Of a DNA stretch of 58,207 nucleotides, positions 1-58,207 are shown one piece after another (the first letter of the stretch is position 1; every line of letters begins with the position of its first letter). Under the pieces are notes generated by a model. That model searched no databases, had not been told where the DNA came from, and saw nothing but the letters and a program-made list of their open reading frames with translations. Location of the stretch: positions 1-58,207 of the IMG/VR virus record IMGVR_UViG_3300029267_000807. The stretch is one strand, 5' to 3'. Made by a program: the position numbers and the translations under genes. This DNA comes from a virus.

Positions 1-58
1 GCTTTGGGGCTGGACGAAGCCCCTTCATTGAAGGGACCCGTCCATGACAACGGTCTTT
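1..58. repeat. 58-bp terminal direct repeat (left copy)
   Basis: Positions 1-58 are identical to 58150-58207. This is what a circular or circularly permuted genome gives when an assembler closes it with an overlap, and it would make the unit about 58,149 bp. A true short terminal repeat is also possible. The repeat lies in a non-coding leader, inside one arm and the loop of a long hairpin, so its position in the map may be arbitrary. Confidence 0.95.
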
Positions 59-133
59 TTCTTGTCTATTCGATTCGCCTTTTGTTTCTCTTTGATTCCC
101 CGTCTTCCGTCGGTTGTCCAGGCCGACATGCAT

Positions 134-162
134 AGTATATCATCTTCCCCGATCGCTGTCAA
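134..162 (-). promoter_or_regulatory. Consensus sigma70 promoter for the replication operon, with overlapping operator-like dyad
   Basis: On the minus strand the sequence reads TTGACA (157-162), a 17-base spacer, then TATACT (134-139). Transcription would run through position 1 and, if the genome is circular, into the initiator gene that starts at 58082. A perfect 9-bp inverted repeat (TGTCAACTT at 157-165, AAGTTGACA at 173-181, 7-base gap) covers the -35 box. It looks like an operator at which a repressor or activator would control replication genes. Confidence 0.85.
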
Positions 163-331
163 CTTTTGAAGCAAGTTGACAGGACCCGACGATTACAGCC
201 GCACATGGCGCAACGATCAGGAACGTTATCATGGCCTTTCCCCGGTCCCGGGTCAGTTCCCAGTACAGCCATGCGGCGGCGGACGAAACAAGGATCGTAA
301 TGACAAGGTTTGCGATCAGCTTCGCTTTCAT
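140..331 (-). CDS. Small membrane protein, two predicted TM helices
   Basis: This 63-residue protein starts with ATG at 331, which overlaps the stop of the gene before it as ATGA. Two hydrophobic stretches are visible: residues about 6-23, ending in WLYW, and about 33-52. A basic linker of roughly ten residues separates them, so a hairpin through the inner membrane is likely. It is the last gene of the left minus-strand operon, and its 3' end runs into the promoter at 134-162. I do not recognise a family. Confidence 0.7.
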   Translation of the reverse strand: MKAKLIANLVITILVSSAAAWLYWELTRDRGKAMITFLIVAPCAAVIVGSCQLASKVDSDRGR

Positions 332-573
332 TCTCTCATTCCTTCCATAAGTCGCTCGAATTCCATGCGCTTGCGGGTCAGATCGGATCCGACGGCAAAC
401 GCAAGGATCGCAAGGTTCGCGATCTGTTGTGGATCCAGGCGGAACTTTGGGGAAGCCGCAACCGCATAGGTCCATGCGGCGATTTCTTCGGCTTCCCCCC
501 GGAATTCCTTTAGGACGTCTTCCAGCCGGGTTTCGGAAAAGCGTCTGAAGAAGTCCGGATCAAGCTTCGGCAT
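328..573 (-). CDS. Hypothetical protein
   Basis: This is an 81-residue, mostly helical and charged protein with no recognised family. The chosen start is the ATG at 573. It lies inside the end of the upstream Cys-rich gene (overlap of 14 bases) and fits the tight packing of this operon. Residues about 50-62 are hydrophobic (IANLAILAFAVGS) but short for a membrane helix. It is translationally coupled to the downstream membrane protein through an ATGA overlap. Confidence 0.65.
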   Translation of the reverse strand: MPKLDPDFFRRFSETRLEDVLKEFRGEAEEIAAWTYAVAASPKFRLDPQQIANLAILAFAVGSDLTRKRMEFERLMEGMRE

Positions 574-988
574 AGTGATCCCAGTCGACTTGTTCGCCCA
601 AGTCTTCGACCCAGTCGTCTTCCCCGAACGGGTCCAGGCGGGCGATTTCGTCTTCCATGCGGTCGACCCAGCATGTGCATTCCGCGGGCGGCGGCATTCC
701 TTCGGCGTCCAGGTTCCAGCCGCAACGGAAGCATTCGTCCCCTTCAGGGGAAACGGCAACGGACCCGCAACGGGGACAGCGACCCTTTTCGGCGCATTCC
801 GGACAGGGATCACAGTCGGTCAGCTTTCCGGGCGCAAGGGAAACCCCGGCTGGGCTGGGATCGTAAGAATAGCAGAACTGACCCCAACCTTCACAGTGTT
901 CACAGTGATCGGGCCATGCGATCGCGTAAGCTTCGCGCAAGGCTTCCCGGCGTTCCAGTTCGGCTTTGCATTCCAGCGAGTGATTCAC
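560..988 (-). CDS. Cys-rich protein with zinc-ribbon motifs
   Basis: This 142-residue protein has a GTG start at 988, chosen because AGAAAGGA lies at the right distance upstream. It carries several Cys pairs: CEHC near residue 30, CDPCPEC near 60, CPRCG near 71 and FRCGW near 87. They suggest two or more zinc-binding knuckles. The C-terminal 40 residues are strongly acidic. It may bind nucleic acid or a protein partner, but the exact role is unknown. It is the longest of the cluster of small zinc-ribbon proteins in this arm. Confidence 0.75.
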   Translation of the reverse strand: MNHSLECKAELERREALREAYAIAWPDHCEHCEGWGQFCYSYDPSPAGVSLAPGKLTDCDPCPECAEKGRCPRCGSVAVSPEGDECFRCGWNLDAEGMPPPAECTCWVDRMEDEIARLDPFGEDDWVEDLGEQVDWDHYAEA

Positions 989-1000
989 GGCGCTTCCTTT

Positions 1001-1258
1001 CTAGGATAGCAAGGCGTATCCATGAAACAGGTCCCAGACAACGGGGACGCTGAAATCTGATCCGTCTTCGGTTGTGACAATGACAAGGCATTCGACCCGA
1101 TGGGGATTCAGGACCCGAACAAGCTTCCATTCGGTCGCGGTTACGTTCATGCCGGACTGTTCCCGGATCCCCTGTCCGGCGAAGCTTCGCATTTCCGCAA
1201 CGGCGCGGCGGGCGTCCAGGTCCGGGCTTGACTTTGTGTCCCCGCGACCCAGGGTCAT
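1001..1258 (-). CDS. Hypothetical protein
   Basis: This 85-residue protein of unknown function starts at 1258 with an ATGA overlap to the preceding gene, which implies translational coupling. The second half alternates hydrophobic and polar residues (ECLVIVTTEDGSDFSVPVVW), consistent with a small beta sheet. The first 30 residues are polar and probably helical. No catalytic motif is visible. Confidence 0.65.
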   Translation of the reverse strand: MTLGRGDTKSSPDLDARRAVAEMRSFAGQGIREQSGMNVTATEWKLVRVLNPHRVECLVIVTTEDGSDFSVPVVWDLFHGYALLS

Positions 1259-1599
1259 GTCCCTGTCCCTTCGACTATGATCGCGGACGAAAAGTCCGAC
1301 AGGAAACAGCCGTCCGCCATGCGTTCGTGAATCACATTGACCCGGGCTTCGGCGTCTTCCAGCTTCAGCCCCTTACCGATCAGAACCTGGATAGCGGCGC
1401 GCGATCCGTGATACAGAAGGATTTCCGCCAGTCCCCGTTCGGAAAGCGGCGGGCTGGGCGGTCGCGGTAATCGCGCGTTACAGAATGGACAGGAATCGAT
1501 CGCGCTTGTCAGCCCGGGACCGAAACGAAGGACAACCCGTCCCGGTGTGACGTCCTGATTACATTCCGGACAGTGAACTTCCTTCAGCTTGACAGCCAT
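1255..1599 (-). CDS. Zinc-ribbon protein
   Basis: This 114-residue protein has two CxxC knuckles near the N terminus: CPEC around residue 10 and CPFC around 37. Together they form a four-Cys ribbon. A Pro-rich link and a helical half follow. The ATG at 1599 is preferred over a GTG two codons upstream because AGAAAGG then lies eight bases away. The function is unknown; such ribbons usually bind nucleic acid or proteins. Confidence 0.7.
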   Translation of the reverse strand: MAVKLKEVHCPECNQDVTPGRVVLRFGPGLTSAIDSCPFCNARLPRPPSPPLSERGLAEILLYHGSRAAIQVLIGKGLKLEDAEARVNVIHERMADGCFLSDFSSAIIVEGTGT

Positions 1600-1612
1600 T
1601 TTCACAACCTTT

Positions 1613-1810
1613 CTAGTAGGATTCCCCGGTCATGGTTCGCCCACAACCCGGGCATACCGATCGACCGTCCAGGTCATATCTTCCGCAAGTCGGGCATGGG
1701 CGGACCATTTCCCGGCGGGCGCGTTCTTCGGCGGCTTCCATAGGACAGCGATCGTCCGGTCCGGCGTTACAACCGAATTTCGAATTGAACTTACAACCCG
1801 AACAGCCCAT
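1613..1810 (-). CDS. Small double zinc-ribbon protein
   Basis: This 65-residue protein begins MGCSGCKF and contains three clusters: CSGC with GCNAGPDDRC at the N terminus, then CPTCG and CPGCG at the C terminus. It was placed at the ATG at 1810 because an AGAAAGG site precedes it, directly after the GCAA-loop hairpin at 1826-1845. The function is unknown. The two halves suggest two independent metal sites. Confidence 0.7.
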   Translation of the reverse strand: MGCSGCKFNSKFGCNAGPDDRCPMEAAEERARREMVRPCPTCGRYDLDGRSVCPGCGRTMTGESY

Positions 1811-1825
1811 TTTCACAACCTTTCT

Positions 1826-1845
1826 GGGGACCCTTGCGGGTCCCC
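1826..1845 (-). promoter_or_regulatory. GNRA-loop hairpin directly upstream of a ribosome site
   Basis: On the minus strand the stem GGGGACCC/GGGTCCCC closes a GCAA tetraloop and is followed at once by the AGAAAGG ribosome site of the gene starting at 1810. It lacks a U-run, so it is not an obvious terminator. It is one of five almost identical modules in the genome and could stabilise or insulate mRNA segments. Confidence 0.7.
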
Positions 1846-1850
1846 TTTCT

Positions 1851-2069
1851 TCAGCGGACCCAGGTTCCGCGGACCAACAAAGCCCGACAGTTCGGGCATT
1901 GAAAGGCCCCAACCCCGGGTCGATAGTAAGCGGTCCCCCCGCAAAGGCCACATGTGCGGGTCCCGGCGTCTTCGGCGTCCTGGGCTTCCAGGCGCGCTAA
2001 CGCGCGTTCCCCCGGGTCCGGTTCGGTCGAATGAAGGTTATTCCAGCGTTTCGCCCATGGGTTATTCAT
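1851..2069 (-). CDS. Small zinc-ribbon protein
   Basis: This is a 72-residue protein with a helical, charged N-terminal half. A single four-Cys ribbon follows in the C-terminal half (CGLC near residue 40 and CPNC near 58). The ATG at 2069 has GAAAGGACTG upstream. No family is recognised. It ends just before the hairpin at 1826-1845. Confidence 0.7.
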   Translation of the reverse strand: MNNPWAKRWNNLHSTEPDPGERALARLEAQDAEDAGTRTCGLCGGTAYYRPGVGAFQCPNCRALLVRGTWVR

Positions 2070-2082
2070 GACTTCAGTCCTT

Positions 2083-2355
2083 TCAGCGGCTTACCGGGCA
2101 AAAGTTGAACTGTCTGATCCAGCTTTTCAGCGGGCGAACGATTTCGCCGTCTTTGAAGAACCCCCCGAAGTCCCGATACGTTTGTTCCCCCCAGGTCGAC
2201 GATCGCGGCTTTCGGTCATGAACCTGGAACCGGGCTTCCCCGAAGGTTACGAAATAGGTCACGATCTTCCCCGGATTGTCCCGGCTGATTTCCCGGGCGG
2301 CGGCTTCCAGTTCTTTTATATTCTTTACGTCCGGGCGCGCGATCTGCTTCGGCAT
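2083..2355 (-). CDS. Hypothetical protein
   Basis: This 90-residue protein shows a helix (residues about 12-25) followed by a likely beta segment (KIVTYFVTFGEARFQVHD) and a C-terminal Arg/Phe-rich part. The start at 2355 is preceded by AGGAAGG, itself just after the hairpin at 2373-2392. No recognisable family. The compact alpha-beta pattern would suit a small phage regulatory or inhibitor protein, but that is only a guess. Confidence 0.65.
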   Translation of the reverse strand: MPKQIARPDVKNIKELEAAAREISRDNPGKIVTYFVTFGEARFQVHDRKPRSSTWGEQTYRDFGGFFKDGEIVRPLKSWIRQFNFCPVSR

Positions 2356-2372
2356 TTCCTGAATCCCTTCCT

Positions 2373-2392
2373 GGGGACCCTTGCGGGTCCCC
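2373..2392 (-). promoter_or_regulatory. GNRA-loop hairpin directly upstream of a ribosome site
   Basis: The minus-strand RNA would fold GGGGACCC/GGGTCCCC around a GCAA loop, between the stop at 2403 and the AGGAAGG site of the gene at 2355. The sequence is identical in stem and loop to the hairpin at 1826-1845, so the element is duplicated and conserved, not accidental. Confidence 0.7.
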
Positions 2393-2402
2393 CTTTCGAA
2401 TT

Positions 2403-2630
2403 CTAGCGGTCCCAGTCGACGACGCGTTCGCCGTGAACGACGACGATGTCGCCGATGTGATACGGATAGGGGATTTCAAGGCCGATGACCTTGACTTGAA
2501 CGTCGTTCCCGGGCATAACCCGAAGGACCCGGGCGCAAGCTTTCACGAATCCCCGTCCGGTCGCAAGTTCGACCGTGACAAGGTCCCCAGCCTGAAGGTC
2601 TTCCCGATTCCGGACTTCTGTCTTCCCCAT
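2403..2630 (-). CDS. Small beta-rich hypothetical protein
   Basis: This 75-residue protein begins MGKTEVRNRE, with the ATG at 2630 preceded by GGAAAGGGG. Alternating hydrophobic residues with Gly-Asp turns (LQAGDLVTVEL, VLRVMPGNDVQVKVIGLEIPY, IGDIVVVHG) suggest a small SH3-like or KOW-like barrel. It is the first gene after the promoter at 2685-2713, so it is probably well expressed early. No specific function can be assigned. Confidence 0.7.
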   Translation of the reverse strand: MGKTEVRNREDLQAGDLVTVELATGRGFVKACARVLRVMPGNDVQVKVIGLEIPYPYHIGDIVVVHGERVVDWDR

Positions 2631-2684
2631 TTTCGGACCCCTTTCCGGGCTTTCGCCCCTATGAATCCCCCCAGCCACGTCCTT

Positions 2685-2713
2685 ATTATAGCATAGTTCT
2701 AGACACTTGTCAA
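2685..2713 (-). promoter_or_regulatory. Class A early promoter (tandem GTGAA element)
   Basis: The minus strand reads TTGACA (2708-2713), a 17-base spacer containing TCTAGAAC and an extended TGC, then TATAAT (2685-2690). Upstream, at about 2718-2736, lie two GTGAA direct repeats 11 bases apart. It drives the genes from 2630 leftwards to 140. Four other promoters share this architecture. Confidence 0.9.
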
Positions 2714-2741
2714 GGGGGATTCACATGACTTTCACGTAAAA

Positions 2742-2763
2742 GGGGGACCCTTTCGGGTCCCCC
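2742..2763 (-). terminator. Intrinsic terminator-like hairpin
   Basis: The minus-strand stem GGGGGACCC/GGGTCCCCC has a GAAA loop and is followed by CTTTTACG. It sits between the stop of the 177-residue gene at 2773 and the next promoter at 2685-2713, the expected place for a terminator. The U-run is short (four), so termination may be partial. Confidence 0.65.
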
Positions 2764-2772
2764 TGGGGGACT

Positions 2773-3306
2773 TCAGTGTTTCCAGCCCCCGATTTCGACC
2801 CGCCAAATGGATCCGGCGGCTTGAAATATGATATATCCATGCATTTGAAGGTGAACCAGGATCCGGAAAATCTTGTTGATATCGTCGTTCGTGCTATGCT
2901 TGTTCCCGGCTTCCCAGACGTCGAACGTCCGCCAGCGGCGATCGGCGGTTATGCTATAGCCCGAACGGTCGCGGACGATCGGTTCGACCATTTTCCAAAG
3001 GGCTTCGGTTGGCATACAGTGAACGAAGTCAAAGTCCCCGTATGGCTTGAAGTACAGGCGATCCGGCGATTCGATCCAGGTTTCCGGGACCTTGACAAGT
3101 TCGTCCCCGCGGGCTTCGTATCGGGTTATGTTCCGTCCCCAGTCCAGGACGTTCCAGGCGATCGCCCATTCCTGAACCTGTTTCGAATAGCGGCGGCGAT
3201 CGATCGGGCGAATCGAACCCATGGCGCGCTTTTCCAGAAGGCGAACGATCTGTTCGATTTCGCCGTCTGTGAAATTGTAAACTGAAAATCTGTTTCCGGT
3301 TTGCAT
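2773..3306 (-). CDS. Hypothetical protein with winged-helix-like C terminus
   Basis: This 177-residue protein uses the ATG at 3306, with GAAAGGAAGC upstream. The N-terminal part (FTDGEIEQIVRLLEKRA) is a clear amphipathic helix. The last 35 residues (INKIFRILVHLQMHG, then a short strand and WRVEIGGWKH) resemble the helix-then-wing pattern of a winged-helix DNA-binding domain. It is a single-gene unit with its own class A promoter at 3344-3372 and a terminator behind it. That arrangement would suit an early regulator. No close family is recognised. Confidence 0.7.
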   Translation of the reverse strand: MQTGNRFSVYNFTDGEIEQIVRLLEKRAMGSIRPIDRRRYSKQVQEWAIAWNVLDWGRNITRYEARGDELVKVPETWIESPDRLYFKPYGDFDFVHCMPTEALWKMVEPIVRDRSGYSITADRRWRTFDVWEAGNKHSTNDDINKIFRILVHLQMHGYIIFQAAGSIWRVEIGGWKH

Positions 3307-3343
3307 CGGGCTTCCTTTCGACTGTATCCCCCCGGACAACTAC

Positions 3344-3372
3344 AGTATAGCATATTGCTATGACTTTGTCAA
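3344..3372 (-). promoter_or_regulatory. Class A early promoter (variant spacer)
   Basis: TTGACA (3367-3372), 17 bases, TATACT (3344-3349) on the minus strand. The upstream tandem CGTGAA repeats are present with the same 11-base period, but the spacer lacks the TCTAGAAC palindrome found in the other four class A sites. This separates the role of the upstream element from that of the spacer motif. Confidence 0.88.
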
Positions 3373-3390
3373 GGGGGATTCACGAAAGGT

Positions 3391-4251
3391 TCACGAATCG
3401 AATTCGTGAAAGACGACGTCCCGAATGCCCCGGGAAAGTTCCCCGGAATCGATCAGCTTCTGGACGTCTTTGATCAGGTTGTGAAGGGTCCATGCCATGT
3501 CTTCGAATCCGGCTGAACAGTCGCGACAGTGATTCGGCGCAAGTGTTCCCCCACAAAGGGGACAGGGGGGAAGCAAGTTCGCGTTTGGGTCCGGTTTCTT
3601 GACGTCGGGAAGTTCTGGCGGCGCGTCGTCTTTCGGGTTGTATTTCGTCTTTGCGGCGATCAAGTCGGCGTCGTTTCGCGCGTCCTTCGGATCGGCCCAG
3701 TCTAGTTCAACCTGTTCCGGAAGGGACAAAGCCGCGACCTTTTCGTTCGCGCGGACGAAATGATAGAAGACATTCGACGAACCCAGAAGGGGGACTTCGA
3801 TCGCGGTTCCGATCAGTTCTTCCCCGGCGCGCTGTCTTTCGATCAGGGAAAGGTAAAAGTCCTGTTTTTCCGGGTCCAGGTTGGCAACATGCTTATGGTA
3901 AGTCCATTTTATGACCGACGGGTCCCGGCGAACCCATTTCGGGACATGCTTCGCGACATGCTTGTATTTCGTTACAGCGTCGTATTCATGCCCAGTGAAT
4001 TCCATGGCGTTCGCATGTTCGTCCCCGAAGGCTTCGCCCATGATCATCCAGTCCCCGACGACCCAGGGCATGGTTTCGATCATTCGCATAAGGGACTGTC
4101 CGAATGCTTCCCATTCTTCCAGGCTGGGCGGGCGATCGGCTTCCAACCCGATCGGCGTGATATGAAACGGGTTTTCAACCTCTTCGGACTTGTCGAACTG
4201 GGCTTCCAGGGACTGAAGTTCGACGGCTTCGGTTGCGGTCAGTGGTTCCAT
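3391..4251 (-). CDS. ParB/KorB-like helical protein with C-terminal zinc ribbon
   Basis: This is a 286-residue protein. Residues about 65-130 (GDWMIMGEAFG, then a run of aromatic and basic helices ending VIKWTYHKHVANLDPEKQ) resemble a helical region seen in ParB/RepB-like DNA-binding proteins of GC-rich bacteria and their phages. I recognise the pattern but not an exact family. A Pro- and Asp-rich linker follows, then a ribbon (CPLCGG with CRDC near residues 230-248). The start at 4251 has AAAGGAAGC upstream and overlaps the nuclease gene by 13 bases. A role in DNA partition, replication or transcription control is plausible. Confidence 0.65.
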   Translation of the reverse strand: MEPLTATEAVELQSLEAQFDKSEEVENPFHITPIGLEADRPPSLEEWEAFGQSLMRMIETMPWVVGDWMIMGEAFGDEHANAMEFTGHEYDAVTKYKHVAKHVPKWVRRDPSVIKWTYHKHVANLDPEKQDFYLSLIERQRAGEELIGTAIEVPLLGSSNVFYHFVRANEKVAALSLPEQVELDWADPKDARNDADLIAAKTKYNPKDDAPPELPDVKKPDPNANLLPPCPLCGGTLAPNHCRDCSAGFEDMAWTLHNLIKDVQKLIDSGELSRGIRDVVFHEFDS

Positions 4252-4589
4252 GTAAGGGCTTCCTTTGACAACAGGTCTTCGACGGCGATATAGAATTCCA
4301 GCCAGCTTGACGCGACAATGTATCGGTTGCTATAGCAGAACAGCGGGCGGTTCATTTCGAACCATTCCATTTGTGATTCGGTTCGCTTCCCCGTTGGGGA
4401 CTTGGCTTCGAACCAAATGAGGATCGGCGTGGATCGTCCGTCATGGGCTGGGACCCCGAACAGAAGATCCGGGACCCCAGTCAGTCCGGACGGCATGCGG
4501 CGGCGGTCGCTAAAGTCGGCGACAACGATCCAGCCGCAACGTTCGACAACGGTTTCTTTCACGAATGCGCGGAATTCAGCCTCAGTCAT
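4239..4589 (-). CDS. VRR-NUC domain nuclease
   Basis: This 116-residue protein shows the core of the VRR-NUC branch of PD-(D/E)XK nucleases: GVPDLLFG (Asp41), then WFEAKSPTGKRTESQ (Glu61, Lys63, Gln73). The length is normal for stand-alone phage members. In this family they act on branched or flapped DNA, in recombination intermediates or in resolving replication forks before packaging. It starts eight bases inside the previous gene and overlaps the next, so it is in the middle of a coupled operon. The domain call is firm; the precise substrate is inferred. Confidence 0.88.
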   Translation of the reverse strand: MTEAEFRAFVKETVVERCGWIVVADFSDRRRMPSGLTGVPDLLFGVPAHDGRSTPILIWFEAKSPTGKRTESQMEWFEMNRPLFCYSNRYIVASSWLEFYIAVEDLLSKEALTWNH

Positions 4590-5316
4590 CTTCCAGCCCC
4601 AGGTTTTCTTTCAGCGCGCGAAGCGTTTCATGGTCTTGCCATTTGTGGCAACGTTCCGCGAATTCCGTCAACAGCCGACAACAGCCGTCCAGATCCAGTT
4701 CTTCGAAGGCTTCGAATTCGGGACACATGCCGGGACAGGTCGACCCGCCATGACGAAGGCAAACCCAGCCGTTTATGATCGACTTACAGTTCGGCGGTTC
4801 TTTGTGCATGTCCGCGACGAAAGCCGCCATGTTCGCTTGCTGTTCCCGGATCCGGGTTTCGATTTCTTCATGGGTTGGCGCTGGGATTTCGTCAAGGGCT
4901 TTCTTCAGGGCTTCCCAGTCCCCTTGATCGAATTCGATCTTGACGTCGACGTCGATATACTGGGCATTTACTTCTTTTCGCGCGTCTTCGATCGGGACAA
5001 GATACGACTTCTGTTCTTCCCTGTCGACAACGATCGCATGGGTCGCGAAGTTGTCGGACGTCCCGATCGCTTCCTTATGGACCTTCGACAGTCGACAGGC
5101 GCGTTTCAGGGCGCTTTCGTTTCTCGGGTCCGCCAACAGGAACAAAAAGCTTTGCCAGTCGGCCCCGCATACGGAAACAAGCCCGTCTTCGAAAACGGTT
5201 TCGTCCCCGGCGGGCGTCCAGTACAGCATGACAAGCCTGGACGATCCTTCATATCCCAGGGCTTTCCAAAAACTGACAGGGACCCTAAACCCGGGCATTC
5301 GGACGGCGTTCTTCAT
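4582..5316 (-). CDS. Hypothetical protein with Cys-rich C-terminal part
   Basis: This 244-residue protein starts at the ATG at 5316 (ATGA overlap with the gene before). The first 130 residues look like an alpha-beta domain. A charged helix at about 150-185 follows. The C-terminal third has CLRHGGSTCPGMCPEFEAFE and DGCC, a Cys cluster that may bind metal. No catalytic motif was recognised. Its position beside the VRR-NUC gene suggests DNA metabolism, but this is context only. Confidence 0.65.
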   Translation of the reverse strand: MKNAVRMPGFRVPVSFWKALGYEGSSRLVMLYWTPAGDETVFEDGLVSVCGADWQSFLFLLADPRNESALKRACRLSKVHKEAIGTSDNFATHAIVVDREEQKSYLVPIEDARKEVNAQYIDVDVKIEFDQGDWEALKKALDEIPAPTHEEIETRIREQQANMAAFVADMHKEPPNCKSIINGWVCLRHGGSTCPGMCPEFEAFEELDLDGCCRLLTEFAERCHKWQDHETLRALKENLGLEDD

Positions 5317-5504
5317 GACGCTTCCTTTCTGGCGGTCAGCCAAAGAATGAACGGAACGGTTACGATCGCGGCGATTACCATGAAGGTCATTCGCGCGGCT
5401 GGGTCCTGAATGTTCAGGATATCCATGGTCGCGGATATGATGATCCCCATGGCGAAGGTTGCGGCGATCCCGGCGATTCCAAGTCGTGCTATTGCGTTTT
5501 TCAT
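5313..5504 (-). CDS. Small membrane protein, two TM helices
   Basis: This 63-residue protein has hydrophobic segments at residues about 5-27 and 37-58 and a short basic C terminus (TARKEAS). AGAAAGGGA lies upstream of the ATG at 5504. It resembles the small two-helix protein at 140-331 in size and layout but not clearly in sequence. Possible roles include superinfection exclusion or host membrane modulation. None can be shown from the sequence. Confidence 0.7.
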   Translation of the reverse strand: MKNAIARLGIAGIAATFAMGIIISATMDILNIQDPAARMTFMVIAAIVTVPFILWLTARKEAS

Positions 5505-5516
5505 GCTGTTCCCTTT

Positions 5517-5900
5517 CTAGAATGGAATGCTGTTGTCTTCGACGAATCCGGCGGGCTGAAGCGGCGAATGTTCGTAAACGGCGATTTCAAGGGCATGGTC
5601 CCCGGAACAGATCGGGCAAAGCTTCCGGCTTTCCCCCCGGGACTTTAGAACGAATTCCAGGGACTGATCGACATTGTCCCATGTGCGGGCGATTTCGAAC
5701 GTGATCCCCTGGGCTTCGGCGGCGGCGGTCAGCGCGGATCCATGACCATTCAAATGCTGGGCGAATCGCGCGTCGACCGGGCGTTCCGTAAATCCGATGT
5801 AATGCCGACAATGCTTGTATGGACGGCTGAAGTGTAGAAGGTAAACCGTCCCCGGCTTGTCAGCCCAGTTTATGTCAGCCTTGCGGAATTTCGACGGCAT
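5517..5900 (-). CDS. GIY-YIG nuclease-like protein with SSB-tail mimic
   Basis: The 127 residues begin with a compact GIY-YIG module: VYLL (Tyr20), HYIG (Tyr34), then a conserved Arg in DARFAQH and HLNGHGS. Such domains cut DNA in homing enzymes and in repair nucleases of the UvrC/Slx1 type. The C terminus is the striking part: it ends GFVEDNSIPF. This resembles the acidic, Phe-terminated tip by which bacterial SSB recruits repair and replication proteins. The phage protein at 51439-52014 ends GFVEDGDIPF. A CPIC pair lies near residue 96. AAAGGG lies upstream of the start. The catalytic Glu of the family is not obvious. Confidence 0.75.
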   Translation of the reverse strand: MPSKFRKADINWADKPGTVYLLHFSRPYKHCRHYIGFTERPVDARFAQHLNGHGSALTAAAEAQGITFEIARTWDNVDQSLEFVLKSRGESRKLCPICSGDHALEIAVYEHSPLQPAGFVEDNSIPF

Positions 5901-6087
5901 TGTCTGACCCTTTCGTCTTATGAACGATCATGTCCGGGCGGACCCAGGACCCGATCGTTCTAGTCTCTTCGACCGTGTAAACCCCAAAGCCCAACAATTC
6001 CGGATCCCAGTAAACGACGCAAGGGACCCCGCGGGCTTCGGCTTCCTGGACGGCTTCGCGAAAGGTCGCGGAAACAAGCTGGGTCAT
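5875..6087 (-). CDS. Hypothetical protein
   Basis: This 70-residue protein starts at 6087 with an ATGA overlap to the upstream gene and overlaps the GIY-YIG gene by 26 bases. The N-terminal helix (FREAVQEAEARG) is followed by a strand-rich part (VPCVVYWDPELLGFGVYTVEE). No family is recognised. Confidence 0.6.
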   Translation of the reverse strand: MTQLVSATFREAVQEAEARGVPCVVYWDPELLGFGVYTVEETRTIGSWVRPDMIVHKTKGSDNAVEIPQG

Positions 6088-6338
6088 GATCGCCGAACCT
6101 GTTCAGCGATCGCGACCGTCTTCCCCGCATAGGTCAGCATGTGGACCTTGCGTTCGGCGACTTCCATGGGGAATCCGACGACCCGGGTCCCCATATAATC
6201 GCGAATCGGGCATTCCAGCCAGCGGGCGACCTTTTCGGCGTCTTCAGCGAAGGTTTCCAGGAAGCGACCGTCCGAAACGAACAGGACGTCGGACCGGACA
6301 TTTACGCGAACCTGAAGCCATTGTTCCAAAGCTTTCAT
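6084..6338 (-). CDS. Hypothetical protein
   Basis: This is an 84-residue protein of unknown function. Alternating strands and helices (VRVNVRSDVLFVSDG, then a helix with AEDAEKVARWLE) suggest a small alpha-beta fold. AAAGGG precedes the ATG at 6338, though at a longer distance than usual for this phage, so translation may depend partly on coupling to the gene upstream. Confidence 0.62.
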   Translation of the reverse strand: MKALEQWLQVRVNVRSDVLFVSDGRFLETFAEDAEKVARWLECPIRDYMGTRVVGFPMEVAERKVHMLTYAGKTVAIAEQVRRS

Positions 6339-6339
6339 G

Positions 6340-6513
6340 CTAGTATCGGACCCTTTCTTCCGTCCCGGGCGAATCTTCCCATTCGTAAAAGTCGATTTCT
6401 TCCCCGGCTTCGTTCAGGACGGCGATCCCGTAATGGCATGTTTCAAGCGTAAAGTCGATCGACGGGAATCTTCGGCGGGCTTCCTGTTCGACGTATCGGA
6501 AGAAATCGTTCAT
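6340..6513 (-). CDS. Hypothetical small protein
   Basis: This 57-residue protein begins MNDFFRYVEQ; its ATG at 6513 overlaps the preceding stop as ATGA. The layout is one amphipathic helix followed by a likely beta hairpin (FTLETCHYGIAVLNEAGEEIDFYEWE). Neither family nor function is recognised. Confidence 0.6.
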   Translation of the reverse strand: MNDFFRYVEQEARRRFPSIDFTLETCHYGIAVLNEAGEEIDFYEWEDSPGTEERVRY

Positions 6514-6842
6514 GCCCAGACGTCCCGATCGTCGGAAAGTTCGGGTCCGTTTACCGCAAAGGCCCCGGCGCTTGTCTGTCGAACATAGCAAAGCCGGAAA
6601 TGCGGCTTCCCGAACATGGCGGGCCATTCCGCGGAAATCCAGGAAACATGCGGGCGAAAATTCGGCTCGGACGTATCGCCGAACTGTCGAAAGTCGACCG
6701 GGCGAATCGTCGGATCCGCGTATCCCCGGACCCGGACCCCCAGGACGAACAGCCCGTTCGGAAGCCGATCCAGGGCTTCGCGAACCTGGGCGCGGATCTG
6801 TTCCTTCTGTTCCTTCGTGGCTTCGGGTGGATAGACAAGCAT
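6510..6842 (-). CDS. Hypothetical protein, operator-controlled leader gene
   Basis: This 110-residue protein uses the ATG at 6842 with GGAAAGGAAAC upstream. The sequence contains a helix (KEQKEQIRAQVREALDRL) and then strands. It is unrecognised. It is the first gene after the promoter at 6868-6896, whose -10 box is embraced by a perfect 11-bp inverted repeat. The gene and those downstream, to about 3391, are therefore probably under a dedicated repressor. Confidence 0.68.
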   Translation of the reverse strand: MLVYPPEATKEQKEQIRAQVREALDRLPNGLFVLGVRVRGYADPTIRPVDFRQFGDTSEPNFRPHVSWISAEWPAMFGKPHFRLCYVRQTSAGAFAVNGPELSDDRDVWA

Positions 6843-6856
6843 TTCGTTTCCTTTCC

Positions 6857-6896
6857 GGGCTGTCCCCATTGTATCATAGGGGACAGCCCCTGTCAA
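6857..6896 (-). promoter_or_regulatory. Promoter with perfect 11-bp operator dyad over the -10 box
   Basis: The minus strand reads TTGACA (6891-6896), a 17-base spacer, then TACAAT (6868-6873). GGGCTGTCCCC at 6857-6867 and GGGGACAGCCC at 6879-6889 form a perfect inverted repeat separated by 11 bases that contain the -10 box. Half-site spacing of two helical turns is typical of a dimeric repressor operator. No class A GTGAA repeats are present here. Confidence 0.85.
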
Positions 6897-6913
6897 TTTC
6901 CCCTGGGGGAAGA

Positions 6914-7312
6914 TTACAATTCGACCTTTTCCCCGTTCTCTTCGACCCAGTCGGCGGACAGTTCAAGCGTATCTTCCCCCCCGGTCATCATATAGAACTG
7001 AATCCGGCTGAAGGTGTCGAATGCGGCGTCGTGAAACGTGAAGTCGTGAACCTGTTCCGGCGTCCAGGTTTCCCGAATCGCTTCCTGGGCGGCTTTCATG
7101 CGGTCCCATTGATCCTTCTGGGTTTCTTCTGAACACTGGCTGATTACGAATGCGGCTGAACGGGCGGCGGCTTTCGCGTCGACCCCTTCCCGGTCCTGTT
7201 CCGTAAAGCTTACGGCGATTGAAACGATTTCCTGGACCCAGGCGATCGCGACCCGGTCATAACCCTGTTTCGCGGCTTCGTATGCCCTTGCTGTCAAGCT
7301 TTTGTAGTCCAT
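6914..7312 (-). CDS. Hypothetical helical protein
   Basis: This 132-residue, largely helical protein (residues about 3-85 in several amphipathic helices) has an acidic C terminus. The ATG at 7312 is chosen because AAAGGGACTG precedes it; it follows a class A promoter at 7357-7385. It has no known motif. It seems to form a short unit of its own, since the next promoter (6868-6896) overlaps its downstream flank. Confidence 0.68.
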   Translation of the reverse strand: MDYKSLTARAYEAAKQGYDRVAIAWVQEIVSIAVSFTEQDREGVDAKAAARSAAFVISQCSEETQKDQWDRMKAAQEAIRETWTPEQVHDFTFHDAAFDTFSRIQFYMMTGGEDTLELSADWVEENGEKVEL

Positions 7313-7356
7313 TTTCAGTCCCTTTCTTTGTCTGAATTCCCCCGCGCGACAACTAC

Positions 7357-7385
7357 AGTATAGCATAGTTCTAGAATCTTGTCAA
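7357..7385 (-). promoter_or_regulatory. Class A early promoter
   Basis: TTGACA (7380-7385), 17 bases including TTCTAGAAC and an extended TGC, TATACT (7357-7362), minus strand. Tandem CGTGAA repeats with an 11-base period lie just upstream (about 7390-7409). It drives the 132-residue gene at 6914-7312. Confidence 0.92.
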
Positions 7386-7413
7386 GGGGGATTCACGTCA
7401 ATTTCACGTAAAG

Positions 7414-7441
7414 GGGGGACGAATCCGAAGATTCGTCCCCC
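7414..7441 (-). terminator. Terminator-like hairpin with UUCG loop
   Basis: In the minus-strand RNA a 12-bp stem (GGGGGACGAATC/GATTCGTCCCCC) closes a UUCG tetraloop, followed by CUUUACG. It lies between the stop at 7452 and the promoter at 7357-7385, so it should end the upstream operon. The U-run is weak. Confidence 0.7.
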
Positions 7442-7451
7442 TGGGGGGAAT

Positions 7452-7664
7452 TCAGGAAAAGATCGGAAGCTTGCGGCGTTCGCAAGTCGGGCAAAGCGTA
7501 CAACCTTCGGGGATTTCGTCGACGCGGACCCAGCCCGGGTCCCGGGTTGCCTGTCCCCCGCAAAGGGACTTGGGGAAGGGGAACGGGCGGCGATCGAAGT
7601 TGTCCTTCGTGATCAAGTGAACCTTCGATCCGGTCGCGGTCTTGACGTAATAGTATCCTTCCAT
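7452..7664 (-). CDS. Small zinc-finger-like protein
   Basis: This 70-residue protein starts at 7664, with AGAAAGGACGGG upstream. A short strand-rich start (MEGYYYVKTATGSKVHLI) is followed by a possible metal site: LCGG near residue 35 and CTLCPTCERR near 59. The last gene before the UUCG terminator. Function unknown. Confidence 0.68.
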   Translation of the reverse strand: MEGYYYVKTATGSKVHLITKDNFDRRPFPFPKSLCGGQATRDPGWVRVDEIPEGCTLCPTCERRKLPIFS

Positions 7665-7677
7665 GGACCCGTCCTTT

Positions 7678-7914
7678 CTATAGGGCATGTTCGTCCCCGG
7701 CGCATTGTTCACAAAAGCTTTCTGGATATGCGACGAACGATTCAGCCGTTTTCCGGGTCCTATGGTTACAAAGGGACCCATGGACCGTGCAAAGCGTTAC
7801 CCAGCGTCCCCCGGCTGAATCAAAGACGCATTCGGGCGCGGACGTATCGATCAAGGCGACCCGGGTCCCGGTCCGGCGATTCTTTCGAATGTAAACGATC
7901 CCGTCTTCGGTCAT
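7678..7914 (-). CDS. Small Cys/His-rich protein
   Basis: This 78-residue protein has the pattern RWVTLCTVHGSLCNHRT, then PESFCEQC, so Cys and His residues are arranged to bind a metal. I have a recollection of similar short proteins in other phages and GC-rich bacteria, but no function is known to me. The start at 7914 overlaps the previous stop (ATGA). Confidence 0.66.
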   Translation of the reverse strand: MTEDGIVYIRKNRRTGTRVALIDTSAPECVFDSAGGRWVTLCTVHGSLCNHRTRKTAESFVAYPESFCEQCAGDEHAL

Positions 7915-8126
7915 GACAGTCCGTCCAGGCGGGCATAAAACGGGCGATTCAGTTCGGTCATGCGGTCCTTCAGTTCGACGATATCGCTTCGGGGACCGAC
8001 ACAAACAAGCTGTCGAACTTCAGTGAACAGCCCTTCCGGATATGCGACAGGCGTCGAATACTTTAGTCGGATTCGATATAGCCCGTAAACGGATCCCTTT
8101 GGCGCGGCGTCCCATTTCGGCTTCAT
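7911..8126 (-). CDS. Hypothetical small protein
   Basis: This 71-residue basic protein has a strand-rich middle (GSVYGLYRIRLKYSTPVAYPEGL, RQLVCVGPRSD) and a helical end. It is coupled to both neighbours by ATGA overlaps (7911 and 8126). No family recognised. Confidence 0.6.
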   Translation of the reverse strand: MKPKWDAAPKGSVYGLYRIRLKYSTPVAYPEGLFTEVRQLVCVGPRSDIVELKDRMTELNRPFYARLDGLS

Positions 8127-8587
8127 TCGGATTCTTCCCTTCGTTCGGAAAACGCGCGGCTGATCGCGGCTTTCTTCCGGCTGTCCGCGGGCTTGATCGT
8201 TCCGTCTTCCAGCAAAAAGAACTGTCTTCCGTACACTTCACCTTCAGTCCAGGCGTTGAATTCTTCGGCGATTCCGAACCGGGCGAAGGCTTCCAGGAAC
8301 CGGGCGCGGCGTCGTTCGGGTAAATGCCCAGTCGTCGTCTTCCCGGTCCGAAACAGCTTCCCGTCATGCATGAAGGTTTGCGGAATCGCGGCGGCATTCC
8401 CCAGCCGATCGATCCGGTTTTCCTGTTCCTGGACGATTTCGCGTCCCCTTTCGATCGCATCGTCCCAACCCGGGCGTCCTTCGGAAAATAGTTCCATGCC
8501 GCGAACTAGCGTTTCGATAAGGCGAACAGGAACCGAAACCTTGCGGGCTTCCCAGGCTTTCCATTGAAGATCGTTCCAGTCCTTCAC
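8123..8587 (-). CDS. Hypothetical helical protein
   Basis: This 154-residue protein uses a GTG at 8587, preceded by GAAAGGGGAAC. It is charged and mostly helical (residues about 5-60 and 90-110), with a Trp-rich start (WNDLQWKAWEARK). It ends in a basic and acidic tail. No domain is recognised. The gene belongs to the operon that begins with the promoter at 9434-9462. Confidence 0.65.
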   Translation of the reverse strand: MKDWNDLQWKAWEARKVSVPVRLIETLVRGMELFSEGRPGWDDAIERGREIVQEQENRIDRLGNAAAIPQTFMHDGKLFRTGKTTTGHLPERRRARFLEAFARFGIAEEFNAWTEGEVYGRQFFLLEDGTIKPADSRKKAAISRAFSERREESE

Positions 8588-8599
8588 GTTGTTCCCCTT

Positions 8600-8995
8600 T
8601 CAGTCTCTGATCGCATAGGCGATCCATTCCGGATCCGAATCCCAGCGCGCGGACAGGCGGCGGGCTTTGCGCGGGTCATGCCGGACCAACAGGACGCGAC
8701 CTAGGAACTTGACTTCCCCGATCCAGTCGCATCGTTCGCGGCGGACATTCCAGACGGTCCGGTTCAGCGTCCGCGACCCGTTCGATTCCCGGTTGAATTG
8801 CCAGAAAGCGACGTCCCCAGTAATCAGGACCCTTTGTTCCGACAGGCGGTCGACGTCTTCGACTTCCAGCCGGACCCATTCCCCGGCGTCTTCCCGGGTA
8901 AACTGTCGACAATGGCGAAGATGGTTTCGGGCGGAATCGCTGTTCAGGTATTCCCCGACGATTTCTTGATTCGTTCGAACCCGATACAACTTCAT
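8600..8995 (-). CDS. Hypothetical protein
   Basis: This 131-residue protein with many Arg and Trp residues is probably an alpha-beta fold. It starts at 8995, where AGAAAGGACCC sits immediately behind the GCAA-loop hairpin at 9011-9032. Two central strands are likely (EWVRLEVEDVD, QRVLITGDVAFWQF). No catalytic motif was seen. Confidence 0.65.
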   Translation of the reverse strand: MKLYRVRTNQEIVGEYLNSDSARNHLRHCRQFTREDAGEWVRLEVEDVDRLSEQRVLITGDVAFWQFNRESNGSRTLNRTVWNVRRERCDWIGEVKFLGRVLLVRHDPRKARRLSARWDSDPEWIAYAIRD

Positions 8996-9010
8996 TTCTG
9001 GGTCCTTTCT

Positions 9011-9032
9011 GGGGGACCCTTGCGGGTCCCCC
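9011..9032 (-). promoter_or_regulatory. GNRA-loop hairpin directly upstream of a ribosome site
   Basis: The minus-strand stem GGGGGACCC/GGGTCCCCC has a GCAA loop and is placed between the stop at 9042 and the AGAAAGG site of the gene at 8995. It belongs to the same repeated hairpin family as 1826-1845, 2373-2392, 45056-45077 and, on the other strand, 21763-21784. Confidence 0.7.
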
Positions 9033-9041
9033 TTTGGGGTT

Positions 9042-9383
9042 CTAGTATCCCTGGGCTTTCCGGCGGGCGATTTCGGCTTCCGCGACCTTCGCGGCTTCCT
9101 GGGCGATTTCGCGAACCCGACAATGTTTGCACTTGCGGCAACGCTGAACCTTGCAAGGCAAGTGTTCGGCGGCGACGGCGCCTTCGATATATTCGCGCAT
9201 CTTCCAGACGACCATGTCCTGGACCCCGGCGGCTTTCGCGGCGACTTCTAGTCCCCACTCCATGCCCCGGTTGAAGTCCATTGTCGAACTGTGAACGGCG
9301 CGCGATTCCTTCGCCGTCAACCCGTAAATGGACATTTCCGCCAGCTTTGCTAGAACTTCCGCGCGTTCTTTCTTGTTCAGCAT
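9042..9383 (-). CDS. First early-operon protein, Cys-motif containing
   Basis: This 113-residue helical protein has CKVQRCRKCKHC near residues 80-91, a tight Cys cluster that may bind zinc. The second ATG (9383) is preferred, because AAAGGG is only one or two bases from the first one. It is the first gene after the class A promoter at 9434-9462, so it should be among the earliest transcripts. No known family. Confidence 0.7.
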   Translation of the reverse strand: MLNKKERAEVLAKLAEMSIYGLTAKESRAVHSSTMDFNRGMEWGLEVAAKAAGVQDMVVWKMREYIEGAVAAEHLPCKVQRCRKCKHCRVREIAQEAAKVAEAEIARRKAQGY

Positions 9384-9433
9384 TTTCATTCCCTTTCTTG
9401 TTTGTCCCCCCGAATCCGTCCGCGTACAGCTAT

Positions 9434-9462
9434 AGTATAGCATAGTTCTAGAATCTTGTCAA
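9434..9462 (-). promoter_or_regulatory. Class A early promoter (leftward, divergent from the late operon)
   Basis: TTGACA (9457-9462), 17 bases with TTCTAGAAC and TGC, TATACT (9434-9439) on the minus strand; tandem CGTGAA repeats at about 9467-9485. It faces away from the plus-strand promoter at 9558-9586, so this intergenic region is the main divergent switch between the two arms. Confidence 0.92.
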
Positions 9463-9514
9463 GGGGCATTCACGTCAATTTCACGGATCTTTTGAAATTG
9501 AACAATTCCCGGGA

Positions 9515-9547
9515 CAAGTACAATTTGAGGGTCCGGAATTGTACTTG
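9515..9547. promoter_or_regulatory. 11-bp inverted repeat in the divergent control region
   Basis: CAAGTACAATT (9515-9525) and AATTGTACTTG (9537-9547) form a perfect dyad with an 11-base gap. It lies just upstream of the rightward -35 box (9558) and about 50 bases from the leftward promoter. Half-site centres are about 22 bases apart, two helical turns, as for a dimeric regulator. No T-run follows, so an operator is more likely than a terminator. Confidence 0.65.
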
Positions 9548-9557
9548 CTTTGAAAAC

Positions 9558-9586
9558 TTGACGACGGGTCCCGGGCATGATATACT
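9558..9586 (+). promoter_or_regulatory. Rightward promoter for the lysis/packaging operon
   Basis: TTGACG (9558-9563), 17-base spacer, TATACT (9581-9586), with TGA preceding the -10 box. The spacer contains a GGGTCCCGGG-type near palindrome. It points to the first plus-strand gene at 9774, leaving a leader of about 180 bases with two predicted hairpins. No other good rightward promoter is visible before 27541. Confidence 0.8.
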
Positions 9587-9773
9587 GAAGTCGCATCGGG
9601 GATCTTTCGGGCGGATCCCTTGTGAACTCTCCTAAAGGGGACCCGGGTTCCGGTCCCGGGTCCCCCCACCAAAGAAAAGAAAGGGTCCCCCTGTCGGCGA
9701 AGGTATCGTCATGGTTTCCATGGCGGAAGTAAACCGACAAGCGGGGACCCTTCACTTATGAAAGGAACTGAAC
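9587..9773 (+). promoter_or_regulatory. Structured 5' leader of the rightward operon
   Basis: No gene lies here. Two stems are visible: GGGGACCCGGG (9637-9647) with CCCGGGTCCCC (9655-9665), and GGGTCCCCCTGTCGG (9683-9697) with CCGACAAGCGGGGACCC (9734-9750, two small bulges). Because GGGTCCCC and GGGGACCC occur in both stems, arms can be exchanged (9637-9644 with 9683-9690, for example). That is the layout of an RNA switch or attenuator, but neither stem has a U-run behind it. Confidence 0.5.
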
Positions 9774-10040
9774 ATGACAAAGCATGTTGAAAAACTCGGG
9801 ACAAGGCGAATTCAGCCCGAACCCCCCAACAGCCCAGCCAAAGGGGAACAGATCGAAATCAAGTCGTTTATGGCTGAAGGTCGATCCTGGGTTGGAATTC
9901 AGCTTGACAGCCCGACAAGCTTCATGATCTTTACCCCAGAACAGTCGCGGCGGATCGCGATCGCCCTTCGCAAGCATGCGGACCGGGCGGACAAGCTATT
10001 CCCCCAGGGGAAAAGAAAGCGGCGGAAGCGTCGACCGTGA
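9774..10040 (+). CDS. Hypothetical protein, first gene of the rightward operon
   Basis: This 88-residue protein has GAAAGGAACTG before its ATG. The centre looks beta-rich (EIKSFMAEGRSWVGIQLDSPTSFMIFTP). A helix with Arg/Lys residues follows, and the end is very basic (KRKRRKRRP). The basic tail could touch nucleic acid. It follows the long structured leader. No family recognised. Confidence 0.7.
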   Translation: MTKHVEKLGTRRIQPEPPNSPAKGEQIEIKSFMAEGRSWVGIQLDSPTSFMIFTPEQSRRIAIALRKHADRADKLFPQGKRKRRKRRP

Positions 10041-10080
10041 ACATTTACAATGCTGTTATGGACGCAAGGGAAGGGAACCC

Positions 10081-10272
10081 ATGCCCAGGCGAAACGGCAA
10101 GATCAGGGACTTTGAAAGGCGGCATACAAACAATGATGGGCGGCGACAGATTCGAAATGGGAAAACCGTGAAGGACTGTCGGCGTATCGCGCGAAGACTG
10201 AACGTTCCCTTTGTCGAAGGTTGCGGCTGGATTTCGACCGCGGGGAAGCGTTTCCGAAGAAAGGGAAGATAA
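10081..10272 (+). CDS. Small basic protein (uncertain)
   Basis: This is a 63-residue, Arg-rich frame that ends in a TAATG overlap with the next gene. The ribosome site (AAGGGAACCC) is acceptable. A competing 44-codon frame from a GTG at 10037, overlapping the previous stop as GTGA, covers 10037-10171. Its codons look less protein-like, so I prefer this one, with reservation. No function recognised. Confidence 0.45.
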   Translation: MPRRNGKIRDFERRHTNNDGRRQIRNGKTVKDCRRIARRLNVPFVEGCGWISTAGKRFRRKGR

Positions 10273-10604
10273 TGTTTTACGAAGCGGACGTGCATGGGGA
10301 AGACGTTTGCGTCGTTTCCCCGGACGGCGAACGAATCGTCTTTCATGACGAATGGAAGCCGGACGCGATCGCGGTTTGTCGGATCCCGATCGACGTTTCC
10401 GGGCTGAAGATTCAGCTTCTGGATCTTGTCGAACATGCGGCGATCGTTGCCAGTCGGCTGTATGAAGACGGACCCGAACTTCGAACGGGTCCGGTCGCGC
10501 TGGGCGGGCTGACAAAGACAAAGGTCGCGAATGCCATGCTGGAAGCCGGGATCCCGGAAGGCGTCTGGAAGATCGCGACGTCGGAACCGGAAGGGGAATC
10601 ATGA
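10272..10604 (+). CDS. Hypothetical protein
   Basis: This 110-residue protein has AGAAAGGAAG before its ATG. The first 60 residues are strand-rich (VHGEDVCVVSPDGERIVFHD, IAVCRIPIDVSG). A helical half follows, with an acidic C terminus (SEPEGES). It overlaps the Tat-signal gene by four bases, so both are probably made together. No motif recognised. Confidence 0.68.
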   Translation: MFYEADVHGEDVCVVSPDGERIVFHDEWKPDAIAVCRIPIDVSGLKIQLLDLVEHAAIVASRLYEDGPELRTGPVALGGLTKTKVANAMLEAGIPEGVWKIATSEPEGES

Positions 10605-11095
10605 AGACGTCCAGGCGGAACTTCCTGAAATCGGTTCTGGCGCTTGCGGTTACGGGGACGGTTCAGCCCAAGAAACTATGGACGGGCTGGGGACCCAGCC
10701 CCGTTTACGGCGCGATTCAGACGGCGCGAACGGAAGTAAAGATCGCGGACGAATGGATCGATATCGGCGGGCTGGGCGGCTTCGGGGACCCCTTCTGGAA
10801 TCTCGGGAAGGCGGCGCGCGACTTTGGGATCGAATGCCAAAAGCTTGTCGAAATCATTCATGCGACGAACGAAACGCTTCAGGATAATTTTCCCTATGTT
10901 CCGGAAGGCGTCGACATATCCCCCGGAAAGCGGGTTGTCGTTCCTGTCCTTCGATCGATTCAGGCGACGTCCCTGTCGGACTGGGAAAATATCGCGCTGA
11001 ACGAACCTGTCTTCGACTATATAACCCTGGAATTCCGGCGCATGGTTCCGGAAACAGGGGTTCCTTATCGGACCCATAGAAAGGATTCGGAATGA
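10601..11095 (+). CDS. Predicted exported protein with twin-arginine (Tat) signal
   Basis: This 164-residue protein begins MKTSRRNFLKSVLALAVTG. The SRRNFLK motif followed by a moderately hydrophobic stretch is a textbook Tat signal, used to export folded proteins across the inner membrane. The rest is unfamiliar; a GGLGGFGDPFWNLG segment and two likely helices are seen. It sits between an unknown gene and the SleB-like lysin, in what looks like a lysis or host-envelope module. Tat signals are rare in phage genes. Its role could be in envelope modification, export of a lysis factor or exclusion; none is proven. Confidence 0.75.
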   Translation: MKTSRRNFLKSVLALAVTGTVQPKKLWTGWGPSPVYGAIQTARTEVKIADEWIDIGGLGGFGDPFWNLGKAARDFGIECQKLVEIIHATNETLQDNFPYVPEGVDISPGKRVVVPVLRSIQATSLSDWENIALNEPVFDYITLEFRRMVPETGVPYRTHRKDSE

Positions 11096-11583
11096 ACTTC
11101 GAACGGCTTGACGAAATCGCCGAACAGCTTGAAGAAATCGCGCGCGAAATCCGGCGCTTGAAACGGGAACGGGCGAACGAAGAAAGCAAAGACGTCCTAT
11201 TTCTGGCGGCGGCGATTCAGGGGGAAGGGGCTGGGCTATTCAGCGACCGGGTAAGGGTTGGGCGCTGGATCGCCCATACAGCGATCAACCTGTTCGAAGC
11301 CCCATGGCAAAACGGGCGCTGGGCTTCTGTCGCGGACGTCGTTCGGGATCGGTTCCATGGACATGCCGGGATCGGCGCACCTGATCCGTGGGCGATCGAT
11401 ATCGCGCGGTTGGCGCTGGGGGAACATGACATAACGGGCGGCGCGCTTGCCATGCTGTCCGGGAACGATCTTCGGAATCGCGGTTGGCCCCAGCGATACG
11501 ATATCATGCTGAGGGAATTTCACGGCCCCCAGGGACATTCGCTGTTCTTTTACGGAACCTGGGCGAAGGAATGGGACGCATGA
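11092..11583 (+). CDS. SleB-like cell wall hydrolase (candidate endolysin)
   Basis: In this 163-residue protein residues 1-30 form a charged coiled-coil-like helix. Residues 36-160 match the overall pattern of SleB-type lytic transglycosylases: a helix with AAAIQGEGAG (Glu45 at the position of the catalytic Glu), an Asn in HTAINLF, then GIGAPDP and a helical end. The usual family length for the catalytic part is about 120 residues. SleB enzymes cleave the glycan of peptidoglycan. It overlaps the Tat gene by four bases. It has no signal peptide, so it would need the holin candidates at 43748-44432. The assignment rests on a weak family match. Confidence 0.6.
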   Translation: MNFERLDEIAEQLEEIAREIRRLKRERANEESKDVLFLAAAIQGEGAGLFSDRVRVGRWIAHTAINLFEAPWQNGRWASVADVVRDRFHGHAGIGAPDPWAIDIARLALGEHDITGGALAMLSGNDLRNRGWPQRYDIMLREFHGPQGHSLFFYGTWAKEWDA

Positions 11584-11822
11584 TCGAATACGGAATATCC
11601 CTTTTCGGCGCACAACATGCGACCCAGGACGAAAAGATCGATTACATGCTTTCCCGGGTCCTGTCCGGAAATTCGGCGATCGCGAACGACGGAACCATTC
11701 TGGCGCGGTTCAACAGTGAAGCGGGGAACATTCCCGAAGTGATTTCGATCGTTCAGGAAAAGTTCCCCATGGTCCGGGCGTATCGTTTGGATTCGGGCCG
11801 TTGGGTTCCATACAGCGGGTAG
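11580..11822 (+). CDS. Hypothetical protein, paralogue of the next gene
   Basis: This 80-residue protein starts by ATGA overlap with the lysin gene. The C-terminal half (a helix, then VRAYRLDSGRWVPYSG) resembles the C terminus of the next protein (VLRAYRRTGNTWTRI), so the pair probably arose by duplication. No function is recognised. Confidence 0.65.
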   Translation: MIEYGISLFGAQHATQDEKIDYMLSRVLSGNSAIANDGTILARFNSEAGNIPEVISIVQEKFPMVRAYRLDSGRWVPYSG

Positions 11823-11835
11823 AAAGGAACTGAAC

Positions 11836-12096
11836 ATGGACAACTATGCATTGAATGTCGCGGACATGTCGGGCGTCGTTCAAGGGCGCTTTGGCATGGC
11901 GTTCCAGATCCTGTTCGGCGGAAAGATATCGGATCGGACGGTCGAAGTCGAACCCGGGAAGGTCGACGGCATGGGCGTTCTGCTGAAGGTCCCGGACGAA
12001 CAGGCGGCGGCAACGATCGAAGTCATGCGGGCGCGGATTCCGCGGCATGTCCTTCGGGCATATCGGCGGACGGGGAACACCTGGACGCGGATCTAG
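11836..12096 (+). CDS. Hypothetical protein, paralogue of the preceding gene
   Basis: This 86-residue protein has GAAAGGAACTGAAC before the ATG. Residues 58-86 (helix, then LRAYRRTGNTW) align with the end of the 80-residue protein before it. It has an N-terminal part with FGMAFQILFGGK. Location between the lysin and terminase genes gives no clear role. Confidence 0.65.
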   Translation: MDNYALNVADMSGVVQGRFGMAFQILFGGKISDRTVEVEPGKVDGMGVLLKVPDEQAAATIEVMRARIPRHVLRAYRRTGNTWTRI

Positions 12097-12104
12097 GGGG
12101 AACT

Positions 12105-12584
12105 ATGGCGGACAGCTTGACAAAGGCGGAACGGGAACGGCTTGAAGCCGAATACGCTGTCGATCCAGACGATCGGCGGTTCTGGGGGGGAAACAAGGGG
12201 AACCGGGCGACCGCGGACGAAATCGATCGGCGGGTCATGATCGCCTATAAGATGATCCTGGACGGGCATGCGAAGCCGGACGTTGTAAACTTTCTTGCGG
12301 AACACCTTCCCGTAAACCGTCGTCAGTGTTATAACTACTATGCCAAAGCTGAAGAAGAAATCAAGAAACAGTCGAATGCTAGAAAGGCGGACGCATTATC
12401 AGAAGCGTTATTGTCAAGGCGAATCCTTCGCGCGCAAGCGGGCGACATTGAAACAAAGCTGGCGATTCTGAAGGACGAAGCCCGACTTCTGGGGCTGTAC
12501 GATCAGCCCGAAGGCGGCGACGGGTCCGGCGGCGGGCTTGCGGCGCTTCTGGATTCCGACGAACTGATCATCATAAAACACTGA
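12105..12584 (+). CDS. Terminase small subunit (predicted)
   Basis: This 159-residue protein has a likely helix-turn-helix (residues about 36-68, DRRVMIAYKMILDGHAKPDVVNFL region) followed by long helices, KKQSNARKADALSEALLSRRILRA, and an acidic end. This is the usual plan of small terminase subunits: an N-terminal DNA-binding domain that finds the packaging site, and a helical oligomerisation region. It lies upstream of the large subunit, separated only by a DNA methylase gene. The call is from position and architecture, not a strong motif. Confidence 0.65.
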   Translation: MADSLTKAERERLEAEYAVDPDDRRFWGGNKGNRATADEIDRRVMIAYKMILDGHAKPDVVNFLAEHLPVNRRQCYNYYAKAEEEIKKQSNARKADALSEALLSRRILRAQAGDIETKLAILKDEARLLGLYDQPEGGDGSGGGLAALLDSDELIIIKH

Positions 12585-12595
12585 AAGGGCGCGGA

Positions 12596-13219
12596 ATGAA
12601 GCCGGAATTTTCAGCCCCGGGCGTTCGACTGTATAAAGGGAACTGTCTGGACGTCCTTCGCGGGTTCAGCGAACGGATCGACATTACGGTCGCGGATCCC
12701 CCTTACGGTTGCGGAAAGGCGGACTGGGATTATACGTTTCCGACGGCATGGTATTCGTTGGTCCGGGCGTTGTCCCGAACGGTTGTTGTCATAACGGGAT
12801 CGTCGGGACTTTATGACAGCGTCCCCCTGGTTGGCGACAACTTTGTCGACGTGATCGCGGCATGGAACAAAAACGGCATGACGCGCGGTCCCCTGGGATA
12901 TGGGAACTGGCTTGCGGCGGTTATTACGGGCGAAAAGCCGCGAATGGGACAGAATTTCTTTTCCTTCGCTGTTTCAGGCGATAAGCCCGATCATCCTACG
13001 CCAAAGCCCCTGGAATATATGATCAAGCTGATCAAACGGGTATCGAACGAAGGCGACGTTATCCTGGATCCGTTCATGGGTTCGGGGACTTGCGGCGTTG
13101 CTTGCGTAAAGACCGGACGGGACTTTGTCGGGATCGAACTGAAGCCCGAATACTTTGACATGTCATGCGGTCGAATTGCGGACGCGATTCGGACCGGGCG
13201 TCAACTAGCGTTTGTATAA
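12596..13219 (+). CDS. DNA methyltransferase, beta-type amino methylase
   Basis: This 207-residue protein has motif IV DPPYG at residues 34-38 before motif I DPFMGSGTCG at 158-167, the order of the beta class of N4-cytosine or N6-adenine methylases. HPTPKPLEYM (133-142) is the typical segment before motif I. It is short, with little room for a target-recognition domain. No restriction enzyme is encoded beside it, so it is an orphan, likely protecting phage DNA or marking it around packaging. It is inserted between the two terminase genes, with a TAATG overlap to the large subunit. Confidence 0.92.
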   Translation: MKPEFSAPGVRLYKGNCLDVLRGFSERIDITVADPPYGCGKADWDYTFPTAWYSLVRALSRTVVVITGSSGLYDSVPLVGDNFVDVIAAWNKNGMTRGPLGYGNWLAAVITGEKPRMGQNFFSFAVSGDKPDHPTPKPLEYMIKLIKRVSNEGDVILDPFMGSGTCGVACVKTGRDFVGIELKPEYFDMSCGRIADAIRTGRQLAFV

Positions 13220-14622
13220 TGCCAGAAGTCCATGTGTTTGGGAAGATCGAAACCGAAGAACAGCTTCGGGACTTTGTGTTCCAGGCGTTCGGCGTCCGGG
13301 TTCCGGACGTCCGGGTTTGCGAAGACCATACAACCCCATGGCGCGCGTTCGCGGACGCGTATTTCGCAAGGTCCCCGAACGCTGTCTGGAAGGCTTCGCG
13401 CGGTTTCGGCGGAAAGTCTTTCCTTCTGGCGCTGTTGGCGCTGACCGAAGCCCTAACACTGAAATGTAATGTAAACGTCTTGGGCGGGTCCGGCGAACAG
13501 TCCGATCGGGTCCTGGAATATACGTCCGATTTCTGGCATGCCGGGACCGTATCCCATTACCTTGTCGGCGAAGTCAAGCATGAAACCCGGCTGATCTTTG
13601 GGAATCACATTCGATCGCTTATGGCGTCTTCCCGATCGGTTCGCGGTCCGCATCCCCAGCGGCTTCGGCTTGACGAATGCGACGAAATGGACGAATCGAT
13701 CCTGAACGCGGCGCTGGGGCAAACCATGCGAAAGCCCGGGCTGGACGTCCGTCCTCAGAACGTCATGTCTTCGACGCATCATTACGCGGACGAAACGTTC
13801 ACAAAGATTCTCCATAGGGCGAATCAGGAAGGTTGGCCCATATACGAATGGTGCTATCGGGAAAATCTTCAGCCCCATGGATGGCTGGACCCCCTGGACG
13901 TCGAAGAAAAGAAGGCGACTGTCACGTCCGCCATGTGGCTTGCGGAATATGAACTTCAGGACCCGGCCCCCGGGTCCCGGGCGATCAACGTCGACATGGT
14001 CGCGAAAATGTTCGATCGGTCCCTGGGCGAATATCGCGGGTCCCCGGGCGAATATATCGAAATCGAACCCCCCTGGATCACATGCCGGGAATGCGGCTGG
14101 GTTGGGTTCCAGAACGGCGATCGCTGTTCGAAATGCGGGTCGACAAAGATCCGGGTTTCCGGGCGATACGGAACGGGCGCGGACTGGGCGCGAAAACAGG
14201 ACTGGACGGTCATCATTACATGGCGCTGGGACGTGAAACCCTTCCGGCTTGTCGCATTCGAACGGATCGGGCGGTTGCCATGGCCCAAGATGATCGAACG
14301 GCTGAACGTTCGGCATAAGCGTTACCCAGGCGGCGCGGCGCATGACGCGACAGGCGTCGGGGACGTCGTTCGCGATTACCTGTCGACGTCTGTAAAGGAC
14401 GTGATCATGGTTGGCGCGCGGCGTTCGGACATGCTGACCGAATATATCGCGGCGATCGAGCGCGGGGACTTTGTCTGTCCCCATATCGACTTCATGGAAG
14501 CCGAACATAGACTGGCTTCGGTTGACGACGTCTTTCGATCGGGGACGTCGTTTCACCTTCCGGACAGCATATCAGCGGGCGCGCTGGGGCTGTACGGGAA
14601 GACGGGAATCCTGATCGGATAG
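13219..14622 (+). CDS. terL: Terminase large subunit with internal zinc ribbon
   Basis: The 467 residues form the packaging motor. The ATPase has a Walker A-like KASRGFGGKSF (58-68) and Walker B LRLDECDE (149-156). The RNase-H-like nuclease begins near TGADWARKQDWTVI (319-332), and HDATGVGD follows. Between them, residues 289-306 form a four-Cys ribbon (CRECG and CSKCG), which is not part of the usual large terminase. It might contact DNA, the portal or the small subunit. The start overlaps the methylase stop. Packaging type (cos or pac) cannot be read from the sequence. Confidence 0.9.
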   Translation: MPEVHVFGKIETEEQLRDFVFQAFGVRVPDVRVCEDHTTPWRAFADAYFARSPNAVWKASRGFGGKSFLLALLALTEALTLKCNVNVLGGSGEQSDRVLEYTSDFWHAGTVSHYLVGEVKHETRLIFGNHIRSLMASSRSVRGPHPQRLRLDECDEMDESILNAALGQTMRKPGLDVRPQNVMSSTHHYADETFTKILHRANQEGWPIYEWCYRENLQPHGWLDPLDVEEKKATVTSAMWLAEYELQDPAPGSRAINVDMVAKMFDRSLGEYRGSPGEYIEIEPPWITCRECGWVGFQNGDRCSKCGSTKIRVSGRYGTGADWARKQDWTVIITWRWDVKPFRLVAFERIGRLPWPKMIERLNVRHKRYPGGAAHDATGVGDVVRDYLSTSVKDVIMVGARRSDMLTEYIAAIERGDFVCPHIDFMEAEHRLASVDDVFRSGTSFHLPDSISAGALGLYGKTGILIG

Positions 14623-14635
14623 AAAGGAACAGATC

Positions 14636-14875
14636 ATGGGAAAGGCAAAGATGCGCGTATCGCTTGCGTTTGTTCGGTCCATGCTACACATGCCGGAAGA
14701 CGCGAAGATCGTCGGCGTATTCATGGACTTGACGGATCATGCGAACGGGCGCATGACCATGTTGGTCGAAAGCCCGGAACTTCCGGAACACCTTCCCGGG
14801 AATGAACCTGTCTGGGTCGATCCGTCAATTACGTCACATGGGAACGGGGAATTTGACTGGGACTGGAACCTATAG
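14636..14875 (+). CDS. Hypothetical protein
   Basis: This 79-residue protein has GAAAGGAACAG before the ATG. A probable beta sheet (KIVGVFMDLTDHANGRMTMLVESPELP) is followed by an acidic Trp-rich end. It lies between the terminase and portal genes, where small packaging or accessory proteins are often found. No family recognised. Confidence 0.68.
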   Translation: MGKAKMRVSLAFVRSMLHMPEDAKIVGVFMDLTDHANGRMTMLVESPELPEHLPGNEPVWVDPSITSHGNGEFDWDWNL

Positions 14876-14888
14876 AAAGGAAGGGACC

Positions 14889-15341
14889 ATGTTCGGAACA
14901 AGGGACGTTTACTGGGCATGCCGGGACAGCATTCGGGACGCGTTCGTCCTATGGTTAGAAGCTGAACGGGACCCGGCGAATGACGGCGTTTTCTACACCC
15001 GGGAAGAAGTCGATCAGGTCCCGGCTGAAGTGATCGCGGAAGGTTGCGCGAACTTTTTCGGGTCCCTTCTGGAAGAGGTCCCCGGAATCATCGTTCGCGA
15101 CCTTCCCCCGGAAGAAATAACCTATTCGTTCGAACTTCGGGACTTGAAGGAAATCTTCTGGAACTGGGAATGTCGGCGTCGACAGGACCCGGATCGGTTC
15201 TGGGACAACAGCGAAATGGCGAAGGCGGACCCGGACGAATATGCGGAACTGGCGACCGCGGCATTCTTCAGAACTTGGGAAAGGTTGCGCGGTCCGGGAC
15301 GCTTTCCCGGTCTTCCCCCCGGGGAAATCTTGACGGGTTGA
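14889..15341 (+). CDS. Hypothetical protein
   Basis: This 150-residue acidic, helical protein begins MFGTRDVYWACRDS and has GAAAGGAAGGG before its ATG. There are many Trp, Phe and Glu residues, and no metal-binding or catalytic pattern. It is the last gene before a hairpin at 15401-15426, and may end one transcription segment. Confidence 0.68.
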   Translation: MFGTRDVYWACRDSIRDAFVLWLEAERDPANDGVFYTREEVDQVPAEVIAEGCANFFGSLLEEVPGIIVRDLPPEEITYSFELRDLKEIFWNWECRRRQDPDRFWDNSEMAKADPDEYAELATAAFFRTWERLRGPGRFPGLPPGEILTG

Positions 15342-15400
15342 CAGAACCATGGTAAAATGAAAGCTGACCGGGCCGAATCGCGCGAAGCGGACAGATATCA

Positions 15401-15426
15401 CCCGGATCGCGAATATGCGATCCGGG
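15401..15426 (+). terminator. Weak terminator-like hairpin before the portal gene
   Basis: CCCGGATCGC/GCGATCCGGG forms a 10-bp stem with a GAATAT loop, followed by CGTTTGTGTT. The tail is only moderately T-rich, so it may give partial termination between packaging and head genes, or process the mRNA. The rest of the gap 15342-15448 shows nothing else. Confidence 0.5.
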
Positions 15427-15448
15427 CGTTTGTGTTATAGGGGACTTC

Positions 15449-16801
15449 ATGACCTTCGCGGAACGAATCAAAGCGGCATGGCGGGCATTGACGTTCGATT
15501 CCCCCGTCAAGTCGACAGCCCCATTGTTCTTTCCTTCGTATCGAACCGGGCGTCCTTTGTGGACGCTTTATGATTATGCGTCATTTGTGAACGAAGGGTT
15601 CAGTCTAAACGCGTTGATCTATGGCGCGATCATGTACAAAGCGCGGGCGCTTACTTCGGCCCCCTTGAAGGCGTACACTGGGGACATGGACGCGCGCGAA
15701 GAGGTCGACCCTAACGATCCTTTGGCCTTGTTGGTCAGTCGACCGAACGAACACCAAAGCATGATCGAATTCCAACAGCAAGCAACCGTTTACCTGAACA
15801 TAAGCGGAAACAACTACACTTACTTGAAGCGGGTCGCGGGCGACGAAATCGAAGCCATGTATAACCTTCGACCGGACCGGATCAAGATCGTTCCGGGCGA
15901 ACGGGACATAAAGGGATATCGCTACATTCCGGAAGGCGCGACATGGGAAGAGGGCATGCCGATCCTTCCCAAAGACATGATCCATGTCAAGTTCACGAAC
16001 CCCCTGGACCCCTTGGAAGGCATGGGACCCGGGCTGTCCCCCATTTCAGCCCTTGCGCGGAATGGCGACGTCGACAATGCCGTTTCATATTTCCTGAAGA
16101 ACCTGTTCGACCGCGGTCTTATGCAAAACGTATTTATAAAGTATTCGGTCCCCTTGACGGACGAACTGATATCGTCGGCAAAGGAACGTTGGCGCGAAGC
16201 TTACGGTGGATCCCAGGAAGGTTGGCTTGATCCGGTTGTCCTGGGCGAAGAAGGGGAAGTGAAGGCACTGGGATATCAGTTCGATCAACTTGGCTTCGAC
16301 GGGATCGACAGTCGGAATGAAACGCGGATCCTGGGTCCCTTCGGCGTCCCCCCGATCTTGATCGGGTCCCGGGTTGGGCTGGACCGGGCGACATACAGCA
16401 ATTATCAGGAAGCCCGTCAAGCGTTCTGGGAAGACACATTCGTCCCGGAACTTCGGCTTTTTGAAGTTGATTACGCGTATCACCTGAACAGTCCGGATCG
16501 GGACGTCTGGGTCGCGTTCGATATGACGGAAGTCCCGGCGCTAAAGTCGGACGTCGTTCCTTTAGTGAACGCGGCGCACCAACTATGGACCATGGGCGTT
16601 CCGGCGCTGTCGGCGCTGGGCGCGGTTGGGCTGAACGTTGGGGACATTCCGGGCGGCGACGTTTCCTATTTGCCCCTGGGACTTGTCCCGTCCGGGCGAC
16701 TGGGAAGCGAACAGGCGGATCAAAGTTCTTCGGCGGCAACGGCTGAAGAAGAAGATCGGGACAAAGGCACCTTACCAACAGGTAAAAAAAAAGACGTCTG
16801 A
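15449..16801 (+). CDS. Portal protein (HK97-type)
   Basis: The 450 residues show a phage portal: an N-terminal stem region (TFAERIKAAW), NALIYGAIMYKARALTSAPLKAY, RPNEHQSMIEFQQQA, a NLRPDRIKIVPG strand, and GPFGVPPILIGSRVGLDRATYSNYQEAR towards the C terminus, as in the HK97/phiE125 portal family. Twelve copies form the DNA channel at one capsid vertex. The frame ends in a Lys run (A9 at 16784-16792) and stops at 16801. A -1 shift at that run would join it to the MuF frame, which lacks its own start, giving about 1038 residues. Confidence 0.92.
   Translation: MTFAERIKAAWRALTFDSPVKSTAPLFFPSYRTGRPLWTLYDYASFVNEGFSLNALIYGAIMYKARALTSAPLKAYTGDMDAREEVDPNDPLALLVSRPNEHQSMIEFQQQATVYLNISGNNYTYLKRVAGDEIEAMYNLRPDRIKIVPGERDIKGYRYIPEGATWEEGMPILPKDMIHVKFTNPLDPLEGMGPGLSPISALARNGDVDNAVSYFLKNLFDRGLMQNVFIKYSVPLTDELISSAKERWREAYGGSQEGWLDPVVLGEEGEVKALGYQFDQLGFDGIDSRNETRILGPFGVPPILIGSRVGLDRATYSNYQEARQAFWEDTFVPELRLFEVDYAYHLNSPDRDVWVAFDMTEVPALKSDVVPLVNAAHQLWTMGVPALSALGAVGLNVGDIPGGDVSYLPLGLVPSGRLGSEQADQSSSAATAEEEDRDKGTLPTGKKKDV
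16784..16792 (+). promoter_or_regulatory. A9 slippery run between the portal and MuF frames
   Basis: Nine adenines end three codons before the portal stop. The portal frame reads GGT AAA AAA AAA GAC GTC TGA. A -1 shift gives AAA AGA CGT CTG and enters the open MuF frame, which has no ATG, GTG or TTG for 90 codons. This fits programmed ribosomal slippage or polymerase slippage adding one A. A homopolymer assembly error is the alternative. Confidence 0.65.
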
Positions 16802-18564
16802 AGTATCGTCGGCTGACAGGAAGGCGGCGGGCGGCTTATGGCAAGTCGATCGATAGGATCGCGACGAAATACGAACCCGCGTTCGCAAAGTCCGCGACCG
16901 AAGCGTTCGAAGCCGATCGGCGCGCTGTTCTGGCGGCGGTTTCCAAAGCAAAGGCGGACGCATTCGCCCAGAAGCAAAGCGTAAACTATGAACAGATCAA
17001 GATCGACTGGGACGATTACTTCCGGATTCAGGGCGAAGCGGGGATCAACTGGCGGAAATCGTTCATGCCCCAGGTCCGGGCGCTGTTTACGGACGTTGCA
17101 GACTTTCAGGCGGCGGCGCTGGGCATGCGGTTCGACGTGGCGAACATGCTGGCTTCCGAATGGGTTCAACAGTATCACATGGTCTTTGCCCAGCCAGCTA
17201 TGGACACAACGATCGCGGACCTTCAGAGCCTGATCGCCCAGGCGCAAAACAACGGCTGGACGATCGACGAAATATCGAAGCAGATCGACGCGACGTTCGA
17301 CTATTACTTGATCGGGGAAGAAGCCGGGAAAATCTGGCGCGAAATCATGACCGATCAAGAATTCCAGTGGTTCTTTGATCGGAAGCCGCGACCCCGGCGC
17401 GACTTGATCGCGCGGACCGAAACCATGCGGGCGTCGAATGCCGGGACGTATAACCTGTATATGGAAAGCGGCGAAGTCGAACTGAAGGAATGGTTGGCGG
17501 CACATGACAGGCGAACCCGGGACACACATGTCCAGGCGGACGCGACGTATCGCGAAGGCGGGTCGATCGGTCCGATTCCCATGAATGAACCCTTTATCGT
17601 CGGCGGGTTCCAAATGATGTATCCCCTTGACGGGTCCATGGGCGCGGACATTCGGGAAATGGCGAACTGTCGCTGTACTATGGCCCCAGTTCTTTACGAA
17701 TTCGAAGAAGAGGAACCCCAGCCGGAACAGGTCAGTCAACCGACATTCGAAGAGGTCCGGGACAGTCTGGCGCGGATTCGACAGGTTTCGACCGAAGTCA
17801 TCGGGGACCTTACGCGCGAACTTGAAGAATTGCGCGCGCGATCGAATGCGCGATATGACGAATGGATTCAGGGGGAACAGGCGGGCTTTTCGGAAGGACT
17901 TCGCGGCATTCTGAAGGATAATTACCTTCAGGCTTCCCAGGAAGCTTCAGCCGTCTGGACGCGTCTTCAGGAAGTTCGAAAGATGGCAAAGGAACAAATG
18001 CATGACGCGATTCGGATCCCGGCGGATCAGCGATCGGACTTTGAATTCACAACCCGAATTCGGAAGGCGGATCATCGGCGAACCCGGGTTCAGACGGTGG
18101 CGGAATGGCTGAACACAGTTGTTTCAAGGGACGTTCAGCCGGACCGGGTTACAGTGTATAATACGACGGACGATCGCGCATTTCACATGGGCGGCGGAAA
18201 GAAGTCCGGGATCCATATTTCGAAACATGCTGGGGAAACGACGATCGCGCATGAATGGGGTCATCGGATCGAATACGATAACCCGGACATTCAGGAAAAG
18301 CGGGCGAAGTTCTACGAACGACGAACCGCGGGCGAAGCCGAAGAAAGGCTAAAAGACGTTACAAGCCTGAATTACGACGACTGGGAAGTCACGAAGAAAG
18401 ACGACTTCATTGATCCTTATATCGGGAAGGTTTATCGCGGGCGCGCATCGTCTTCAGAAGTGATCAGCATGGGCATACAGTATCTTTATGACGATCCGGC
18501 GGAATTCGCGGAAAAGGACCCGGACATGTTCGACTTTGTTTTAGGCGTAATCAGGGGACAATGA
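16792..18564 (+). CDS. MuF-like head protein fused to HEWGH metallopeptidase, reached by -1 frameshift
   Basis: The open frame from 16792 codes for 590 residues, with the first usable ATG only at 17065 (499 residues). The N-terminal part lost with that start is clearly coding. Residues about 95-300 carry a MuF-type minor head region (HDRRTRDTHVQADATYREGG, ADIREMANCRCTMAP near the end). After an acidic linker and coiled coil, the last 180 residues contain TTIAHEWGHRIEY, a HExxH zinc-peptidase motif. A later SSSEVISMGIQYLYDDP could give the third ligand. MuF proteins are packed in the head in small numbers, so the enzyme may act inside the capsid or be injected into the host. Fusions of MuF to toxins or enzymes are known. 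Confidence 0.8.
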   Translation, partial: RRLKYRRLTGRRRAAYGKSIDRIATKYEPAFAKSATEAFEADRRAVLAAVSKAKADAFAQKQSVNYEQIKIDWDDYFRIQGEAGINWRKSFMPQVRALFTDVADFQAAALGMRFDVANMLASEWVQQYHMVFAQPAMDTTIADLQSLIAQAQNNGWTIDEISKQIDATFDYYLIGEEAGKIWREIMTDQEFQWFFDRKPRPRRDLIARTETMRASNAGTYNLYMESGEVELKEWLAAHDRRTRDTHVQADATYREGGSIGPIPMNEPFIVGGFQMMYPLDGSMGADIREMANCRCTMAPVLYEFEEEEPQPEQVSQPTFEEVRDSLARIRQVSTEVIGDLTRELEELRARSNARYDEWIQGEQAGFSEGLRGILKDNYLQASQEASAVWTRLQEVRKMAKEQMHDAIRIPADQRSDFEFTTRIRKADHRRTRVQTVAEWLNTVVSRDVQPDRVTVYNTTDDRAFHMGGGKKSGIHISKHAGETTIAHEWGHRIEYDNPDIQEKRAKFYERRTAGEAEERLKDVTSLNYDDWEVTKKDDFIDPYIGKVYRGRASSSEVISMGIQYLYDDPAEFAEKDPDMFDFVLGVIRGQ

Positions 18565-18791
18565 TCAAGGTCGACTTTGATCTTTTGGGGGAATACGTAT
18601 TTGACGGCGACTGGACAGGTCCAGAAGCGGATTTCCTGATCGTCCTGAACGCGTACACGAATCAGGAAGGACCCAGTCCGGCGGATCCGGATCCGTTGCT
18701 TCATGAAGCGGAACGGGTTATTGAATTGATCGGCTTCGGCGAAATCGTCGAATACGAAAAGCCGGAAGGCGTCGAAGGGCGCGTTTACTGA
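18561..18791 (+). CDS. Small acidic hypothetical protein
   Basis: This 76-residue, very acidic protein starts by ATGA overlap with the MuF-peptidase gene. Its coupling suggests a companion of the peptidase: an inhibitor or chaperone is possible, but there is no motif to prove this. It ends in a convergent seven-base overlap with the minus-strand gene at 18785. Confidence 0.68.
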   Translation: MIKVDFDLLGEYVFDGDWTGPEADFLIVLNAYTNQEGPSPADPDPLLHEAERVIELIGFGEIVEYEKPEGVEGRVY

Positions 18792-19003
18792 AAATGGTAA
18801 ACGGACTGTCCCAGGGCGAAGGAATGCGGGCGACCTTTCAGGACTTGCCAAAGCCGGGTCAGGCTGGGCGCATGTCGCAAGCGGGCATATCGGGATCGGG
18901 AATAGGTTCCCCGGCGCGTCCGGCGCATTATCACGACGTCGGCGATTCCGGTTTCCCAGTCGCATGAAACGGTTACGATTCGGCGGGCATTGTCGGCGGG
19001 CAT
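18785..19003 (-). CDS. Isolated reverse-strand small basic protein with its own promoter
   Basis: This 72-residue protein starts MPADNARRIV at 19003, with GAAAGGACAAAGC upstream. It has ten or more Arg residues and a strand-rich start (VTVSCDWETGIADVVIMRR). It is the only leftward gene within the 35-kb rightward arm, and a consensus promoter sits at 19040-19068. This is the layout of a moron or a regulator expressed separately from the late operon; its transcript would also oppose late transcription. No family recognised. Confidence 0.75.
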   Translation of the reverse strand: MPADNARRIVTVSCDWETGIADVVIMRRTRRGTYSRSRYARLRHAPSLTRLWQVLKGRPHSFALGQSVYHFQ

Positions 19004-19039
19004 GCTTTGTCCTTTCTGAATCGGGCGATTATTGTCTAT

Positions 19040-19068
19040 AGTATAGCACGGGCGGCGGCGGCTGTCAA
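19040..19068 (-). promoter_or_regulatory. Consensus sigma70 promoter opposing the late operon
   Basis: Minus strand TTGACA (19063-19068), 17-base GC-only spacer part (GCCGCCGCCGCCCG) with extended TGC, TATACT (19040-19045). It drives the isolated 72-residue gene. No tandem GTGAA element is present, so it belongs to the simple promoter class. Confidence 0.88.
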
Positions 19069-19092
19069 GCATTATGAAAGAAGGGGACGGAC

Positions 19093-19278
19093 ATGCGAAA
19101 TACGGTTGAATTTGAATCGCCGGAAGAAGAAGCCTATTGTCCGGCTTGCGGGCGGCGGCTTCATGTTGAACCGCTACGGCTGGGGCTGAACAGGCGCGAA
19201 GTCCGGAAATGTCCCTATTGCGCGGAAAAGATAACATTTGTCCGGCGCTGGGCTGTCGGACCAACAGAACACAAATAG
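19093..19278 (+). CDS. Small zinc-ribbon protein
   Basis: This 61-residue protein has CPACGRRL near residue 16 and CPYCAEKI near 42, a typical two-knuckle zinc ribbon. GAAAGAAGGGGACGG lies upstream. It stands between MuF and the prohead protease genes next to the reverse-strand gene, so the pair may be an inserted accessory unit. Function unknown. Confidence 0.72.
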   Translation: MRNTVEFESPEEEAYCPACGRRLHVEPLRLGLNRREVRKCPYCAEKITFVRRWAVGPTEHK

Positions 19279-19290
19279 GGGGATACACCC

Positions 19291-20397
19291 ATGGGCGCGA
19301 AAGAACATAAAACGGTTGACGGGCTGATTACGGAAATTGACGAAACCCAGGGCATTGTCAGGGCGATTTTCGCCGTCATGGGTAACGTCGACAGCGGCGG
19401 CGATCGCATTCACCCGGGCGCATTCACAAAGACCTTCGCGGAACGCGGGTCCCGGGTCCGGATCCTGGATCATCACAACACCTTCAGCGTCCGGGACGCG
19501 ATCGCGAAGCCCCTTCGACTTCGGGAAATCGGCGCGTCTGAACTTCCCCCGGAAGTCTTGTCAAAGTTCCCCGAAGCGACGGGCGGCGCGGAACTGACTT
19601 CGAAATTCATGCTTGACGACGACGCGTCCATGGCAATTTTCCGGCGGATCAAAGAAGGCGTTGTGAATGAATGGTCCTTCGGATATGACCCCCTGGACTT
19701 TGACTATTCGAAGGAAGAGGTCGACGGACAGGAAGTGACGGTCCGGAACTTGCGGACTTTGCGGCTTTGGGAAGTATCCCCCGTCCTATGGGGAATGAAC
19801 GAAGCGACGTCGACGACGGGCGTCAAAGATGACAACCCAGACGCTGAAGACAAGGCGACCGAAGAGAAACCATGGGACGTCTTTGTCGAAGGCGATCAGT
19901 ATTGCGTTTACAAGATCAATGAGGATGGGGAAGCCGTTGGGGAAAGCCTGGGCTGTCATGATACGGAAGACGAAGCGGTCGAACAGATTCAAGCCCTATA
20001 CGCGGCTGAAGAAAACGCAAAGACCCTTGTCCCCATTTTCCAGGCGGCATGGGCGGCTGAACAGGACTTGAAGCGGCTGGGCGAACTTGTCCAGGCGGCA
20101 AAAGAAGGGCGCGTTTTATCGGCGCGGAACGGAACGCGGATCGCGAATGCCGTTCTAGCGTTGGTCGAACTTTTGGAAGACGCTGGGATCGACGTCCCCG
20201 GACTTTCGGCTTCGGTCGAAGAAGAAGAGGAAGACGATCCCGGAAAGTTGGCGGCGGATTCACCTTTCAAGGGAAAGGCCGATTCAGCCGAACAGCATGA
20301 CGACGTCGGTCGGGCCGAAGATGATTCACCTTCCGAAGCGGACATGTTGACGCGGATCAACCTGTTGGAAGCAGAACTAAAAATCATAGGAGTATAA
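19291..20397 (+). CDS. Prohead protease with scaffold-like C terminus (HK97/U35 type)
   Basis: In this 368-residue protein residues 1-165 match the HK97-type serine protease: VMGNVDSGGDRIHPGAF, LDHHN (His61/62) and NEWSFGYDP (Ser129). The C-terminal 200 residues are acidic and helical, like a scaffolding region, and contain a small insert with WDVFVEGDQYCVYKINEDGEAVG that looks like a separate beta module. It would cleave the capsid N-terminal delta domain during maturation. It lies directly before the capsid gene, as usual. Confidence 0.92.
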   Translation: MGAKEHKTVDGLITEIDETQGIVRAIFAVMGNVDSGGDRIHPGAFTKTFAERGSRVRILDHHNTFSVRDAIAKPLRLREIGASELPPEVLSKFPEATGGAELTSKFMLDDDASMAIFRRIKEGVVNEWSFGYDPLDFDYSKEEVDGQEVTVRNLRTLRLWEVSPVLWGMNEATSTTGVKDDNPDAEDKATEEKPWDVFVEGDQYCVYKINEDGEAVGESLGCHDTEDEAVEQIQALYAAEENAKTLVPIFQAAWAAEQDLKRLGELVQAAKEGRVLSARNGTRIANAVLALVELLEDAGIDVPGLSASVEEEEEDDPGKLAADSPFKGKADSAEQHDDVGRAEDDSPSEADMLTRINLLEAELKIIGV

Positions 20398-20399
20398 CC

Positions 20400-21740
20400 A
20401 TGGCTGAACAAATGATGATCGTGGGCGATCGCGTCGACGAACTTCGGAACGAAGGTCAGAAGCTGATTCACGACGCGAAGGAAATCTTTCTGAACGAAAA
20501 GGCGGACGCGCAAGATCGGGAAAAGGCAACCCGCATGCTGGCGCGGGTCGACGAAATCAAGGGCGAAATCGACAGCCTTGTCCAGATCGCCGAATCGGAA
20601 CAGGCCCTTATGGGGACCGCGAAGGTCGAAAATCGCGGCGGCGATCGTCCGGCAAAGCAGATCGGTTCGCTGGGTCGGCTGTTGGTCGAAGTGTTCAACG
20701 CTGAATTTGGGCGCGGCAAGTCGGTTCACCCTGGGCTGAAGCGTTGGCGCGACGCGGAAGAACCCGCGGTCGACGAAACGAAGATCGGCTGGGTTGAACC
20801 CGGCGACAGCAAAGACCTTCTGGAATCCGTTGGCGCGTCCGGCGGATATCTTGTCCCAGTACAGCAAGGCGAAAGCCTGTTGGTTCACCCGGGCGGAACG
20901 GACAGCGTCGTTACCCCGCGGGCAACCGTGATCCCGATGCGGCGTCGACAGATCCAGCTTCCGGCGCTGAATCAGGGCGCGACGACAGCCGGACAGCCCC
21001 ACTGGTTTGGCGGGATCATCGCCAAATGGACCGAAGAAGCGGCTGAAAAGGACGAAACCCAGCCGTCCTTCAGGCGGATCAACCTGACCGCATTCAAGCT
21101 CGCTTTATATACTGAAGCGGGCGACGAATTGCTTATGGACAATGCCGTTTCGCTGGAAGCGTTCCTGAATTCGGCATTCGGCGGCGCGATCGACTGGTAT
21201 AAAGAACATGCCTATATCCAGGGGACGGGCGCTGGACAGCCACAGGGGATTATCCCCGCACCTGGGACGATCACGATTCCCCCGGCGGCGATCGGCGCGA
21301 TCGCGGTTTCGGACTTTGCGGACATGCTGGAAGCCTTTGTCGGGCGTTCCCCGATCTGGATGATGTCGCGACAGTGGATGTCTGACTTGATTCAGTTGAA
21401 CGGTCCGGCTGGGAATCCGTCCTATGTCTTCATGCCGTCGGCGCGCGACGGCGTCCCCAGTTCGCTGTTCGGGTATCCTGTTTTCTTCAGCGAACACATG
21501 CCGCAACCCGGCGAAGTGGGATCCGTGGCGCTTTGCGACTGGTCGAAATACCTGATCGGGGACCGACAGGCGGTTACGGTTGACGCTTCGAAGCACTTCC
21601 GGTTCCAGAACGACTTGACGGCATGGCGCGCTGTTTCTCGGGTTGGCGGGCGACCGTGGCTGGATCTTCCGTTGACGTACAGCGACGGAACGACCCAGGT
21701 TTCGCCGTTCGTGATCCTGGGAATTCACCCGACTTCATAA
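20400..21740 (+). CDS. Major capsid protein (HK97 fold)
   Basis: The 446 residues have an N-terminal, helical and charged delta/scaffold-like region to about residue 95, expected to be cut off by the protease. The HK97 core follows with GASGGYLVPVQQGESLL, IQLPALNQ, a TEEAAEKDETQPSFRRINLTAFKLALYTEAGDELLMD spine segment and GYPVFFSEHMP near the C terminus. GGAG at the ribosome site differs from the AGAAAGG of most genes and fits high expression. It is the main shell protein. Confidence 0.94.
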   Translation: MAEQMMIVGDRVDELRNEGQKLIHDAKEIFLNEKADAQDREKATRMLARVDEIKGEIDSLVQIAESEQALMGTAKVENRGGDRPAKQIGSLGRLLVEVFNAEFGRGKSVHPGLKRWRDAEEPAVDETKIGWVEPGDSKDLLESVGASGGYLVPVQQGESLLVHPGGTDSVVTPRATVIPMRRRQIQLPALNQGATTAGQPHWFGGIIAKWTEEAAEKDETQPSFRRINLTAFKLALYTEAGDELLMDNAVSLEAFLNSAFGGAIDWYKEHAYIQGTGAGQPQGIIPAPGTITIPPAAIGAIAVSDFADMLEAFVGRSPIWMMSRQWMSDLIQLNGPAGNPSYVFMPSARDGVPSSLFGYPVFFSEHMPQPGEVGSVALCDWSKYLIGDRQAVTVDASKHFRFQNDLTAWRAVSRVGGRPWLDLPLTYSDGTTQVSPFVILGIHPTS

Positions 21741-21762
21741 GCTGACATAAGTCGGCTGTAGT

Positions 21763-21784
21763 GGGGGACCCGAAAGGGTCCCCC
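21763..21784 (+). promoter_or_regulatory. GNRA-loop hairpin before a ribosome site (plus-strand copy)
   Basis: GGGGGACCC/GGGTCCCCC with a GAAA loop. The stem is the same as in the minus-strand hairpins, and here it is oriented so that the GNRA loop is again in the sense RNA. It lies between the capsid stop and the AGGAG site of the next gene. It may protect or separate the strongly expressed capsid mRNA. Confidence 0.72.
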
Positions 21785-21802
21785 AGCATAGGAGAAACAA
21801 TC

Positions 21803-22240
21803 ATGGATTTCTGCGAACGTTTCAGCGAAGGTTATGAACTGTTGGCGGTCGAACATGCCGACAGCCTGACAGCGGGCGCGCATGCGTTGGGTCCCGTTAC
21901 CGCGGGCGATCACGATCGGTTCGTGCTAGTGATCGACGTCGGGGAAATGGCCCAGGGCGCGACCTTGGATGCTGTCATTCGCGAATGCACAAACGCGGCT
22001 GGGTCGAACATGGCGGATATCGTCGGGAAGGCGATTACCCAGCTTACCCAGGCGGGCGGCGACGGGAACGAAGTCGTTCTGATCGAACTTCGCGGGGAAG
22101 AACTGACCCCCGGTTACGACTTCATTTCCCCCCTGATCACGGTTGCGAACGATGCGGTCGAATACAGCGCGACCCTTTGGGGCTTTGTCGCTGGTTATGA
22201 ACCTGTCGCCACAACCCTGATCAGCGAAATCGTTGACTAG
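21803..22240 (+). CDS. Head-associated protein of unknown type (possible decoration)
   Basis: This 145-residue protein has an AGGAG site and follows the capsid gene, as decoration or head-stabilising proteins often do. The sequence is beta-rich with helices (LGPVTAGDHDRFVLVIDVGEMAQGATLD; YSATLWGFVAGYEPVATTLISEIVD). No exact family recognised. The GNRA hairpin just before it and the strong ribosome site suggest high expression. Confidence 0.65.
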   Translation: MDFCERFSEGYELLAVEHADSLTAGAHALGPVTAGDHDRFVLVIDVGEMAQGATLDAVIRECTNAAGSNMADIVGKAITQLTQAGGDGNEVVLIELRGEELTPGYDFISPLITVANDAVEYSATLWGFVAGYEPVATTLISEIVD

Positions 22241-22248
22241 ATCCGGCT

Positions 22249-22315
22249 GAAGGAAGTCCAGGACCCGTCCCCGGGCATTCCCCCAGGGGAAACGGGGCGG
22301 GTTCCGGCTTCCTTC
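22249..22315 (+). promoter_or_regulatory. Long imperfect hairpin at the head of the glycan cassette
   Basis: GAAGGAAG (22249-22256) pairs with CTTCCTTC (22308-22315), and inside it GGACCCG and CCCCG pair with CGGGTTCC and CGGGG with small bulges. It spans almost the whole gap before the next ribosome site, with no T-run. It could be an RNase III site or a partial terminator that lowers expression of the modification genes relative to capsid. Confidence 0.5.
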
Positions 22316-22328
22316 CGAAAGGGATACA

Positions 22329-23012
22329 ATGTCTGTCTTTGTCTGGGTCCGGCTTTTGACCGCGAAATACCTGAAAGACGAACATGCGCGAATGCAAAAG
22401 CATGAAGCCCGGGAATGGGTCCAGGTTGGCAAACATGACGCGCGCGTTATGCTTGCGGCTGGGGAATGCGAAATCCCCCGGAGTGATATTCGGAATCAGG
22501 TCGCGGACTGGGGAAATTCGGGCGTCGTAATCGTCGACCCGGCGGACCCGGAATCGGCAAAGAACTTTGTCGACGGAACATGGGACGGCATGGGCGTCCA
22601 GGCTGGGACCCTGTTTTCCGGGCGTCCCTATGGTTCAACCTTGTTCTGGGACCCGAACGTTTCGCTTCGCCGTGAACTTATGCCAGTCGGCTTTCATAGG
22701 GTTCAGCATGGTTGGCAAGTTGCATGTCCCCTATGGCGATATAAGGCCCTTGCGTTACACCTGGGATCAGACGACGAAAAGAAACGGACCCTGGACGTTG
22801 TCCAGGACTTGCGCGTCCCGGTCTATAACCCCGGGCTGTTGTATGTCGCGCGCTGTCCCCAAACGGACGAACTGTTCAGCGTCTGGGAAGAAGAGCATAA
22901 GGAAGGCGACGATCGGCGGCTGTCCTTTTTGCGGGCTGTTTTCCGAACCCGTCCGATCCTTTGTGCGCTTCCTGTTACCTGGACAGCGGGTCCCCGCTAT
23001 ACGGAAGAATAG
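22329..23012 (+). CDS. Hypothetical protein at the start of the glycan cassette
   Basis: This 227-residue protein has CCGAAAGGGAT before its ATG. Residues 1-75 include HEAREWVQVGKHDARVMLAAGECE and a WG/VIVDP stretch. The rest contains VQHGWQVACPLWRYKALALHLG. No catalytic DxD, P-loop or SAM motif is evident. It runs with the glycosyltransferase genes and is the first of them, so it could be an acceptor-binding or assembly protein; a head-tail adaptor cannot be excluded. Confidence 0.62.
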   Translation: MSVFVWVRLLTAKYLKDEHARMQKHEAREWVQVGKHDARVMLAAGECEIPRSDIRNQVADWGNSGVVIVDPADPESAKNFVDGTWDGMGVQAGTLFSGRPYGSTLFWDPNVSLRRELMPVGFHRVQHGWQVACPLWRYKALALHLGSDDEKKRTLDVVQDLRVPVYNPGLLYVARCPQTDELFSVWEEEHKEGDDRRLSFLRAVFRTRPILCALPVTWTAGPRYTEE

Positions 23013-23024
23013 AAAGGCTGAACC

Positions 23025-23636
23025 TTGACAACCCGCGGCGCGGTATATATCGCTTACGGGTCCCGGGCGCTTTCGGAATACTGGGAAGCGTCCCAAAGCC
23101 TGAAGAGACACATGCCGGATCTTCCGATCGCCATGATCGGATCTGATTCGGCGGAACTGGGGGACATGTCCGGCTTTACAGACGTCCAAAAATCGCGTTG
23201 GGCGAAAGTCAACCTGGACAAGCTGTCCCCCTTTGACCATACGCTATACCTGGACGCGGATACTCGGGTTTACGGGGACTTGTCGGCGGGCTTTGACATT
23301 CTGAACAAGGGCTGGGACATGGCGCTTGTCACGTCGGAAAATCAGGGCGCGCGGCTGTTGTGGCATGTGTCCCCGGAAGACAAAGAAGCGACCTTGAAGA
23401 AGGCGGGCGCTTACGACGTGCTACAAATACAATGCGGCGTCATGTTCTTCCGAAAGTCGATCCGGACCGTACAGTTCTTCAGTGTTTGGCGGCGCGAATG
23501 GCTTTGCTTTCGGGGACAGGATCAGGGCGCATTTCTTCGGGCGCTGATCGAAGCCCCCATTCGGCTTTGGCTTCTGGGCAAACCCTGGAATGGCGGCGGC
23601 ATTATCGCGCATTTGTTCGGGCGGGCGCGCGCATGA
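23025..23636 (+). CDS. GT8-like glycosyltransferase
   Basis: This 203-residue protein has a TTG start at 23025 with AGAAAGGCTG upstream. A GT-A fold is indicated by GAVYIAYGSRALSEYWEASQSLKRHMPDLPIAMIG, then KVNLDKLSPFDHTLYLDADTRV with the metal-binding DxD at residues about 78-80, and a later GQDQGAFLRAL (C-terminal aspartate/glutamine motif). The C-terminal half of the 556-residue protein downstream is a clear homologue. It would transfer a sugar from a nucleotide sugar to an unknown acceptor. Confidence 0.82.
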   Translation: MTTRGAVYIAYGSRALSEYWEASQSLKRHMPDLPIAMIGSDSAELGDMSGFTDVQKSRWAKVNLDKLSPFDHTLYLDADTRVYGDLSAGFDILNKGWDMALVTSENQGARLLWHVSPEDKEATLKKAGAYDVLQIQCGVMFFRKSIRTVQFFSVWRREWLCFRGQDQGAFLRALIEAPIRLWLLGKPWNGGGIIAHLFGRARA

Positions 23637-23779
23637 AGGCGGCGGATCCATTGTTGGCCTTGTTCGCTTTGTTGGTCGCGTTGTTAGGGTTGGCGACGGG
23701 CGGAAACGCGATCTTGTTCGGGTTCGTCTGGACATTGGTCTTTGGCTGGGCGATTATGGAACTGAAGGGACCGTCATGA
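23633..23779 (+). CDS. Small membrane protein within the glycan cassette
   Basis: This 48-residue protein has two hydrophobic stretches (residues about 7-20 and 24-42) and overlaps both neighbours by ATGA, so it is coupled to the two glycosyltransferase genes. It could anchor the enzymes at the membrane. Family unknown. Confidence 0.68.
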   Translation: MKAADPLLALFALLVALLGLATGGNAILFGFVWTLVFGWAIMELKGPS

Positions 23780-25446
23780 AGGTGCATATCGTATGCCGGA
23801 ACTGGACCGACGATCGGGTTATCCCCCGATTCGCGCGTTACCTTATGGACGCGTTCGGCTGGAAGGCGTCTGATCGTCCGGATCCGTCCGCGGATCTGAA
23901 TTACTGGCTGGGATACTTCGAATATCAGAAGGCCCCGCGGTTCGACGCGACCCCGACGGTCGCTTACCTGACACATCTTGAAGACGCGGACGCGGCGGAA
24001 TCGGCAAAGGTTCGGCTGTTCCATGCGGCGGCAAAGAATTCAACCCTTCGCGTCTGTATGAACGAACAGACAAGGGCGCTCATTGAACCCCTTTACGGGA
24101 AGACGTTTGTTTTCCCCCTTCCCCTGGAAACCGATCGCTTTGTCATTGTCCCCCAGCCCAGCGGAACGCTTCCGGTCGCGGGCTTTTCCGGCTTCCGATA
24201 CAAAAGCGGGCGCAAGGGGGAAGAACTGGCTTCGGCGCTTGTCCGGGACTTTCAGGGGGAAGCCCAGTTCAAGGCGTCCGGTCGCGGTTGGCCTTGCCCC
24301 ACAAAGAAATACACCTGGGACGGAATGCCAGCATTTTATCAGTCCCTGAACGTCTTTGTCTGTACGTCGACGGTCGAAGGCGGACCCATGACAACCCTGG
24401 AAGCCTTATCATGCGGCGTCCCGGTTGTGATCCCGGTTGGGGTTGGGATCCATGACAACATTCCCGACGTCCATGGGATATATCGCTATACCGCGGGCGA
24501 TTACAAAAGCCTGAAGCGGGCATTCGGGAAGGCTCTGGGCGGCTTCGATACGGTCGACCGGGAAGCCCTTCGGGAAGCGACAAAGCCGCATGCGGTCGAA
24601 GCCTGGGTCGACGCGAACCGGGAAGCATTCGAAGGGTTCCTTCATGACAAGCCCCAGCTTCAGGCGATCGATTCGTCCGATGGGCGGCGCGGGATCTACA
24701 TGGTCGCGTTTGGGGACCCAGCCCGGGACGCGGCAAAGATCGCGATCAAGACGATCCGGGCGAATCTTCCCGGGATCCCGGTCGCGTTATGTTCAGATCG
24801 GAAGCTGGGTCCGGAACATATCCTGATCAAGCAACCGGACAAAGATATAGGCGGGCGGATCGCAAAGCTGAAGGCTTACGACTTTGCCCCGGCGGAATGG
24901 GAATCGGTCCTATACCTGGATGCGGACATTGAAGTCGTTCATGCCGACGTCGAACAGTATTTCCGATGGCTTGACATGGGCTGGGAATTCATAATCTGCA
25001 AAGACGCGCATCTTCATGATACCCTGGACGATTTCCAAAGGTCGAACAATCGCGAAGAATACGTGAAGACGATCCAGAAGATCGGGACCGCGGAAAGTCT
25101 TCAGATCAACGGTGGGGTTTGGGGATTCCGGCGCTGTCGGGCGGCGAAGGCGTTCATGGACCGATGGTTCGACGAATGGAACAAATATCAGGGACGCGAT
25201 CAGGGCGCTTTGATCCGGGCGCTATACTCTGATCCGATCCGGGTCCTATGGCTGGGGAACGAATGGAATACCCTGATCACCCTGAAGGGAAAGGAATATC
25301 CCCCCGGGAAGAAGGGATCGGCGGGCGTCCTTCACTTTGTTGGGCGGGCGCGGCGCTGGACCGGACAGGTCCCGGAAGGATACGGACTGACCGACAAGGT
25401 CGCATGGGACATGGTCGACGATTACATGAGAAAGCATGGACAGTGA
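23776..25446 (+). CDS. Two-domain glycosyltransferase (GT-B plus GT8-like GT-A)
   Basis: This is a 556-residue fusion. The N-terminal half resembles GT4-type enzymes of the GT-B fold: VHIVCRNWTDDRVIPRFARYL at the start and STVEGGPMTTLEALSCGVPVV near residues 197-217, a typical sugar-nucleotide-binding region. Residues about 295-556 form a GT8-like domain with GIYMVAFGDPARDAAKIAIKTI, VLYLDADIEV (DxD near 380) and GRDQGALIRAL. Two successive sugars may be added by one chain. It starts by ATGA overlap. It is unusually large for a phage glycosyltransferase. Confidence 0.85.
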   Translation: MKVHIVCRNWTDDRVIPRFARYLMDAFGWKASDRPDPSADLNYWLGYFEYQKAPRFDATPTVAYLTHLEDADAAESAKVRLFHAAAKNSTLRVCMNEQTRALIEPLYGKTFVFPLPLETDRFVIVPQPSGTLPVAGFSGFRYKSGRKGEELASALVRDFQGEAQFKASGRGWPCPTKKYTWDGMPAFYQSLNVFVCTSTVEGGPMTTLEALSCGVPVVIPVGVGIHDNIPDVHGIYRYTAGDYKSLKRAFGKALGGFDTVDREALREATKPHAVEAWVDANREAFEGFLHDKPQLQAIDSSDGRRGIYMVAFGDPARDAAKIAIKTIRANLPGIPVALCSDRKLGPEHILIKQPDKDIGGRIAKLKAYDFAPAEWESVLYLDADIEVVHADVEQYFRWLDMGWEFIICKDAHLHDTLDDFQRSNNREEYVKTIQKIGTAESLQINGGVWGFRRCRAAKAFMDRWFDEWNKYQGRDQGALIRALYSDPIRVLWLGNEWNTLITLKGKEYPPGKKGSAGVLHFVGRARRWTGQVPEGYGLTDKVAWDMVDDYMRKHGQ

Positions 25447-25634
25447 ACGCGCGCGCGCGGGCGGCGGAAATCGTAAACGATCTTTGTCAACGGCTGGGCT
25501 TGCGATACGATCGCGATATCGAACAGGTCGAAGCCCGAATCGCGGAACACTTGGCGCGGGCATACAGAAAGGGCATACATGAATCTGAACCTGGGCGCGG
25601 GGAACCGAATCCTGGACGATTCGATCAACCATGA
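25443..25634 (+). CDS. Small hypothetical protein (overlapping)
   Basis: This 63-residue frame has a GTG start at 25443 overlapping the previous stop as GTGA. It is helical (ARARAAEIVNDLCQRLGLRYDRDIEQVEARIAEHLARAYRKG) and then overlaps the methyltransferase gene by 56 bases. The helix pattern looks real; the tail is doubtful. Function unknown. Confidence 0.55.
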   Translation: MNARARAAEIVNDLCQRLGLRYDRDIEQVEARIAEHLARAYRKGIHESEPGRGEPNPGRFDQP

Positions 25635-26049
25635 CATAACCCGACATTCGAAGGCGATCGACGTGGCATGGGACTTGAACGACCTACCATGGCCTTGGGA
25701 AGACGGACAGTTCGCGCGCGTTTACGCGTTTTCGGTCCTGGAACACCTTTACCATAATCTGCTTACGTCCATGGACGAAATCTGGCGGATTACGGAACTT
25801 GGCGGGCTTTGCGTCGTCAAGCTTCCTTTCTGGAAGGCGAACGTTACCTGGGAAGACTTGACGCACATTCACAAAGTCGGACCCGGGATCATGGACCAAC
25901 TGGACCCGACAACCCAGCGGGGAAGGGATTACGGCTTCTATACCCCGTACAAATGGCATGTCCTGAAGCGTTGGGCGAACAAAAAGAAGCGTCCGACGTC
26001 CTTTTACTGGAACCTGATCAAAAAGCCGGAAGGTTGGGACGGAACATGA
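25579..26049 (+). CDS. SAM-dependent methyltransferase of the glycan cassette
   Basis: This 156-residue protein starts MNLNLGAGNRILDDSINHD, an altered class I motif I (LGAG), and has VAWDLNDLPWPWEDGQFARVYAFSVLEHL, the motif II-IV region seen in methylases acting with glycosyltransferases and surface polysaccharides. It is short for the class. In this setting it likely methylates a sugar or a protein acceptor. GAAAGGGCATAC precedes the start. The substrate is inferred only from its neighbours. Confidence 0.78.
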   Translation: MNLNLGAGNRILDDSINHDITRHSKAIDVAWDLNDLPWPWEDGQFARVYAFSVLEHLYHNLLTSMDEIWRITELGGLCVVKLPFWKANVTWEDLTHIHKVGPGIMDQLDPTTQRGRDYGFYTPYKWHVLKRWANKKKRPTSFYWNLIKKPEGWDGT

Positions 26050-26744
26050 AGGCGGTCATTGTCGCGACCCAGCGGTCGGGCGGGCTATACCTTGCGGGCT
26101 GTCTGTCGAACCATCGGGACATACACTGTCCCCGGGAAGAACCTCTTCGGCCCCAGGCGACATGGATTCAGCATATCGGGAAACGTCCGGTCCGGATCCT
26201 GGACCTTGTCCTAACAGAACCCTATTACAAGGTCGCGGCTTGTCGGCTGACCTATGATCAGGCACTACACCCGGGCGTCATGGAATACCTTGTCAATAAC
26301 GAAGTCAAGATCCTTCACTTGACGCGGGCGATTATGCCAACTGTGACAAGCGTCCTTCTGGCGAAACAGGAAATCCGGGACGGGGTTCCGCGGCATGTCT
26401 TTGACGGGTCCTTTGTGGACAATGAAGTCCTGGACGCGACCCCGGCGGACGTTGCCAACCGGATCAAGCGGCTGAACCAACAGCGGCGCGCGTTCCTTCG
26501 CGGCGTACAACAGAACTGCGAAATTCTTGAAGTCCGATACGAAGACATAACCCAACAGGCGAATGGATATATTCCCCTGGGGGAAACAAAGCGGATCTGT
26601 CAATTCCTGGACGTCATTCGCCGTCCTTTGTACGCGGGCAACCGGAAAATGCACAAACGGGCGATCGAAACCTATTACACCAACTGGAAGGAAGTCGCGA
26701 AGATGCTGAAGCGGAATGACTGGGCGGATCTATGGCGCGAATAG
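26046..26744 (+). CDS. Sulfotransferase-like P-loop protein 1
   Basis: This 232-residue protein begins MKAVIVATQRSGGLYLAGCLSNHRDI. The TQRSGG segment matches the PAPS-binding loop (5'-phosphosulfate-binding motif) of sulfotransferases, and the spacing to SNH is typical. VKILHLTRAIMPTVTSVL fits the 3'-phosphate-binding strand and helix. ATGA overlap with the methyltransferase. It would move a sulfuryl group from PAPS to a carbohydrate hydroxyl. The Lys usually in the loop is absent, so activity is not assured. Confidence 0.75.
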   Translation: MKAVIVATQRSGGLYLAGCLSNHRDIHCPREEPLRPQATWIQHIGKRPVRILDLVLTEPYYKVAACRLTYDQALHPGVMEYLVNNEVKILHLTRAIMPTVTSVLLAKQEIRDGVPRHVFDGSFVDNEVLDATPADVANRIKRLNQQRRAFLRGVQQNCEILEVRYEDITQQANGYIPLGETKRICQFLDVIRRPLYAGNRKMHKRAIETYYTNWKEVAKMLKRNDWADLWRE

Positions 26745-27538
26745 ACAATGACGAAACCAAAAATATCGCGACCCCGTTTTTGATTCTGGCGCATGTCCGG
26801 ACAGGGGGGACCTTTTGCGCCCATGCGCTGTCGAATCACCCTTCGGTCTTTTGCGATCGCGGCGAAGTCATGCATCATGCGTCGATCTGGCGCAAGGCAA
26901 AGATCAAGCCGGATCGACTTATGGTCATGCTTTGGAATCAGACGGGTTATTTCGCGTCCGGCTTTCGGCTGATCTATCGACAGGCGTTCCATGAAAAAGT
27001 CTGGCCCACAGTCCAGAAGGTTCAGCCTAAAATCATACACCTTCAGCGGCGATCGCTTTTGCGACAGGCGTTGTCCTATGCTTACCAACAGCAAGTCCGC
27101 GGGCGCAACCTGGATTATCACCCGGTCCATAGCTTCAGGGAACGCGACGTCCCCCAGGCGACCATGGATCTTGATTATGCGGCATACGCTGTCGCGCGGA
27201 TCGCAAGCGAACGGAAGCGGGGACATGATCGGCTGAAGAAAGAATTCGACGGCGAATATATTGAAGTATTCTATGAAGACATGGTCCGCGGCGCGGCTGG
27301 GGGATCGGCCCAGGAAATGAATCCCCGGGAACGCGCGCGCGTCTGTCAGTTCCTGGGCGTCGACAATATCCCCCTTCCGGTCGACTTGAAACGCGAATTC
27401 CCCGTTCCCCTTTGGGAAATGTTCGGGAACTGGACGGCGCTTCGGGAACGGTTGGCGCGCGAAGGCTGGGGATACAGCGTCGAACAGGAAGAGAATTCAT
27501 GGACCCAGGTTGACGGGCGCTGGGTCCTGGGGGAATAA
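26732..27538 (+). CDS. Sulfotransferase-like P-loop protein 2
   Basis: This 268-residue protein has FLILAHVRTGGTFCAHALSNHPSVFCDRGE near its start, the Stf0-like arrangement of PAPS loop and following helix, and IIHLQRRSLLRQALSYAYQQQVRGR, the 3'-phosphate-binding part (KxLHLxRxNxLRQxxS style). It is paralogous in layout to the gene before it, with which it overlaps by 13 bases. Two sulfotransferases in one phage operon are very unusual. A sugar acceptor made by the glycosyltransferases upstream is the likely substrate. Confidence 0.78.
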   Translation: MARIDNDETKNIATPFLILAHVRTGGTFCAHALSNHPSVFCDRGEVMHHASIWRKAKIKPDRLMVMLWNQTGYFASGFRLIYRQAFHEKVWPTVQKVQPKIIHLQRRSLLRQALSYAYQQQVRGRNLDYHPVHSFRERDVPQATMDLDYAAYAVARIASERKRGHDRLKKEFDGEYIEVFYEDMVRGAAGGSAQEMNPRERARVCQFLGVDNIPLPVDLKREFPVPLWEMFGNWTALRERLAREGWGYSVEQEENSWTQVDGRWVLGE

Positions 27539-27540
27539 TG

Positions 27541-27569
27541 TTGATAGAACGGCTGTTCTAGTGTATAAT
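27541..27569 (+). promoter_or_regulatory. Rightward promoter for tail genes
   Basis: TTGATA (27541-27546), 17-base spacer, TATAAT (27564-27569). The spacer holds GAACGGCTGTTC, a dyad, and GTTCTAG, which is the reverse complement of the TCTAGAAC motif in the class A early promoters. It may therefore answer to the same regulator, or be a middle/late promoter for the genes from 27614 onward. Confidence 0.82.
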
Positions 27570-27613
27570 GGTCATATAGCGATCAACCCCAGGACGGGGA
27601 AGGGGAAGGCAAC

Positions 27614-28069
27614 ATGGCGGACATTGTAAGGACCCAGGAACGCGGCGTTCCAAACGACATGGAATCGCGATATCGCGATCAGGAAGACGGGACGCATGCC
27701 CTTGTCGGGACGGCGCGAATTGAACGGCGAAAGGTTGTCGAATCAGTCACGATCCCGAACGGTCAGTCGCTGACAAGTCGCTGGATCGACATGCGATACT
27801 GGGCGGGCATGTGCATTCAGTTCCCGGAAGCTATGACCGGGACCCATTTCCAACTATACGGGCGCATGGAATCGACCGACGTCGAAGAGAAAGCGATCTG
27901 GGATACGCTGGGCGTCCTTCTGACCCAGCCGATCCAAAACGGGATCGTTATCGTGAACGCGGACATTTTCTCGGTCCCGTATGTCAAGATCCAGTCCTGT
28001 TCAGCGGCGGACGGAACCCCGCAAGCTGAAGCGGCTGAACGGACCCTGAAGGTTTCCAAAGCCCCATAG
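27614..28069 (+). CDS. Structural protein of unknown type
   Basis: This 151-residue, mostly beta-strand protein (IPNGQSLTSRWIDMRYWAGMCIQFPE; TGTHFQLYGRM; NGIVIVNADIFSVPYVKIQSC) looks like a jelly-roll virion protein. It is the first gene after the promoter at 27541 and directly precedes the LamG protein, so a head decoration or fibre-base role is possible. No exact family. GGGAAGG lies upstream of the start. Confidence 0.62.
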   Translation: MADIVRTQERGVPNDMESRYRDQEDGTHALVGTARIERRKVVESVTIPNGQSLTSRWIDMRYWAGMCIQFPEAMTGTHFQLYGRMESTDVEEKAIWDTLGVLLTQPIQNGIVIVNADIFSVPYVKIQSCSAADGTPQAEAAERTLKVSKAP

Positions 28070-28077
28070 GGGGATAT

Positions 28078-31000
28078 ATGGCGCGCGTTTCAAGGGACAG
28101 CCAGTTTCTACACCCGACAGGCGGACAGCCGACGTTCGTCTTTGATCCGGATCTTGTCACGTTTACACCCGCCATGGACAAGCGGATCAGCCCCGGCCCC
28201 TTCTATACAGCCCCTATCGTACAGGGCAAATGGGATGGGACGGGTACCCCTGGCGTTGTGACGTTCCCCCGTGGCGATCAGGTGGGGAATGCGACAGAAG
28301 TCAGGTATGCCAACTTTGATCCATATCAGGGATCCATCGTCTTTTGGATCACGCCAGAATGGGACGGGGATGATGGGATTGAGCATATAGTTTTGCGCCC
28401 AGATTTGGGTGCCATCCAAATTTATAAGACAACCTCAGGTTATCTTCGCGGTTTGTTTAGGACAAGCGGCGGGACGATTGTAGATGCCAATGTAGATGTG
28501 ACGGCTTGGGTCGCGGGGAACACGTACTGCATTGTGTTTAGCTGGGACGTAAAGAACACGGTAGACGGAACAAACTATGTAAGGTTATCCGTAAACAATG
28601 CCCATTCCTATGGTGGTCCAGAGGGCGACGGAACGGCAGAGGACACCGCATCTGTCATTAATTTTGGGCAGGGTTCGGATTTGAAGGCTTCTGATGCTAT
28701 CATCGAAGGCTTGACGGTCTATCGCCGTGTCCTGACCGATGACAACGGTTACGGCACCTTGCCCCAGACAGGCAACCCCTACCAACTACCGTCAACCGAC
28801 GAACTGACCGAAATCTACAATGCGGGATCAGGGCGTGATCCTACTGAAGTCACAGGCTCAGAAGATGTCTGCTTTTGTCTCCCTACCGACAGTACAGCCG
28901 AAGCCTTGACAACCGGAACAGGCGAAGCATGGTCTTGGCCTTGGGGCGATAACTTGCCAGACGTGCATGGCATGTGGGATGGCGGCTTGCCTGGAACGGA
29001 TTATGCGGTTGAATTCAACGGGACAAGTACCCTGATCAACTGCGGATCAGGCGCAACCCTGGATGATATACCCAGCGGTGGTGAGATTACGGTCGGGGTT
29101 TGGGTGCGGATTGATTCAGCGTCAACAGTTCCCCGTATTATCACGAAAGGCCCTTTTGGAAGCGGTTGGCAATTATGGGTAAACGCAAGCGGACAGGTGC
29201 GGTTTACTGTATGGTGCGCTGACGGTGCGGCGTCGTCATGGTACACGACGAAAAGCATAGATGATGGCAAATTTCATTATGTCGTTGGATATTACAACGA
29301 TACTACAAAGCGATCCTATACAGCAGTGGACGGGGACTGGTCTTCTCATGCAACAGGCTCAGGCGCATATGAGGCAGATGCGGCCTATGATCTTATCATA
29401 GGATCTAACGAAGCGGGCGGCGCCCAGGATCTTGACGGCGCTATCGCTTGGGCGGCTATTTGGGACGACGATCACCATACAGCCGGAACGGACTTTATAC
29501 CCCCACGTACAGCCCCAACCCCAGGCGGCAACCTAGTCGAATGCTGGCACATGGACGAAGGGACAGGCGCGACAGCGGCGGCACAAGTCACAAGCCCAGG
29601 GAACGATGGGACGATCACGGACGGCGCATGGTCATCGATCTGGGAACAGGACGGAAGCCCCGTCATTCCGTACAGCCTGGAGTTTGACGGGGCGGCAACG
29701 GTTGTCAACTGCGGATCGGCGGCTGACATTGACGACGTTCCCGATGGCGGCGCGATCACGGTTGAGGCATGGGTGCGTCTTGGTGCTTCTGGCGATCATA
29801 CAGTTCTGTCGAAACAGCCTTCCGGCGCTGGATGGGCGTTGTACTTTTCAGCGGCGGGCTTTTTGATTTTTCGGGCAGAGTATGATACGACGGACGCCTT
29901 TGTGTCCGTAGGGAACGATTGGGCGGACGGGCGGTATCATCATGTTGTGGGAACCTATGACGAAGGGGGAGATCGGCTAGCGCGGCTTTGGATAGATGGG
30001 CTTTTAGTTCGTACTGCGGCGGCGGCTTCTGCTGGCAATTATGTGTCCGATGCGGCGGCAAGTCTTTATATCGGTCGCAACGCTTATGGTGCTTCGGGGT
30101 TTTATGATGGCGGCATAGCTTGGGCGCGCATCTCTGACAGCATTCGCTACACTGGCACCTTCGTTCCCCCTGATCGCCTAAACCCGCCAGCGGTTGACGG
30201 GAACACCTTGCGTCAATTCAACTTCAGGGACGGCGCGGGTGCAACCCTGACCGATGCAACGGGAACGGCAAACGGCACGATCACCTTTGGGGATGGATAC
30301 TGGAACACAACCCCGGACATGGCGATCGACGAACCTGGGGCAAGGGTCTACAATGGCGGATACAATGTCGGCGTCGACGCGGCTGGGGAAGGGGTTTACA
30401 TTGAACAGGCGGTTACGGCTGGGGACGATTACGTCGTCTTTCCTGTTCTGGCGATCGATCAGGACGGGCGGGCGCGACCCAGGATTCGCATTCGGGACGT
30501 AACAGGCGCGGCGGACGTTGTAACATTCAACGGCCCTATGCTGTACGGGACGCATGCGGGCGCGAATAATCAGGCGACCTTACAGCCGACGTCCCCCCGA
30601 TGGATCGCGGACGCGTTGATCGGCGCGACGGTCTACAATATCACGGACGGGTCTTCGGCGACCATTACGGACAATAGCGAAGGCGTTGTCACGGCGAACC
30701 TTGCGGGCGGAACGGACAATGACTGGGATACAAACGATGTGTTCCTGATTCGCTTTGACGAACCCTACTGCTTACACCCATGGGCGGAAACGTTCTGTTT
30801 CAAGGTTCCGGCGGGTTGCGCGACCCTTCGGGTCTTTGTCGAAAACATAAACGCGGAAGGCGTAATACAGATTCACCAACTGCAAGTATTACCCAACCTG
30901 TTGGCGAATGGCGATCATGAAAGTCTACAGGGCGTCAACCCTGAATTGATCACGGGATGGGCAAATCTCAACCTTGATCCAGGCGATACGCAAGCGTCAA

Positions 31001-31881
31001 GCGGTGGCGGCGGGATCATACACTCGGGCGCAGAAGCGTTACAGTGGAATGTTGGCGCAAGCAACGAGTATATGGATGTGGACATAGCAGGGGAAGCGGC
31101 TGGGAAATTTTACATGGGCGGGCTGTGGTATTATGGGGATGGCTCAGAACCTGTGTTGGGCGGATCGACAAGTGGGGATAGAATGAGGTTTCAGGTTGGA
31201 ACAGGCAACGCCTTGGAACCTAGTGAGTTGGCACAATGGAAAGTGGTTTGGAATGTCTTTCAGTGTGTAGGGACACCCGTAAAATGCATGTTGTACGCGC
31301 ATAGCGGGGCGGCGGGCTCGCGATATACGGATGATACGTGGTTGATCGAACTTGATCCCGTTACCCTGACCGTTACCCCCGCAAGCGAAGCCAACAGCGC
31401 GGAAGCGACGGGGCTTCGGGTTGACGGGCGCGACGATTGTCAACAGCCGATCCCAGCCGGATACTTTGCCCCGTCCTTCGGTTCGATTATGTTCAACTGG
31501 ACCCCGCGGCATGATGACAGCGACGTGATCGACTGGGGGAACGCGACCCCGCATGTGTTCTGGGCGGCGGGTCCGATCGCAAATTACATTGAACTGTACT
31601 GGACCGCGGCGGACAACCTTCGGCTTGAAGTCCAGGTCGGCGGAATCGCATCTTCGGCGGACTGGGCGACAGGCGGCGGCGCGATTGTCGCGGGAACAAC
31701 CTATGCTGTCCGGGTCTTTTACACTGGGGTTTCAATATATCTTTATGTCGACGGCGTTTTGAGAATTACGGTTTCCCCCGCGGCTGGGATCGACTTTACG
31801 GGCGATATCCCCCAGGGCATGTTCTGGGGATCGAACGCAACCCCGGCCCAGCATGTCGACGCAACGTTCGCGCGACCATAG
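28078..31881 (+). CDS. Giant LamG/concanavalin-like virion protein
   Basis: The 1267 residues contain several copies of a LamG-type jelly roll. Two are easily aligned: YAVEFNGTSTLINCG (about residue 303) and YSLEFDGAATVVNCG (about 534), each followed by a GGEITVGVWVRI- or GGAITVEAWVRL-type strand and by a GxxYDLIIGSNEAGG or AASLYIGRNAYG strand. Others are seen near residues 80-220 and at the C terminus (1150-1267). LamG domains bind carbohydrate. The protein is probably a surface or fibre protein binding host glycans. Codon and trinucleotide use changes sharply at about 28190-30190 and 30950-31370 relative to the rest, which suggests imported domains. Confidence 0.82.
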   Translation: MARVSRDSQFLHPTGGQPTFVFDPDLVTFTPAMDKRISPGPFYTAPIVQGKWDGTGTPGVVTFPRGDQVGNATEVRYANFDPYQGSIVFWITPEWDGDDGIEHIVLRPDLGAIQIYKTTSGYLRGLFRTSGGTIVDANVDVTAWVAGNTYCIVFSWDVKNTVDGTNYVRLSVNNAHSYGGPEGDGTAEDTASVINFGQGSDLKASDAIIEGLTVYRRVLTDDNGYGTLPQTGNPYQLPSTDELTEIYNAGSGRDPTEVTGSEDVCFCLPTDSTAEALTTGTGEAWSWPWGDNLPDVHGMWDGGLPGTDYAVEFNGTSTLINCGSGATLDDIPSGGEITVGVWVRIDSASTVPRIITKGPFGSGWQLWVNASGQVRFTVWCADGAASSWYTTKSIDDGKFHYVVGYYNDTTKRSYTAVDGDWSSHATGSGAYEADAAYDLIIGSNEAGGAQDLDGAIAWAAIWDDDHHTAGTDFIPPRTAPTPGGNLVECWHMDEGTGATAAAQVTSPGNDGTITDGAWSSIWEQDGSPVIPYSLEFDGAATVVNCGSAADIDDVPDGGAITVEAWVRLGASGDHTVLSKQPSGAGWALYFSAAGFLIFRAEYDTTDAFVSVGNDWADGRYHHVVGTYDEGGDRLARLWIDGLLVRTAAAASAGNYVSDAAASLYIGRNAYGASGFYDGGIAWARISDSIRYTGTFVPPDRLNPPAVDGNTLRQFNFRDGAGATLTDATGTANGTITFGDGYWNTTPDMAIDEPGARVYNGGYNVGVDAAGEGVYIEQAVTAGDDYVVFPVLAIDQDGRARPRIRIRDVTGAADVVTFNGPMLYGTHAGANNQATLQPTSPRWIADALIGATVYNITDGSSATITDNSEGVVTANLAGGTDNDWDTNDVFLIRFDEPYCLHPWAETFCFKVPAGCATLRVFVENINAEGVIQIHQLQVLPNLLANGDHESLQGVNPELITGWANLNLDPGDTQASSGGGGIIHSGAEALQWNVGASNEYMDVDIAGEAAGKFYMGGLWYYGDGSEPVLGGSTSGDRMRFQVGTGNALEPSELAQWKVVWNVFQCVGTPVKCMLYAHSGAAGSRYTDDTWLIELDPVTLTVTPASEANSAEATGLRVDGRDDCQQPIPAGYFAPSFGSIMFNWTPRHDDSDVIDWGNATPHVFWAAGPIANYIELYWTAADNLRLEVQVGGIASSADWATGGGAIVAGTTYAVRVFYTGVSIYLYVDGVLRITVSPAAGIDFTGDIPQGMFWGSNATPAQHVDATFARP

Positions 31882-31890
31882 GAGAATATC

Positions 31891-32283
31891 ATGGCGGACT
31901 ATGTCAAAAGGTACAGGCTTTCCCGATCGCCGACGGCGCGGAACGACGGTTCTGGGCATGTCGATCATGACATTTACGCGATCGCGGCGGTTCAAGGGTC
32001 CGACGAATGGTTTGTCATTCCCGGGCGGCACAAAACGGTTAGCGTCCCGGCGGCGGATCTGTCCGCGGCGCTGGCTTCGGGGACGAATTCCCAGAAGGTC
32101 CAGGCATACAAAAACCTTTTGGCGGCAAACCTGAATACGATTCCCGAACCGATTACGGGCTGGGGACTGAACGAACTTGAAATGCTTCTGGACAATAACG
32201 ACGCGGCTTCGGCGGCGGCGGCTGAAGCAGACGCGTTCGTCCAAACGGTCGCGGGATCGTATCCTGTCGATTTCAACATGTAA
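31891..32283 (+). CDS. Virion-associated hypothetical protein
   Basis: This 130-residue protein has an AGGAG site. It begins MADYVKRYRLSRSP; a beta part with WFVIPGRHKTVSVPA is followed by Ala-rich helices (AALASGTNSQKVQAYKNLLAANL, NNDAASAAAAEADAFVQ). Similar short proteins often accompany fibre-type proteins, perhaps as a chaperone or a minor virion component. Not recognised. Confidence 0.62.
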   Translation: MADYVKRYRLSRSPTARNDGSGHVDHDIYAIAAVQGSDEWFVIPGRHKTVSVPAADLSAALASGTNSQKVQAYKNLLAANLNTIPEPITGWGLNELEMLLDNNDAASAAAAEADAFVQTVAGSYPVDFNM

Positions 32284-32292
32284 GGGGTTGTC

Positions 32293-32940
32293 ATGTCTGA
32301 TTACTGTTCAACAGCCGAAGTCAAAAATCAGATCGAAAAGGAAGGCGCGGACGCGGATATTGCGATCGCAAAGCTTGTAACAGCGGCTTCCCGGACGATC
32401 GACGGCTTTTGTAATCGTCCCGACAACTATTTTCTGGCGGCTGAAGCGACGAAATACTATTTCGGGACCGGACAGCCATGGTTACGGGTCGACGAATGCG
32501 TTTCGATTTCGGCGGTTTACCTGAAAGACGCCATGACCGATACGACGTATGAAACCCTGTCGAACCCGTCAACCCCCTGGGCTGGGGACGGCGATTATTT
32601 CCCGGGGAATGGGGATCATCGGCGACCCCAGCTAAAGACCCCATATAACCTTCTGTTCCTGGATCCGAATGGGGACTATTCGATCTGGACAAAGGGGGAC
32701 ATAAAGTTCAGGCTGTTTACTGTCAAGCTGACCGCGGACTTTGGCGGTTATGCGGCGGTCCCGGCGGACATAAAGGAAGCCGCGATCATGCAAACGGCGC
32801 GTTGGTGGAAGAGATTACAAGGCGGCATGGCGGATTCGCTGGCTTCGATCGAACTGGGACAGCCGACATTCCTTCAGGAACTGGATCCCGACGTGAAAAT
32901 GATCCTGATCCTGGGTCGACATGTGAACCCGGCGGTTTAG
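32293..32940 (+). CDS. Head-tail connector protein (gp6-like)
   Basis: The 215 residues follow the connector/adaptor pattern: TAEVKNQIEKEGADADIAIAKLVTAASRTIDGFCNRPDNYF, a helical N terminus, then GTGQPWLRVDECVSISAVYL and a late helix AAIMQTARWWKR. Such proteins form a ring below the portal. It heads the neck-and-tail series in the usual order (connector, gp10-like, terminator, tail tube). Confidence 0.82.
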   Translation: MSDYCSTAEVKNQIEKEGADADIAIAKLVTAASRTIDGFCNRPDNYFLAAEATKYYFGTGQPWLRVDECVSISAVYLKDAMTDTTYETLSNPSTPWAGDGDYFPGNGDHRRPQLKTPYNLLFLDPNGDYSIWTKGDIKFRLFTVKLTADFGGYAAVPADIKEAAIMQTARWWKRLQGGMADSLASIELGQPTFLQELDPDVKMILILGRHVNPAV

Positions 32941-32941
32941 A

Positions 32942-33457
32942 ATGAAACGCGGGTTCAACATGAAGGCCCATATAAAGGGGCTGAAGGAAACCCAGAAGAA
33001 GCTTGAACAGGTCGCGCGCGACTTGGGCGGCGCGGGTCAGGTTCCAGGGCGTCAATTACAGTCCGCGGTCGCGCGGTCCATGCTATATGTCGAAGGGAAG
33101 GCAAAGAAGAAGGTCCCGGTCGATCGCGGGCGGCTTCGCGCAAGCATCACGCCTAAAGTCGAACAGCCGAACCATACAACGATCCGCGGCATTGTTGGAT
33201 CAAATGTGAAATATGCCCCATATCAGGAATTTGGGACCCGTCCATTCTGGCCCCCATGGGAACCGATTTATCGCTGGGCGCTTCGCGTTGTCCAGGGGGA
33301 CCGGAAGGCGGCGGGCGCGCTGGCATATAAGGCGCGGCTGTCGATCGCGAAACGCGGAATCAAGGCAAAGAAATACTTTCAAGAAGCGTTCGACGAAAGC
33401 CAGTCCAGGATCAAACGTGAAATCGATCGGGCTGTCAAGGCGATTACGTCAAGGTAA
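32942..33457 (+). CDS. HK97 gp10-like neck/tail-completion protein
   Basis: The 171 residues match the gp10 family: GLKETQKKLEQVARDLGG, AKKKVPVDRGRLRASITPKV and PYQEFGTRPFWPPW. It joins head to tail. The first ATG (32942) follows the previous stop by one base; a second ATG seven codons later (32960) is also possible. Confidence 0.88.
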   Translation: MKRGFNMKAHIKGLKETQKKLEQVARDLGGAGQVPGRQLQSAVARSMLYVEGKAKKKVPVDRGRLRASITPKVEQPNHTTIRGIVGSNVKYAPYQEFGTRPFWPPWEPIYRWALRVVQGDRKAAGALAYKARLSIAKRGIKAKKYFQEAFDESQSRIKREIDRAVKAITSR

Positions 33458-33463
33458 GGGGAC

Positions 33464-33928
33464 ATGGCGCTAACGATCGGACAGGCGGTTACAGCGGTTC
33501 ACGACGCGTTCGTCGGCTTGACGGTTGGCGGCGATCCCTTTTACCTTCAGGATTACGACGAACTGAAGGAAGGGATTCATGACCTTCCGACGATCCAGTT
33601 TTACCCCGAAACGCTTGAAGTTGACGCGCGGACAGAAACCGATACGCATACGCTGAACAAGTCGGTCCGGGTCCATAGGTTAGTTGTCCGCATGGACGTT
33701 TACGCGGACAGGCGGAATCATCTTGACGAAAACATGGAACGGCTTGTCGACGTCTGGGACGCTGTAGAAGACGAACTGGAAGCGGAAGCGGGCTGTCCGG
33801 CGTTCGGCGTCGAAACGATTCGAAGCGTACACTGGACATGCGAACGGGTCATTTTCGATTACACCAACACTTCCCCGGCAACCGAATACGCGGGGATCCG
33901 ATACGAACTAGAACTGGAAATCTTCTAA
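33464..33928 (+). CDS. Tail terminator/completion protein (predicted)
   Basis: This 154-residue protein is placed after the gp10-like gene and before the tail tube, as tail terminators are. The segment LPTIQFYPETLEVDARTETDTHTLNKSVRVHRLVVRMDVYADRRNHLDENMERLV fits the alternating-strand fold of the family. It would cap the tail tube at the neck end. Family match is by pattern and position. Confidence 0.7.
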   Translation: MALTIGQAVTAVHDAFVGLTVGGDPFYLQDYDELKEGIHDLPTIQFYPETLEVDARTETDTHTLNKSVRVHRLVVRMDVYADRRNHLDENMERLVDVWDAVEDELEAEAGCPAFGVETIRSVHWTCERVIFDYTNTSPATEYAGIRYELELEIF

Positions 33929-34279
33929 ATGGACGAACTTTATATCGTTCTGAAGAACCTGGATTACAAAGGCGGGATCGTCCCAAAGGGAACGGTCATG
34001 TTCCTGGACCTTCCCCGGGAAAACCTGGACATTCTTGTCAACGTCGGCGCGATATCGCCCTTCGGGACCCCACCTTTTGACGTTCTTCCAGGTTGGCGAT
34101 ATCGGGCGAAGCGGCTGAAGAGAAACGGAATCACGGTTACAACGTTCCTTTATCGGAACGATCAGGACTTGGCGCATGCGCTGTCCCTACCGACGGAACT
34201 TGTTCGGCGTTGGCGGCGCGAACTAAAGACGGCTTTAGGCGTTGATCCAGACATTTCCCCCAGGGGAAAATCTGGATGA
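33929..34279 (+). CDS. Hypothetical tail-module protein
   Basis: This 116-residue protein, whose ATG overlaps the previous stop (TAAATG), has a beta N-terminal part (LYIVLKNLDYKGGIVPKGTVMFLDL) and basic helices later (RRWRRELKTALG). A 33-base hairpin (34245-34277) covers its last codons. Possibly a neck protein or a regulator of the tube gene. Not recognised. Confidence 0.65.
   Translation: MDELYIVLKNLDYKGGIVPKGTVMFLDLPRENLDILVNVGAISPFGTPPFDVLPGWRYRAKRLKRNGITVTTFLYRNDQDLAHALSLPTELVRRWRRELKTALGVDPDISPRGKSG
34245..34277 (+). promoter_or_regulatory. 14-bp hairpin at the end of a gene before the tail tube
   Basis: ATCCAGA/TCTGGAT and TTTCCCC/GGGGAAA form two stacked seven-base-pair stems (34245-34251 with 34271-34277, 34254-34260 with 34263-34269) with small bulges. 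It straddles the last codons of the 116-residue gene. No T-run is present, so processing or mRNA stability seems likelier than termination. Confidence 0.6.
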
Positions 34280-34293
34280 TGTAATCAGAATTC

Positions 34294-34308
34294 GGGTCCG
34301 GCGGACCC
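34294..34308 (+). promoter_or_regulatory. Hairpin before the tail-tube ribosome site
   Basis: GGGTCC (34294-34299) and GGACCC (34303-34308) form a short stem with a three-base loop, followed by AGGAG of the tail-tube gene. Together with the preceding hairpin, it isolates the tube cistron, much like the hairpin modules in front of other genes here. Confidence 0.5.
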
Positions 34309-34324
34309 ATAGGAGCAAAGGAAA

Positions 34325-34786
34325 ATGCAAACAAGCGAAGCTGTAGCGTTGGGTTGCGGAAAGCTGGAAATTGACGTCGGTTGCAACGGCGTCTGGGTCG
34401 ACATTTCCGGTTCTTCGACGTCCCTGGACCCGATTTCCCAGGATCGCATGACAGGGGAAACGTACACCCTGGATGGCATGCGACCGATCATTCGCGGCGG
34501 AAAGAAACAGCCCTTTGAAGCCGTTGTGACGATCGTATATACGGAAGTCGCGGGCGAAGCCTGGGAAACGATCGAAGACGCATGGGACGCGGCGACTTGC
34601 GACCCCATGGTTTGCTTGCGTTGGTCCCCGAAAGGCGGCGCGGTTGGGGAAAAGCAGTATCGGATCCCGAATGGGATTCTGACCCAGATCACCTTCCCCA
34701 ACATGGACGCATCGGCGGGCGGACCGATCGCGGCGGGCTTTGTTGTTCGCGCGGGTTACGTCGAACCGACGGTCATTTCTAGCTAG
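34325..34786 (+). CDS. Major tail (tube) protein (predicted)
   Basis: The 153 residues are beta-rich, with many Gly and Thr residues: CGKLEIDVGCNGVWVDISGSSTSLDPISQDRMTGETYTLDGMRPIIRGGKKQPFEAVVTIVYTEVAG. A strong AGGAG site precedes the ATG. Position (before the frameshifting chaperone and tape measure) and size fit a siphovirus tail tube protein. Confidence 0.82.
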   Translation: MQTSEAVALGCGKLEIDVGCNGVWVDISGSSTSLDPISQDRMTGETYTLDGMRPIIRGGKKQPFEAVVTIVYTEVAGEAWETIEDAWDAATCDPMVCLRWSPKGGAVGEKQYRIPNGILTQITFPNMDASAGGPIAAGFVVRAGYVEPTVISS

Positions 34787-34800
34787 AAGAAAGGCGTACA

Positions 34801-35115
34801 ATGCCAAAAAGAAAGCAGACGGTCCAGGCATGGACCCGGGAAGCCCAGGGCGCGGATTCATGGGTTGAATTCGTCCCTGTCACAGTTGAAGAAAGCCTGG
34901 GGCTTGTCCCGAATTCCATGCGATCGGAAGACGAAACGCGGCTTGACGAACTTCGAAATCGCGTTTTGCGCTGGAACTGGGTCGACGTCGAAGGGAACCC
35001 CCTTCCCCAGCCGGAAGAGGATCCAGACGTATGGAATTCATGTACAGCCGCGGAACTGGCGATCCTGTCGCGGATCGTCCTGGGCATGCCAACAGCGGAC
35101 GAACTAAAAAACTGA
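34801..35115 (+). CDS. Tail assembly chaperone, short form
   Basis: This 104-residue protein has AGAAAGGCG before its ATG and ends in CTA AAA AAC TGA. It is an acidic, helical protein as expected of the G-type chaperone. By analogy with lambda G/GT, most ribosomes make this form while a fraction shift -1 at A AAA AAC (35106-35112) to give the longer form of 174 residues. Both act with the tape measure to set up tail assembly. Confidence 0.9.
   Translation: MPKRKQTVQAWTREAQGADSWVEFVPVTVEESLGLVPNSMRSEDETRLDELRNRVLRWNWVDVEGNPLPQPEEDPDVWNSCTAAELAILSRIVLGMPTADELKN
35106..35112 (+). promoter_or_regulatory. Programmed -1 frameshift heptamer A AAA AAC
   Basis: The canonical X XXY YYZ heptamer is in the correct phase: CTA AAA AAC TGA in the zero frame, CTA AAA AAA CTG AAG after the shift. 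It lies one codon before the short-form stop. The downstream -1 frame stays open for 70 codons up to 35324, just past the tape-measure start. This is the conserved arrangement of tail chaperone genes. Confidence 0.92.
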
Positions 35116-35324
35116 AGGGCCGTTTCTGGGACTTTATGAATCGCCCAGACGTTCATGAACCCCCGGCGGAATGGCTTTTGTTGTCATTCTGTCGGCTATA
35201 CCCAGGAACGACCCCCGGTCAGATCCGAAAGGAAGCCTGGGAACCCGTATCCATGCATGCGCGAATGGCGAACTGGGAAGCGGAATTTATGGAATTCCGA
35301 AGGAAACTGAATGCCAGAACGTAA
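35112..35324 (+). CDS. Tail assembly chaperone, frameshift extension (T-like part)
   Basis: This is the 70-residue -1-frame extension, read after slippage at 35106-35112. It has an aromatic helix set (FWDFMNRPDVHEPPAEWLLLSFCRLYPGTTPGQIRKEAWEPVSMHARMANWEAEFMEF). No ribosome site or start codon supports independent initiation near 35112; an ATG in this frame at 35136 is unlikely to be used. It ends 14 bases inside the tape-measure gene. Confidence 0.88.
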   Translation: MKGRFWDFMNRPDVHEPPAEWLLLSFCRLYPGTTPGQIRKEAWEPVSMHARMANWEAEFMEFRRKLNART

Positions 35325-37641
35325 TCGCGTTCAAGTTGACATCGTCGTCAAAACCGAAGGCGGAAAAATTGTCGCTGAACTGAGCGATACGATGGGCGAC
35401 GTCGGCGAACAATTTGAAAAGGTCGCGGAAAAGGGATCGAAATTCCAGTCCGCCATGGACAGCATAACGCGCGGCGTCTTTGAACGCGCGGGGCAAATGG
35501 CGACGGAATTCGTCATGCAAATCCCCAAAATGACCGCGGAACTGTTCAAGCTGGGAACGCAAAGCGAAGCGACAGCCCTTCGGTTCGAACGGTTCGCGGG
35601 CGGCGCGGACCGGGCGGAAATGTTCCTTCAGGCGTTCCAGGACGCGACGGACGGAACCGTTTCGCGCATGGCTTCCATGCAAGGCGCGTCGAAGCTGTTA
35701 CAAATGGGGCTTGTCGAAACGTCCGACGAAATGGGGACGGTTGCGGCGATCGCGACAAAGCTGGGCGATCAAACCATGTCCGCGGGCGATCGGATCGGGG
35801 ACTTTGCGGCGCTGTTGGCGAATCAGTCGATCCCCCGGCTTGACAACTTTGGAATTTCGTCGGGTCGCGTTCGCGCGCGGATCGAAGAACTTCAGGCGTC
35901 GATCGAAGGGCTGTCCCGGGAAGAAGCGTTCAAGATCGCCGTGATCGAAGAAGGGAACAAGGCCCTTCAGATCCTGGGCGATACGACGGATACAGCGGCT
36001 GTAAAAATAGACAAGCTAAAAGCCGCGACCGACGACGCGAAAGAAGGACTGGGGCTTTTGCTTCTGGGCGTCGTCGAAAATACAGGTGGGGTTGACGATC
36101 TGGCGGCGCGGATCCGGAACATTCCGACGGCGCTTCAGCAAGTCGTTATCATGGCGGGCGCGACCTATGACGGTTTGGCGGCGCTGAACAAGCTGAAGAA
36201 CCCGTTCGAAGCGTTCAATAACAGCATGAAACGCGGCGCGGCGTCCATGGTTGACTGGAACCATGAAAGCGAACTGTCCCGTTATCGTCAATATCACTTG
36301 AACGAAGCGGTCGAAGACGGCGCGAAGGAAATCCAGCGTATTTCGTATATGGCTGAAGACGCTTCCGTTTCGCATGGCGACTATGCGCGATCGACTGAAG
36401 ATATCGAAAAGGCGATCGAACGCGCGACCCCGGCGGTTGAAGCTTTCACGAAAGCCCAGGAAGAAGCGAAGGCGGAAGTCGAACGCGTAAACGCCATGAT
36501 GCAAAGACAAGCTGAAGCGGCGTTCGGGTTGGCCCAGGAATGGCATGGGTTCGAAGAGGATCGGACAAAAACAGCCGAAGACTTTGCTGAAGAACGGGAA
36601 GAAATCGAAGCCGCATATCTTGAACAGGTCGCGACCCTTCAGGAAAGGGGAAAGACAACCTATTATCGGATCGACGAAGACGCAAAGCGGCGTCAACTTG
36701 CCATAACAGAAGCCCGGATTCAGGAAGCCCTAGAACAGCAAGCGGAATTCAATGAAGAAACGTCGACCCTGGATCGGCTTCGTATGGAAGAACGGATCGC
36801 AAACCTTCAGAGTGAAGCCCATGAACAGCGGTCGATCCTAGAACGATCCTATGACGGCATGATCGCGGTCGCTGGGGAAAATACGGACAAGCTGATCGCG
36901 GAAGCCCAGCGGGATCGGGACGAATCGATCGCGGCGCTGGAAGAGAAAGCCGCGGCACAAGAAAAGATTCAGCGCGAAAACTTTGGACGCATGCTGTTGG
37001 ATACGGCGACCCGGTTCGCCGAAATGCGCGGAATCCCAGCCGAAGAAACGCTTCGCATGCAAACGGAAATCAGCAAACAATATGGGCTGATCGACGAAAA
37101 GACGGCTGACAGCGCGAATCAATGGATTACGGCGCTTGACAAATGGGCGGACGGCGCAACGGTCGATCTAGGAAAGGTCGCGGAACGGTTGGGCGGCTTT
37201 GGCGATACAATGGATACGGAAACCGAAGACTGGGAATCCCAGCTTGAAGAGTTTTCGACGAACGCGCGCGGCGAATTCCAGGACTATGAAGCTTCGATCG
37301 CGGCGGCGGTTGGAACGACGGCGTCCCTTCGGGACGCGATCAACGAACTTCAGTCGAAGGAAATCACGATCACGACCCGGATCAAACAAATAAAGGACGT
37401 CGTTTCAGAGTATTCCCCGGGCGCGACCATTCCGGACATTTCAGCCCAGCATGGATTCGCTGGCATTGTCGGACCGGGCTTTGGCGGGCCGATCCGGATT
37501 ACAGCGGGCGAAGGGAATCAGCCGGAACGGGTAACAGTTCAGCCCGTCAACAATTACACCATGAATGTATCGACCCGGGCGACGTCCCCGGCGGTTCAAC
37601 AGGACTTCCGAATTATGGAAGCTTTAGGGCGAAGGGCATAA
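35311..37641 (+). CDS. Tape measure protein
   Basis: The 776 residues are almost wholly helical with long coiled coils (about 385-590 with heptads of Glu/Ala/Leu/Arg) and an N-terminal portion with repeats of a few hydrophobic helices. The length of tape measures fixes tail length; using roughly 0.15 nm per residue would give a tail of about 115 nm, a rough inference. It follows the chaperone, as in all siphoviruses. No lytic domain was visible. GAAGGAAACTG lies before the ATG. Confidence 0.9.
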   Translation: MPERNRVQVDIVVKTEGGKIVAELSDTMGDVGEQFEKVAEKGSKFQSAMDSITRGVFERAGQMATEFVMQIPKMTAELFKLGTQSEATALRFERFAGGADRAEMFLQAFQDATDGTVSRMASMQGASKLLQMGLVETSDEMGTVAAIATKLGDQTMSAGDRIGDFAALLANQSIPRLDNFGISSGRVRARIEELQASIEGLSREEAFKIAVIEEGNKALQILGDTTDTAAVKIDKLKAATDDAKEGLGLLLLGVVENTGGVDDLAARIRNIPTALQQVVIMAGATYDGLAALNKLKNPFEAFNNSMKRGAASMVDWNHESELSRYRQYHLNEAVEDGAKEIQRISYMAEDASVSHGDYARSTEDIEKAIERATPAVEAFTKAQEEAKAEVERVNAMMQRQAEAAFGLAQEWHGFEEDRTKTAEDFAEEREEIEAAYLEQVATLQERGKTTYYRIDEDAKRRQLAITEARIQEALEQQAEFNEETSTLDRLRMEERIANLQSEAHEQRSILERSYDGMIAVAGENTDKLIAEAQRDRDESIAALEEKAAAQEKIQRENFGRMLLDTATRFAEMRGIPAEETLRMQTEISKQYGLIDEKTADSANQWITALDKWADGATVDLGKVAERLGGFGDTMDTETEDWESQLEEFSTNARGEFQDYEASIAAAVGTTASLRDAINELQSKEITITTRIKQIKDVVSEYSPGATIPDISAQHGFAGIVGPGFGGPIRITAGEGNQPERVTVQPVNNYTMNVSTRATSPAVQQDFRIMEALGRRA

Positions 37642-37644
37642 AGC

Positions 37645-40152
37645 ATGGGATACTGGAAGATCGTCGTTCCCGAAGAAGGGTTCAACAAAGTTTTGTCCCC
37701 CAGCGGCGAAACGGGGAACATTCCGACATATTTCACGGCATACAACGGCGCGGTTGCGGTAAGTCGCTATTCCCTGGACGCCTTTCGTGGCTTTCAGTGT
37801 TATCAGATCAACACAAACGGCGTAAATCAGGGTGTTACGCTGAACCTGTCGACCCTTGCGAATGCCGATCACTATATTACCTTTGCGCTGAAGAATCCCC
37901 CCAGCGGAAACCCGGCGTCCCCGGGCGTTCAAGCATATATGAACGGCGCGGCACCAACATGGGAAAACCCACAACTGCTTTATACGGGCTTTGACGGCGA
38001 CTGGCATTTGTACGGGGTTCCCTATGTCGCGGCGAAAGCGAACGGCGCGGGCTTTCTGACCTTCCGGACAACTGTCGGCGGAAACATTTACTGGTATCTT
38101 GATCGGGTTCAGGTCGAACAAAAAAACTACTGGACAACGTACATGGACGGCGATCAGCCGGGTTGTGAATGGGAAGGCTTTGCCCATGCCAGTGTAACGC
38201 GGCGATCGGCGCTGTCCCGGGCTGGGGGAAGGGTCCGGGATCTGTCGGAAGTGTATCATTTCGATATCGAATCCATGGACGGCGCGGGGCTTCCCCCTAA
38301 CGAAATACGGTCCTTCGAATTCGCCCTTTCCCCAGGCGGCGACGTCCCCCAGATCCGCGATACCATGCGACCCTTTACCTTGACGGGCGTTTTGGAAGAC
38401 CCCGGGTCCTGGAACAGCCTGGAAGACGTCCGATTGATCCGAAGGGACTTGATCGAAATTCTGAAGGGCGATTCGTTCCCCCTGAACCTGGGACGTCCCC
38501 AGCCCGTTCGTTTATGGTACACTGAAGGATCGGATTATCCCCCGCGTTACATCGATCTTCATTATGAAGAAGGGCTTCGGTTGGCTGTCCATGGGACCTT
38601 CCCTTGTTCGGAAGTTCTGGCGCTTCGTTTTCTGGCTGAAGACCCCTATTTCTACGAAATAAAGGACTTTGCGCGATCGCTTTCCAGGCGCGAAACGCTG
38701 TTGAACACCCAGCTTGTCTATGGGCGGATCAAAGACGGCGAAATTTGGTCGAACCTGGGTCCCCCGAATGCCGCGGGGACCTATACGTCGATCAACGCGA
38801 TCGTCTTTGGCCCAGACGGGAAGCTTTATGTCGGCGGAAACTTTACCTTTTTTGACGCGATCCTGGGCGCTGATTACTTGTGTCGATATGATTTTCAAGC
38901 CGCAACATGGGACCTTGTCGGTCCGGCGGGTTCAGTAAATGGAATCGTCGACGCGTTGGCGGTCGGACCAAACGGGCTGATCTATATCGGCGGACAGTTC
39001 ACGAACCTGGGCGGCGCGAACGGGGACAGCTTTTCAAGCTATGACCCCGCGACAAATACTTATGCCGCGGTTGGCGACATAACAGGCGCGGGCGTTGCAA
39101 CGCTGACAACCGTAAACGATATAGACTTTGCCAGCAACGGCGACATTTGGATCGTCGGGAACTTTCTGAACGTTGGCGCGAACCCGTCCGCGGACTATAT
39201 CGCGCGATACGACTATTCTGTCGGCGGCTGGAATACCCCGTTCGGCGCGGCACCTGCGACCGCGACCATGTATGCTTGCGTTGTCGATTCCGACGACTAT
39301 GTCTGGGTTGCGGGATCCGCGGCGAACCTGGGCGGGCTGGGCGCGAACGGGAACTATATCGCGAAGATATTTCAGGGCGTCATGTATCAAGCGGTCCCGG
39401 GCGGCGCGAACAGCGTTGTAAATGCGTTGGAACTGGGGGACGATCAATCGGTTTATGCGGGCGGAAACTTCACGACGCTGGGCGGAAATACGGCATGTAA
39501 TTACATCGGGCGCATTCTGGCGGGTCAGGCGTTCGATCTGGATTCTGGAACAAACGGGCGGGTTTGGAACATTCACAAGGCCCCCGACGGTATGCTTTTT
39601 GTGTCCGGCGTCTTTTCGGCGGCGGGCGTTTTGTCTGTCGATCGGGCGGCGGCATGGAACGGGTTTACATGGGTCCATGTCCCGGTTTACCGCGGCGCGG
39701 GGACGGTCTACGAAATGACAACCGGAATTCCGGACCCGACAACTAGCGAACGTTATGATCTGTTTTTCGGCGGAACCCAGACGGGGACCGTTTACGCGGG
39801 TAGCAGAACGGCGATCACATATCCTGGGACCCAGGCGACAAGGCCCCTATTTCGTTTCTACGATCCAACAGGGAACGCGGACTTGTATCTTTTCCGGAAT
39901 GAAACGCTGGGCGCGGACCTTTACATGGACTATAGGGTCAGAAATGCCGAAGATTTCCGCGTCGATCTTCGACCCGGGAAAGTGTTAGTCTACAGCGAAT
40001 TTGCTGGAAGGAAACCCGGCGCGATCCTTCCCGGAAGCGATATCGAAGAGTTTAGAGTTATCCCCGGGGAAAACATAATCAGCATGTTTACCCCGCACTC
40101 TTCCGGGTCCCCCTTTATCAGCATGCCGATCTGCTATGGAAGTGTTGACTAA
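37645..40152 (+). CDS. Distal tail protein with inserted beta-propeller
   Basis: This is an 835-residue protein. The first 190 residues look like a carbohydrate-binding-like beta module. Residues about 190-350 (VRDLSEVYHFDIESMDGAGLPPNEIRSFEFALSPGGDVPQIRDTM and FPLNLGRPQPVRLWYTEG) fit a Dit-like distal tail ring protein. From about 370 to 690 there are six repeated blades with the signature YVGGNFTFF, YIGGQFTNLGG, WIVGNFLNVGA, WVAGSAANLGG, YAGGNFTTLGG and FVSGVFSAAGV, a kelch/Delta-60-like beta-propeller. It may bind receptor glycans. A final 120-residue beta domain (ending FVPGENIISMFT type) follows. An unusual size for a distal tail protein. Confidence 0.78.
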   Translation: MGYWKIVVPEEGFNKVLSPSGETGNIPTYFTAYNGAVAVSRYSLDAFRGFQCYQINTNGVNQGVTLNLSTLANADHYITFALKNPPSGNPASPGVQAYMNGAAPTWENPQLLYTGFDGDWHLYGVPYVAAKANGAGFLTFRTTVGGNIYWYLDRVQVEQKNYWTTYMDGDQPGCEWEGFAHASVTRRSALSRAGGRVRDLSEVYHFDIESMDGAGLPPNEIRSFEFALSPGGDVPQIRDTMRPFTLTGVLEDPGSWNSLEDVRLIRRDLIEILKGDSFPLNLGRPQPVRLWYTEGSDYPPRYIDLHYEEGLRLAVHGTFPCSEVLALRFLAEDPYFYEIKDFARSLSRRETLLNTQLVYGRIKDGEIWSNLGPPNAAGTYTSINAIVFGPDGKLYVGGNFTFFDAILGADYLCRYDFQAATWDLVGPAGSVNGIVDALAVGPNGLIYIGGQFTNLGGANGDSFSSYDPATNTYAAVGDITGAGVATLTTVNDIDFASNGDIWIVGNFLNVGANPSADYIARYDYSVGGWNTPFGAAPATATMYACVVDSDDYVWVAGSAANLGGLGANGNYIAKIFQGVMYQAVPGGANSVVNALELGDDQSVYAGGNFTTLGGNTACNYIGRILAGQAFDLDSGTNGRVWNIHKAPDGMLFVSGVFSAAGVLSVDRAAAWNGFTWVHVPVYRGAGTVYEMTTGIPDPTTSERYDLFFGGTQTGTVYAGSRTAITYPGTQATRPLFRFYDPTGNADLYLFRNETLGADLYMDYRVRNAEDFRVDLRPGKVLVYSEFAGRKPGAILPGSDIEEFRVIPGENIISMFTPHSSGSPFISMPICYGSVD

Positions 40153-41241
40153 ATGGGAATTGACGTCCGGATCTATGATGACAAGGGGACCCCGGCATAT
40201 CAGATCGGCGACTTCTTTCGGCTGGAAGCCGTCCGGGTCCTGGGGGACGTCGGCGGCTGTCGGCTGTCCATTCCGGAAGGAAAATACAAAGTCGGGGATT
40301 TTCGGCGCGACATGATGATCGCGTTCACGTATGAAGTAAGCGGTTTCGGGACAAGTTGGGTCTTTCTATTGCGCGAACTGGGACGCATTCCGGGCATGAT
40401 TCTTCTGGACGGGGACAGCCCCCTTTGTATCGCTGAAGATCGGATCGTTGCTTACCCAGCCCATACAGCCCAAACGGAAAAGACGGATCAGGCGGACGAT
40501 ATCATGCGGGCGGTCATGCGCGAAAACCTGGGCGCGTCGGCGACGTCCAGCCGCGACCGATCGTCATATCTAACGATCGGCGGCGACTTGGCGCAAGGCC
40601 CGAATGTTTCCAAAAGCTTCGCATGGCAAAGCGTTTTGACTGTTCTTCAGGACTTACGGGGACAGGCGTTGATCAAGGGAACGAAGATTTACTTTGATCT
40701 TGTCCCGGTCTTTAGCGGACAGAACGTTCGCTTTCGGTTCGACACATATCTAAATCAACCCGGCGTTGATCGGACAACGGGATCCCAGAAGCTTGTATTT
40801 TCCGAAGAACGCGGAAACCTGATCGATCCATCGGTTTGGTACACTTGGCGACAGCGTCCGACTTATGCTTATGCGTTGGGACAGGGCGAAGGGGAAGATC
40901 GAACCCAACAGGAAGCCGCGGCGACGGGCGCTTCGGACAGCGTCTGGGCGCGGGTTGAAACGTATGTCGACGCGCGCATGTCGGAAACGGACGCGGCGGT
41001 TCTGGCTGAAGCCGAACGGGAACTGGCAAGTCGGGGACCCATTGTCCGATTCGAAGGCGGCGCGGTCGATACGGACGGATCGCGTTTTGCGGTCGACTGG
41101 AACTTTGGCGATCGGGTAATTGCGGAATACAATGAAACCGAATACGAATGCCTGATCGATACGGTTCATATCGATCTTCAGGCGGGCGAACCGATCGCGG
41201 TTTCGGCAAGGCTTGTATATGAAGGGCTGATCGGATCATGA
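40153..41241 (+). CDS. Tail hub/baseplate protein (Gp37-like)
   Basis: This 362-residue protein fits the siphovirus Gp37-like or gp27-type hub family: IDVRIYDDKGTPAYQIGDFFRLEAVRVLGDVGGCRLSIPEG, a beta N-terminal part; WQSVLTVLQDLRGQALIKGTKIYFDLVPV in the middle; and a C-terminal strand set (DRVIAEYNETEYECLIDTVHIDL). Helix at about 250-290. It starts one base after the previous stop. The hub forms the tail-tip ring that joins the tube to receptor-binding proteins. Confidence 0.78.
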   Translation: MGIDVRIYDDKGTPAYQIGDFFRLEAVRVLGDVGGCRLSIPEGKYKVGDFRRDMMIAFTYEVSGFGTSWVFLLRELGRIPGMILLDGDSPLCIAEDRIVAYPAHTAQTEKTDQADDIMRAVMRENLGASATSSRDRSSYLTIGGDLAQGPNVSKSFAWQSVLTVLQDLRGQALIKGTKIYFDLVPVFSGQNVRFRFDTYLNQPGVDRTTGSQKLVFSEERGNLIDPSVWYTWRQRPTYAYALGQGEGEDRTQQEAAATGASDSVWARVETYVDARMSETDAAVLAEAERELASRGPIVRFEGGAVDTDGSRFAVDWNFGDRVIAEYNETEYECLIDTVHIDLQAGEPIAVSARLVYEGLIGS

Positions 41242-42050
41242 TGGGCGAAAGGACAGCGGCGCGAATCGCGTCGATCAACAAAGACATTCAGCGCGGCGGA
41301 AAGGCTGAAATTCTCCATAGGGATCAGCATGCATGGGCGCATTCGATCAGCATGGCCCTTGCGTTCCCCGGGCTTCGCGGGCTTTGGCCCATGTCGCTTG
41401 TTTCGGCGGGCGGAATCGCGGAACCGATCGCGGGGAATGCCGGACAGCTATCCTATAACGGGAACCCACAATATGGAAACGACGGCTTTGCCCCCTATAT
41501 CGATCTGGACGGCGCGGGCGATTATCTTTCTCATATTGATTCGGTCGAATTCGACATTCGCGCGAACGAAGCCTATATGGAAAACCCCGGGTTGACGGTT
41601 GGCTGTTTCATGTACCCCGGCGATACGGCGAACTTTCAGGGCATTTTTTCAAAGTGGGGCGGCGCTGGGGGACGGTCTTATCTCCTTTATGCCGCGGGGA
41701 ACGTTGCTGGGGATCCGGTTCGATTCAATATAAGCGACGACGGGACAAATTCGGATCCAGTATCGTCGGTTAGCGGGTATTCGGCAAATACATGGCATTT
41801 CGTTTGTGCGCGGTTCGACGATTCGGACGCGGGGAATGAGCTTGCCATTTGGCTGAATGACGAAAAGACGACGGCTGGGACAGCCCGGAACAGCATTTTC
41901 AACAGTGGTTCAGCGGTTTCGGTTGGGTCGCTGGGCGCGGCGTCGTATTTTACCGGGCGGTTGTCCCTTGTCTTTCTTGTCGCGTCCGCGGTTCCAGACG
42001 CATTGATCGGCGCATTTTACCAACAGGCGCGCGCGGTTTACAGCATATAG
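41238..42050 (+). CDS. LamG-domain tail fibre/receptor protein
   Basis: In this 270-residue protein residues 1-70 form a helical, charged start and a linker. From 85 to 265 lies one LamG-type jelly roll: YIDLDGAGDYLSHIDSVEFDIRANEAYMENPGLTVGCFMYPGDTANFQGIFSKWG, SANTWHFVCARFDDSDAGNELAIWLNDEK and SVGSLGAASYFTGRLSLVFLV. It is related in fold to the giant LamG protein. ATGA-like overlap with the hub gene. A receptor-binding role towards surface sugars is likely. Confidence 0.78.
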   Translation: MMGERTAARIASINKDIQRGGKAEILHRDQHAWAHSISMALAFPGLRGLWPMSLVSAGGIAEPIAGNAGQLSYNGNPQYGNDGFAPYIDLDGAGDYLSHIDSVEFDIRANEAYMENPGLTVGCFMYPGDTANFQGIFSKWGGAGGRSYLLYAAGNVAGDPVRFNISDDGTNSDPVSSVSGYSANTWHFVCARFDDSDAGNELAIWLNDEKTTAGTARNSIFNSGSAVSVGSLGAASYFTGRLSLVFLVASAVPDALIGAFYQQARAVYSI

Positions 42051-42062
42051 AAAGGATAGAAC

Positions 42063-43739
42063 ATGTTGTCCAGGTTTGTGAACGGCATTCACGACGAAGG
42101 CGATCCGGCGCTGTTCAACCGGACGGGCGGAACGATATTGCTTCCCCGGGCGGTTGGGCATGATCCGAACGACATGGGCGGGATCGGGGATATCAGCCCC
42201 TGGGACGGCTTGACGGTCGCGGTCCGGATTCAGCATGCATGGGGGACGCATGGCGGTTGCATAGCACCGGAACGCTTCATGGGGGACTTTGTTCGGCGCG
42301 TTGGGAATTATGCAAAGGCGTCCCCGGGCGTTCATGTCTGGATCATCGGGAACGAACCGAACGTCGACTGGGAACGTCCCGAAGGCTTCCCGATCCTTCC
42401 CCGATTCTATGCTGAAACCGTCCAGGCTTGCGCGGGCGCGATCCGGGCGAACCCAGGACATATTGACGATATCGTGATCCCGGGACCGACAGGGCCATGG
42501 AATAATCAGACGTTCTATGAAACGAACCCGCGCGGGGACTGGGTTCAGTATCTTCAGGACGTTTACCTATTTCTTCAGGAATGGGGATTCGACATTCAGG
42601 CGACGGCGATCCATACGTACACCCATGGGGCGTCCCCGCGGCTTGTTTACGTCGATCGACCGATGGATCCCCCCTTCGAAGATCGACAGTTCGAATTCAG
42701 GGCGTTCGAAGATTACGCGCGCATGTTCGTTCGGATCGGGCTGGGGGACGTCCCCATGTTGATTACGGAAACCGATCAGAACGAACCCTGGGTCGCGAAC
42801 GGTTGGATCAATGAAGCCTATACCTTTGTCGAAGCCTGGAACTTGGCTGAACGGAAGCCGACAATCGGGTCCCTGATCTTGTATCGCTGGGACCATGACA
42901 AGTTCGAAATCGTCCGGAAGCCGGACGTTATAGAAGAAATCAGAAGCGTATTTTCCAGGGGAATAACCTGGAAGAAAGGGGATCAGGAAATGCCGGAAGA
43001 ATGGAAGACGGTTTATGGAACGTCGTTCGACCCCCCTGAAGGCTGGGTTTATCAGAACGGGATCAGCGAACTAGAAGTCCCTGGGGACGGCTGGGTCGCG
43101 GAATGGTATGAAGATCCAGCCGAAGGGAAGTTCGACCGTCCAGAAATCAAGCCAAAGATCCGGGACGGTCAGACGAATCAACCGGAAGTCCGGACCGAAC
43201 CGCGGTCGCTGTCGATCGGGACGGCGTTCGCGTCCCATAGGGCATGCGTCCGGAAGCGGCTTGTCGGCGTCAAAGCCGGACAACAGATCCGGGCGTTCTG
43301 TTGGGTCATGGGCGTTTCGCATCATAACGACGGATCCATAGGCGGCGGGCTGGGACAGGTCCTGGGCGTTGTCGCGGACGGGGAAGACTTTCTTTCCGGG
43401 TCCTATGGATCATGGTATTCGTCGGACGATTCGTCATGGGCGGAACGAACCTGGGTTCAGATCCACTATGAAGGCCCAGCCCCTTCCGACAACCCATGGA
43501 TCGTCCTTCGATCGGACGCGCGCGAAGCGTATGAAGCCCAGTACAGCCATTATGACGATCTTTCGGTCGAAGTTTTGGGCGAATCCAGCCCAGGACCCGG
43601 ACCCGGTCCTTCCCCTGGGGGAACACTGTATGATCATATTGACGCTGTTCGGGCGGCGCTGGAAGAGGTCGACGATCGGCTTCGGGAACTGGAAGACTTT
43701 GTGGTTTCCGGTTCCAGGACTTGTCTTTTGGTCGAATAG
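42063..43739 (+). CDS. Tail-associated glycoside hydrolase (clan GH-A-like)
   Basis: The 558 residues begin with a TIM-barrel-like domain (1-310): VWIIGNEPN with a candidate acid/base Glu98, and MLITETDQN with a candidate nucleophile Glu236; these are the family-typical NEP and ITE-type catalytic strands of GH-A enzymes (GH5/GH39-like). A central beta domain (about 325-520) with WEDPAEG- and SAR-type segments, a Pro/Gly linker (GPGPGPSPGG) and a C-terminal coiled coil (IDAVRAALEEVDDRLREL) follow. The coiled coil may trimerise it on the virion. It is probably a depolymerase for a host polysaccharide. Family is inferred from motifs. Confidence 0.75.
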   Translation: MLSRFVNGIHDEGDPALFNRTGGTILLPRAVGHDPNDMGGIGDISPWDGLTVAVRIQHAWGTHGGCIAPERFMGDFVRRVGNYAKASPGVHVWIIGNEPNVDWERPEGFPILPRFYAETVQACAGAIRANPGHIDDIVIPGPTGPWNNQTFYETNPRGDWVQYLQDVYLFLQEWGFDIQATAIHTYTHGASPRLVYVDRPMDPPFEDRQFEFRAFEDYARMFVRIGLGDVPMLITETDQNEPWVANGWINEAYTFVEAWNLAERKPTIGSLILYRWDHDKFEIVRKPDVIEEIRSVFSRGITWKKGDQEMPEEWKTVYGTSFDPPEGWVYQNGISELEVPGDGWVAEWYEDPAEGKFDRPEIKPKIRDGQTNQPEVRTEPRSLSIGTAFASHRACVRKRLVGVKAGQQIRAFCWVMGVSHHNDGSIGGGLGQVLGVVADGEDFLSGSYGSWYSSDDSSWAERTWVQIHYEGPAPSDNPWIVLRSDAREAYEAQYSHYDDLSVEVLGESSPGPGPGPSPGGTLYDHIDAVRAALEEVDDRLRELEDFVVSGSRTCLLVE

Positions 43740-43747
43740 GGGATACT

Positions 43748-44101
43748 ATGGGGATCACAAACCAACAGATCGCCGAAAGCGTTCAGGACGCCATTCGTCA
43801 AATGGGGGAAACTGTCGATCACGCCATGACTGAAATCGCAAAGATCGCGCAAGCGTTCAGCGAAGCCCAGGATCGACGGGCTGAAATATATGAACGAACC
43901 ATGGCGAAGCTTTCGGCTGAAAACCGCGCGGACCATGAAGAGTTCAGGAAGGCGATCGCGGAAATGTCGGTTTGTGTTCAACTGCTTCAGGCGAATCAGG
44001 CGCGGCATGATGACAACTGGAAGCGGGCATGGGCGATCTTGCTGGCTGTCATCATTATTCCGGTTGGCGCGGCGATTGTTTCTTTGGTCCTTCATGTATG
44101 A
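43748..44101 (+). CDS. Holin-like protein with C-terminal TM helix
   Basis: This 117-residue protein has a long amphipathic coiled coil (residues 5-88) and one C-terminal TM helix (WAILLAVIIIPVGAAIVSLVLHV). A spanin-like or holin-like accessory membrane protein is possible. It is encoded just before the three-helix holin candidate and after the tail enzymes. There is no lipobox. GGGGATACT lies before the ATG. Confidence 0.65.
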   Translation: MGITNQQIAESVQDAIRQMGETVDHAMTEIAKIAQAFSEAQDRRAEIYERTMAKLSAENRADHEEFRKAIAEMSVCVQLLQANQARHDDNWKRAWAILLAVIIIPVGAAIVSLVLHV

Positions 44102-44120
44102 AGGGAAAGGGGAATTTGGT

Positions 44121-44432
44121 ATGTTGGAAATGATGATCGGACCCGTTCAGGTAGTTTTGTTGGTCCTGGGCATTGTCGAAGCCGCGAAGCGGTTCGGCGT
44201 GAATGGGAAGGCGTCGGAAGCCTTGGCGCTGGGGATCGGCGTTGTCCTGTTCGGGGTTGCGTCCGCGATCGAAGCGGGCTTGATCCCGGACGCGGCGGTT
44301 ATGTATATCATAATCGCGGCGCGCGCGATCGCGGGCGCTTTGGCGGCGACGGGCTATTACGACTTGGGAAAGAAGATTCTTCGACAGGCGGCGGTTTCGA
44401 TCGCGGGCGTTCCGCGGGTCATGCGGAAGTAA
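44121..44432 (+). CDS. Candidate holin, three TM helices
   Basis: This 103-residue protein has hydrophobic segments at about 7-22, 33-52 and 57-80 and a basic C-terminal tail (KKILRQAAV and RVMRK), matching the class I holin layout. It lies at the end of the late operon before a terminator. It would make the holes that let the lysin (perhaps the protein at 11092) reach the wall. Being far from the lysin gene is unusual. Confidence 0.7.
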   Translation: MLEMMIGPVQVVLLVLGIVEAAKRFGVNGKASEALALGIGVVLFGVASAIEAGLIPDAAVMYIIIAARAIAGALAATGYYDLGKKILRQAAVSIAGVPRVMRK

Positions 44433-44451
44433 AGACAATTCAGGGGGATCG

Positions 44452-44483
44452 AAGACGGGGACCCGGCAACGGATCCCCGTCTT
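44452..44483 (+). terminator. Terminator between the converging arms
   Basis: AAGACGGGGA (44452-44461) pairs with TCCCCGTCTT (44474-44483), and CCG/CGG inside closes a GCAA loop. Plus-strand T residues follow (CTTTCGCGTT). It separates the rightward late operon from the leftward early genes that end at 44498, so it should stop late transcription and may work in both directions. Confidence 0.78.
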
Positions 44484-44497
44484 TCGCGTTCTGGGCG

Positions 44498-44743
44498 CTA
44501 TATCGCTGGACCGCGAAGGTTGTACGGGAATTCCTGATTATAGCGCGCGCGGCGGTCCTGAAAGCTGATCGCGACGTCGGCGGACAGTTCGAACATGGTT
44601 TCTTCGTCGATCGGGTCCCGGACCCCGAATTCGATCAAGGCGTCTTCGGCAAGCTGGGTTGCGTTGACAAGATCGGTCTTCGGGTCGACGAATTCTTCGA
44701 CAACTTCGCGCATGTAGGCGCGGACTTCGGTTTTGTTCAGCAT
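44498..44743 (-). CDS. Hypothetical acidic protein
   Basis: This 81-residue, acidic, helical protein starts MLNKTEVRAY at 44743 with GAAAGGGGC upstream. Helices are at about 3-20 and 26-40, and FELSADVAISFQDR follows. No function recognised. It is the last leftward gene of its operon. Confidence 0.68.
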   Translation of the reverse strand: MLNKTEVRAYMREVVEEFVDPKTDLVNATQLAEDALIEFGVRDPIDEETMFELSADVAISFQDRRARYNQEFPYNLRGPAI

Positions 44744-44757
44744 CTTGTTTGCCCCTT

Positions 44758-45039
44758 TCAGGCGATCGGAACGTATTCGCGGCGAATCCAACCCGCGGCG
44801 TTCTGGGCTTCGACCCGGAACCCCTTCGGGGATTCTACAAAGGACAGGTCCCGGGCGACCCCTTCGTCTTCCCATTCCTGGATCTTTCCCATGCATTCCC
44901 GACAAAGCGTTTCATGGTGCAAGCCCATGGACGTTGTGAAGGTTGCTTCGAATCTGGCGACCCGGTTACAACGCTTCCCGTTTCTGTACTCCATACAAAG
45001 GGCTTTCCCGGCTTTGTTCGTCAGCGTTTGGCGCGGCAT
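44758..45039 (-). CDS. Small Cys/His protein (possible zinc finger)
   Basis: This 93-residue protein has CMEYRNGKRCNRVARFEATF, then HHETLCRECMGKIQEW, a spacing of Cys/His that fits a zinc knuckle. The start at 45039 follows the GAAA-loop hairpin at 45056-45077. No family recognised. Confidence 0.7.
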   Translation of the reverse strand: MPRQTLTNKAGKALCMEYRNGKRCNRVARFEATFTTSMGLHHETLCRECMGKIQEWEDEGVARDLSFVESPKGFRVEAQNAAGWIRREYVPIA

Positions 45040-45055
45040 GTTCTGTCCCCTTCTA

Positions 45056-45077
45056 GGGGGACCCTTTCGGGTCCCCC
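45056..45077 (-). promoter_or_regulatory. GNRA-loop hairpin directly upstream of a ribosome site
   Basis: Minus-strand stem GGGGGACCC/GGGTCCCCC with GAAA loop, between the stop at 45086 and TAGAAGGGG at the start of the 93-residue gene. Same stem as the others in the family. Confidence 0.7.
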
Positions 45078-45085
45078 TTCGATTC

Positions 45086-45409
45086 CTAGTCCATTTCCCG
45101 GCGAAGAATGTCCAGGTAATACCTATACGCGACTTGATCGACTGGGCTTCGCGGGTTCGAAAGCCCGGTCAGCATCTTGACCCGAATCAGTTCTGAGCGG
45201 CTTTGGGGGACCTTGATTCCGGCTTCGTCGAACCCCCAGGTTGTGACCTTCAGCCAGTCTTTCCCGTCCCGTTCCAAGTCCAGGGTGAAAACCTGTTCCG
45301 CGTTCCAGCCGTCCGGAACTTTGCCCATGTCCCGGCGATATGACCGGGCGCTTTTGCTTCTGATAAGGTGGTTTGTGGCTTCTTTTGTCGCTTGCTTCAG
45401 GGTCTTCAT
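45086..45409 (-). CDS. Hypothetical protein under a class A promoter
   Basis: This 107-residue protein begins MKTLKQATKEATNHLIRSKSARSYRRDMGKV; a basic helical start is followed by a beta part (EQVFTLDLERDGKDWLKVTTWGFDEAG). AGAAAGGGAAACG upstream of the ATG. It is the first gene after the promoter at 45449, so it should be expressed early. No known family. Confidence 0.7.
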   Translation of the reverse strand: MKTLKQATKEATNHLIRSKSARSYRRDMGKVPDGWNAEQVFTLDLERDGKDWLKVTTWGFDEAGIKVPQSRSELIRVKMLTGLSNPRSPVDQVAYRYYLDILRREMD

Positions 45410-45448
45410 TTCGTTTCCCTTTCTGTCTGTATCCCCCCGGACAGCTAT

Positions 45449-45477
45449 AGTATAGCATAGTTCTAGAATCTTGTCAA
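45449..45477 (-). promoter_or_regulatory. Class A early promoter
   Basis: TTGACA (45472-45477), 17 bases with TTCTAGAAC and TGC, TATACT (45449-45454), minus strand. Tandem CGTGAA repeats (45482-45501) are in place. It drives genes from 45409 to 44498. Its first transcribed bases and the ones at 3344 and 7357 are similar (CTGTC followed by a G run). Confidence 0.92.
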
Positions 45478-45501
45478 GGGGGATTCACGACGAATTCACG
45501 T

Positions 45502-45532
45502 AAAAAGGGGACGAATTCGGAAATTCGTCCCC
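45502..45532 (-). terminator. Intrinsic terminator with UCCG loop
   Basis: Minus strand GGGGACGAATT/AATTCGTCCCC closes a UCCG loop (a UNCG-type tetraloop) and is followed by TTTTT at 45502-45506. This is the best formed terminator of the early arm, placed behind the metallophosphoesterase gene at 45562. Confidence 0.82.
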
Positions 45533-45561
45533 TATTCGAACCCGGGTTAGACTATTTTCGT

Positions 45562-47028
45562 TCAGACTTCGTCCCCCCATGCCCAGCCCGGGAACGCGTC
45601 GTTCAGCCCCGGGACAACAGGACGGGCTTCGAACCTCTTCCCGTCAAAGAACGCGACCCCGTCCCGAATCGGGATCAGGCTGTATCCATAGTCGACCGTT
45701 CCGTCAAAGTCCAGGATCAACAGCCCCTGTTGCCATTGTTGCTTTGTGGTTTTCCCCGGGACCCGTCCGTCAATATGGCATGTACAGCCGGGACAGACGG
45801 CTTCGATCGTCCTGGGTCCGTCCCTATAGAACATGGTCCGTCCCTGGACTTCCCGACGGTGAATGTGTCCGAAGATTTCGACGGCGTCCGAATCCCATGC
45901 CATGGCCTTTGCGGTTCGCCCAGGCGCGCGGGCTTTGGGACCATGTCGAAGAACGACGGCTTCATTGATCCAGTCGTCGTCGTCGGGATATCCCCCGATC
46001 CATTCAATCCCCAGGCTGTCCAGCCCCAGGGCTTTTTGTATCGTCAACAGCCCCGGTCCTTCTGGCGCGTCCGCGGACTTCAGATCGTAGGCCCATGCCA
46101 TGCGCTTGACGATCGCGTCGACCCAGCGAACTTCGTGATTTCCTTCGTGGCATGTGATCTTTGCCCCGGGAAATGCGGACCGGAATCGGGAAAGATGGTA
46201 ATGGGCTTCGTAAACCGCGGGCTGGGTCAGGAACTGATATTCGGGCGATCGGACGAAATGATCGGTTGTGTCCGTCCAGTCGTTCAAATCCCCCAAGAAA
46301 TCAACCCGGGAAACCCGGGCAACCTGGGCGATTTGTAGCGCAAGGTCCAGGACCCGGCGATCGTGAAGGGGGACAAGCCGCATGGTCTTCATGCTTTCGC
46401 GCGCGAAGCCTATATGGGCGTCCGCGATCACGATCGACCTTCCTTCGGCGACTTGGGGTTCTGGCGGTTCGGGCGCGGGGACTTGGGCGGTTACAGCCTT
46501 GATCATCGGGCGGACTTCGATCGGGTCCTTTCGCACAAAGCGACAGGAAACCGAATACAGCGTTATCGTTTCCAGCCCCTGTTTCTTGACGTATCCTTCG
46601 ATTATTTTTCCTTCGGACCATACAAGATCGGCGCGTTCTTTCTTTGCCCAGCCGTCCCAGGTTTTGAATTCGGGCTGAAGCGGGTCCCAGACGTTCAGAT
46701 CGATCGAACAGGCTTCGATCAGTTCGTCCAGGGTTTTGATCTGGGGACCGATGACAGAAGCTTCGGCATAGTTTCCCTGTTCGGTAAACCGGGCTTGCAT
46801 GGGATTCGGTTCGTTCGGCTTTGGATCAACAAATCCGGGCGGCGGTTCGGGCTTTGGCAATTTCTTCATGGACTGTCGGCGTTCGGCATAATTGCGAAGC
46901 CTGTTCCGTATTCGATACGAAGCGTCGAATCCGAAGAACCCAGCCAGTTCGCTGTACGTAAACTTTCCGCCATGCGCGACAGCGTTCCGGAATGCCCATT
47001 CAAGATGTATGTCTGGAACGTCGGACAT
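45562..47028 (-). CDS. Metallophosphoesterase with N-terminal helix-turn-helix-like region
   Basis: This is a 488-residue protein. The C-terminal two thirds is a calcineurin-like phosphoesterase: DAHIG (203-207), LGDLNDW (245-251), GNHE (296-299) and GHIHRR (387-392), with other His residues (VLRHGPK) between. The N-terminal 50 residues (TYSELAGFFGFDASYRIRNRLRNYAERR) look like a helix-turn-helix. Similar proteins occur in many phages; substrate may be DNA or cyclic nucleotides. The ATG at 47028 was chosen over an upstream extension because AGGGGG precedes it. A C-terminal CPGC pair is also seen. Confidence 0.87.
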   Translation of the reverse strand: MSDVPDIHLEWAFRNAVAHGGKFTYSELAGFFGFDASYRIRNRLRNYAERRQSMKKLPKPEPPPGFVDPKPNEPNPMQARFTEQGNYAEASVIGPQIKTLDELIEACSIDLNVWDPLQPEFKTWDGWAKKERADLVWSEGKIIEGYVKKQGLETITLYSVSCRFVRKDPIEVRPMIKAVTAQVPAPEPPEPQVAEGRSIVIADAHIGFARESMKTMRLVPLHDRRVLDLALQIAQVARVSRVDFLGDLNDWTDTTDHFVRSPEYQFLTQPAVYEAHYHLSRFRSAFPGAKITCHEGNHEVRWVDAIVKRMAWAYDLKSADAPEGPGLLTIQKALGLDSLGIEWIGGYPDDDDWINEAVVLRHGPKARAPGRTAKAMAWDSDAVEIFGHIHRREVQGRTMFYRDGPRTIEAVCPGCTCHIDGRVPGKTTKQQWQQGLLILDFDGTVDYGYSLIPIRDGVAFFDGKRFEARPVVPGLNDAFPGWAWGDEV

Positions 47029-47064
47029 ATAACCCCCTATGATGGATCCTAAAAGGTTTGTTCC

Positions 47065-47107
47065 ATTATAGCACAAAGCCGCGACCCGGGAAAGGATCGC
47101 GGCTTTG
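47065..47107 (-). promoter_or_regulatory. Extended -10 promoter fused to a hairpin
   Basis: Minus strand TGCTATAAT (-10 at 47065-47070) has only TTTCCC at the -35 position (47088-47093). An 11-bp inverted repeat (CAAAGCCGCGA, 47074-47084, with TCGCGGCTTTG, 47097-47107) fills the spacer and -35 area. It may both end the upstream transcript and form part of the promoter for the phosphoesterase gene. Confidence 0.6.
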
Positions 47108-47125
47108 TATCGTCTGGATCACGTT

Positions 47126-47671
47126 CTACAGATCGGCGTCAAGTTCTTGTGCCAGTTCGATCATGTCCCGAAGGTAAAGGTATTCAAGGCGTCCCGGCTT
47201 CATGGACGGGCGCTGGGCGACCCATTCCAGAAAATCCATGGCGCGCGTTTCCCAGCCGCTTCGTTCTTTGGGCGCTTGATCGATGATCGGTCCGATGACT
47301 TCTTGAACGGCTTTGATAGTTGCGGATAGATACGCGTCTGAATGTCCAGGATTTACGTCCAGATCGGCGAGCGTATGGATCAGGTTCTGAAGGTTCAGCG
47401 TCCAGGCGTTCCGCGGATCGTCGTCGATCTTTGGAAGTTCTGTTTCGCCAGCTTCCCCGACGATCGGCTTACTGAAGATCGGAAGATCCCCGGCGCATGC
47501 CATGTCCAGGATCAGATCGACGGCTTCGGTCAGCATTCCGCGGACGATATCCTTCTGGCATTTCCCATGCGCGATCATTCGCTGGCATTCGTCCCGGCGC
47601 TTTTCGGCGAATTTGGGCATGGTCGCGATACAGCCGTCACATGTGATCGCGCGAAGAAGTTCTTCAGCCAT
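47126..47671 (-). CDS. Hypothetical protein
   Basis: This 181-residue, mostly helical protein starts MAEELLRAITCDGCIATMPKFAEKRRDECQRM. Cys at 11 and 14 plus C29 and C38 could bind metal. The gene overlaps the ribbon-helix-helix gene by eight bases, so the two are coupled. No family recognised. Confidence 0.68.
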   Translation of the reverse strand: MAEELLRAITCDGCIATMPKFAEKRRDECQRMIAHGKCQKDIVRGMLTEAVDLILDMACAGDLPIFSKPIVGEAGETELPKIDDDPRNAWTLNLQNLIHTLADLDVNPGHSDAYLSATIKAVQEVIGPIIDQAPKERSGWETRAMDFLEWVAQRPSMKPGRLEYLYLRDMIELAQELDADL

Positions 47672-47870
47672 TGTCTTTTCCTTCCTGTTCGGCGGTCAGT
47701 TCCCGGGCGCGTTCCAGAAGGGCTTTCCGGTCCATGGTCCCGAAGGTCGCTTCGTACAGCATGCCGATCCCCAGGGTCAGGATTTCGCGGACCGTAAAGT
47801 CCCCTTCCGTCTGAAGCCGTTCCTTTTGAGCATAAGTGTTATTCGAAACGCGGGTCCCAAGCTGTTTCAT
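47664..47870 (-). CDS. Ribbon-helix-helix-like DNA-binding protein
   Basis: The 68 residues are short and basic at the start: LGTRVSNNTYAQKERL has the strand-then-helix spacing of an Arc/MetJ-type domain, followed by a helix with TVREILTLGIGMLYE. Such proteins repress promoters. It is a candidate binder for the operators found in this phage, such as the dyad at 6857-6889 or 157-181. The evidence is pattern and size only. Confidence 0.6.
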   Translation of the reverse strand: MKQLGTRVSNNTYAQKERLQTEGDFTVREILTLGIGMLYEATFGTMDRKALLERARELTAEQEGKDNG

Positions 47871-47886
47871 GTTCGTTTCCTTTCTT

Positions 47887-48195
47887 CTATATGTTCGGCG
47901 TTGGTCTTGGCGGCGGCGGCTTGTCCTTTCGGATAATCGGAAAGTATCCCTTCAGTTCCAGATCGGCGGCTTCGTTCGGCGGAAACGGGCGCTGTTCGTC
48001 ACATAGGGCTTCACATTCGACCGGGTCCTTTCCCGATTCGACGCATTCCAGAATACAGGCAAAGGACGGATCCGTGATCGGCGGCGATATGGGCGACTGG
48101 CTGAACGCTGGAACCCCACCAAAGGCGGCGATCATGGCCCAAAGGAACAGGGCGAATAGGGTCAGGATCGCAAGCCCGATCAGAAAGCGTTTCAT
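47887..48195 (-). CDS. Exported or membrane-anchored Cys-rich small protein
   Basis: This 102-residue protein has an N-terminal hydrophobic segment (FLIGLAILTLFALFLWAMIAAF) preceded by MKR, a signal anchor or signal peptide. After it comes FACILECVESGKDPVECEALCDEQ, four Cys residues that could form disulfides outside the membrane, and a Pro-rich end. ATGA coupling to the gene upstream. A periplasmic or surface role is likely; function unknown. Confidence 0.7.
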   Translation of the reverse strand: MKRFLIGLAILTLFALFLWAMIAAFGGVPAFSQSPISPPITDPSFACILECVESGKDPVECEALCDEQRPFPPNEAADLELKGYFPIIRKDKPPPPRPTPNI

Positions 48196-48758
48196 GTCAG
48201 CCCCCAGCCCAGCCGCGGAACGTCGGACGATTCCGGCGCGACGTACACAAAGGACTTTGGGTTTTGCCCAAGTTCCAGCCGGACATAGTTCCCGGACAGG
48301 ATATCCATGGCGATCGTATAGGCGATCGCACTCTTCGCGACCGGGTGTTTCCCGTTTGTCTGAACGTTTCGCCCTTTGTTGAATGCGACGTCCCGGACGT
48401 ATCGAAGGACGTATCGATCCAGATCGGGGATTTCGATCCAGCCCCGGGACGCAAAGACCCCGGAATCGCTGTCCAGGCGTCCGATCGACGGGCATTCCGC
48501 AAGTTGGCGCATTCGCGCGCGCAAAGCCGCGACAACGGCCCCGATCATCGGATCGTTCGGGTCCCTGGGCGAACGGGTCGCGTATCCCCGAAAGATATAT
48601 TCCCCGTCCCGGATTTCGGCGATCGTTTCTTCGGCGGTCCGGGATCGAACGAACAAGATCCTGATCCGGTCTTCCATGTCGTTTGCCCTTTCTTCGATCT
48701 TGCATAGGTTCAGGGGGATATCATCACCTTGCAAATAGCTTTCGTAAAAGTCGGCCAT
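48192..48758 (-). CDS. Hypothetical protein
   Basis: This 188-residue protein begins MADFYESYLQGDDIPLNLC at 48758. The middle contains RDGEYIFRGYATRSPRDPNDPMIGAVVAALRARMRQLAECP, a likely helix, and later helices (YVLRYVRDVAFNKG). AAGGGAAC precedes the ATG. No motif recognised. Confidence 0.68.
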   Translation of the reverse strand: MADFYESYLQGDDIPLNLCKIEERANDMEDRIRILFVRSRTAEETIAEIRDGEYIFRGYATRSPRDPNDPMIGAVVAALRARMRQLAECPSIGRLDSDSGVFASRGWIEIPDLDRYVLRYVRDVAFNKGRNVQTNGKHPVAKSAIAYTIAMDILSGNYVRLELGQNPKSFVYVAPESSDVPRLGWGLT

Positions 48759-48759
48759 G

Positions 48760-49098
48760 CTAGTTCCCTTCCGGCGGAACGAAATCGACCCATAGTAGAA
48801 CTTTCCCGAATCCGGCGTCGACCATGAACGACGCGATCGCAAGCCCCAGGTCTTTCAGGTTTTCGCGGACGGCGACCAAATATCCCTCTTCGTCCTGGGT
48901 TATTTCGCATTCCCATGCATTCGTCTTCTGTCCTTCCTTCATGACCCGAACGCATACGCGATAACGTTCCCAGTCATGAACGACTTCCGGCGAACTGAAC
49001 CCATGCAACGGAATATCAGTCCCCAGCGATTCACGAACCGCATGCGCGACGTTCCGAAGATGCACGTTTTTGCTGAACAAAACTTCGACTTGCCCCAT
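48760..49098 (-). CDS. Hypothetical protein
   Basis: This 112-residue alpha-beta protein (VEVLFSKNVHLRNVAHAVRESLGTD, RVCVRVMKEG, YLVAVRENLKDLGLAIASFMVDAGFGKVLLWVDFV) has GAAAGGACAATG upstream of its ATG. It is the first gene behind the promoter at 49149. No family recognised. Confidence 0.7.
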   Translation of the reverse strand: MGQVEVLFSKNVHLRNVAHAVRESLGTDIPLHGFSSPEVVHDWERYRVCVRVMKEGQKTNAWECEITQDEEGYLVAVRENLKDLGLAIASFMVDAGFGKVLLWVDFVPPEGN

Positions 49099-49148
49099 GA
49101 CATTGTCCTTTCTTTTGGCTTTCGGGCGGATTTGATTCGCACATGTTC

Positions 49149-49177
49149 ATTATAGCAAATTGAACGACGCTTGTCAA
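49149..49177 (-). promoter_or_regulatory. Consensus sigma70 promoter (simple class)
   Basis: TTGACA (49172-49177), 17 bases with extended TGC, TATAAT (49149-49154). No tandem GTGAA element and no TCTAGAAC palindrome. Its spacer contains CGTTCAATTTGC, which resembles the CGTTCATTGTGC of the promoter at 53059; the two may share a control protein. Confidence 0.9.
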
Positions 49178-49183
49178 ATTATG

Positions 49184-49396
49184 TCAGTAAAGCCCCTTCA
49201 GCCCAGCCCGGGCGATCATCGTATCGCACATGGGATCCTCTTCCGAACAACCTTCGGTTTCACAACAGGAACCCGCGGCGATATCGACCAAAGCCGCGAT
49301 CATGGAAACAAGGCGTCGGGCGCGGTCTTTGGCATTCAATTCGGCGAATTCTTTCGCGATCTGTTCTGTCTTCCAGCCATAGATCGATTCTGGCAT
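49184..49396 (-). CDS. Hypothetical small protein
   Basis: This 70-residue protein has helices (TEQIAKEFAELNAKDRARRLVSMIAALVDIAAGS) and a Cys-rich tail (CCETEGCSEEDPMC). ACAGGAAGAC upstream of the ATG at 49396. It follows the membrane-anchored gene and is the last of that operon. No family. Confidence 0.66.
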   Translation of the reverse strand: MPESIYGWKTEQIAKEFAELNAKDRARRLVSMIAALVDIAAGSCCETEGCSEEDPMCDTMIARAGLKGLY

Positions 49397-49397
49397 G

Positions 49398-50186
49398 TTA
49401 TGTCTTCCTGTCTGTCTGCTGTCTGTCTGTCCTGGGGGCTGTCATGACAGCCATGTCAGTCCCCGGGTAGTGTAGGGGGGACCGGGCGTAATGCCGGACC
49501 CAGGCTTTCCCGGTTGGGGACAGTTCCGGCGTTTCGCGTTCCCCGACGGCGTCGACCCAGCCGCGATCCCGGAAGCGGTCGAACATGGTTTCCCAGTCGG
49601 ACGGGTTGACTTTGTGTCGGCGAATCGCTTCTGTCTGGGAAAAGTTTCGTCCTTCGTTCACGACGGCTGAACAGAACTTCTTCCAGGCGCGCGCGTCTTT
49701 CAGTGTAGGATGATCATGAATGGACTGTCCCTGTCCAGTGTCAAGGGACCCTTCGACCTTCCAGACAACTTCCCGGACAACTTCGCGCGGTTCGGCGACC
49801 GGGCGATTGTCCTTCCATGGCATGTGGCGCGCATCGTCCCAGGTAATCGGCGCGTCCGGATCGGATACGTCAACCTGGGCGAATGGCGCGGGCCAATTCG
49901 GGTTCTTTAGCTTCGGGACGAAATACCAAAGAATCGCGGCGGCGGGCGCAACGATCCAGGGAACCCCGAACAACAGAAACAGGGGAATGTAAACCCAGCC
50001 CGTCAAGGCGTCCCAGTAATTTCGGAACCCGGCGATCCATGTCCAGACAGCCGTTATCAGGACCCAGCAAACCCCGATCGCAAGATCCGCGAACTTTGCG
50101 ATCAGAAAGGCGACCCGGACCGAATTCGAAATTTCGTCCCCGGCATGCCGGGTAATTTCGACTTCCCCGCGGCTTCCCCAGGTCAT
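49398..50186 (-). CDS. Membrane protein with C-terminal winged-helix-like domain
   Basis: In this 262-residue protein two TM helices are at about 35-51 (IGVCWVLITAVWTWIAG) and 66-88 (YIPLFLLFGVPWIVAPAAAILWYF). A linker of about 70 residues follows. Residues 165-230 (WKKFCSAVVNEGRNFSQTEAIRRHKVNPSDWETMFDRFRDRGWVD) resemble a winged-helix. It might tether phage DNA or a replication complex to the membrane. Its last codons run into a TGTCTG microsatellite at 49407-49432. ATGA coupling with the gene before. Confidence 0.66.
   Translation of the reverse strand: MTWGSRGEVEITRHAGDEISNSVRVAFLIAKFADLAIGVCWVLITAVWTWIAGFRNYWDALTGWVYIPLFLLFGVPWIVAPAAAILWYFVPKLKNPNWPAPFAQVDVSDPDAPITWDDARHMPWKDNRPVAEPREVVREVVWKVEGSLDTGQGQSIHDHPTLKDARAWKKFCSAVVNEGRNFSQTEAIRRHKVNPSDWETMFDRFRDRGWVDAVGERETPELSPTGKAWVRHYARSPLHYPGTDMAVMTAPRTDRQQTDRKT
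49407..49432. repeat. TGTC microsatellite in the 3' end of a gene
   Basis: Two blocks of TGTCTGTCTG separated by one base group give nearly six TGTC units within the last codons of the membrane protein gene, coding for the DRQQTDRK tail. It could expand or shrink during replication, changing the C terminus. Confidence 0.6.
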
Positions 50187-50443
50187 TCGATCAGCCCGTC
50201 CCGGACGGCTTTGTTCTGTCCCTTCAGGACCCGGAACCCCAGAAACAGCCCCCCGACTTTCGCCGAACAGGTAAGGCTTTCGTCGATCCGATGGATCTTT
50301 TCGATCTTCGTTCGGACCCGGGTCCCCCCGGCTTTGGCTTGCGTCTGGGGATCATAGATCCGGGCGATCACGGCTTGCCCTTCCTGAAGGCTTGACGTTT
50401 TCCATGTTAGTTCAACCGCATGCGGCTTCGTTACCATGTCCAT
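50183..50443 (-). CDS. Hypothetical small protein
   Basis: This 86-residue basic protein overlaps both neighbours (13 and 4 bases). The likely fold is an alpha-beta or OB-like barrel: AVELTWKTSSLQEGQAVIARIYDPQ, KIEKIHRIDESLTCSAKVGGLFLGFRVL. An OB-type role in nucleic acid binding is possible, given the recombination genes beside it, but no motif proves it. Confidence 0.66.
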   Translation of the reverse strand: MDMVTKPHAVELTWKTSSLQEGQAVIARIYDPQTQAKAGGTRVRTKIEKIHRIDESLTCSAKVGGLFLGFRVLKGQNKAVRDGLIE

Positions 50444-51375
50444 TCGTCCTGTTCCCAGTCCGGCGGATCTTCTTCGGCGGGCGGCGGATCTTTCTTTTGT
50501 GGCGGATCCAGCGGGATCGGTTCAGTGTTCATTCGTGGGCGGTTTGCGGCGTTGATCATTCCAGCCGTCCATGAAAAGTACGTTTCCAGCGGCGGCGGCG
50601 CGCGATCCATCCATGATGTGTCGGCTTTGGGAACCCGGTCCAGGCATTCCTTTACAGTCGGAAAGCGGCGTCCGGGATCGGCGAATGCCTTTTCCCAGGC
50701 TTCGCCAGTGAACCGATCTGTTTCAGGGGGGACAACCTCTTCGCCGATCGTCCATGCCGGGATCCATGGGTATTTCGAAATGGACCCGGACTTTGTCAGC
50801 CATGAAAGCTGTCCCTGGGCTTTCAGCGCGCGGTAAACGCGAAGGGTCGCTTCGGCGTCCTGAACGACGTATTCCAGGACCTTTCTTTGTTCTTCGGCGC
50901 TGAACCGCCACATGTCCGGCGCAAGGTCCCCATGCATTCCTTCGGTTTTTCCTTCGACGGACAGCCCGTCCGCGGCGGCTTGAAGGCTGATCGGGAACCC
51001 TTTCTGAACCCGGATCAGGAACATAAGATCGATGTGGTTCATAGCAAGGATCCCGATCTTCTGTTCCAGCCCCCGATCCCCCCCAGCCGCGAACGCAAGG
51101 GCGCGAAAGTCGAAGGACAGCCCGTTCCAGGTTACGATCGGGATCTTCTGAACAGCTTGAAGGTCCCAAAGGTAATTGACAAGATCGCCGATCGCTTCCG
51201 GCGACATGGCGAACGCAAAGTCGAACCCCGGACCCGGCATGTCCGGGTCAGCCCAGAAGCGGCTTTCGCCGTCCTGAAGGGCTGTCCCGGCGCATGAAAT
51301 GTCAAGCCCCCGTTCCCAGTGAAACCCTTCCGGAAGTTCTTCCGAAATTTCCAGATCGAACGCGCAAACCTTCAT
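50431..51375 (-). CDS. Predicted DEDD 3'-5' exonuclease
   Basis: In this 314-residue protein the N-terminal 185 residues follow the DnaQ-like order: AFDLEI (Asp7, Glu9), TWNGLSFDF (Asp89), and YVVQDAEATLRVY (Asp173), with a helical middle. The fold cuts DNA from the 3' end. A tail of some 130 residues follows; its last 25 are Pro/Asp-rich (PPQKKDPPPAEEDPPDWEQDEWTW), which may recruit partners. It sits with the ERF and SSB-tailed genes, so it probably works in recombination or proofreading. ATG at 51375; the frame extends upstream but has no better start. Confidence 0.8.
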   Translation of the reverse strand: MKVCAFDLEISEELPEGFHWERGLDISCAGTALQDGESRFWADPDMPGPGFDFAFAMSPEAIGDLVNYLWDLQAVQKIPIVTWNGLSFDFRALAFAAGGDRGLEQKIGILAMNHIDLMFLIRVQKGFPISLQAAADGLSVEGKTEGMHGDLAPDMWRFSAEEQRKVLEYVVQDAEATLRVYRALKAQGQLSWLTKSGSISKYPWIPAWTIGEEVVPPETDRFTGEAWEKAFADPGRRFPTVKECLDRVPKADTSWMDRAPPPLETYFSWTAGMINAANRPRMNTEPIPLDPPQKKDPPPAEEDPPDWEQDEWTW

Positions 51376-51438
51376 GTCCTGTCCTTTCTTTCTTACGCGG
51401 ATCGCCGTTTGTGACAACCCGGGCATTCGCGTAAGATT

Positions 51439-52014
51439 TTAGAATGGTATATCGCCGTCTTCTACAAAGCCGACGGGTTCTTCGGTCCCATTTTCGGCGG
51501 ATTCGTTTTCCTGGGCGCTGTCCGCGTCTTCCCCCAGGGGAAGATACTGTTCCAGGTTCCCGGCGACCCGGATCCCCGGGTTGACAACCTGTCGACCGAC
51601 TTCTTCGGGAACGACCCCGGCGTCGATCAGCTTTTTGAATGCGCGTTCGTCAAGCTTTAGGGCCATATCCTTTTCTTTCGCCCAGCGGAACGCGGCGTCC
51701 TGATCGATTTCATAGACATGCCGTTCGACAACCGACACAACTTCATGGGTCTTTTCCCCGGTCAGCCGGAATAGGTCTTCTATAACGATCTGGATCTTTC
51801 CGCGAAGAGTATCGATCCGGGCCTTCCCTTGCGCGACGTCCCCCTTCCAGCGTTCGATCTTGTCCCAGATCCCGTCCCGTTTCAGGATCCGTTCGGCTGT
51901 TTCCTGGGCGTCCGCCAGCATGACGGCGCTGTCTTCCAGGTCTTGTTCAGCCTTTGCCAACTGTCCCAAAAGGCGGACAAGCTTCCGATTCGAAATCGTT
52001 ACAAAGTCGCTCAT
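51439..52014 (-). CDS. Recombination-partner protein with SSB-like acidic tail
   Basis: This 191-residue protein has a helical N-terminal half (KLVRLLGQLAKAEQDLEDSAVMLADAQETAERILKRDG). The middle RHVYEIDQDAAFRWAKEKDMALKLDERAFKKL is faintly Gam-like. It ends with an acidic linker closing in GFVEDGDIPF, an SSB C-terminal-like tip (DxxIPF) that binds repair proteins. It overlaps the ERF gene by four bases. It is not an OB-fold SSB as far as I can see. It may load or protect single-strand ends for ERF-type annealing. The GIY-YIG protein at 5517 has the same tip. Confidence 0.68.
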   Translation of the reverse strand: MSDFVTISNRKLVRLLGQLAKAEQDLEDSAVMLADAQETAERILKRDGIWDKIERWKGDVAQGKARIDTLRGKIQIVIEDLFRLTGEKTHEVVSVVERHVYEIDQDAAFRWAKEKDMALKLDERAFKKLIDAGVVPEEVGRQVVNPGIRVAGNLEQYLPLGEDADSAQENESAENGTEEPVGFVEDGDIPF

Positions 52015-52883
52015 TCTAGTTTACCTTTCAGCCAGTCGACCCCGGCGTTCAACTGTTCGGCGGTCATGTCCTGAAGGTTGGGTTTTCCCTTTTCGTTCAG
52101 AGCCCGATTGATCGCGGTTACACCCCTCAGGTCCGGGTAAACCGTTTCCATAAGTTCCTGGAACTGGGCGCGAAGCAGTCCGACGTTGTCCCCGGCGGGC
52201 GTGGGCGATTTCTGATCTGTCATGCCCAAATGGGCGCGAATCGCCTTTATATCGTCCGGGCGGTCTTCCGGCTTGACGTTGTCCAGGATCCATTTTAGGT
52301 ATTTCGGGTCCTTTTCCGCGACTTCGGCGACAGTCTTCGCGTTCGGCGGGCCATGCTTTCCGAACGTCATGACGTACAGCCCGGGCTTTCCGGCGGGCGG
52401 CTTCTGGGTCTTTGTCGGCGTCGTCTTTGGCTGTCTGCTTCCCGGCTGGGTCCCGGCTGAACCGTCGGCGTCGTCTTCCCCCGTCGGGATCAGAAACGTT
52501 TTGATCAGCCCGTATTTTACACCTGCGGTAAGGGCCTTGTTTGCCCCCTTGTCCTGTTGATCGTCGGCTTCCCCGATCCATCGGACCGTGAACGATTCGC
52601 CGGATTCGGCGTCCGCGAAGGTCGCGTCGATCCCGACGATCGTCTTGATCGTATCGTTCCCCCGGGAAGACGTCCGGGTTTCCTGTCGGAAGTCGGCAAC
52701 GGACACAAAGAACGCGATCCCATGTTCGGCGAACTGATTCCGGACCGATTCCAGAACGTCCGCGTCCAGGACGTAATCATAATTGAAATGCGGGTTCCGT
52801 CCGCGTTTGGGGATTCGTTCGATCGACTTCAGGATCAGGGCCATTTTTGCGAATAGGGATTTCGGGCTGTTCTGTTCAGACAT
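52011..52883 (-). CDS. ERF-like single-strand annealing protein with DUF3820-like tail
   Basis: In this 290-residue protein residues 1-140 show the ERF/Sak pattern: FAKMALILKSIERIPKRGRNPHFNYDYVLDADVLESVRNQFAEHGI, then KTIVGIDATFADAESGESFTVRWIGEADDQQDKGANKALTAGVKYGLIKTFLIPTGEDD. A Pro/Thr linker leads to VMTFGKHGPPNAKTVAEVAEKDPKYLKWILDN, like the DUF3820 module that often accompanies exonucleases. It anneals DNA during double-strand repair and recombination-dependent replication. GAAAGGACG lies before the ATG. Confidence 0.85.
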   Translation of the reverse strand: MSEQNSPKSLFAKMALILKSIERIPKRGRNPHFNYDYVLDADVLESVRNQFAEHGIAFFVSVADFRQETRTSSRGNDTIKTIVGIDATFADAESGESFTVRWIGEADDQQDKGANKALTAGVKYGLIKTFLIPTGEDDADGSAGTQPGSRQPKTTPTKTQKPPAGKPGLYVMTFGKHGPPNAKTVAEVAEKDPKYLKWILDNVKPEDRPDDIKAIRAHLGMTDQKSPTPAGDNVGLLRAQFQELMETVYPDLRGVTAINRALNEKGKPNLQDMTAEQLNAGVDWLKGKLE

Positions 52884-52905
52884 TTCGGGCGTCCTTTCTT
52901 TGGTG

Positions 52906-52935
52906 GGGGGACCCGGCTTCGGGCGCGGGTCCCCC
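52906..52935 (-). other. GC-rich hairpin before the ERF gene
   Basis: GGGGGACCCG/CGGGTCCCCC forms a 10-bp stem with a ten-base loop on the minus strand, shortly before the ribosome site of the ERF gene. It is a longer-looped relative of the GNRA hairpins. The rest of the gap 52884-53090 holds the promoter at 53059 and the short leader frame at 52965. Confidence 0.55.
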
Positions 52936-52964
52936 TGTCGGTTTCTGTTGACGTTCGGCGCTTG

Positions 52965-53030
52965 CTACATGTCGACCGTCCTTTCAGCGTCTGGCGAATA
53001 CGTCCCCGGGCTTTCCCCGGGCGCTTTCAT
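52965..53030 (-). CDS. Possible 21-codon leader peptide
   Basis: ATG at 53030 follows GAAAGGACGG, and the frame stops 21 codons later. A second GAAAGGACGG precedes ATG TAG at 52970, a start directly followed by the stop, so two ribosome sites lie in this leader. It looks like a translational control element for the ERF operon, or a small gene that has decayed. Low confidence. Confidence 0.35.
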   Translation of the reverse strand: MKAPGESPGTYSPDAERTVDM

Positions 53031-53058
53031 TTCGGACCGTCCTTTCGTTCGCATGCGT

Positions 53059-53087
53059 ATTATAGCACAATGAACGGACGCTGTCAA
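53059..53087 (-). promoter_or_regulatory. Consensus sigma70 promoter for recombination genes
   Basis: TTGACA (53082-53087), 17 bases with TGC, TATAAT (53059-53064), minus strand. It drives the leader frame, ERF and downstream genes to 49184. No GTGAA element. The spacer GCGTCCGTTCATTGTGC is closely related to that of the promoter at 49149. Confidence 0.9.
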
Positions 53088-53090
53088 GTT

Positions 53091-53540
53091 CTATATGCTA
53101 GATCCATGGTATTCCAGGAACCCTTTTAGGGGATGGGACCCGGGAAGGAAGGGAAGGGACTTCAGCCAGTCAAGGTATTGAAGCCCGTACACATGGAACA
53201 TGCTTTCGGCGATTTCCAACATGGGCGGTTCGATCGCGGTTTCATGATGGTTCGCGCAAAGCAGAACGCAATTGAACGGCGTATGAATCAGGACCCGAAG
53301 CGGCTTCGCCCAACCCTGGACAGCCGATCGGCGGATCGCTTCATGGATATAGAATCCCTTCGGCGAACAGTCCGCGGACGTTACCCAACACCGTCCGTCC
53401 CGAAGCTTCAGGAAGGGGAAAAGCTGAACCCAGCGATGGGCATTCAGATCGTCCCCGACGTCCGGGAACCCGATCGCCAACTGTCGATCCCCTTCCGGCT
53501 TCCAGGCTTTCACTTCCATTCCATGTGCCATGTTAGTCAT
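53091..53540 (-). CDS. HNH-like endonuclease or regulator
   Basis: In this 149-residue protein the segment CWVTSADCSPKGFYIHEAIRRSAVQGWAKPLRVLIHTPFNCVLLCANHHETA has IHEA, then a PFN and CANHH arrangement, like the beta-beta-alpha-metal centre of HNH proteins (His, Asn, His). HNH proteins nick DNA; in phages they act in packaging, in homing, or free-standing. It is in the replication operon. GAAAGGAAGCC upstream of the ATG. Confidence 0.72.
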   Translation of the reverse strand: MTNMAHGMEVKAWKPEGDRQLAIGFPDVGDDLNAHRWVQLFPFLKLRDGRCWVTSADCSPKGFYIHEAIRRSAVQGWAKPLRVLIHTPFNCVLLCANHHETAIEPPMLEIAESMFHVYGLQYLDWLKSLPFLPGSHPLKGFLEYHGSSI

Positions 53541-53551
53541 GCGGCTTCCTT

Positions 53552-53761
53552 TCAGATTCTAGGGTTCTGTCGACCGTGAACCGGGCATTCCAAAGCAAAG
53601 ATCCCGGCTTTCCATTTCCATACGGCCCCGGCGCATTTCGGGCATAGGATCATGGTCATTCGGCCCAGTTCATTCCAGCGGACCGGATCCCCGGGCTGTC
53701 CACAACAATAGCAGGGCTTCACTTTGGGAATCAGGTTCAGGAAGTCGGCTTGTTCAGGCAT
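53552..53761 (-). CDS. Small double zinc-ribbon protein
   Basis: This 69-residue protein has CYCCGQPG near residue 17, CPKC near 41 and CPVHG near 59, so two metal sites are likely. The ATG at 53761 was taken over an upstream Met because it matches the overlap with the 73-residue gene upstream. Function unknown. Confidence 0.68.
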   Translation of the reverse strand: MPEQADFLNLIPKVKPCYCCGQPGDPVRWNELGRMTMILCPKCAGAVWKWKAGIFALECPVHGRQNPRI

Positions 53762-53958
53762 GCGATTACTTTCTTCATGACAATTGCTTCCAGCGCGGGG
53801 ACCTCTTCCGGCTTCGGTTCGCGCATGCATGGAAGCTTGACAGGGTCCTGGGGCATTCCCCCGATTTCGATCGCAAAGATGGCGCGCGGCGGTCCGTCAT
53901 ATCCCAGCCAACCCGCATAATCGACCCCGACTTCGACTTCAGCCTTTGCTTTCTTCAT
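53737..53958 (-). CDS. Hypothetical small protein
   Basis: This 73-residue protein starts MKKAKAEVEVGVDYAGWLGYDGPPRAIFAIEIGG; its ATG at 53958 overlaps the previous stop (ATGA). A beta-rich start and a helical end. It overlaps the zinc-ribbon gene by 25 bases. No family recognised. Confidence 0.64.
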   Translation of the reverse strand: MKKAKAEVEVGVDYAGWLGYDGPPRAIFAIEIGGMPQDPVKLPCMREPKPEEVPALEAIVMKKVIACLNKPTS

Positions 53959-54359
53959 GGTTTCCCTTCCCATAGGTCGCATATCAGTTCAGCCATTTCG
54001 ATTTCGGTCCGAATAGTTCCCGGGTCGCGTCCGCATGTAAACTTATCGGCGCATTCCTGGATCCATTCGCAATTCAGGCAAGATCGGCGCGGGCGGAACC
54101 GAAGGTTGATCGGCTTGTGTAATCCGACTTGATCTTCATGTTCGATTCGGCAAATACGAAGCGACAACAGTTCCCGGACGAATTGTTCCCAGGAAAAGTC
54201 CTGGATCGGCGCGTCCTTCCGGTCCAGGCGGGTCATGTGAAACATGTGCGTTCGATAGATCAGAAACAGGCTTCGTTCAGCCTGTTCCCCGTACAGGGCG
54301 CGGTAATGGCGGCGGAATTCTTCGATCATGCTTTCGCTTGCGGCTTGTTCGATTTTCAT
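53955..54359 (-). CDS. Helical protein with zinc-like Cys cluster
   Basis: This 134-residue protein has helices for the first 75 residues, then RRSCLNCEWIQECADKFTCGR, four Cys in a pattern of possible metal binding, as in small transcription-related proteins. The ATG at 54359 has AAAGGATCTG upstream, one base after the methylase stop. No known family. Confidence 0.68.
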   Translation of the reverse strand: MKIEQAASESMIEEFRRHYRALYGEQAERSLFLIYRTHMFHMTRLDRKDAPIQDFSWEQFVRELLSLRICRIEHEDQVGLHKPINLRFRPRRSCLNCEWIQECADKFTCGRDPGTIRTEIEMAELICDLWEGKP

Positions 54360-54360
54360 G

Positions 54361-55083
54361 TCAGATCCTTTCGTCAAGCAATTCCAACAGTTCGGAAACC
54401 CGCGGTTCTTTTGCTTTACCGATATAGGGAATCGAATCGCGCATGTCGATCCCGTCTTGTCCCGGGACTTCGTTCCCCAGCGTTACCCAGCCTGGGCGCA
54501 TGCGGCGGGCGTACAGTTCACAGTATCTTTGCCCCGGATACGCGGCTTCTAGGTATTCATGAACGTTGTCGGGCTTTTCGGAATGGTCCCCCGGGATCGT
54601 AAAGAAAACCTGGGGAAACATTTTCACTTCAGGAAGCGGCGGCTTCCCCTTCTTCCCCAGGACAACAAGTTCAGCGTTCGAAGCCGTGTAATGCCCCGGG
54701 CGCTTATGGATTCCGCGGACCAACAGATCATGAAGGTTCCGGCGCTGAATCAGATCCGCGACGAACAGCGGTTGGGACCGAACTTCGTTCAGGAATCCTT
54801 TTGTCAGCTTGATCCAGACGAATTCCAGCGTTATGGGCGTACAGCCCCAGGCTTCCAGGACGGGTCCGGCGTCGAAGAAATGGGGACCCGTTGTCCATAA
54901 GTGAACGAAACAGTCGTCGGCCATGATTTCCGGGACTGGCATGGAACAGATTTCGTCAAGCCCCGATAGGTTATAATGTCCTTCAGCCCCGTTCCCGAAC
55001 TTTGTCCGGGTCCCCCCGAACCCTTCGTTCAGGCGTTGGTTATAATGCCAGTTCGGATCGGCGATTATATGATCGAACTTCAT
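54361..55083 (-). CDS. MT-A70-like adenine methyltransferase with DPNW motif
   Basis: This 240-residue protein is of the MT-A70 family: FDHIIADPNWHY at the start, LWTTGPHFFDAG, HSEKPDNVHEYLEAAYPGQRYCELYARRMRPGWVTLGNE at the C-terminal end, the SAM-binding region. The catalytic DPPW reads DPNW (residues 9-12), a change in the third position, so activity should be tested. It would make N6-methyladenine. It is the second DNA methylase of the phage, in the early replication operon. Confidence 0.85.
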   Translation of the reverse strand: MKFDHIIADPNWHYNQRLNEGFGGTRTKFGNGAEGHYNLSGLDEICSMPVPEIMADDCFVHLWTTGPHFFDAGPVLEAWGCTPITLEFVWIKLTKGFLNEVRSQPLFVADLIQRRNLHDLLVRGIHKRPGHYTASNAELVVLGKKGKPPLPEVKMFPQVFFTIPGDHSEKPDNVHEYLEAAYPGQRYCELYARRMRPGWVTLGNEVPGQDGIDMRDSIPYIGKAKEPRVSELLELLDERI

Positions 55084-55349
55084 GCCGGGTCCTTTCCCGA
55101 TACGCTGAACAGCCGTCCCGTATTATGGACCGCGGGCGGGTCCGTTTCTTCGTATTCCGTAATTGCCATTTTCGCCATGGAATCAATTATGATCGGGTCC
55201 CCGGCTTCGACAAGGTCGAACAGGTCCCAGGATACGATACAGATTACTGTACATGACCCCTTCGGTCCATGCATCGTGAACTTGGCGCGCGGGCTTCGAC
55301 CATACACCAAAGATTCTATGACTTCATATCCTTCGTAACAGGCGATCAT
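55080..55349 (-). CDS. Hypothetical small protein
   Basis: This 89-residue protein starts MIACYEGYEV at 55349, coupled to the gene upstream and to the methylase gene by ATGA-type overlaps. The strand-rich pattern CTVICIVSWDLFDLVEAGDPIIIDSMAKMAITEYEE suggests a small alpha-beta fold. No function. Confidence 0.65.
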   Translation of the reverse strand: MIACYEGYEVIESLVYGRSPRAKFTMHGPKGSCTVICIVSWDLFDLVEAGDPIIIDSMAKMAITEYEETDPPAVHNTGRLFSVSGKDPA

Positions 55350-55537
55350 ATTGTTTCGCCCAGAACGTCCATGGCGCGCGCGATCGCGGCGTCTTCCAGC
55401 TTTTCCCATGGCGCGTCGATCTGAACGTCTTCGCCGTCAACATGAACGTATAGCAAATGTTCCCCGGTCGCGACACAATAGCTCAAATTCCAGCCGTCTT
55501 CTACAGGATGGATCGCGGACAACTTTGCTGTTACCAT
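55346..55537 (-). CDS. Hypothetical small protein
   Basis: This 63-residue acidic protein is beta-rich (NLSYCVATGEHLLYVHVDGEDVQID) with a C-terminal helix. It overlaps the helicase gene by seven bases and the following gene by four. It may be a small regulator of the helicase, given the coupling, but nothing proves it. Confidence 0.65.
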   Translation of the reverse strand: MVTAKLSAIHPVEDGWNLSYCVATGEHLLYVHVDGEDVQIDAPWEKLEDAAIARAMDVLGETI

Positions 55538-56943
55538 GGTAGGTCTTCACTTCCTTTCGGCGGCGGGCTGTCCATGATCGGCGGTCCCGAATCCATAAAC
55601 CGGAAGCGGTCCCCTTCGAATCGAAGTGAACAGGACCCCGTTTTCCCCAGTGTATTTTTGTCGGCGCGAAGGGTCGCGCTGGGTCCCCGGTCCCCTTCCC
55701 GAATGTCATATTCGGGCATGTCCTTTGTCGCGCGCTGTCGGTCTAGCATGAACATGACGTTCGCCTTGTCTTCCAGTTCCCCCGTATCGCGGATATCGTC
55801 GGACGTTTTGATTTTCTTGTCCCGGCTTCCTTTGGAAAACTGGGACCCGATCACGTATGGAATTCCCAACTGTTCAGCGGACGATTTCAGAAGTTCGATC
55901 GCGTCCCCTAAAGCCTGGGCGCGTACAGCCCCATGCTCATAGTCCAGGCGAAGCTTTTGAAGGTAATCGACAATGACAATGTCGCAAAGCCCCTTACTGT
56001 GAAGGGTCCGGGCGGTCCGGGCGATCCGGGCGGCGGACCAGCGGGGACTATGAACATACGTGATCCCCCCGGCCCAGGGCTTCATGCTGTCGATCGCCTT
56101 TAGCGCGGCGTCCGGCATATCCCCGCGTTCTAGGGCTTCCATAGGGACCCCGGAATGTCGACAGGTCCGGCGGTCGACCATGATCGCATGGTTCAGTTCC
56201 AAATGAAAGAAGGCGACCCGGATCCCCTGTTTCGCCCAGTGTTCCGCGGCTTGTTCCATGAACGACGTCTTTCCAACCCCCGGTTCAGCCGCGATCGCGC
56301 AAAGCGTCCCGGCGCGAAGATGCGAAACAAGGTGTTTTACACCCTTCCATGGGAAGTCGATCCAGAATTGTTCACCCTCTTCCCGGGCGATTTCGTCGGC
56401 TTTGCGTTCAAGCTGAAGGTCGACGAACAGGGACAGTGATTCCAGCCAGTACAGAATCGCGTCGTCATGGGACCCTTCCGGGCGAATGCTGTCAAGCCAG
56501 CGGCGGGCTTTCCCGAACAGTTCGTCAAGTTCTTCGCGGTCCTCATAAGCGGCTTTGGCGATCTGTCCAGCAACCCGGACCATTCTTCGAAGGGTCGACA
56601 GCCTGTTCACGATCCGGGCATGTTCGCGCACATGCATGGCGCTGGGCGTCTTCCCTATGATCCATGTCATGTACGCGACCCCGCGACCCCCGGGATCCGT
56701 CCCCAGTTCCTTCAGATCGTCCCCCATTTCGTCGGCGATAATCTGAACGTCGGTCCGGGACTGTTGATCGTGAAGTCGCTTCAGGGCTTCGAACAGGCGG
56801 GCATGACCTTCGACGTGAAAGTCTTCGGCGGATACGATTTCCAAAGCCTTACCGATCGCGTCGGGATCGATCAGCATGTCCCCCAACAGGGCTTGTTCCA
56901 TAGGGACGTTGATCAGCTTTTCGGACGGTTTTACTGCTTCCAT
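55531..56943 (-). CDS. dnaB: Replicative DnaB-type helicase
   Basis: This is a 470-residue helicase. The N-terminal domain (NVPMEQALLGDMLIDPDAIGKALEIVSAEDF) is of the DnaB kind. The RecA-like motor has Walker A AEPGVGKTS (219-227), IVIVDYLQKL (Walker B), and GSQFSKGSRD and an Arg-finger-type region near the end, where typical DnaB has LSQLSR. It unwinds DNA at the fork. The tail ends GSEDLPW, perhaps a remote analogue of the SSB-like tips seen in two other proteins here. Overlaps the initiator gene by 13 bases. Confidence 0.93.
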   Translation of the reverse strand: MEAVKPSEKLINVPMEQALLGDMLIDPDAIGKALEIVSAEDFHVEGHARLFEALKRLHDQQSRTDVQIIADEMGDDLKELGTDPGGRGVAYMTWIIGKTPSAMHVREHARIVNRLSTLRRMVRVAGQIAKAAYEDREELDELFGKARRWLDSIRPEGSHDDAILYWLESLSLFVDLQLERKADEIAREEGEQFWIDFPWKGVKHLVSHLRAGTLCAIAAEPGVGKTSFMEQAAEHWAKQGIRVAFFHLELNHAIMVDRRTCRHSGVPMEALERGDMPDAALKAIDSMKPWAGGITYVHSPRWSAARIARTARTLHSKGLCDIVIVDYLQKLRLDYEHGAVRAQALGDAIELLKSSAEQLGIPYVIGSQFSKGSRDKKIKTSDDIRDTGELEDKANVMFMLDRQRATKDMPEYDIREGDRGPSATLRADKNTLGKTGSCSLRFEGDRFRFMDSGPPIMDSPPPKGSEDLPW

Positions 56944-58082
56944 TCGGGCGATTCCTTCCAGTCTACAGAATGCGTTTCCGGATCCAACAGGTCCCCGTTC
57001 CTATTGTACCATAGATCCCCCCGTTTCTGAAGCCCCATTTCGGCGGCAAGTTCGGCGACCTTGTCTTCAGGAAGGACGTACAAAGCCGGAAGCCATGAAA
57101 CCCAGAAGTCCAGGCGTTCCCCGGCTGTCATTTCCCAGGGGTTTCCCTGAATGAAGCGGCGCGGCGTCGACGGTCGCGCAAGTTCGGCGCGAAGGACGTC
57201 AATAAAGCGGGTTTGGCGCGGCGTAATCAGTTCTTCGGGCTTGTATATGCGATCCGGGTCCAGTCGATAGATCGCTTCCGCGATATCCCCGGGTTCGTAA
57301 ACGTCCCCATAGTGATCCTGAAGGGTCCGGGCGATATCCCCCTTCTGTTTCCCCGGGACCGTCCCCCAGTCCAGGGACGGCGCGAAATCAACAAACGCGA
57401 CAGCGGCTTTCAGCCATGGCGACGTCGACGTCTTCCGGCGGGCGCGTTGTGGCGGTCGCTTGATTACGCGTCCATGCGGGTCCCGGATCCGGAAGGGCTG
57501 TCCGCAACCTTCGCATTCAGCCGCGGAATTCTTCAGGAAGCGGATTCCAAAGACTTCCCCGCAATTCTGGCATTCGATTTCGCTGTCTGTTTCGTCGACC
57601 ATGTCGTATTCTTGAACTTCCCCCGAAGGGGGATCGGACGCGCGCGGCGAAGCCGCGTATAATTTGTGATCTGTTTCTTTTCTATACTGTTTCTTTTGTA
57701 GCATCGGGTTTTCCGGCGGCGGGTTATCCATCGGCGGATTTCCCGACTGTGGTTCGATCGGTTCTAGAACGTGATTATGGGGGTTGTCACAAGGATCTTC
57801 GTAAACGTCCCAGATCATGCCGTCAAATGTTCCGTCTTCGGCATGCGACCGCGCGCGATACACATGCCCGGCGTCTTCCAGTTCCTGAATTCCCGTTCGC
57901 AAGGCGTCCTTTCCGTCCGGCGCGCGCTTTTCCAGATCCGAAACCCGGAATGTCCAGTCTTCGGGCATGGACAGCATATAGACAAGGATCCCGCGGGCTT
58001 TCCAGGACAGGGCGCGGTTTTGAATCGTTTCGTTCCAGACGGGCGTATAGCGATCGCGGTTATGTTTGCGGATTCTGGGCAT
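56931..58082 (-). CDS. Replication initiator-like protein with helix-turn-helix and zinc ribbon
   Basis: In this 383-residue protein residues 1-85 are a winged helix of the replication-initiator (phage O/DnaD-like) kind: LSWKARGILVYMLSMPEDWTFRVSDLEKRAPDGKDALRTGIQELEDAGHVYR. A Pro/Asn linker, then a four-Cys ribbon (CQNCG and CEGCGQ near residues 163-187) and a basic stretch lead to a helical C-terminal domain with tandem motifs. The initiator usually loads the helicase encoded next to it. The ATG at 58082 has GGAAAGGAAACC upstream; it is the first gene of the replication operon, behind the long hairpin at 58108-58207. Confidence 0.82.
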   Translation of the reverse strand: MPRIRKHNRDRYTPVWNETIQNRALSWKARGILVYMLSMPEDWTFRVSDLEKRAPDGKDALRTGIQELEDAGHVYRARSHAEDGTFDGMIWDVYEDPCDNPHNHVLEPIEPQSGNPPMDNPPPENPMLQKKQYRKETDHKLYAASPRASDPPSGEVQEYDMVDETDSEIECQNCGEVFGIRFLKNSAAECEGCGQPFRIRDPHGRVIKRPPQRARRKTSTSPWLKAAVAFVDFAPSLDWGTVPGKQKGDIARTLQDHYGDVYEPGDIAEAIYRLDPDRIYKPEELITPRQTRFIDVLRAELARPSTPRRFIQGNPWEMTAGERLDFWVSWLPALYVLPEDKVAELAAEMGLQKRGDLWYNRNGDLLDPETHSVDWKESPEWKQ

Positions 58083-58107
58083 GTGGTTTCCTTTCCCCTG
58101 GGGGAAC

Positions 58108-58207
58108 AAAAAAGACCATTGTCATGGACTTGTCCCCGCGAAACAAAAGGCTTTGGGGCTGGACGAAGCCCCTTCATTGAAGGGACCCGTCCATGACAAC
58201 GGTCTTT
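58108..58207 (-). promoter_or_regulatory. Long hairpin/attenuator in the replication leader
   Basis: Positions 58108-58129 and 58189-58207 form a stem of about 19 bp with a single G.U/G-A mismatch. In the minus-strand direction it ends in a run of six U (58108-58113), like a terminator. Inside the loop are two smaller stems (CCCTTC/GAAGGG and GGACG/CGTCC, the latter sharing four bases with the long stem). It sits between the promoter at 134-162 and the initiator gene. Transcription must pass it, so attenuation or anti-termination is plausible. Confidence 0.68.
58150..58207. repeat. 58-bp terminal direct repeat (right copy)
   Basis: Identical to positions 1-58. It contains one arm of the leader hairpin. 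The circular genome should hold one copy, making the hairpin complete only once. Confidence 0.95.

Follow-up and report, generated by a model that had tools for sequence, protein, structure and literature searches.

A post-capsid gene cassette predicted to glycosylate and sulfate virions in a group of uncultured phages

Introduction

Why would a phage keep sugar-transferring and sulfating enzymes among the genes for its own head and tail? The question is raised by virus record IMGVR_UViG_3300029267_000807, of which we analysed positions 1 to 58,207 (58,207 nt, hereafter the window). The initial annotation had proposed a cassette for a methylated, sulfated glycan coupled to virion genes, with either the virion or the host surface as target. 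Protein families, motifs and a fixed position upheld the cassette itself; of the two targets, the virion proved the more probable, at the expense of the host surface. Our reading, to which we assign a probability of roughly 0.6, is that the locus serves virion O-glycosylation and sulfation: sugar would be placed on the C-terminal Ser/Thr of capsid and tail-tube proteins and capped with methyl and sulfate groups.

Results

Organization of the locus

The cassette lies in a slot bounded by the HK97-type capsid gene on one side and the head-tail adaptor gene on the other. All genes named by the initial annotation are present where it had placed them and are tightly packed, with stops and starts that overlap or lie at most 12 nt apart, the sole exception being a 133-nt gap before 25579. 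Its gene list was incomplete in that the core gene g22329 had been missed. The features are as follows:

20400..21740 (+): HK97-type major capsid protein; Pfam Phage_capsid, 133.7 bits; C-terminus ...ILGIHPTS
21761..22240 (+): g21761, capsid companion, structural and outside the enzyme set; PHROG 28483 (unknown function)
22329..23012 (+): g22329, core gene 1; predicted GT-A-fold pseudo-glycosyltransferase without DxD, with N-terminal connector-like domain
23025..23636 (+): g23025, core gene 2; GT8-like glycosyltransferase with DxD; TTG start
23633..23779 (+): hydrophobic 48-aa ORF, lineage-specific, probably outside the machinery
23776..25446 (+): g23776, core gene 3; GT4 (GT-B) and GT8-like (GT-A) fusion glycosyltransferase, by Pfam and motifs
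25579..26049 (+): accessory class I SAM methyltransferase; Methyltransf_11, 22.0 bits (cutoff 21.2)
26046..26744 (+): accessory predicted PAPS-type sulfotransferase 1, TQRSGG loop; Sulfotransfer_3, 30.4 bits (cutoff 27)
26732..27538 (+): accessory predicted PAPS-type sulfotransferase 2, HVRTGG loop; paralogue of 26046, structure model
27614..28069 (+): unknown protein of the downstream flank; homologues in L015 and L104
28078..31881 (+): downstream flank, 1267-aa protein with three Laminin_G_3 (LamG) domains, probably on the virion surface
32293..32940 (+): head-tail adaptor, closing the slot; PHROG 442
34325..34786 (+): putative tail-tube (major tail) protein, C-terminal Ser (...VISS); placed by its position before the tape measure

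A homologue of the 34325 protein (L113) matches major tail protein PHROGs, albeit with weak profiles. Homologues of g21761 also occur in cassette-free relatives. For the GT8-like enzyme, the glycosyltransferase fusion, the SAM methyltransferase and the two sulfotransferases of the initial annotation, the Pfam search it had called for placed GT4, Methyltransf_11 and Sulfotransfer_3 (26046) above cutoff, GT8 and 26732 below, the latter being assigned through its paralogy to 26046.

Comparison with close relatives revealed purifying selection on the cassette genes (dN/dS 0.07-0.19), and distant relatives retain the same gene order. The 48-aa membrane ORF at 23633, previously counted as part of the cassette, is not conserved, because in many relatives the GT8 stop overlaps the fusion start and leaves no room; in one close relative it carries a 13-nt indel. 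A further ORF, at 25436, showed only nonsynonymous changes in the close-relative comparison and is doubtful as a real gene. Base composition gives no signal of recent foreign acquisition, G+C being 56.9% in the cassette versus 56.5% overall.

A glycosyltransferase core with a degenerate member

The fusion protein g23776 contains GT4 domains above the Pfam gathering score (34.6 and 34.0 bits, cutoff 27) and a weaker GT8 domain (19.0 bits). Since this score and that of g23025 (13.2 bits) lie below the GT8 cutoff of 24.3, both are named GT8-like only. The GT4 part shares the EX7E motif with known GT4 enzymes, and the GT8-like domains share DxD plus a C-terminal His with known GT8 enzymes; in the fusion, E201/E209 (EX7E), D382/D384 (DxD) and H520 are invariant. 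DxD was present in 64/64 fusion homologues and 60/62 homologues of g23025, but g22329 lacks it in each of 78 relatives. Because this metal-binding motif is missing, we labelled g22329 a GT-A-fold pseudo-glycosyltransferase. Its structure model (pLDDT 93) has GT-A matches, and it matches the 23025 family by profile (probability 97.9, E 3.7e-13); from sequence and model, it is predicted to be a degenerate GT-A protein belonging to the cassette core. Its N-terminal domain also exists standalone as a small connector-like head protein (L165), for which a weak DUF7302 match was seen.

Within the collections searched, the GT4-GT8 fusion and its DxD-less partner were confined to this phage group. A DNA search of cultured phages with the cassette gave no match, nor did tblastn with the fusion and one g22329 homologue; with g23025, only proteins of cyanophage ACG-2014f were retrieved (22% identical).

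A constant place downstream of the capsid gene

The cassette is shared by about a hundred related phage fragments; in the 92 contigs where we mapped it, its genes follow one of two orders (type A and type B). This comparison, suggested by the initial annotation, revealed a near-fixed glycosyltransferase core and variable accessory genes. The latter include GT2, GT4, nucleotide-sugar dehydrogenase, epimerase, acetyltransferase and methyltransferases; named from sequence motifs, they are by that measure glycan genes. Homologues of the 25579 methyltransferase occur in many cassettes, and sulfotransferases in 27/92. In a capsid-anchored survey of loci with at least 3 kb of downstream sequence, two or more core genes were present in 29/30 loci with at least 40% capsid identity, versus 4/21 loci (at least two core genes) below 40%. 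Of 75 contigs that extend 1.8 kb or more upstream, 66 had a capsid protein or prohead protease preceding the cassette, in both gene orders.

This position bears on the target of the enzymes. Phages are known to carry glycosyltransferases that modify host polysaccharide or lipid-linked glycan and exclude other phages, as in seroconversion (PMC12619734), and diverse, exchangeable glycan genes would suit such a role. However, in both gene orders the locus holds a constant place in the late head module, following the capsid gene, and would act late for exclusion. Clear transmembrane segments are missing from the cassette enzymes of the window, the sole hydrophobic ORF being the non-conserved 23633, and the marker of a Gtr seroconversion cluster, the GtrA flippase, was not found in the window. 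Together with the terminal Ser/Thr pattern of capsid and tail tube described below, this makes a host-surface target rather unlikely. We favour the virion because of the fixed post-capsid position in two gene orders, the head-protein-like domain on the pseudo-glycosyltransferase and the conserved Ser/Thr ends.

Virus glycosyltransferases can also glycosylate DNA (PMC12619734), and the enzymes might thus put sugars on modified bases. Yet the window contains neither a TET/JBP oxygenase (Tet_JBP) nor a thymidylate-synthase homologue, the marker families that were sought, and sulfotransferases in a post-capsid position do not fit; DNA hypermodification is accordingly very improbable.

Loci in bacterial genomes gave matches as well, and Chloroflexota bins were frequent among the top ones. 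As all four contigs that were inspected appear to be entirely phage, no host was assigned.

Terminal Ser or Thr on capsid and tail-tube proteins

Mycobacteriophage glycans have been reported on the C-termini of capsid and tail-tube proteins (as summarized in PMC12619734, citing Freeman 2023). In our set, 75/76 cassette-positive type A capsid proteins end in Ser or Thr. On the tree, the last residue changed 18 times, always between Ser and Thr except for a single Pro; by comparison, 31-35 changes over 9-13 residues were counted at positions -2 to -5. All 36 tail-tube proteins share the ending (type A 15/15; type B, which are Pfam Phage_tail_2, 21/21). Most other genes end in Ser/Thr at 0-14%, with 8/78 for g21761, 9/71 for the protease, 0/24 for the adaptor, 0/71 for the fusion and 5/222 for the g22329 family. 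The type B head completion protein shares the ending (23/27), so that it may reflect something else, and it is missing from five distinct capsid proteins of type B.

The ending is not a unique mark of the cassette. It occurs in 19/29 cassette-free metagenomic capsid proteins, and in HK75 and Journey on both capsid and tail-tube proteins without a cassette; overall, 2/11 capsid proteins of cultured relatives have it. Thus, it is compatible with a mycobacteriophage-type C-terminal glycan but not diagnostic. These shared endings, and a LamG-domain protein directly after the cassette, would also suit virion glycosylation at internal sites or on a different protein (LamG 28078, a tail fibre or g21761), with the terminal Ser/Thr as a structural habit. 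Against this, the terminal residue of cassette-positive phages is under much tighter constraint than the adjacent positions, capsid Ser/Thr ends are commoner than in cassette-free relatives (Fisher p 6e-6, not corrected for relatedness), and the LamG protein lies outside the conserved set. Hence we give such other acceptors a small share of the probability. Under C-terminal glycosylation, the capsid protein is a probable acceptor via its terminal Ser, and the 34325 tail-tube protein probably a second.

Two predicted PAPS-type sulfotransferases

Below the Sulfotransfer_3 cutoff with 19.9 bits, the 26732 protein is 29% identical to its paralogue 26046 (E 9e-19); 18 of 21 sulfotransferase homologues match this family at E < 0.01. 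In the 5'-phosphosulfate loop R23 and G25 are invariant among the 21 homologues, and the loop aligns with Stf0 and PKS sulfotransferases. In the 3'-phosphate site (Arg...Ser), which aligns with Stf0, R106 is invariant and both window proteins have the Ser. The Arg and Ser of this site are located in KILHLTRAIMPTVTS in 26046; 26732 carries KIIHLQRRSLLRQALS in addition to its HVRTGG loop. Structure prediction, the check proposed for the PAPS pocket, agreed: the sulfotransferase model matched PAPS enzymes, among them heparan 3-O-sulfotransferases and the trehalose sulfotransferase Stf0, and for 26732 (pLDDT 89) Stf0 (PDB 1tex) was the best PDB match. From sequence and models, both are predicted PAPS-type sulfotransferases; at about 15% identity to Stf0, their substrate is not predictable. 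APS kinase was not found in the phage, and PAPS must therefore be host-derived. Searching cultured phage records by tblastn with three sulfotransferases gave no match.

Discussion

We infer the acceptor site, the division of labour, the sulfated product and the benefit to the phage as follows. Three glycosyltransferase-fold proteins would be made late in infection alongside the capsid. The pseudo-glycosyltransferase g22329, via its head-protein-like domain, may act as adaptor or specificity factor, while g23025 and the fusion would link sugar to the C-terminal Ser/Thr of capsid and tail tube and then elongate the glycan. Drawing on host SAM and PAPS, the methyltransferase and the sulfotransferase pair could cap it, giving particles with an anionic, methylated, sulfated coat, probably for masking or adsorption control. 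More tentatively, this may be a dedicated virion-glycosylation system of a widespread uncultured phage family, in which a dead GT8-like protein with a connector-like head domain directs the two active glycosyltransferases towards a single C-terminal Ser/Thr signal of capsid and tail tube, and interchangeable capping groups, sulfate from one or two sulfotransferases among them, create a phage-specific anionic coat. If the virion reading is right, virion glycosylation would be a stable property shared across a broad group of uncultured phages rather than a peculiarity of mycobacteriophages, with sulfated coats as part of it, and the C-terminal residue of capsid and tail-tube proteins could serve as a sequence-level hint for recognizing glycosylated phages.

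Glycosyltransferases for virion decoration are already known from mycobacteriophages. For Che8, capsid glycans have been reported (Freeman et al. 2023, as cited in PMC11256854 and PMC12619734); as in the window phage, the glycosyltransferases are phage-encoded, and Ser is the last residue of capsid and tail-tube proteins alike. In contrast to the window cassette behind the capsid gene, the glycosyltransferase genes of the Che8 relative Maravista lie near the genome 3' end (PMC11256854). We found no report of phage sulfotransferases, or of a conserved pseudo-glycosyltransferase with a head-protein-like domain, in such a gene set. OM43 and cyanobacterial phages encode proteins of the same Sulfotransfer_3 family, whose role was described as unclear (PMC10580990), whereas those of the window belong to a conserved post-capsid glycan locus, which gives phage sulfotransferases a concrete, testable job.

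The cassette is not unique to the window phage, and neither is the pair of sulfotransferases: L095, L099 and L016 of this phage group also have two. The tree contradicts a tandem duplication as their source. The 26046 protein falls in a clade with L028, L102 and L103, and 26732 in another with L030, L018 and L091, each grouping with type B phages at a support of 100/99 or better. As the two stem from different clades, each nearest to the other gene order, the sulfotransferase pair was assembled in a modular fashion.

Cassette and flanking genes

The window, a virus record of 58,207 bases, carries portal, MuF-like head protein, prohead protease and HK97-type capsid protein genes 5' of the cassette region, and head-tail adaptor, tail completion and tape measure genes 3' of it. 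Every gene that the initial annotation had assigned to a glycan-building and sulfating cassette was found, closely packed, but one core gene, g22329 (start at 22329), had been missed. Pfam searches matched GT4, weakly GT8, Methyltransf_11 and Sulfotransfer_3 among the cassette proteins, and we regard the enzyme assignments as firm, with little room for doubt. All cassette enzymes gave dN/dS values of 0.07-0.19 against one close relative, similar to the capsid gene (0.12), and G+C was even between the cassette and the overall sequence. Four genes elsewhere in the window were recorded:

17065-18564, MuF-like head morphogenesis protein, with the zinc-protease-like motif HEWGH in its C-terminal region; identity between close relatives is only 56% for this protein, against 99% for the portal
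28078-31881, 1267-aa protein with three Laminin_G_3 domains, directly after the cassette
37645-40152, tail-region protein, Rax2/kelch-like beta-propeller
54361-55083, minus strand, MT-A70 family adenine methyltransferase

The Laminin_G_3 protein diverges fast: close relatives match each other at ~97% identity in the cassette but at only ~72% in this protein. One close relative (L016) has ~770 additional bases between the second sulfotransferase and 27614, where the window has the gap 27538-27614.

Distribution among related phages

A fusion-glycosyltransferase profile scan gave 80 loci, and hidden Markov profiles mapped 92, a set that may hold some close relatives more than once. Type A loci (n=47) run protease, capsid, g21761 (the capsid's structural companion), g22329, GT8, GT4-GT8 fusion, accessory genes, adaptor; type B loci (n=45) run protease, capsid, GT4-GT8, accessory genes, g22329. 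Capsid or protease lay upstream in 66 of the 75 loci with at least 1.8 kb of upstream sequence, and the remainder may have diverged versions. With the capsid gene as the sole anchor, 29/30 loci with capsid identity of at least 40% had two or more core genes, versus 4/21 below 40%. In some relatives that lack the cassette, 2.1-2.6 kb separate the capsid gene from the adaptor downstream, and other small proteins, probably structural, fill the slot. Thus, the core is a lineage trait placed in a head-gene slot. In locus L163, three GT8-like genes after the capsid companion replace the usual core.

Accessory genes differed among loci, as listed here.

Table. Accessory genes, named from sequence motifs rather than profile searches
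O-methyltransferase-like, 24 loci
GT2-like, 14 loci
GT4-like, 8 loci
Nucleotide-sugar dehydrogenase-like, 7 loci
Epimerase-like, 5 loci
Acetyltransferase-like, 2 loci
Radical-SAM-like, 2 loci

Sulfotransferases occurred in 27 of the 92 loci, four of which had two. The window's pair is paralogous (29% identity, E 9e-19), and each of the two groups with type B phages in a clade of its own with strong support, which points to modular exchange. Local duplication as their source is ruled out by these clades. The proposed sulfotransferase-like nature and PAPS loops were borne out: a predicted structure (pLDDT 89) matched Stf0, tyrosylprotein and heparan 3-O-sulfotransferases, and both PAPS motifs align with Stf0. 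No APS kinase was found in the phage, which would therefore depend on the host for PAPS. The genome-bin matches that we inspected were phage contigs.

The core gene g22329

Family searches gave no match for g22329. Its profile matched the family of the GT8-like g23025 (probability 97.9, E 3.7e-13), and its AlphaFold model (pLDDT 93) resembled GT-A glycosyltransferases with modest TM-scores of about 0.3-0.5. DxD was present in 60/62 GT8-like homologues and 64/64 fusions versus 0/78 g22329 homologues; judged by this motif, g22329 is a conserved probable pseudo-enzyme. In L165 its N-terminal domain is a separate 88-residue protein immediately after the g21761 homologue, with a weak match to DUF7302 (23.6 bits, against a cutoff of 24.9) and another to a head-tail connector PHROG (E 1e-4). 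A similar domain precedes a GT8-like domain in L151. Single reading frames in two further contigs (L112:12364-13611 and L075:5305-7212), with a methyltransferase-like and then a g22329-like domain, are probable fusions.

Probable virion glycosylation and a candidate acceptor

Virion glycosylation best explains the cassette (probability roughly 0.8). The enzymes might instead modify the host surface, but the flippase and membrane enzymes were not found here; nor were the base-modifying enzymes that would speak for DNA modification. Virion glycosylation is already known; new in the collections and literature searched is a capsid-linked, sulfating locus containing a pseudo-glycosyltransferase.

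If the virion is the target, a conserved acceptor is expected on it. The last residue was Ser or Thr in 75 of the 76 type A capsid proteins. On a tree built without the last 12 residues, this position changed 18 times, between Ser and Thr except for one Pro, versus 31-35 changes among 9-13 residues at positions -2 to -5. Control genes from the same phages ended in Ser/Thr in 0-14%. The idea of comparing tail tubes came from the window's own sequence; putative tail-tube proteins of type A ended in Ser/Thr in 15/15, and the repeat in type B (Pfam Phage_tail_2, 9e-18) gave 21/21. Adaptors, neck proteins and chaperones mostly lacked the ending, and type B tail terminators had it in 6/15. Type B head completion proteins (Phage_HCP; e.g. 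L034:16234-16587) carried it in 23/27, frequently as GS, and are a possible third acceptor.

Cassette-free metagenomic capsid proteins ended in Ser/Thr in 19/29 (Fisher P=6e-6, kinship ignored), or 9/13 with at least 3 kb downstream (P=1e-3, kinship likewise ignored). Among cultured relatives, 2/11 did, Journey and HK75; the latter is a member of the HK97 group, in which we know of no glycosylation. Five distinct type B capsid proteins lacked the ending. It is therefore not diagnostic, though compatible with an acceptor role and under tighter constraint in cassette phages. We lean towards C-terminal Ser/Thr as the putative glycan acceptor. In mycobacteriophages, one paper reports C-terminal glycans on both the capsid and the tail-tube proteins (PMC12619734), and another names Che8 as bearing glycans on its capsid protein (PMC11256854). 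Both Che8 proteins, capsid and tail tube, are Ser-terminal, ending NKTGS and YSDGS.
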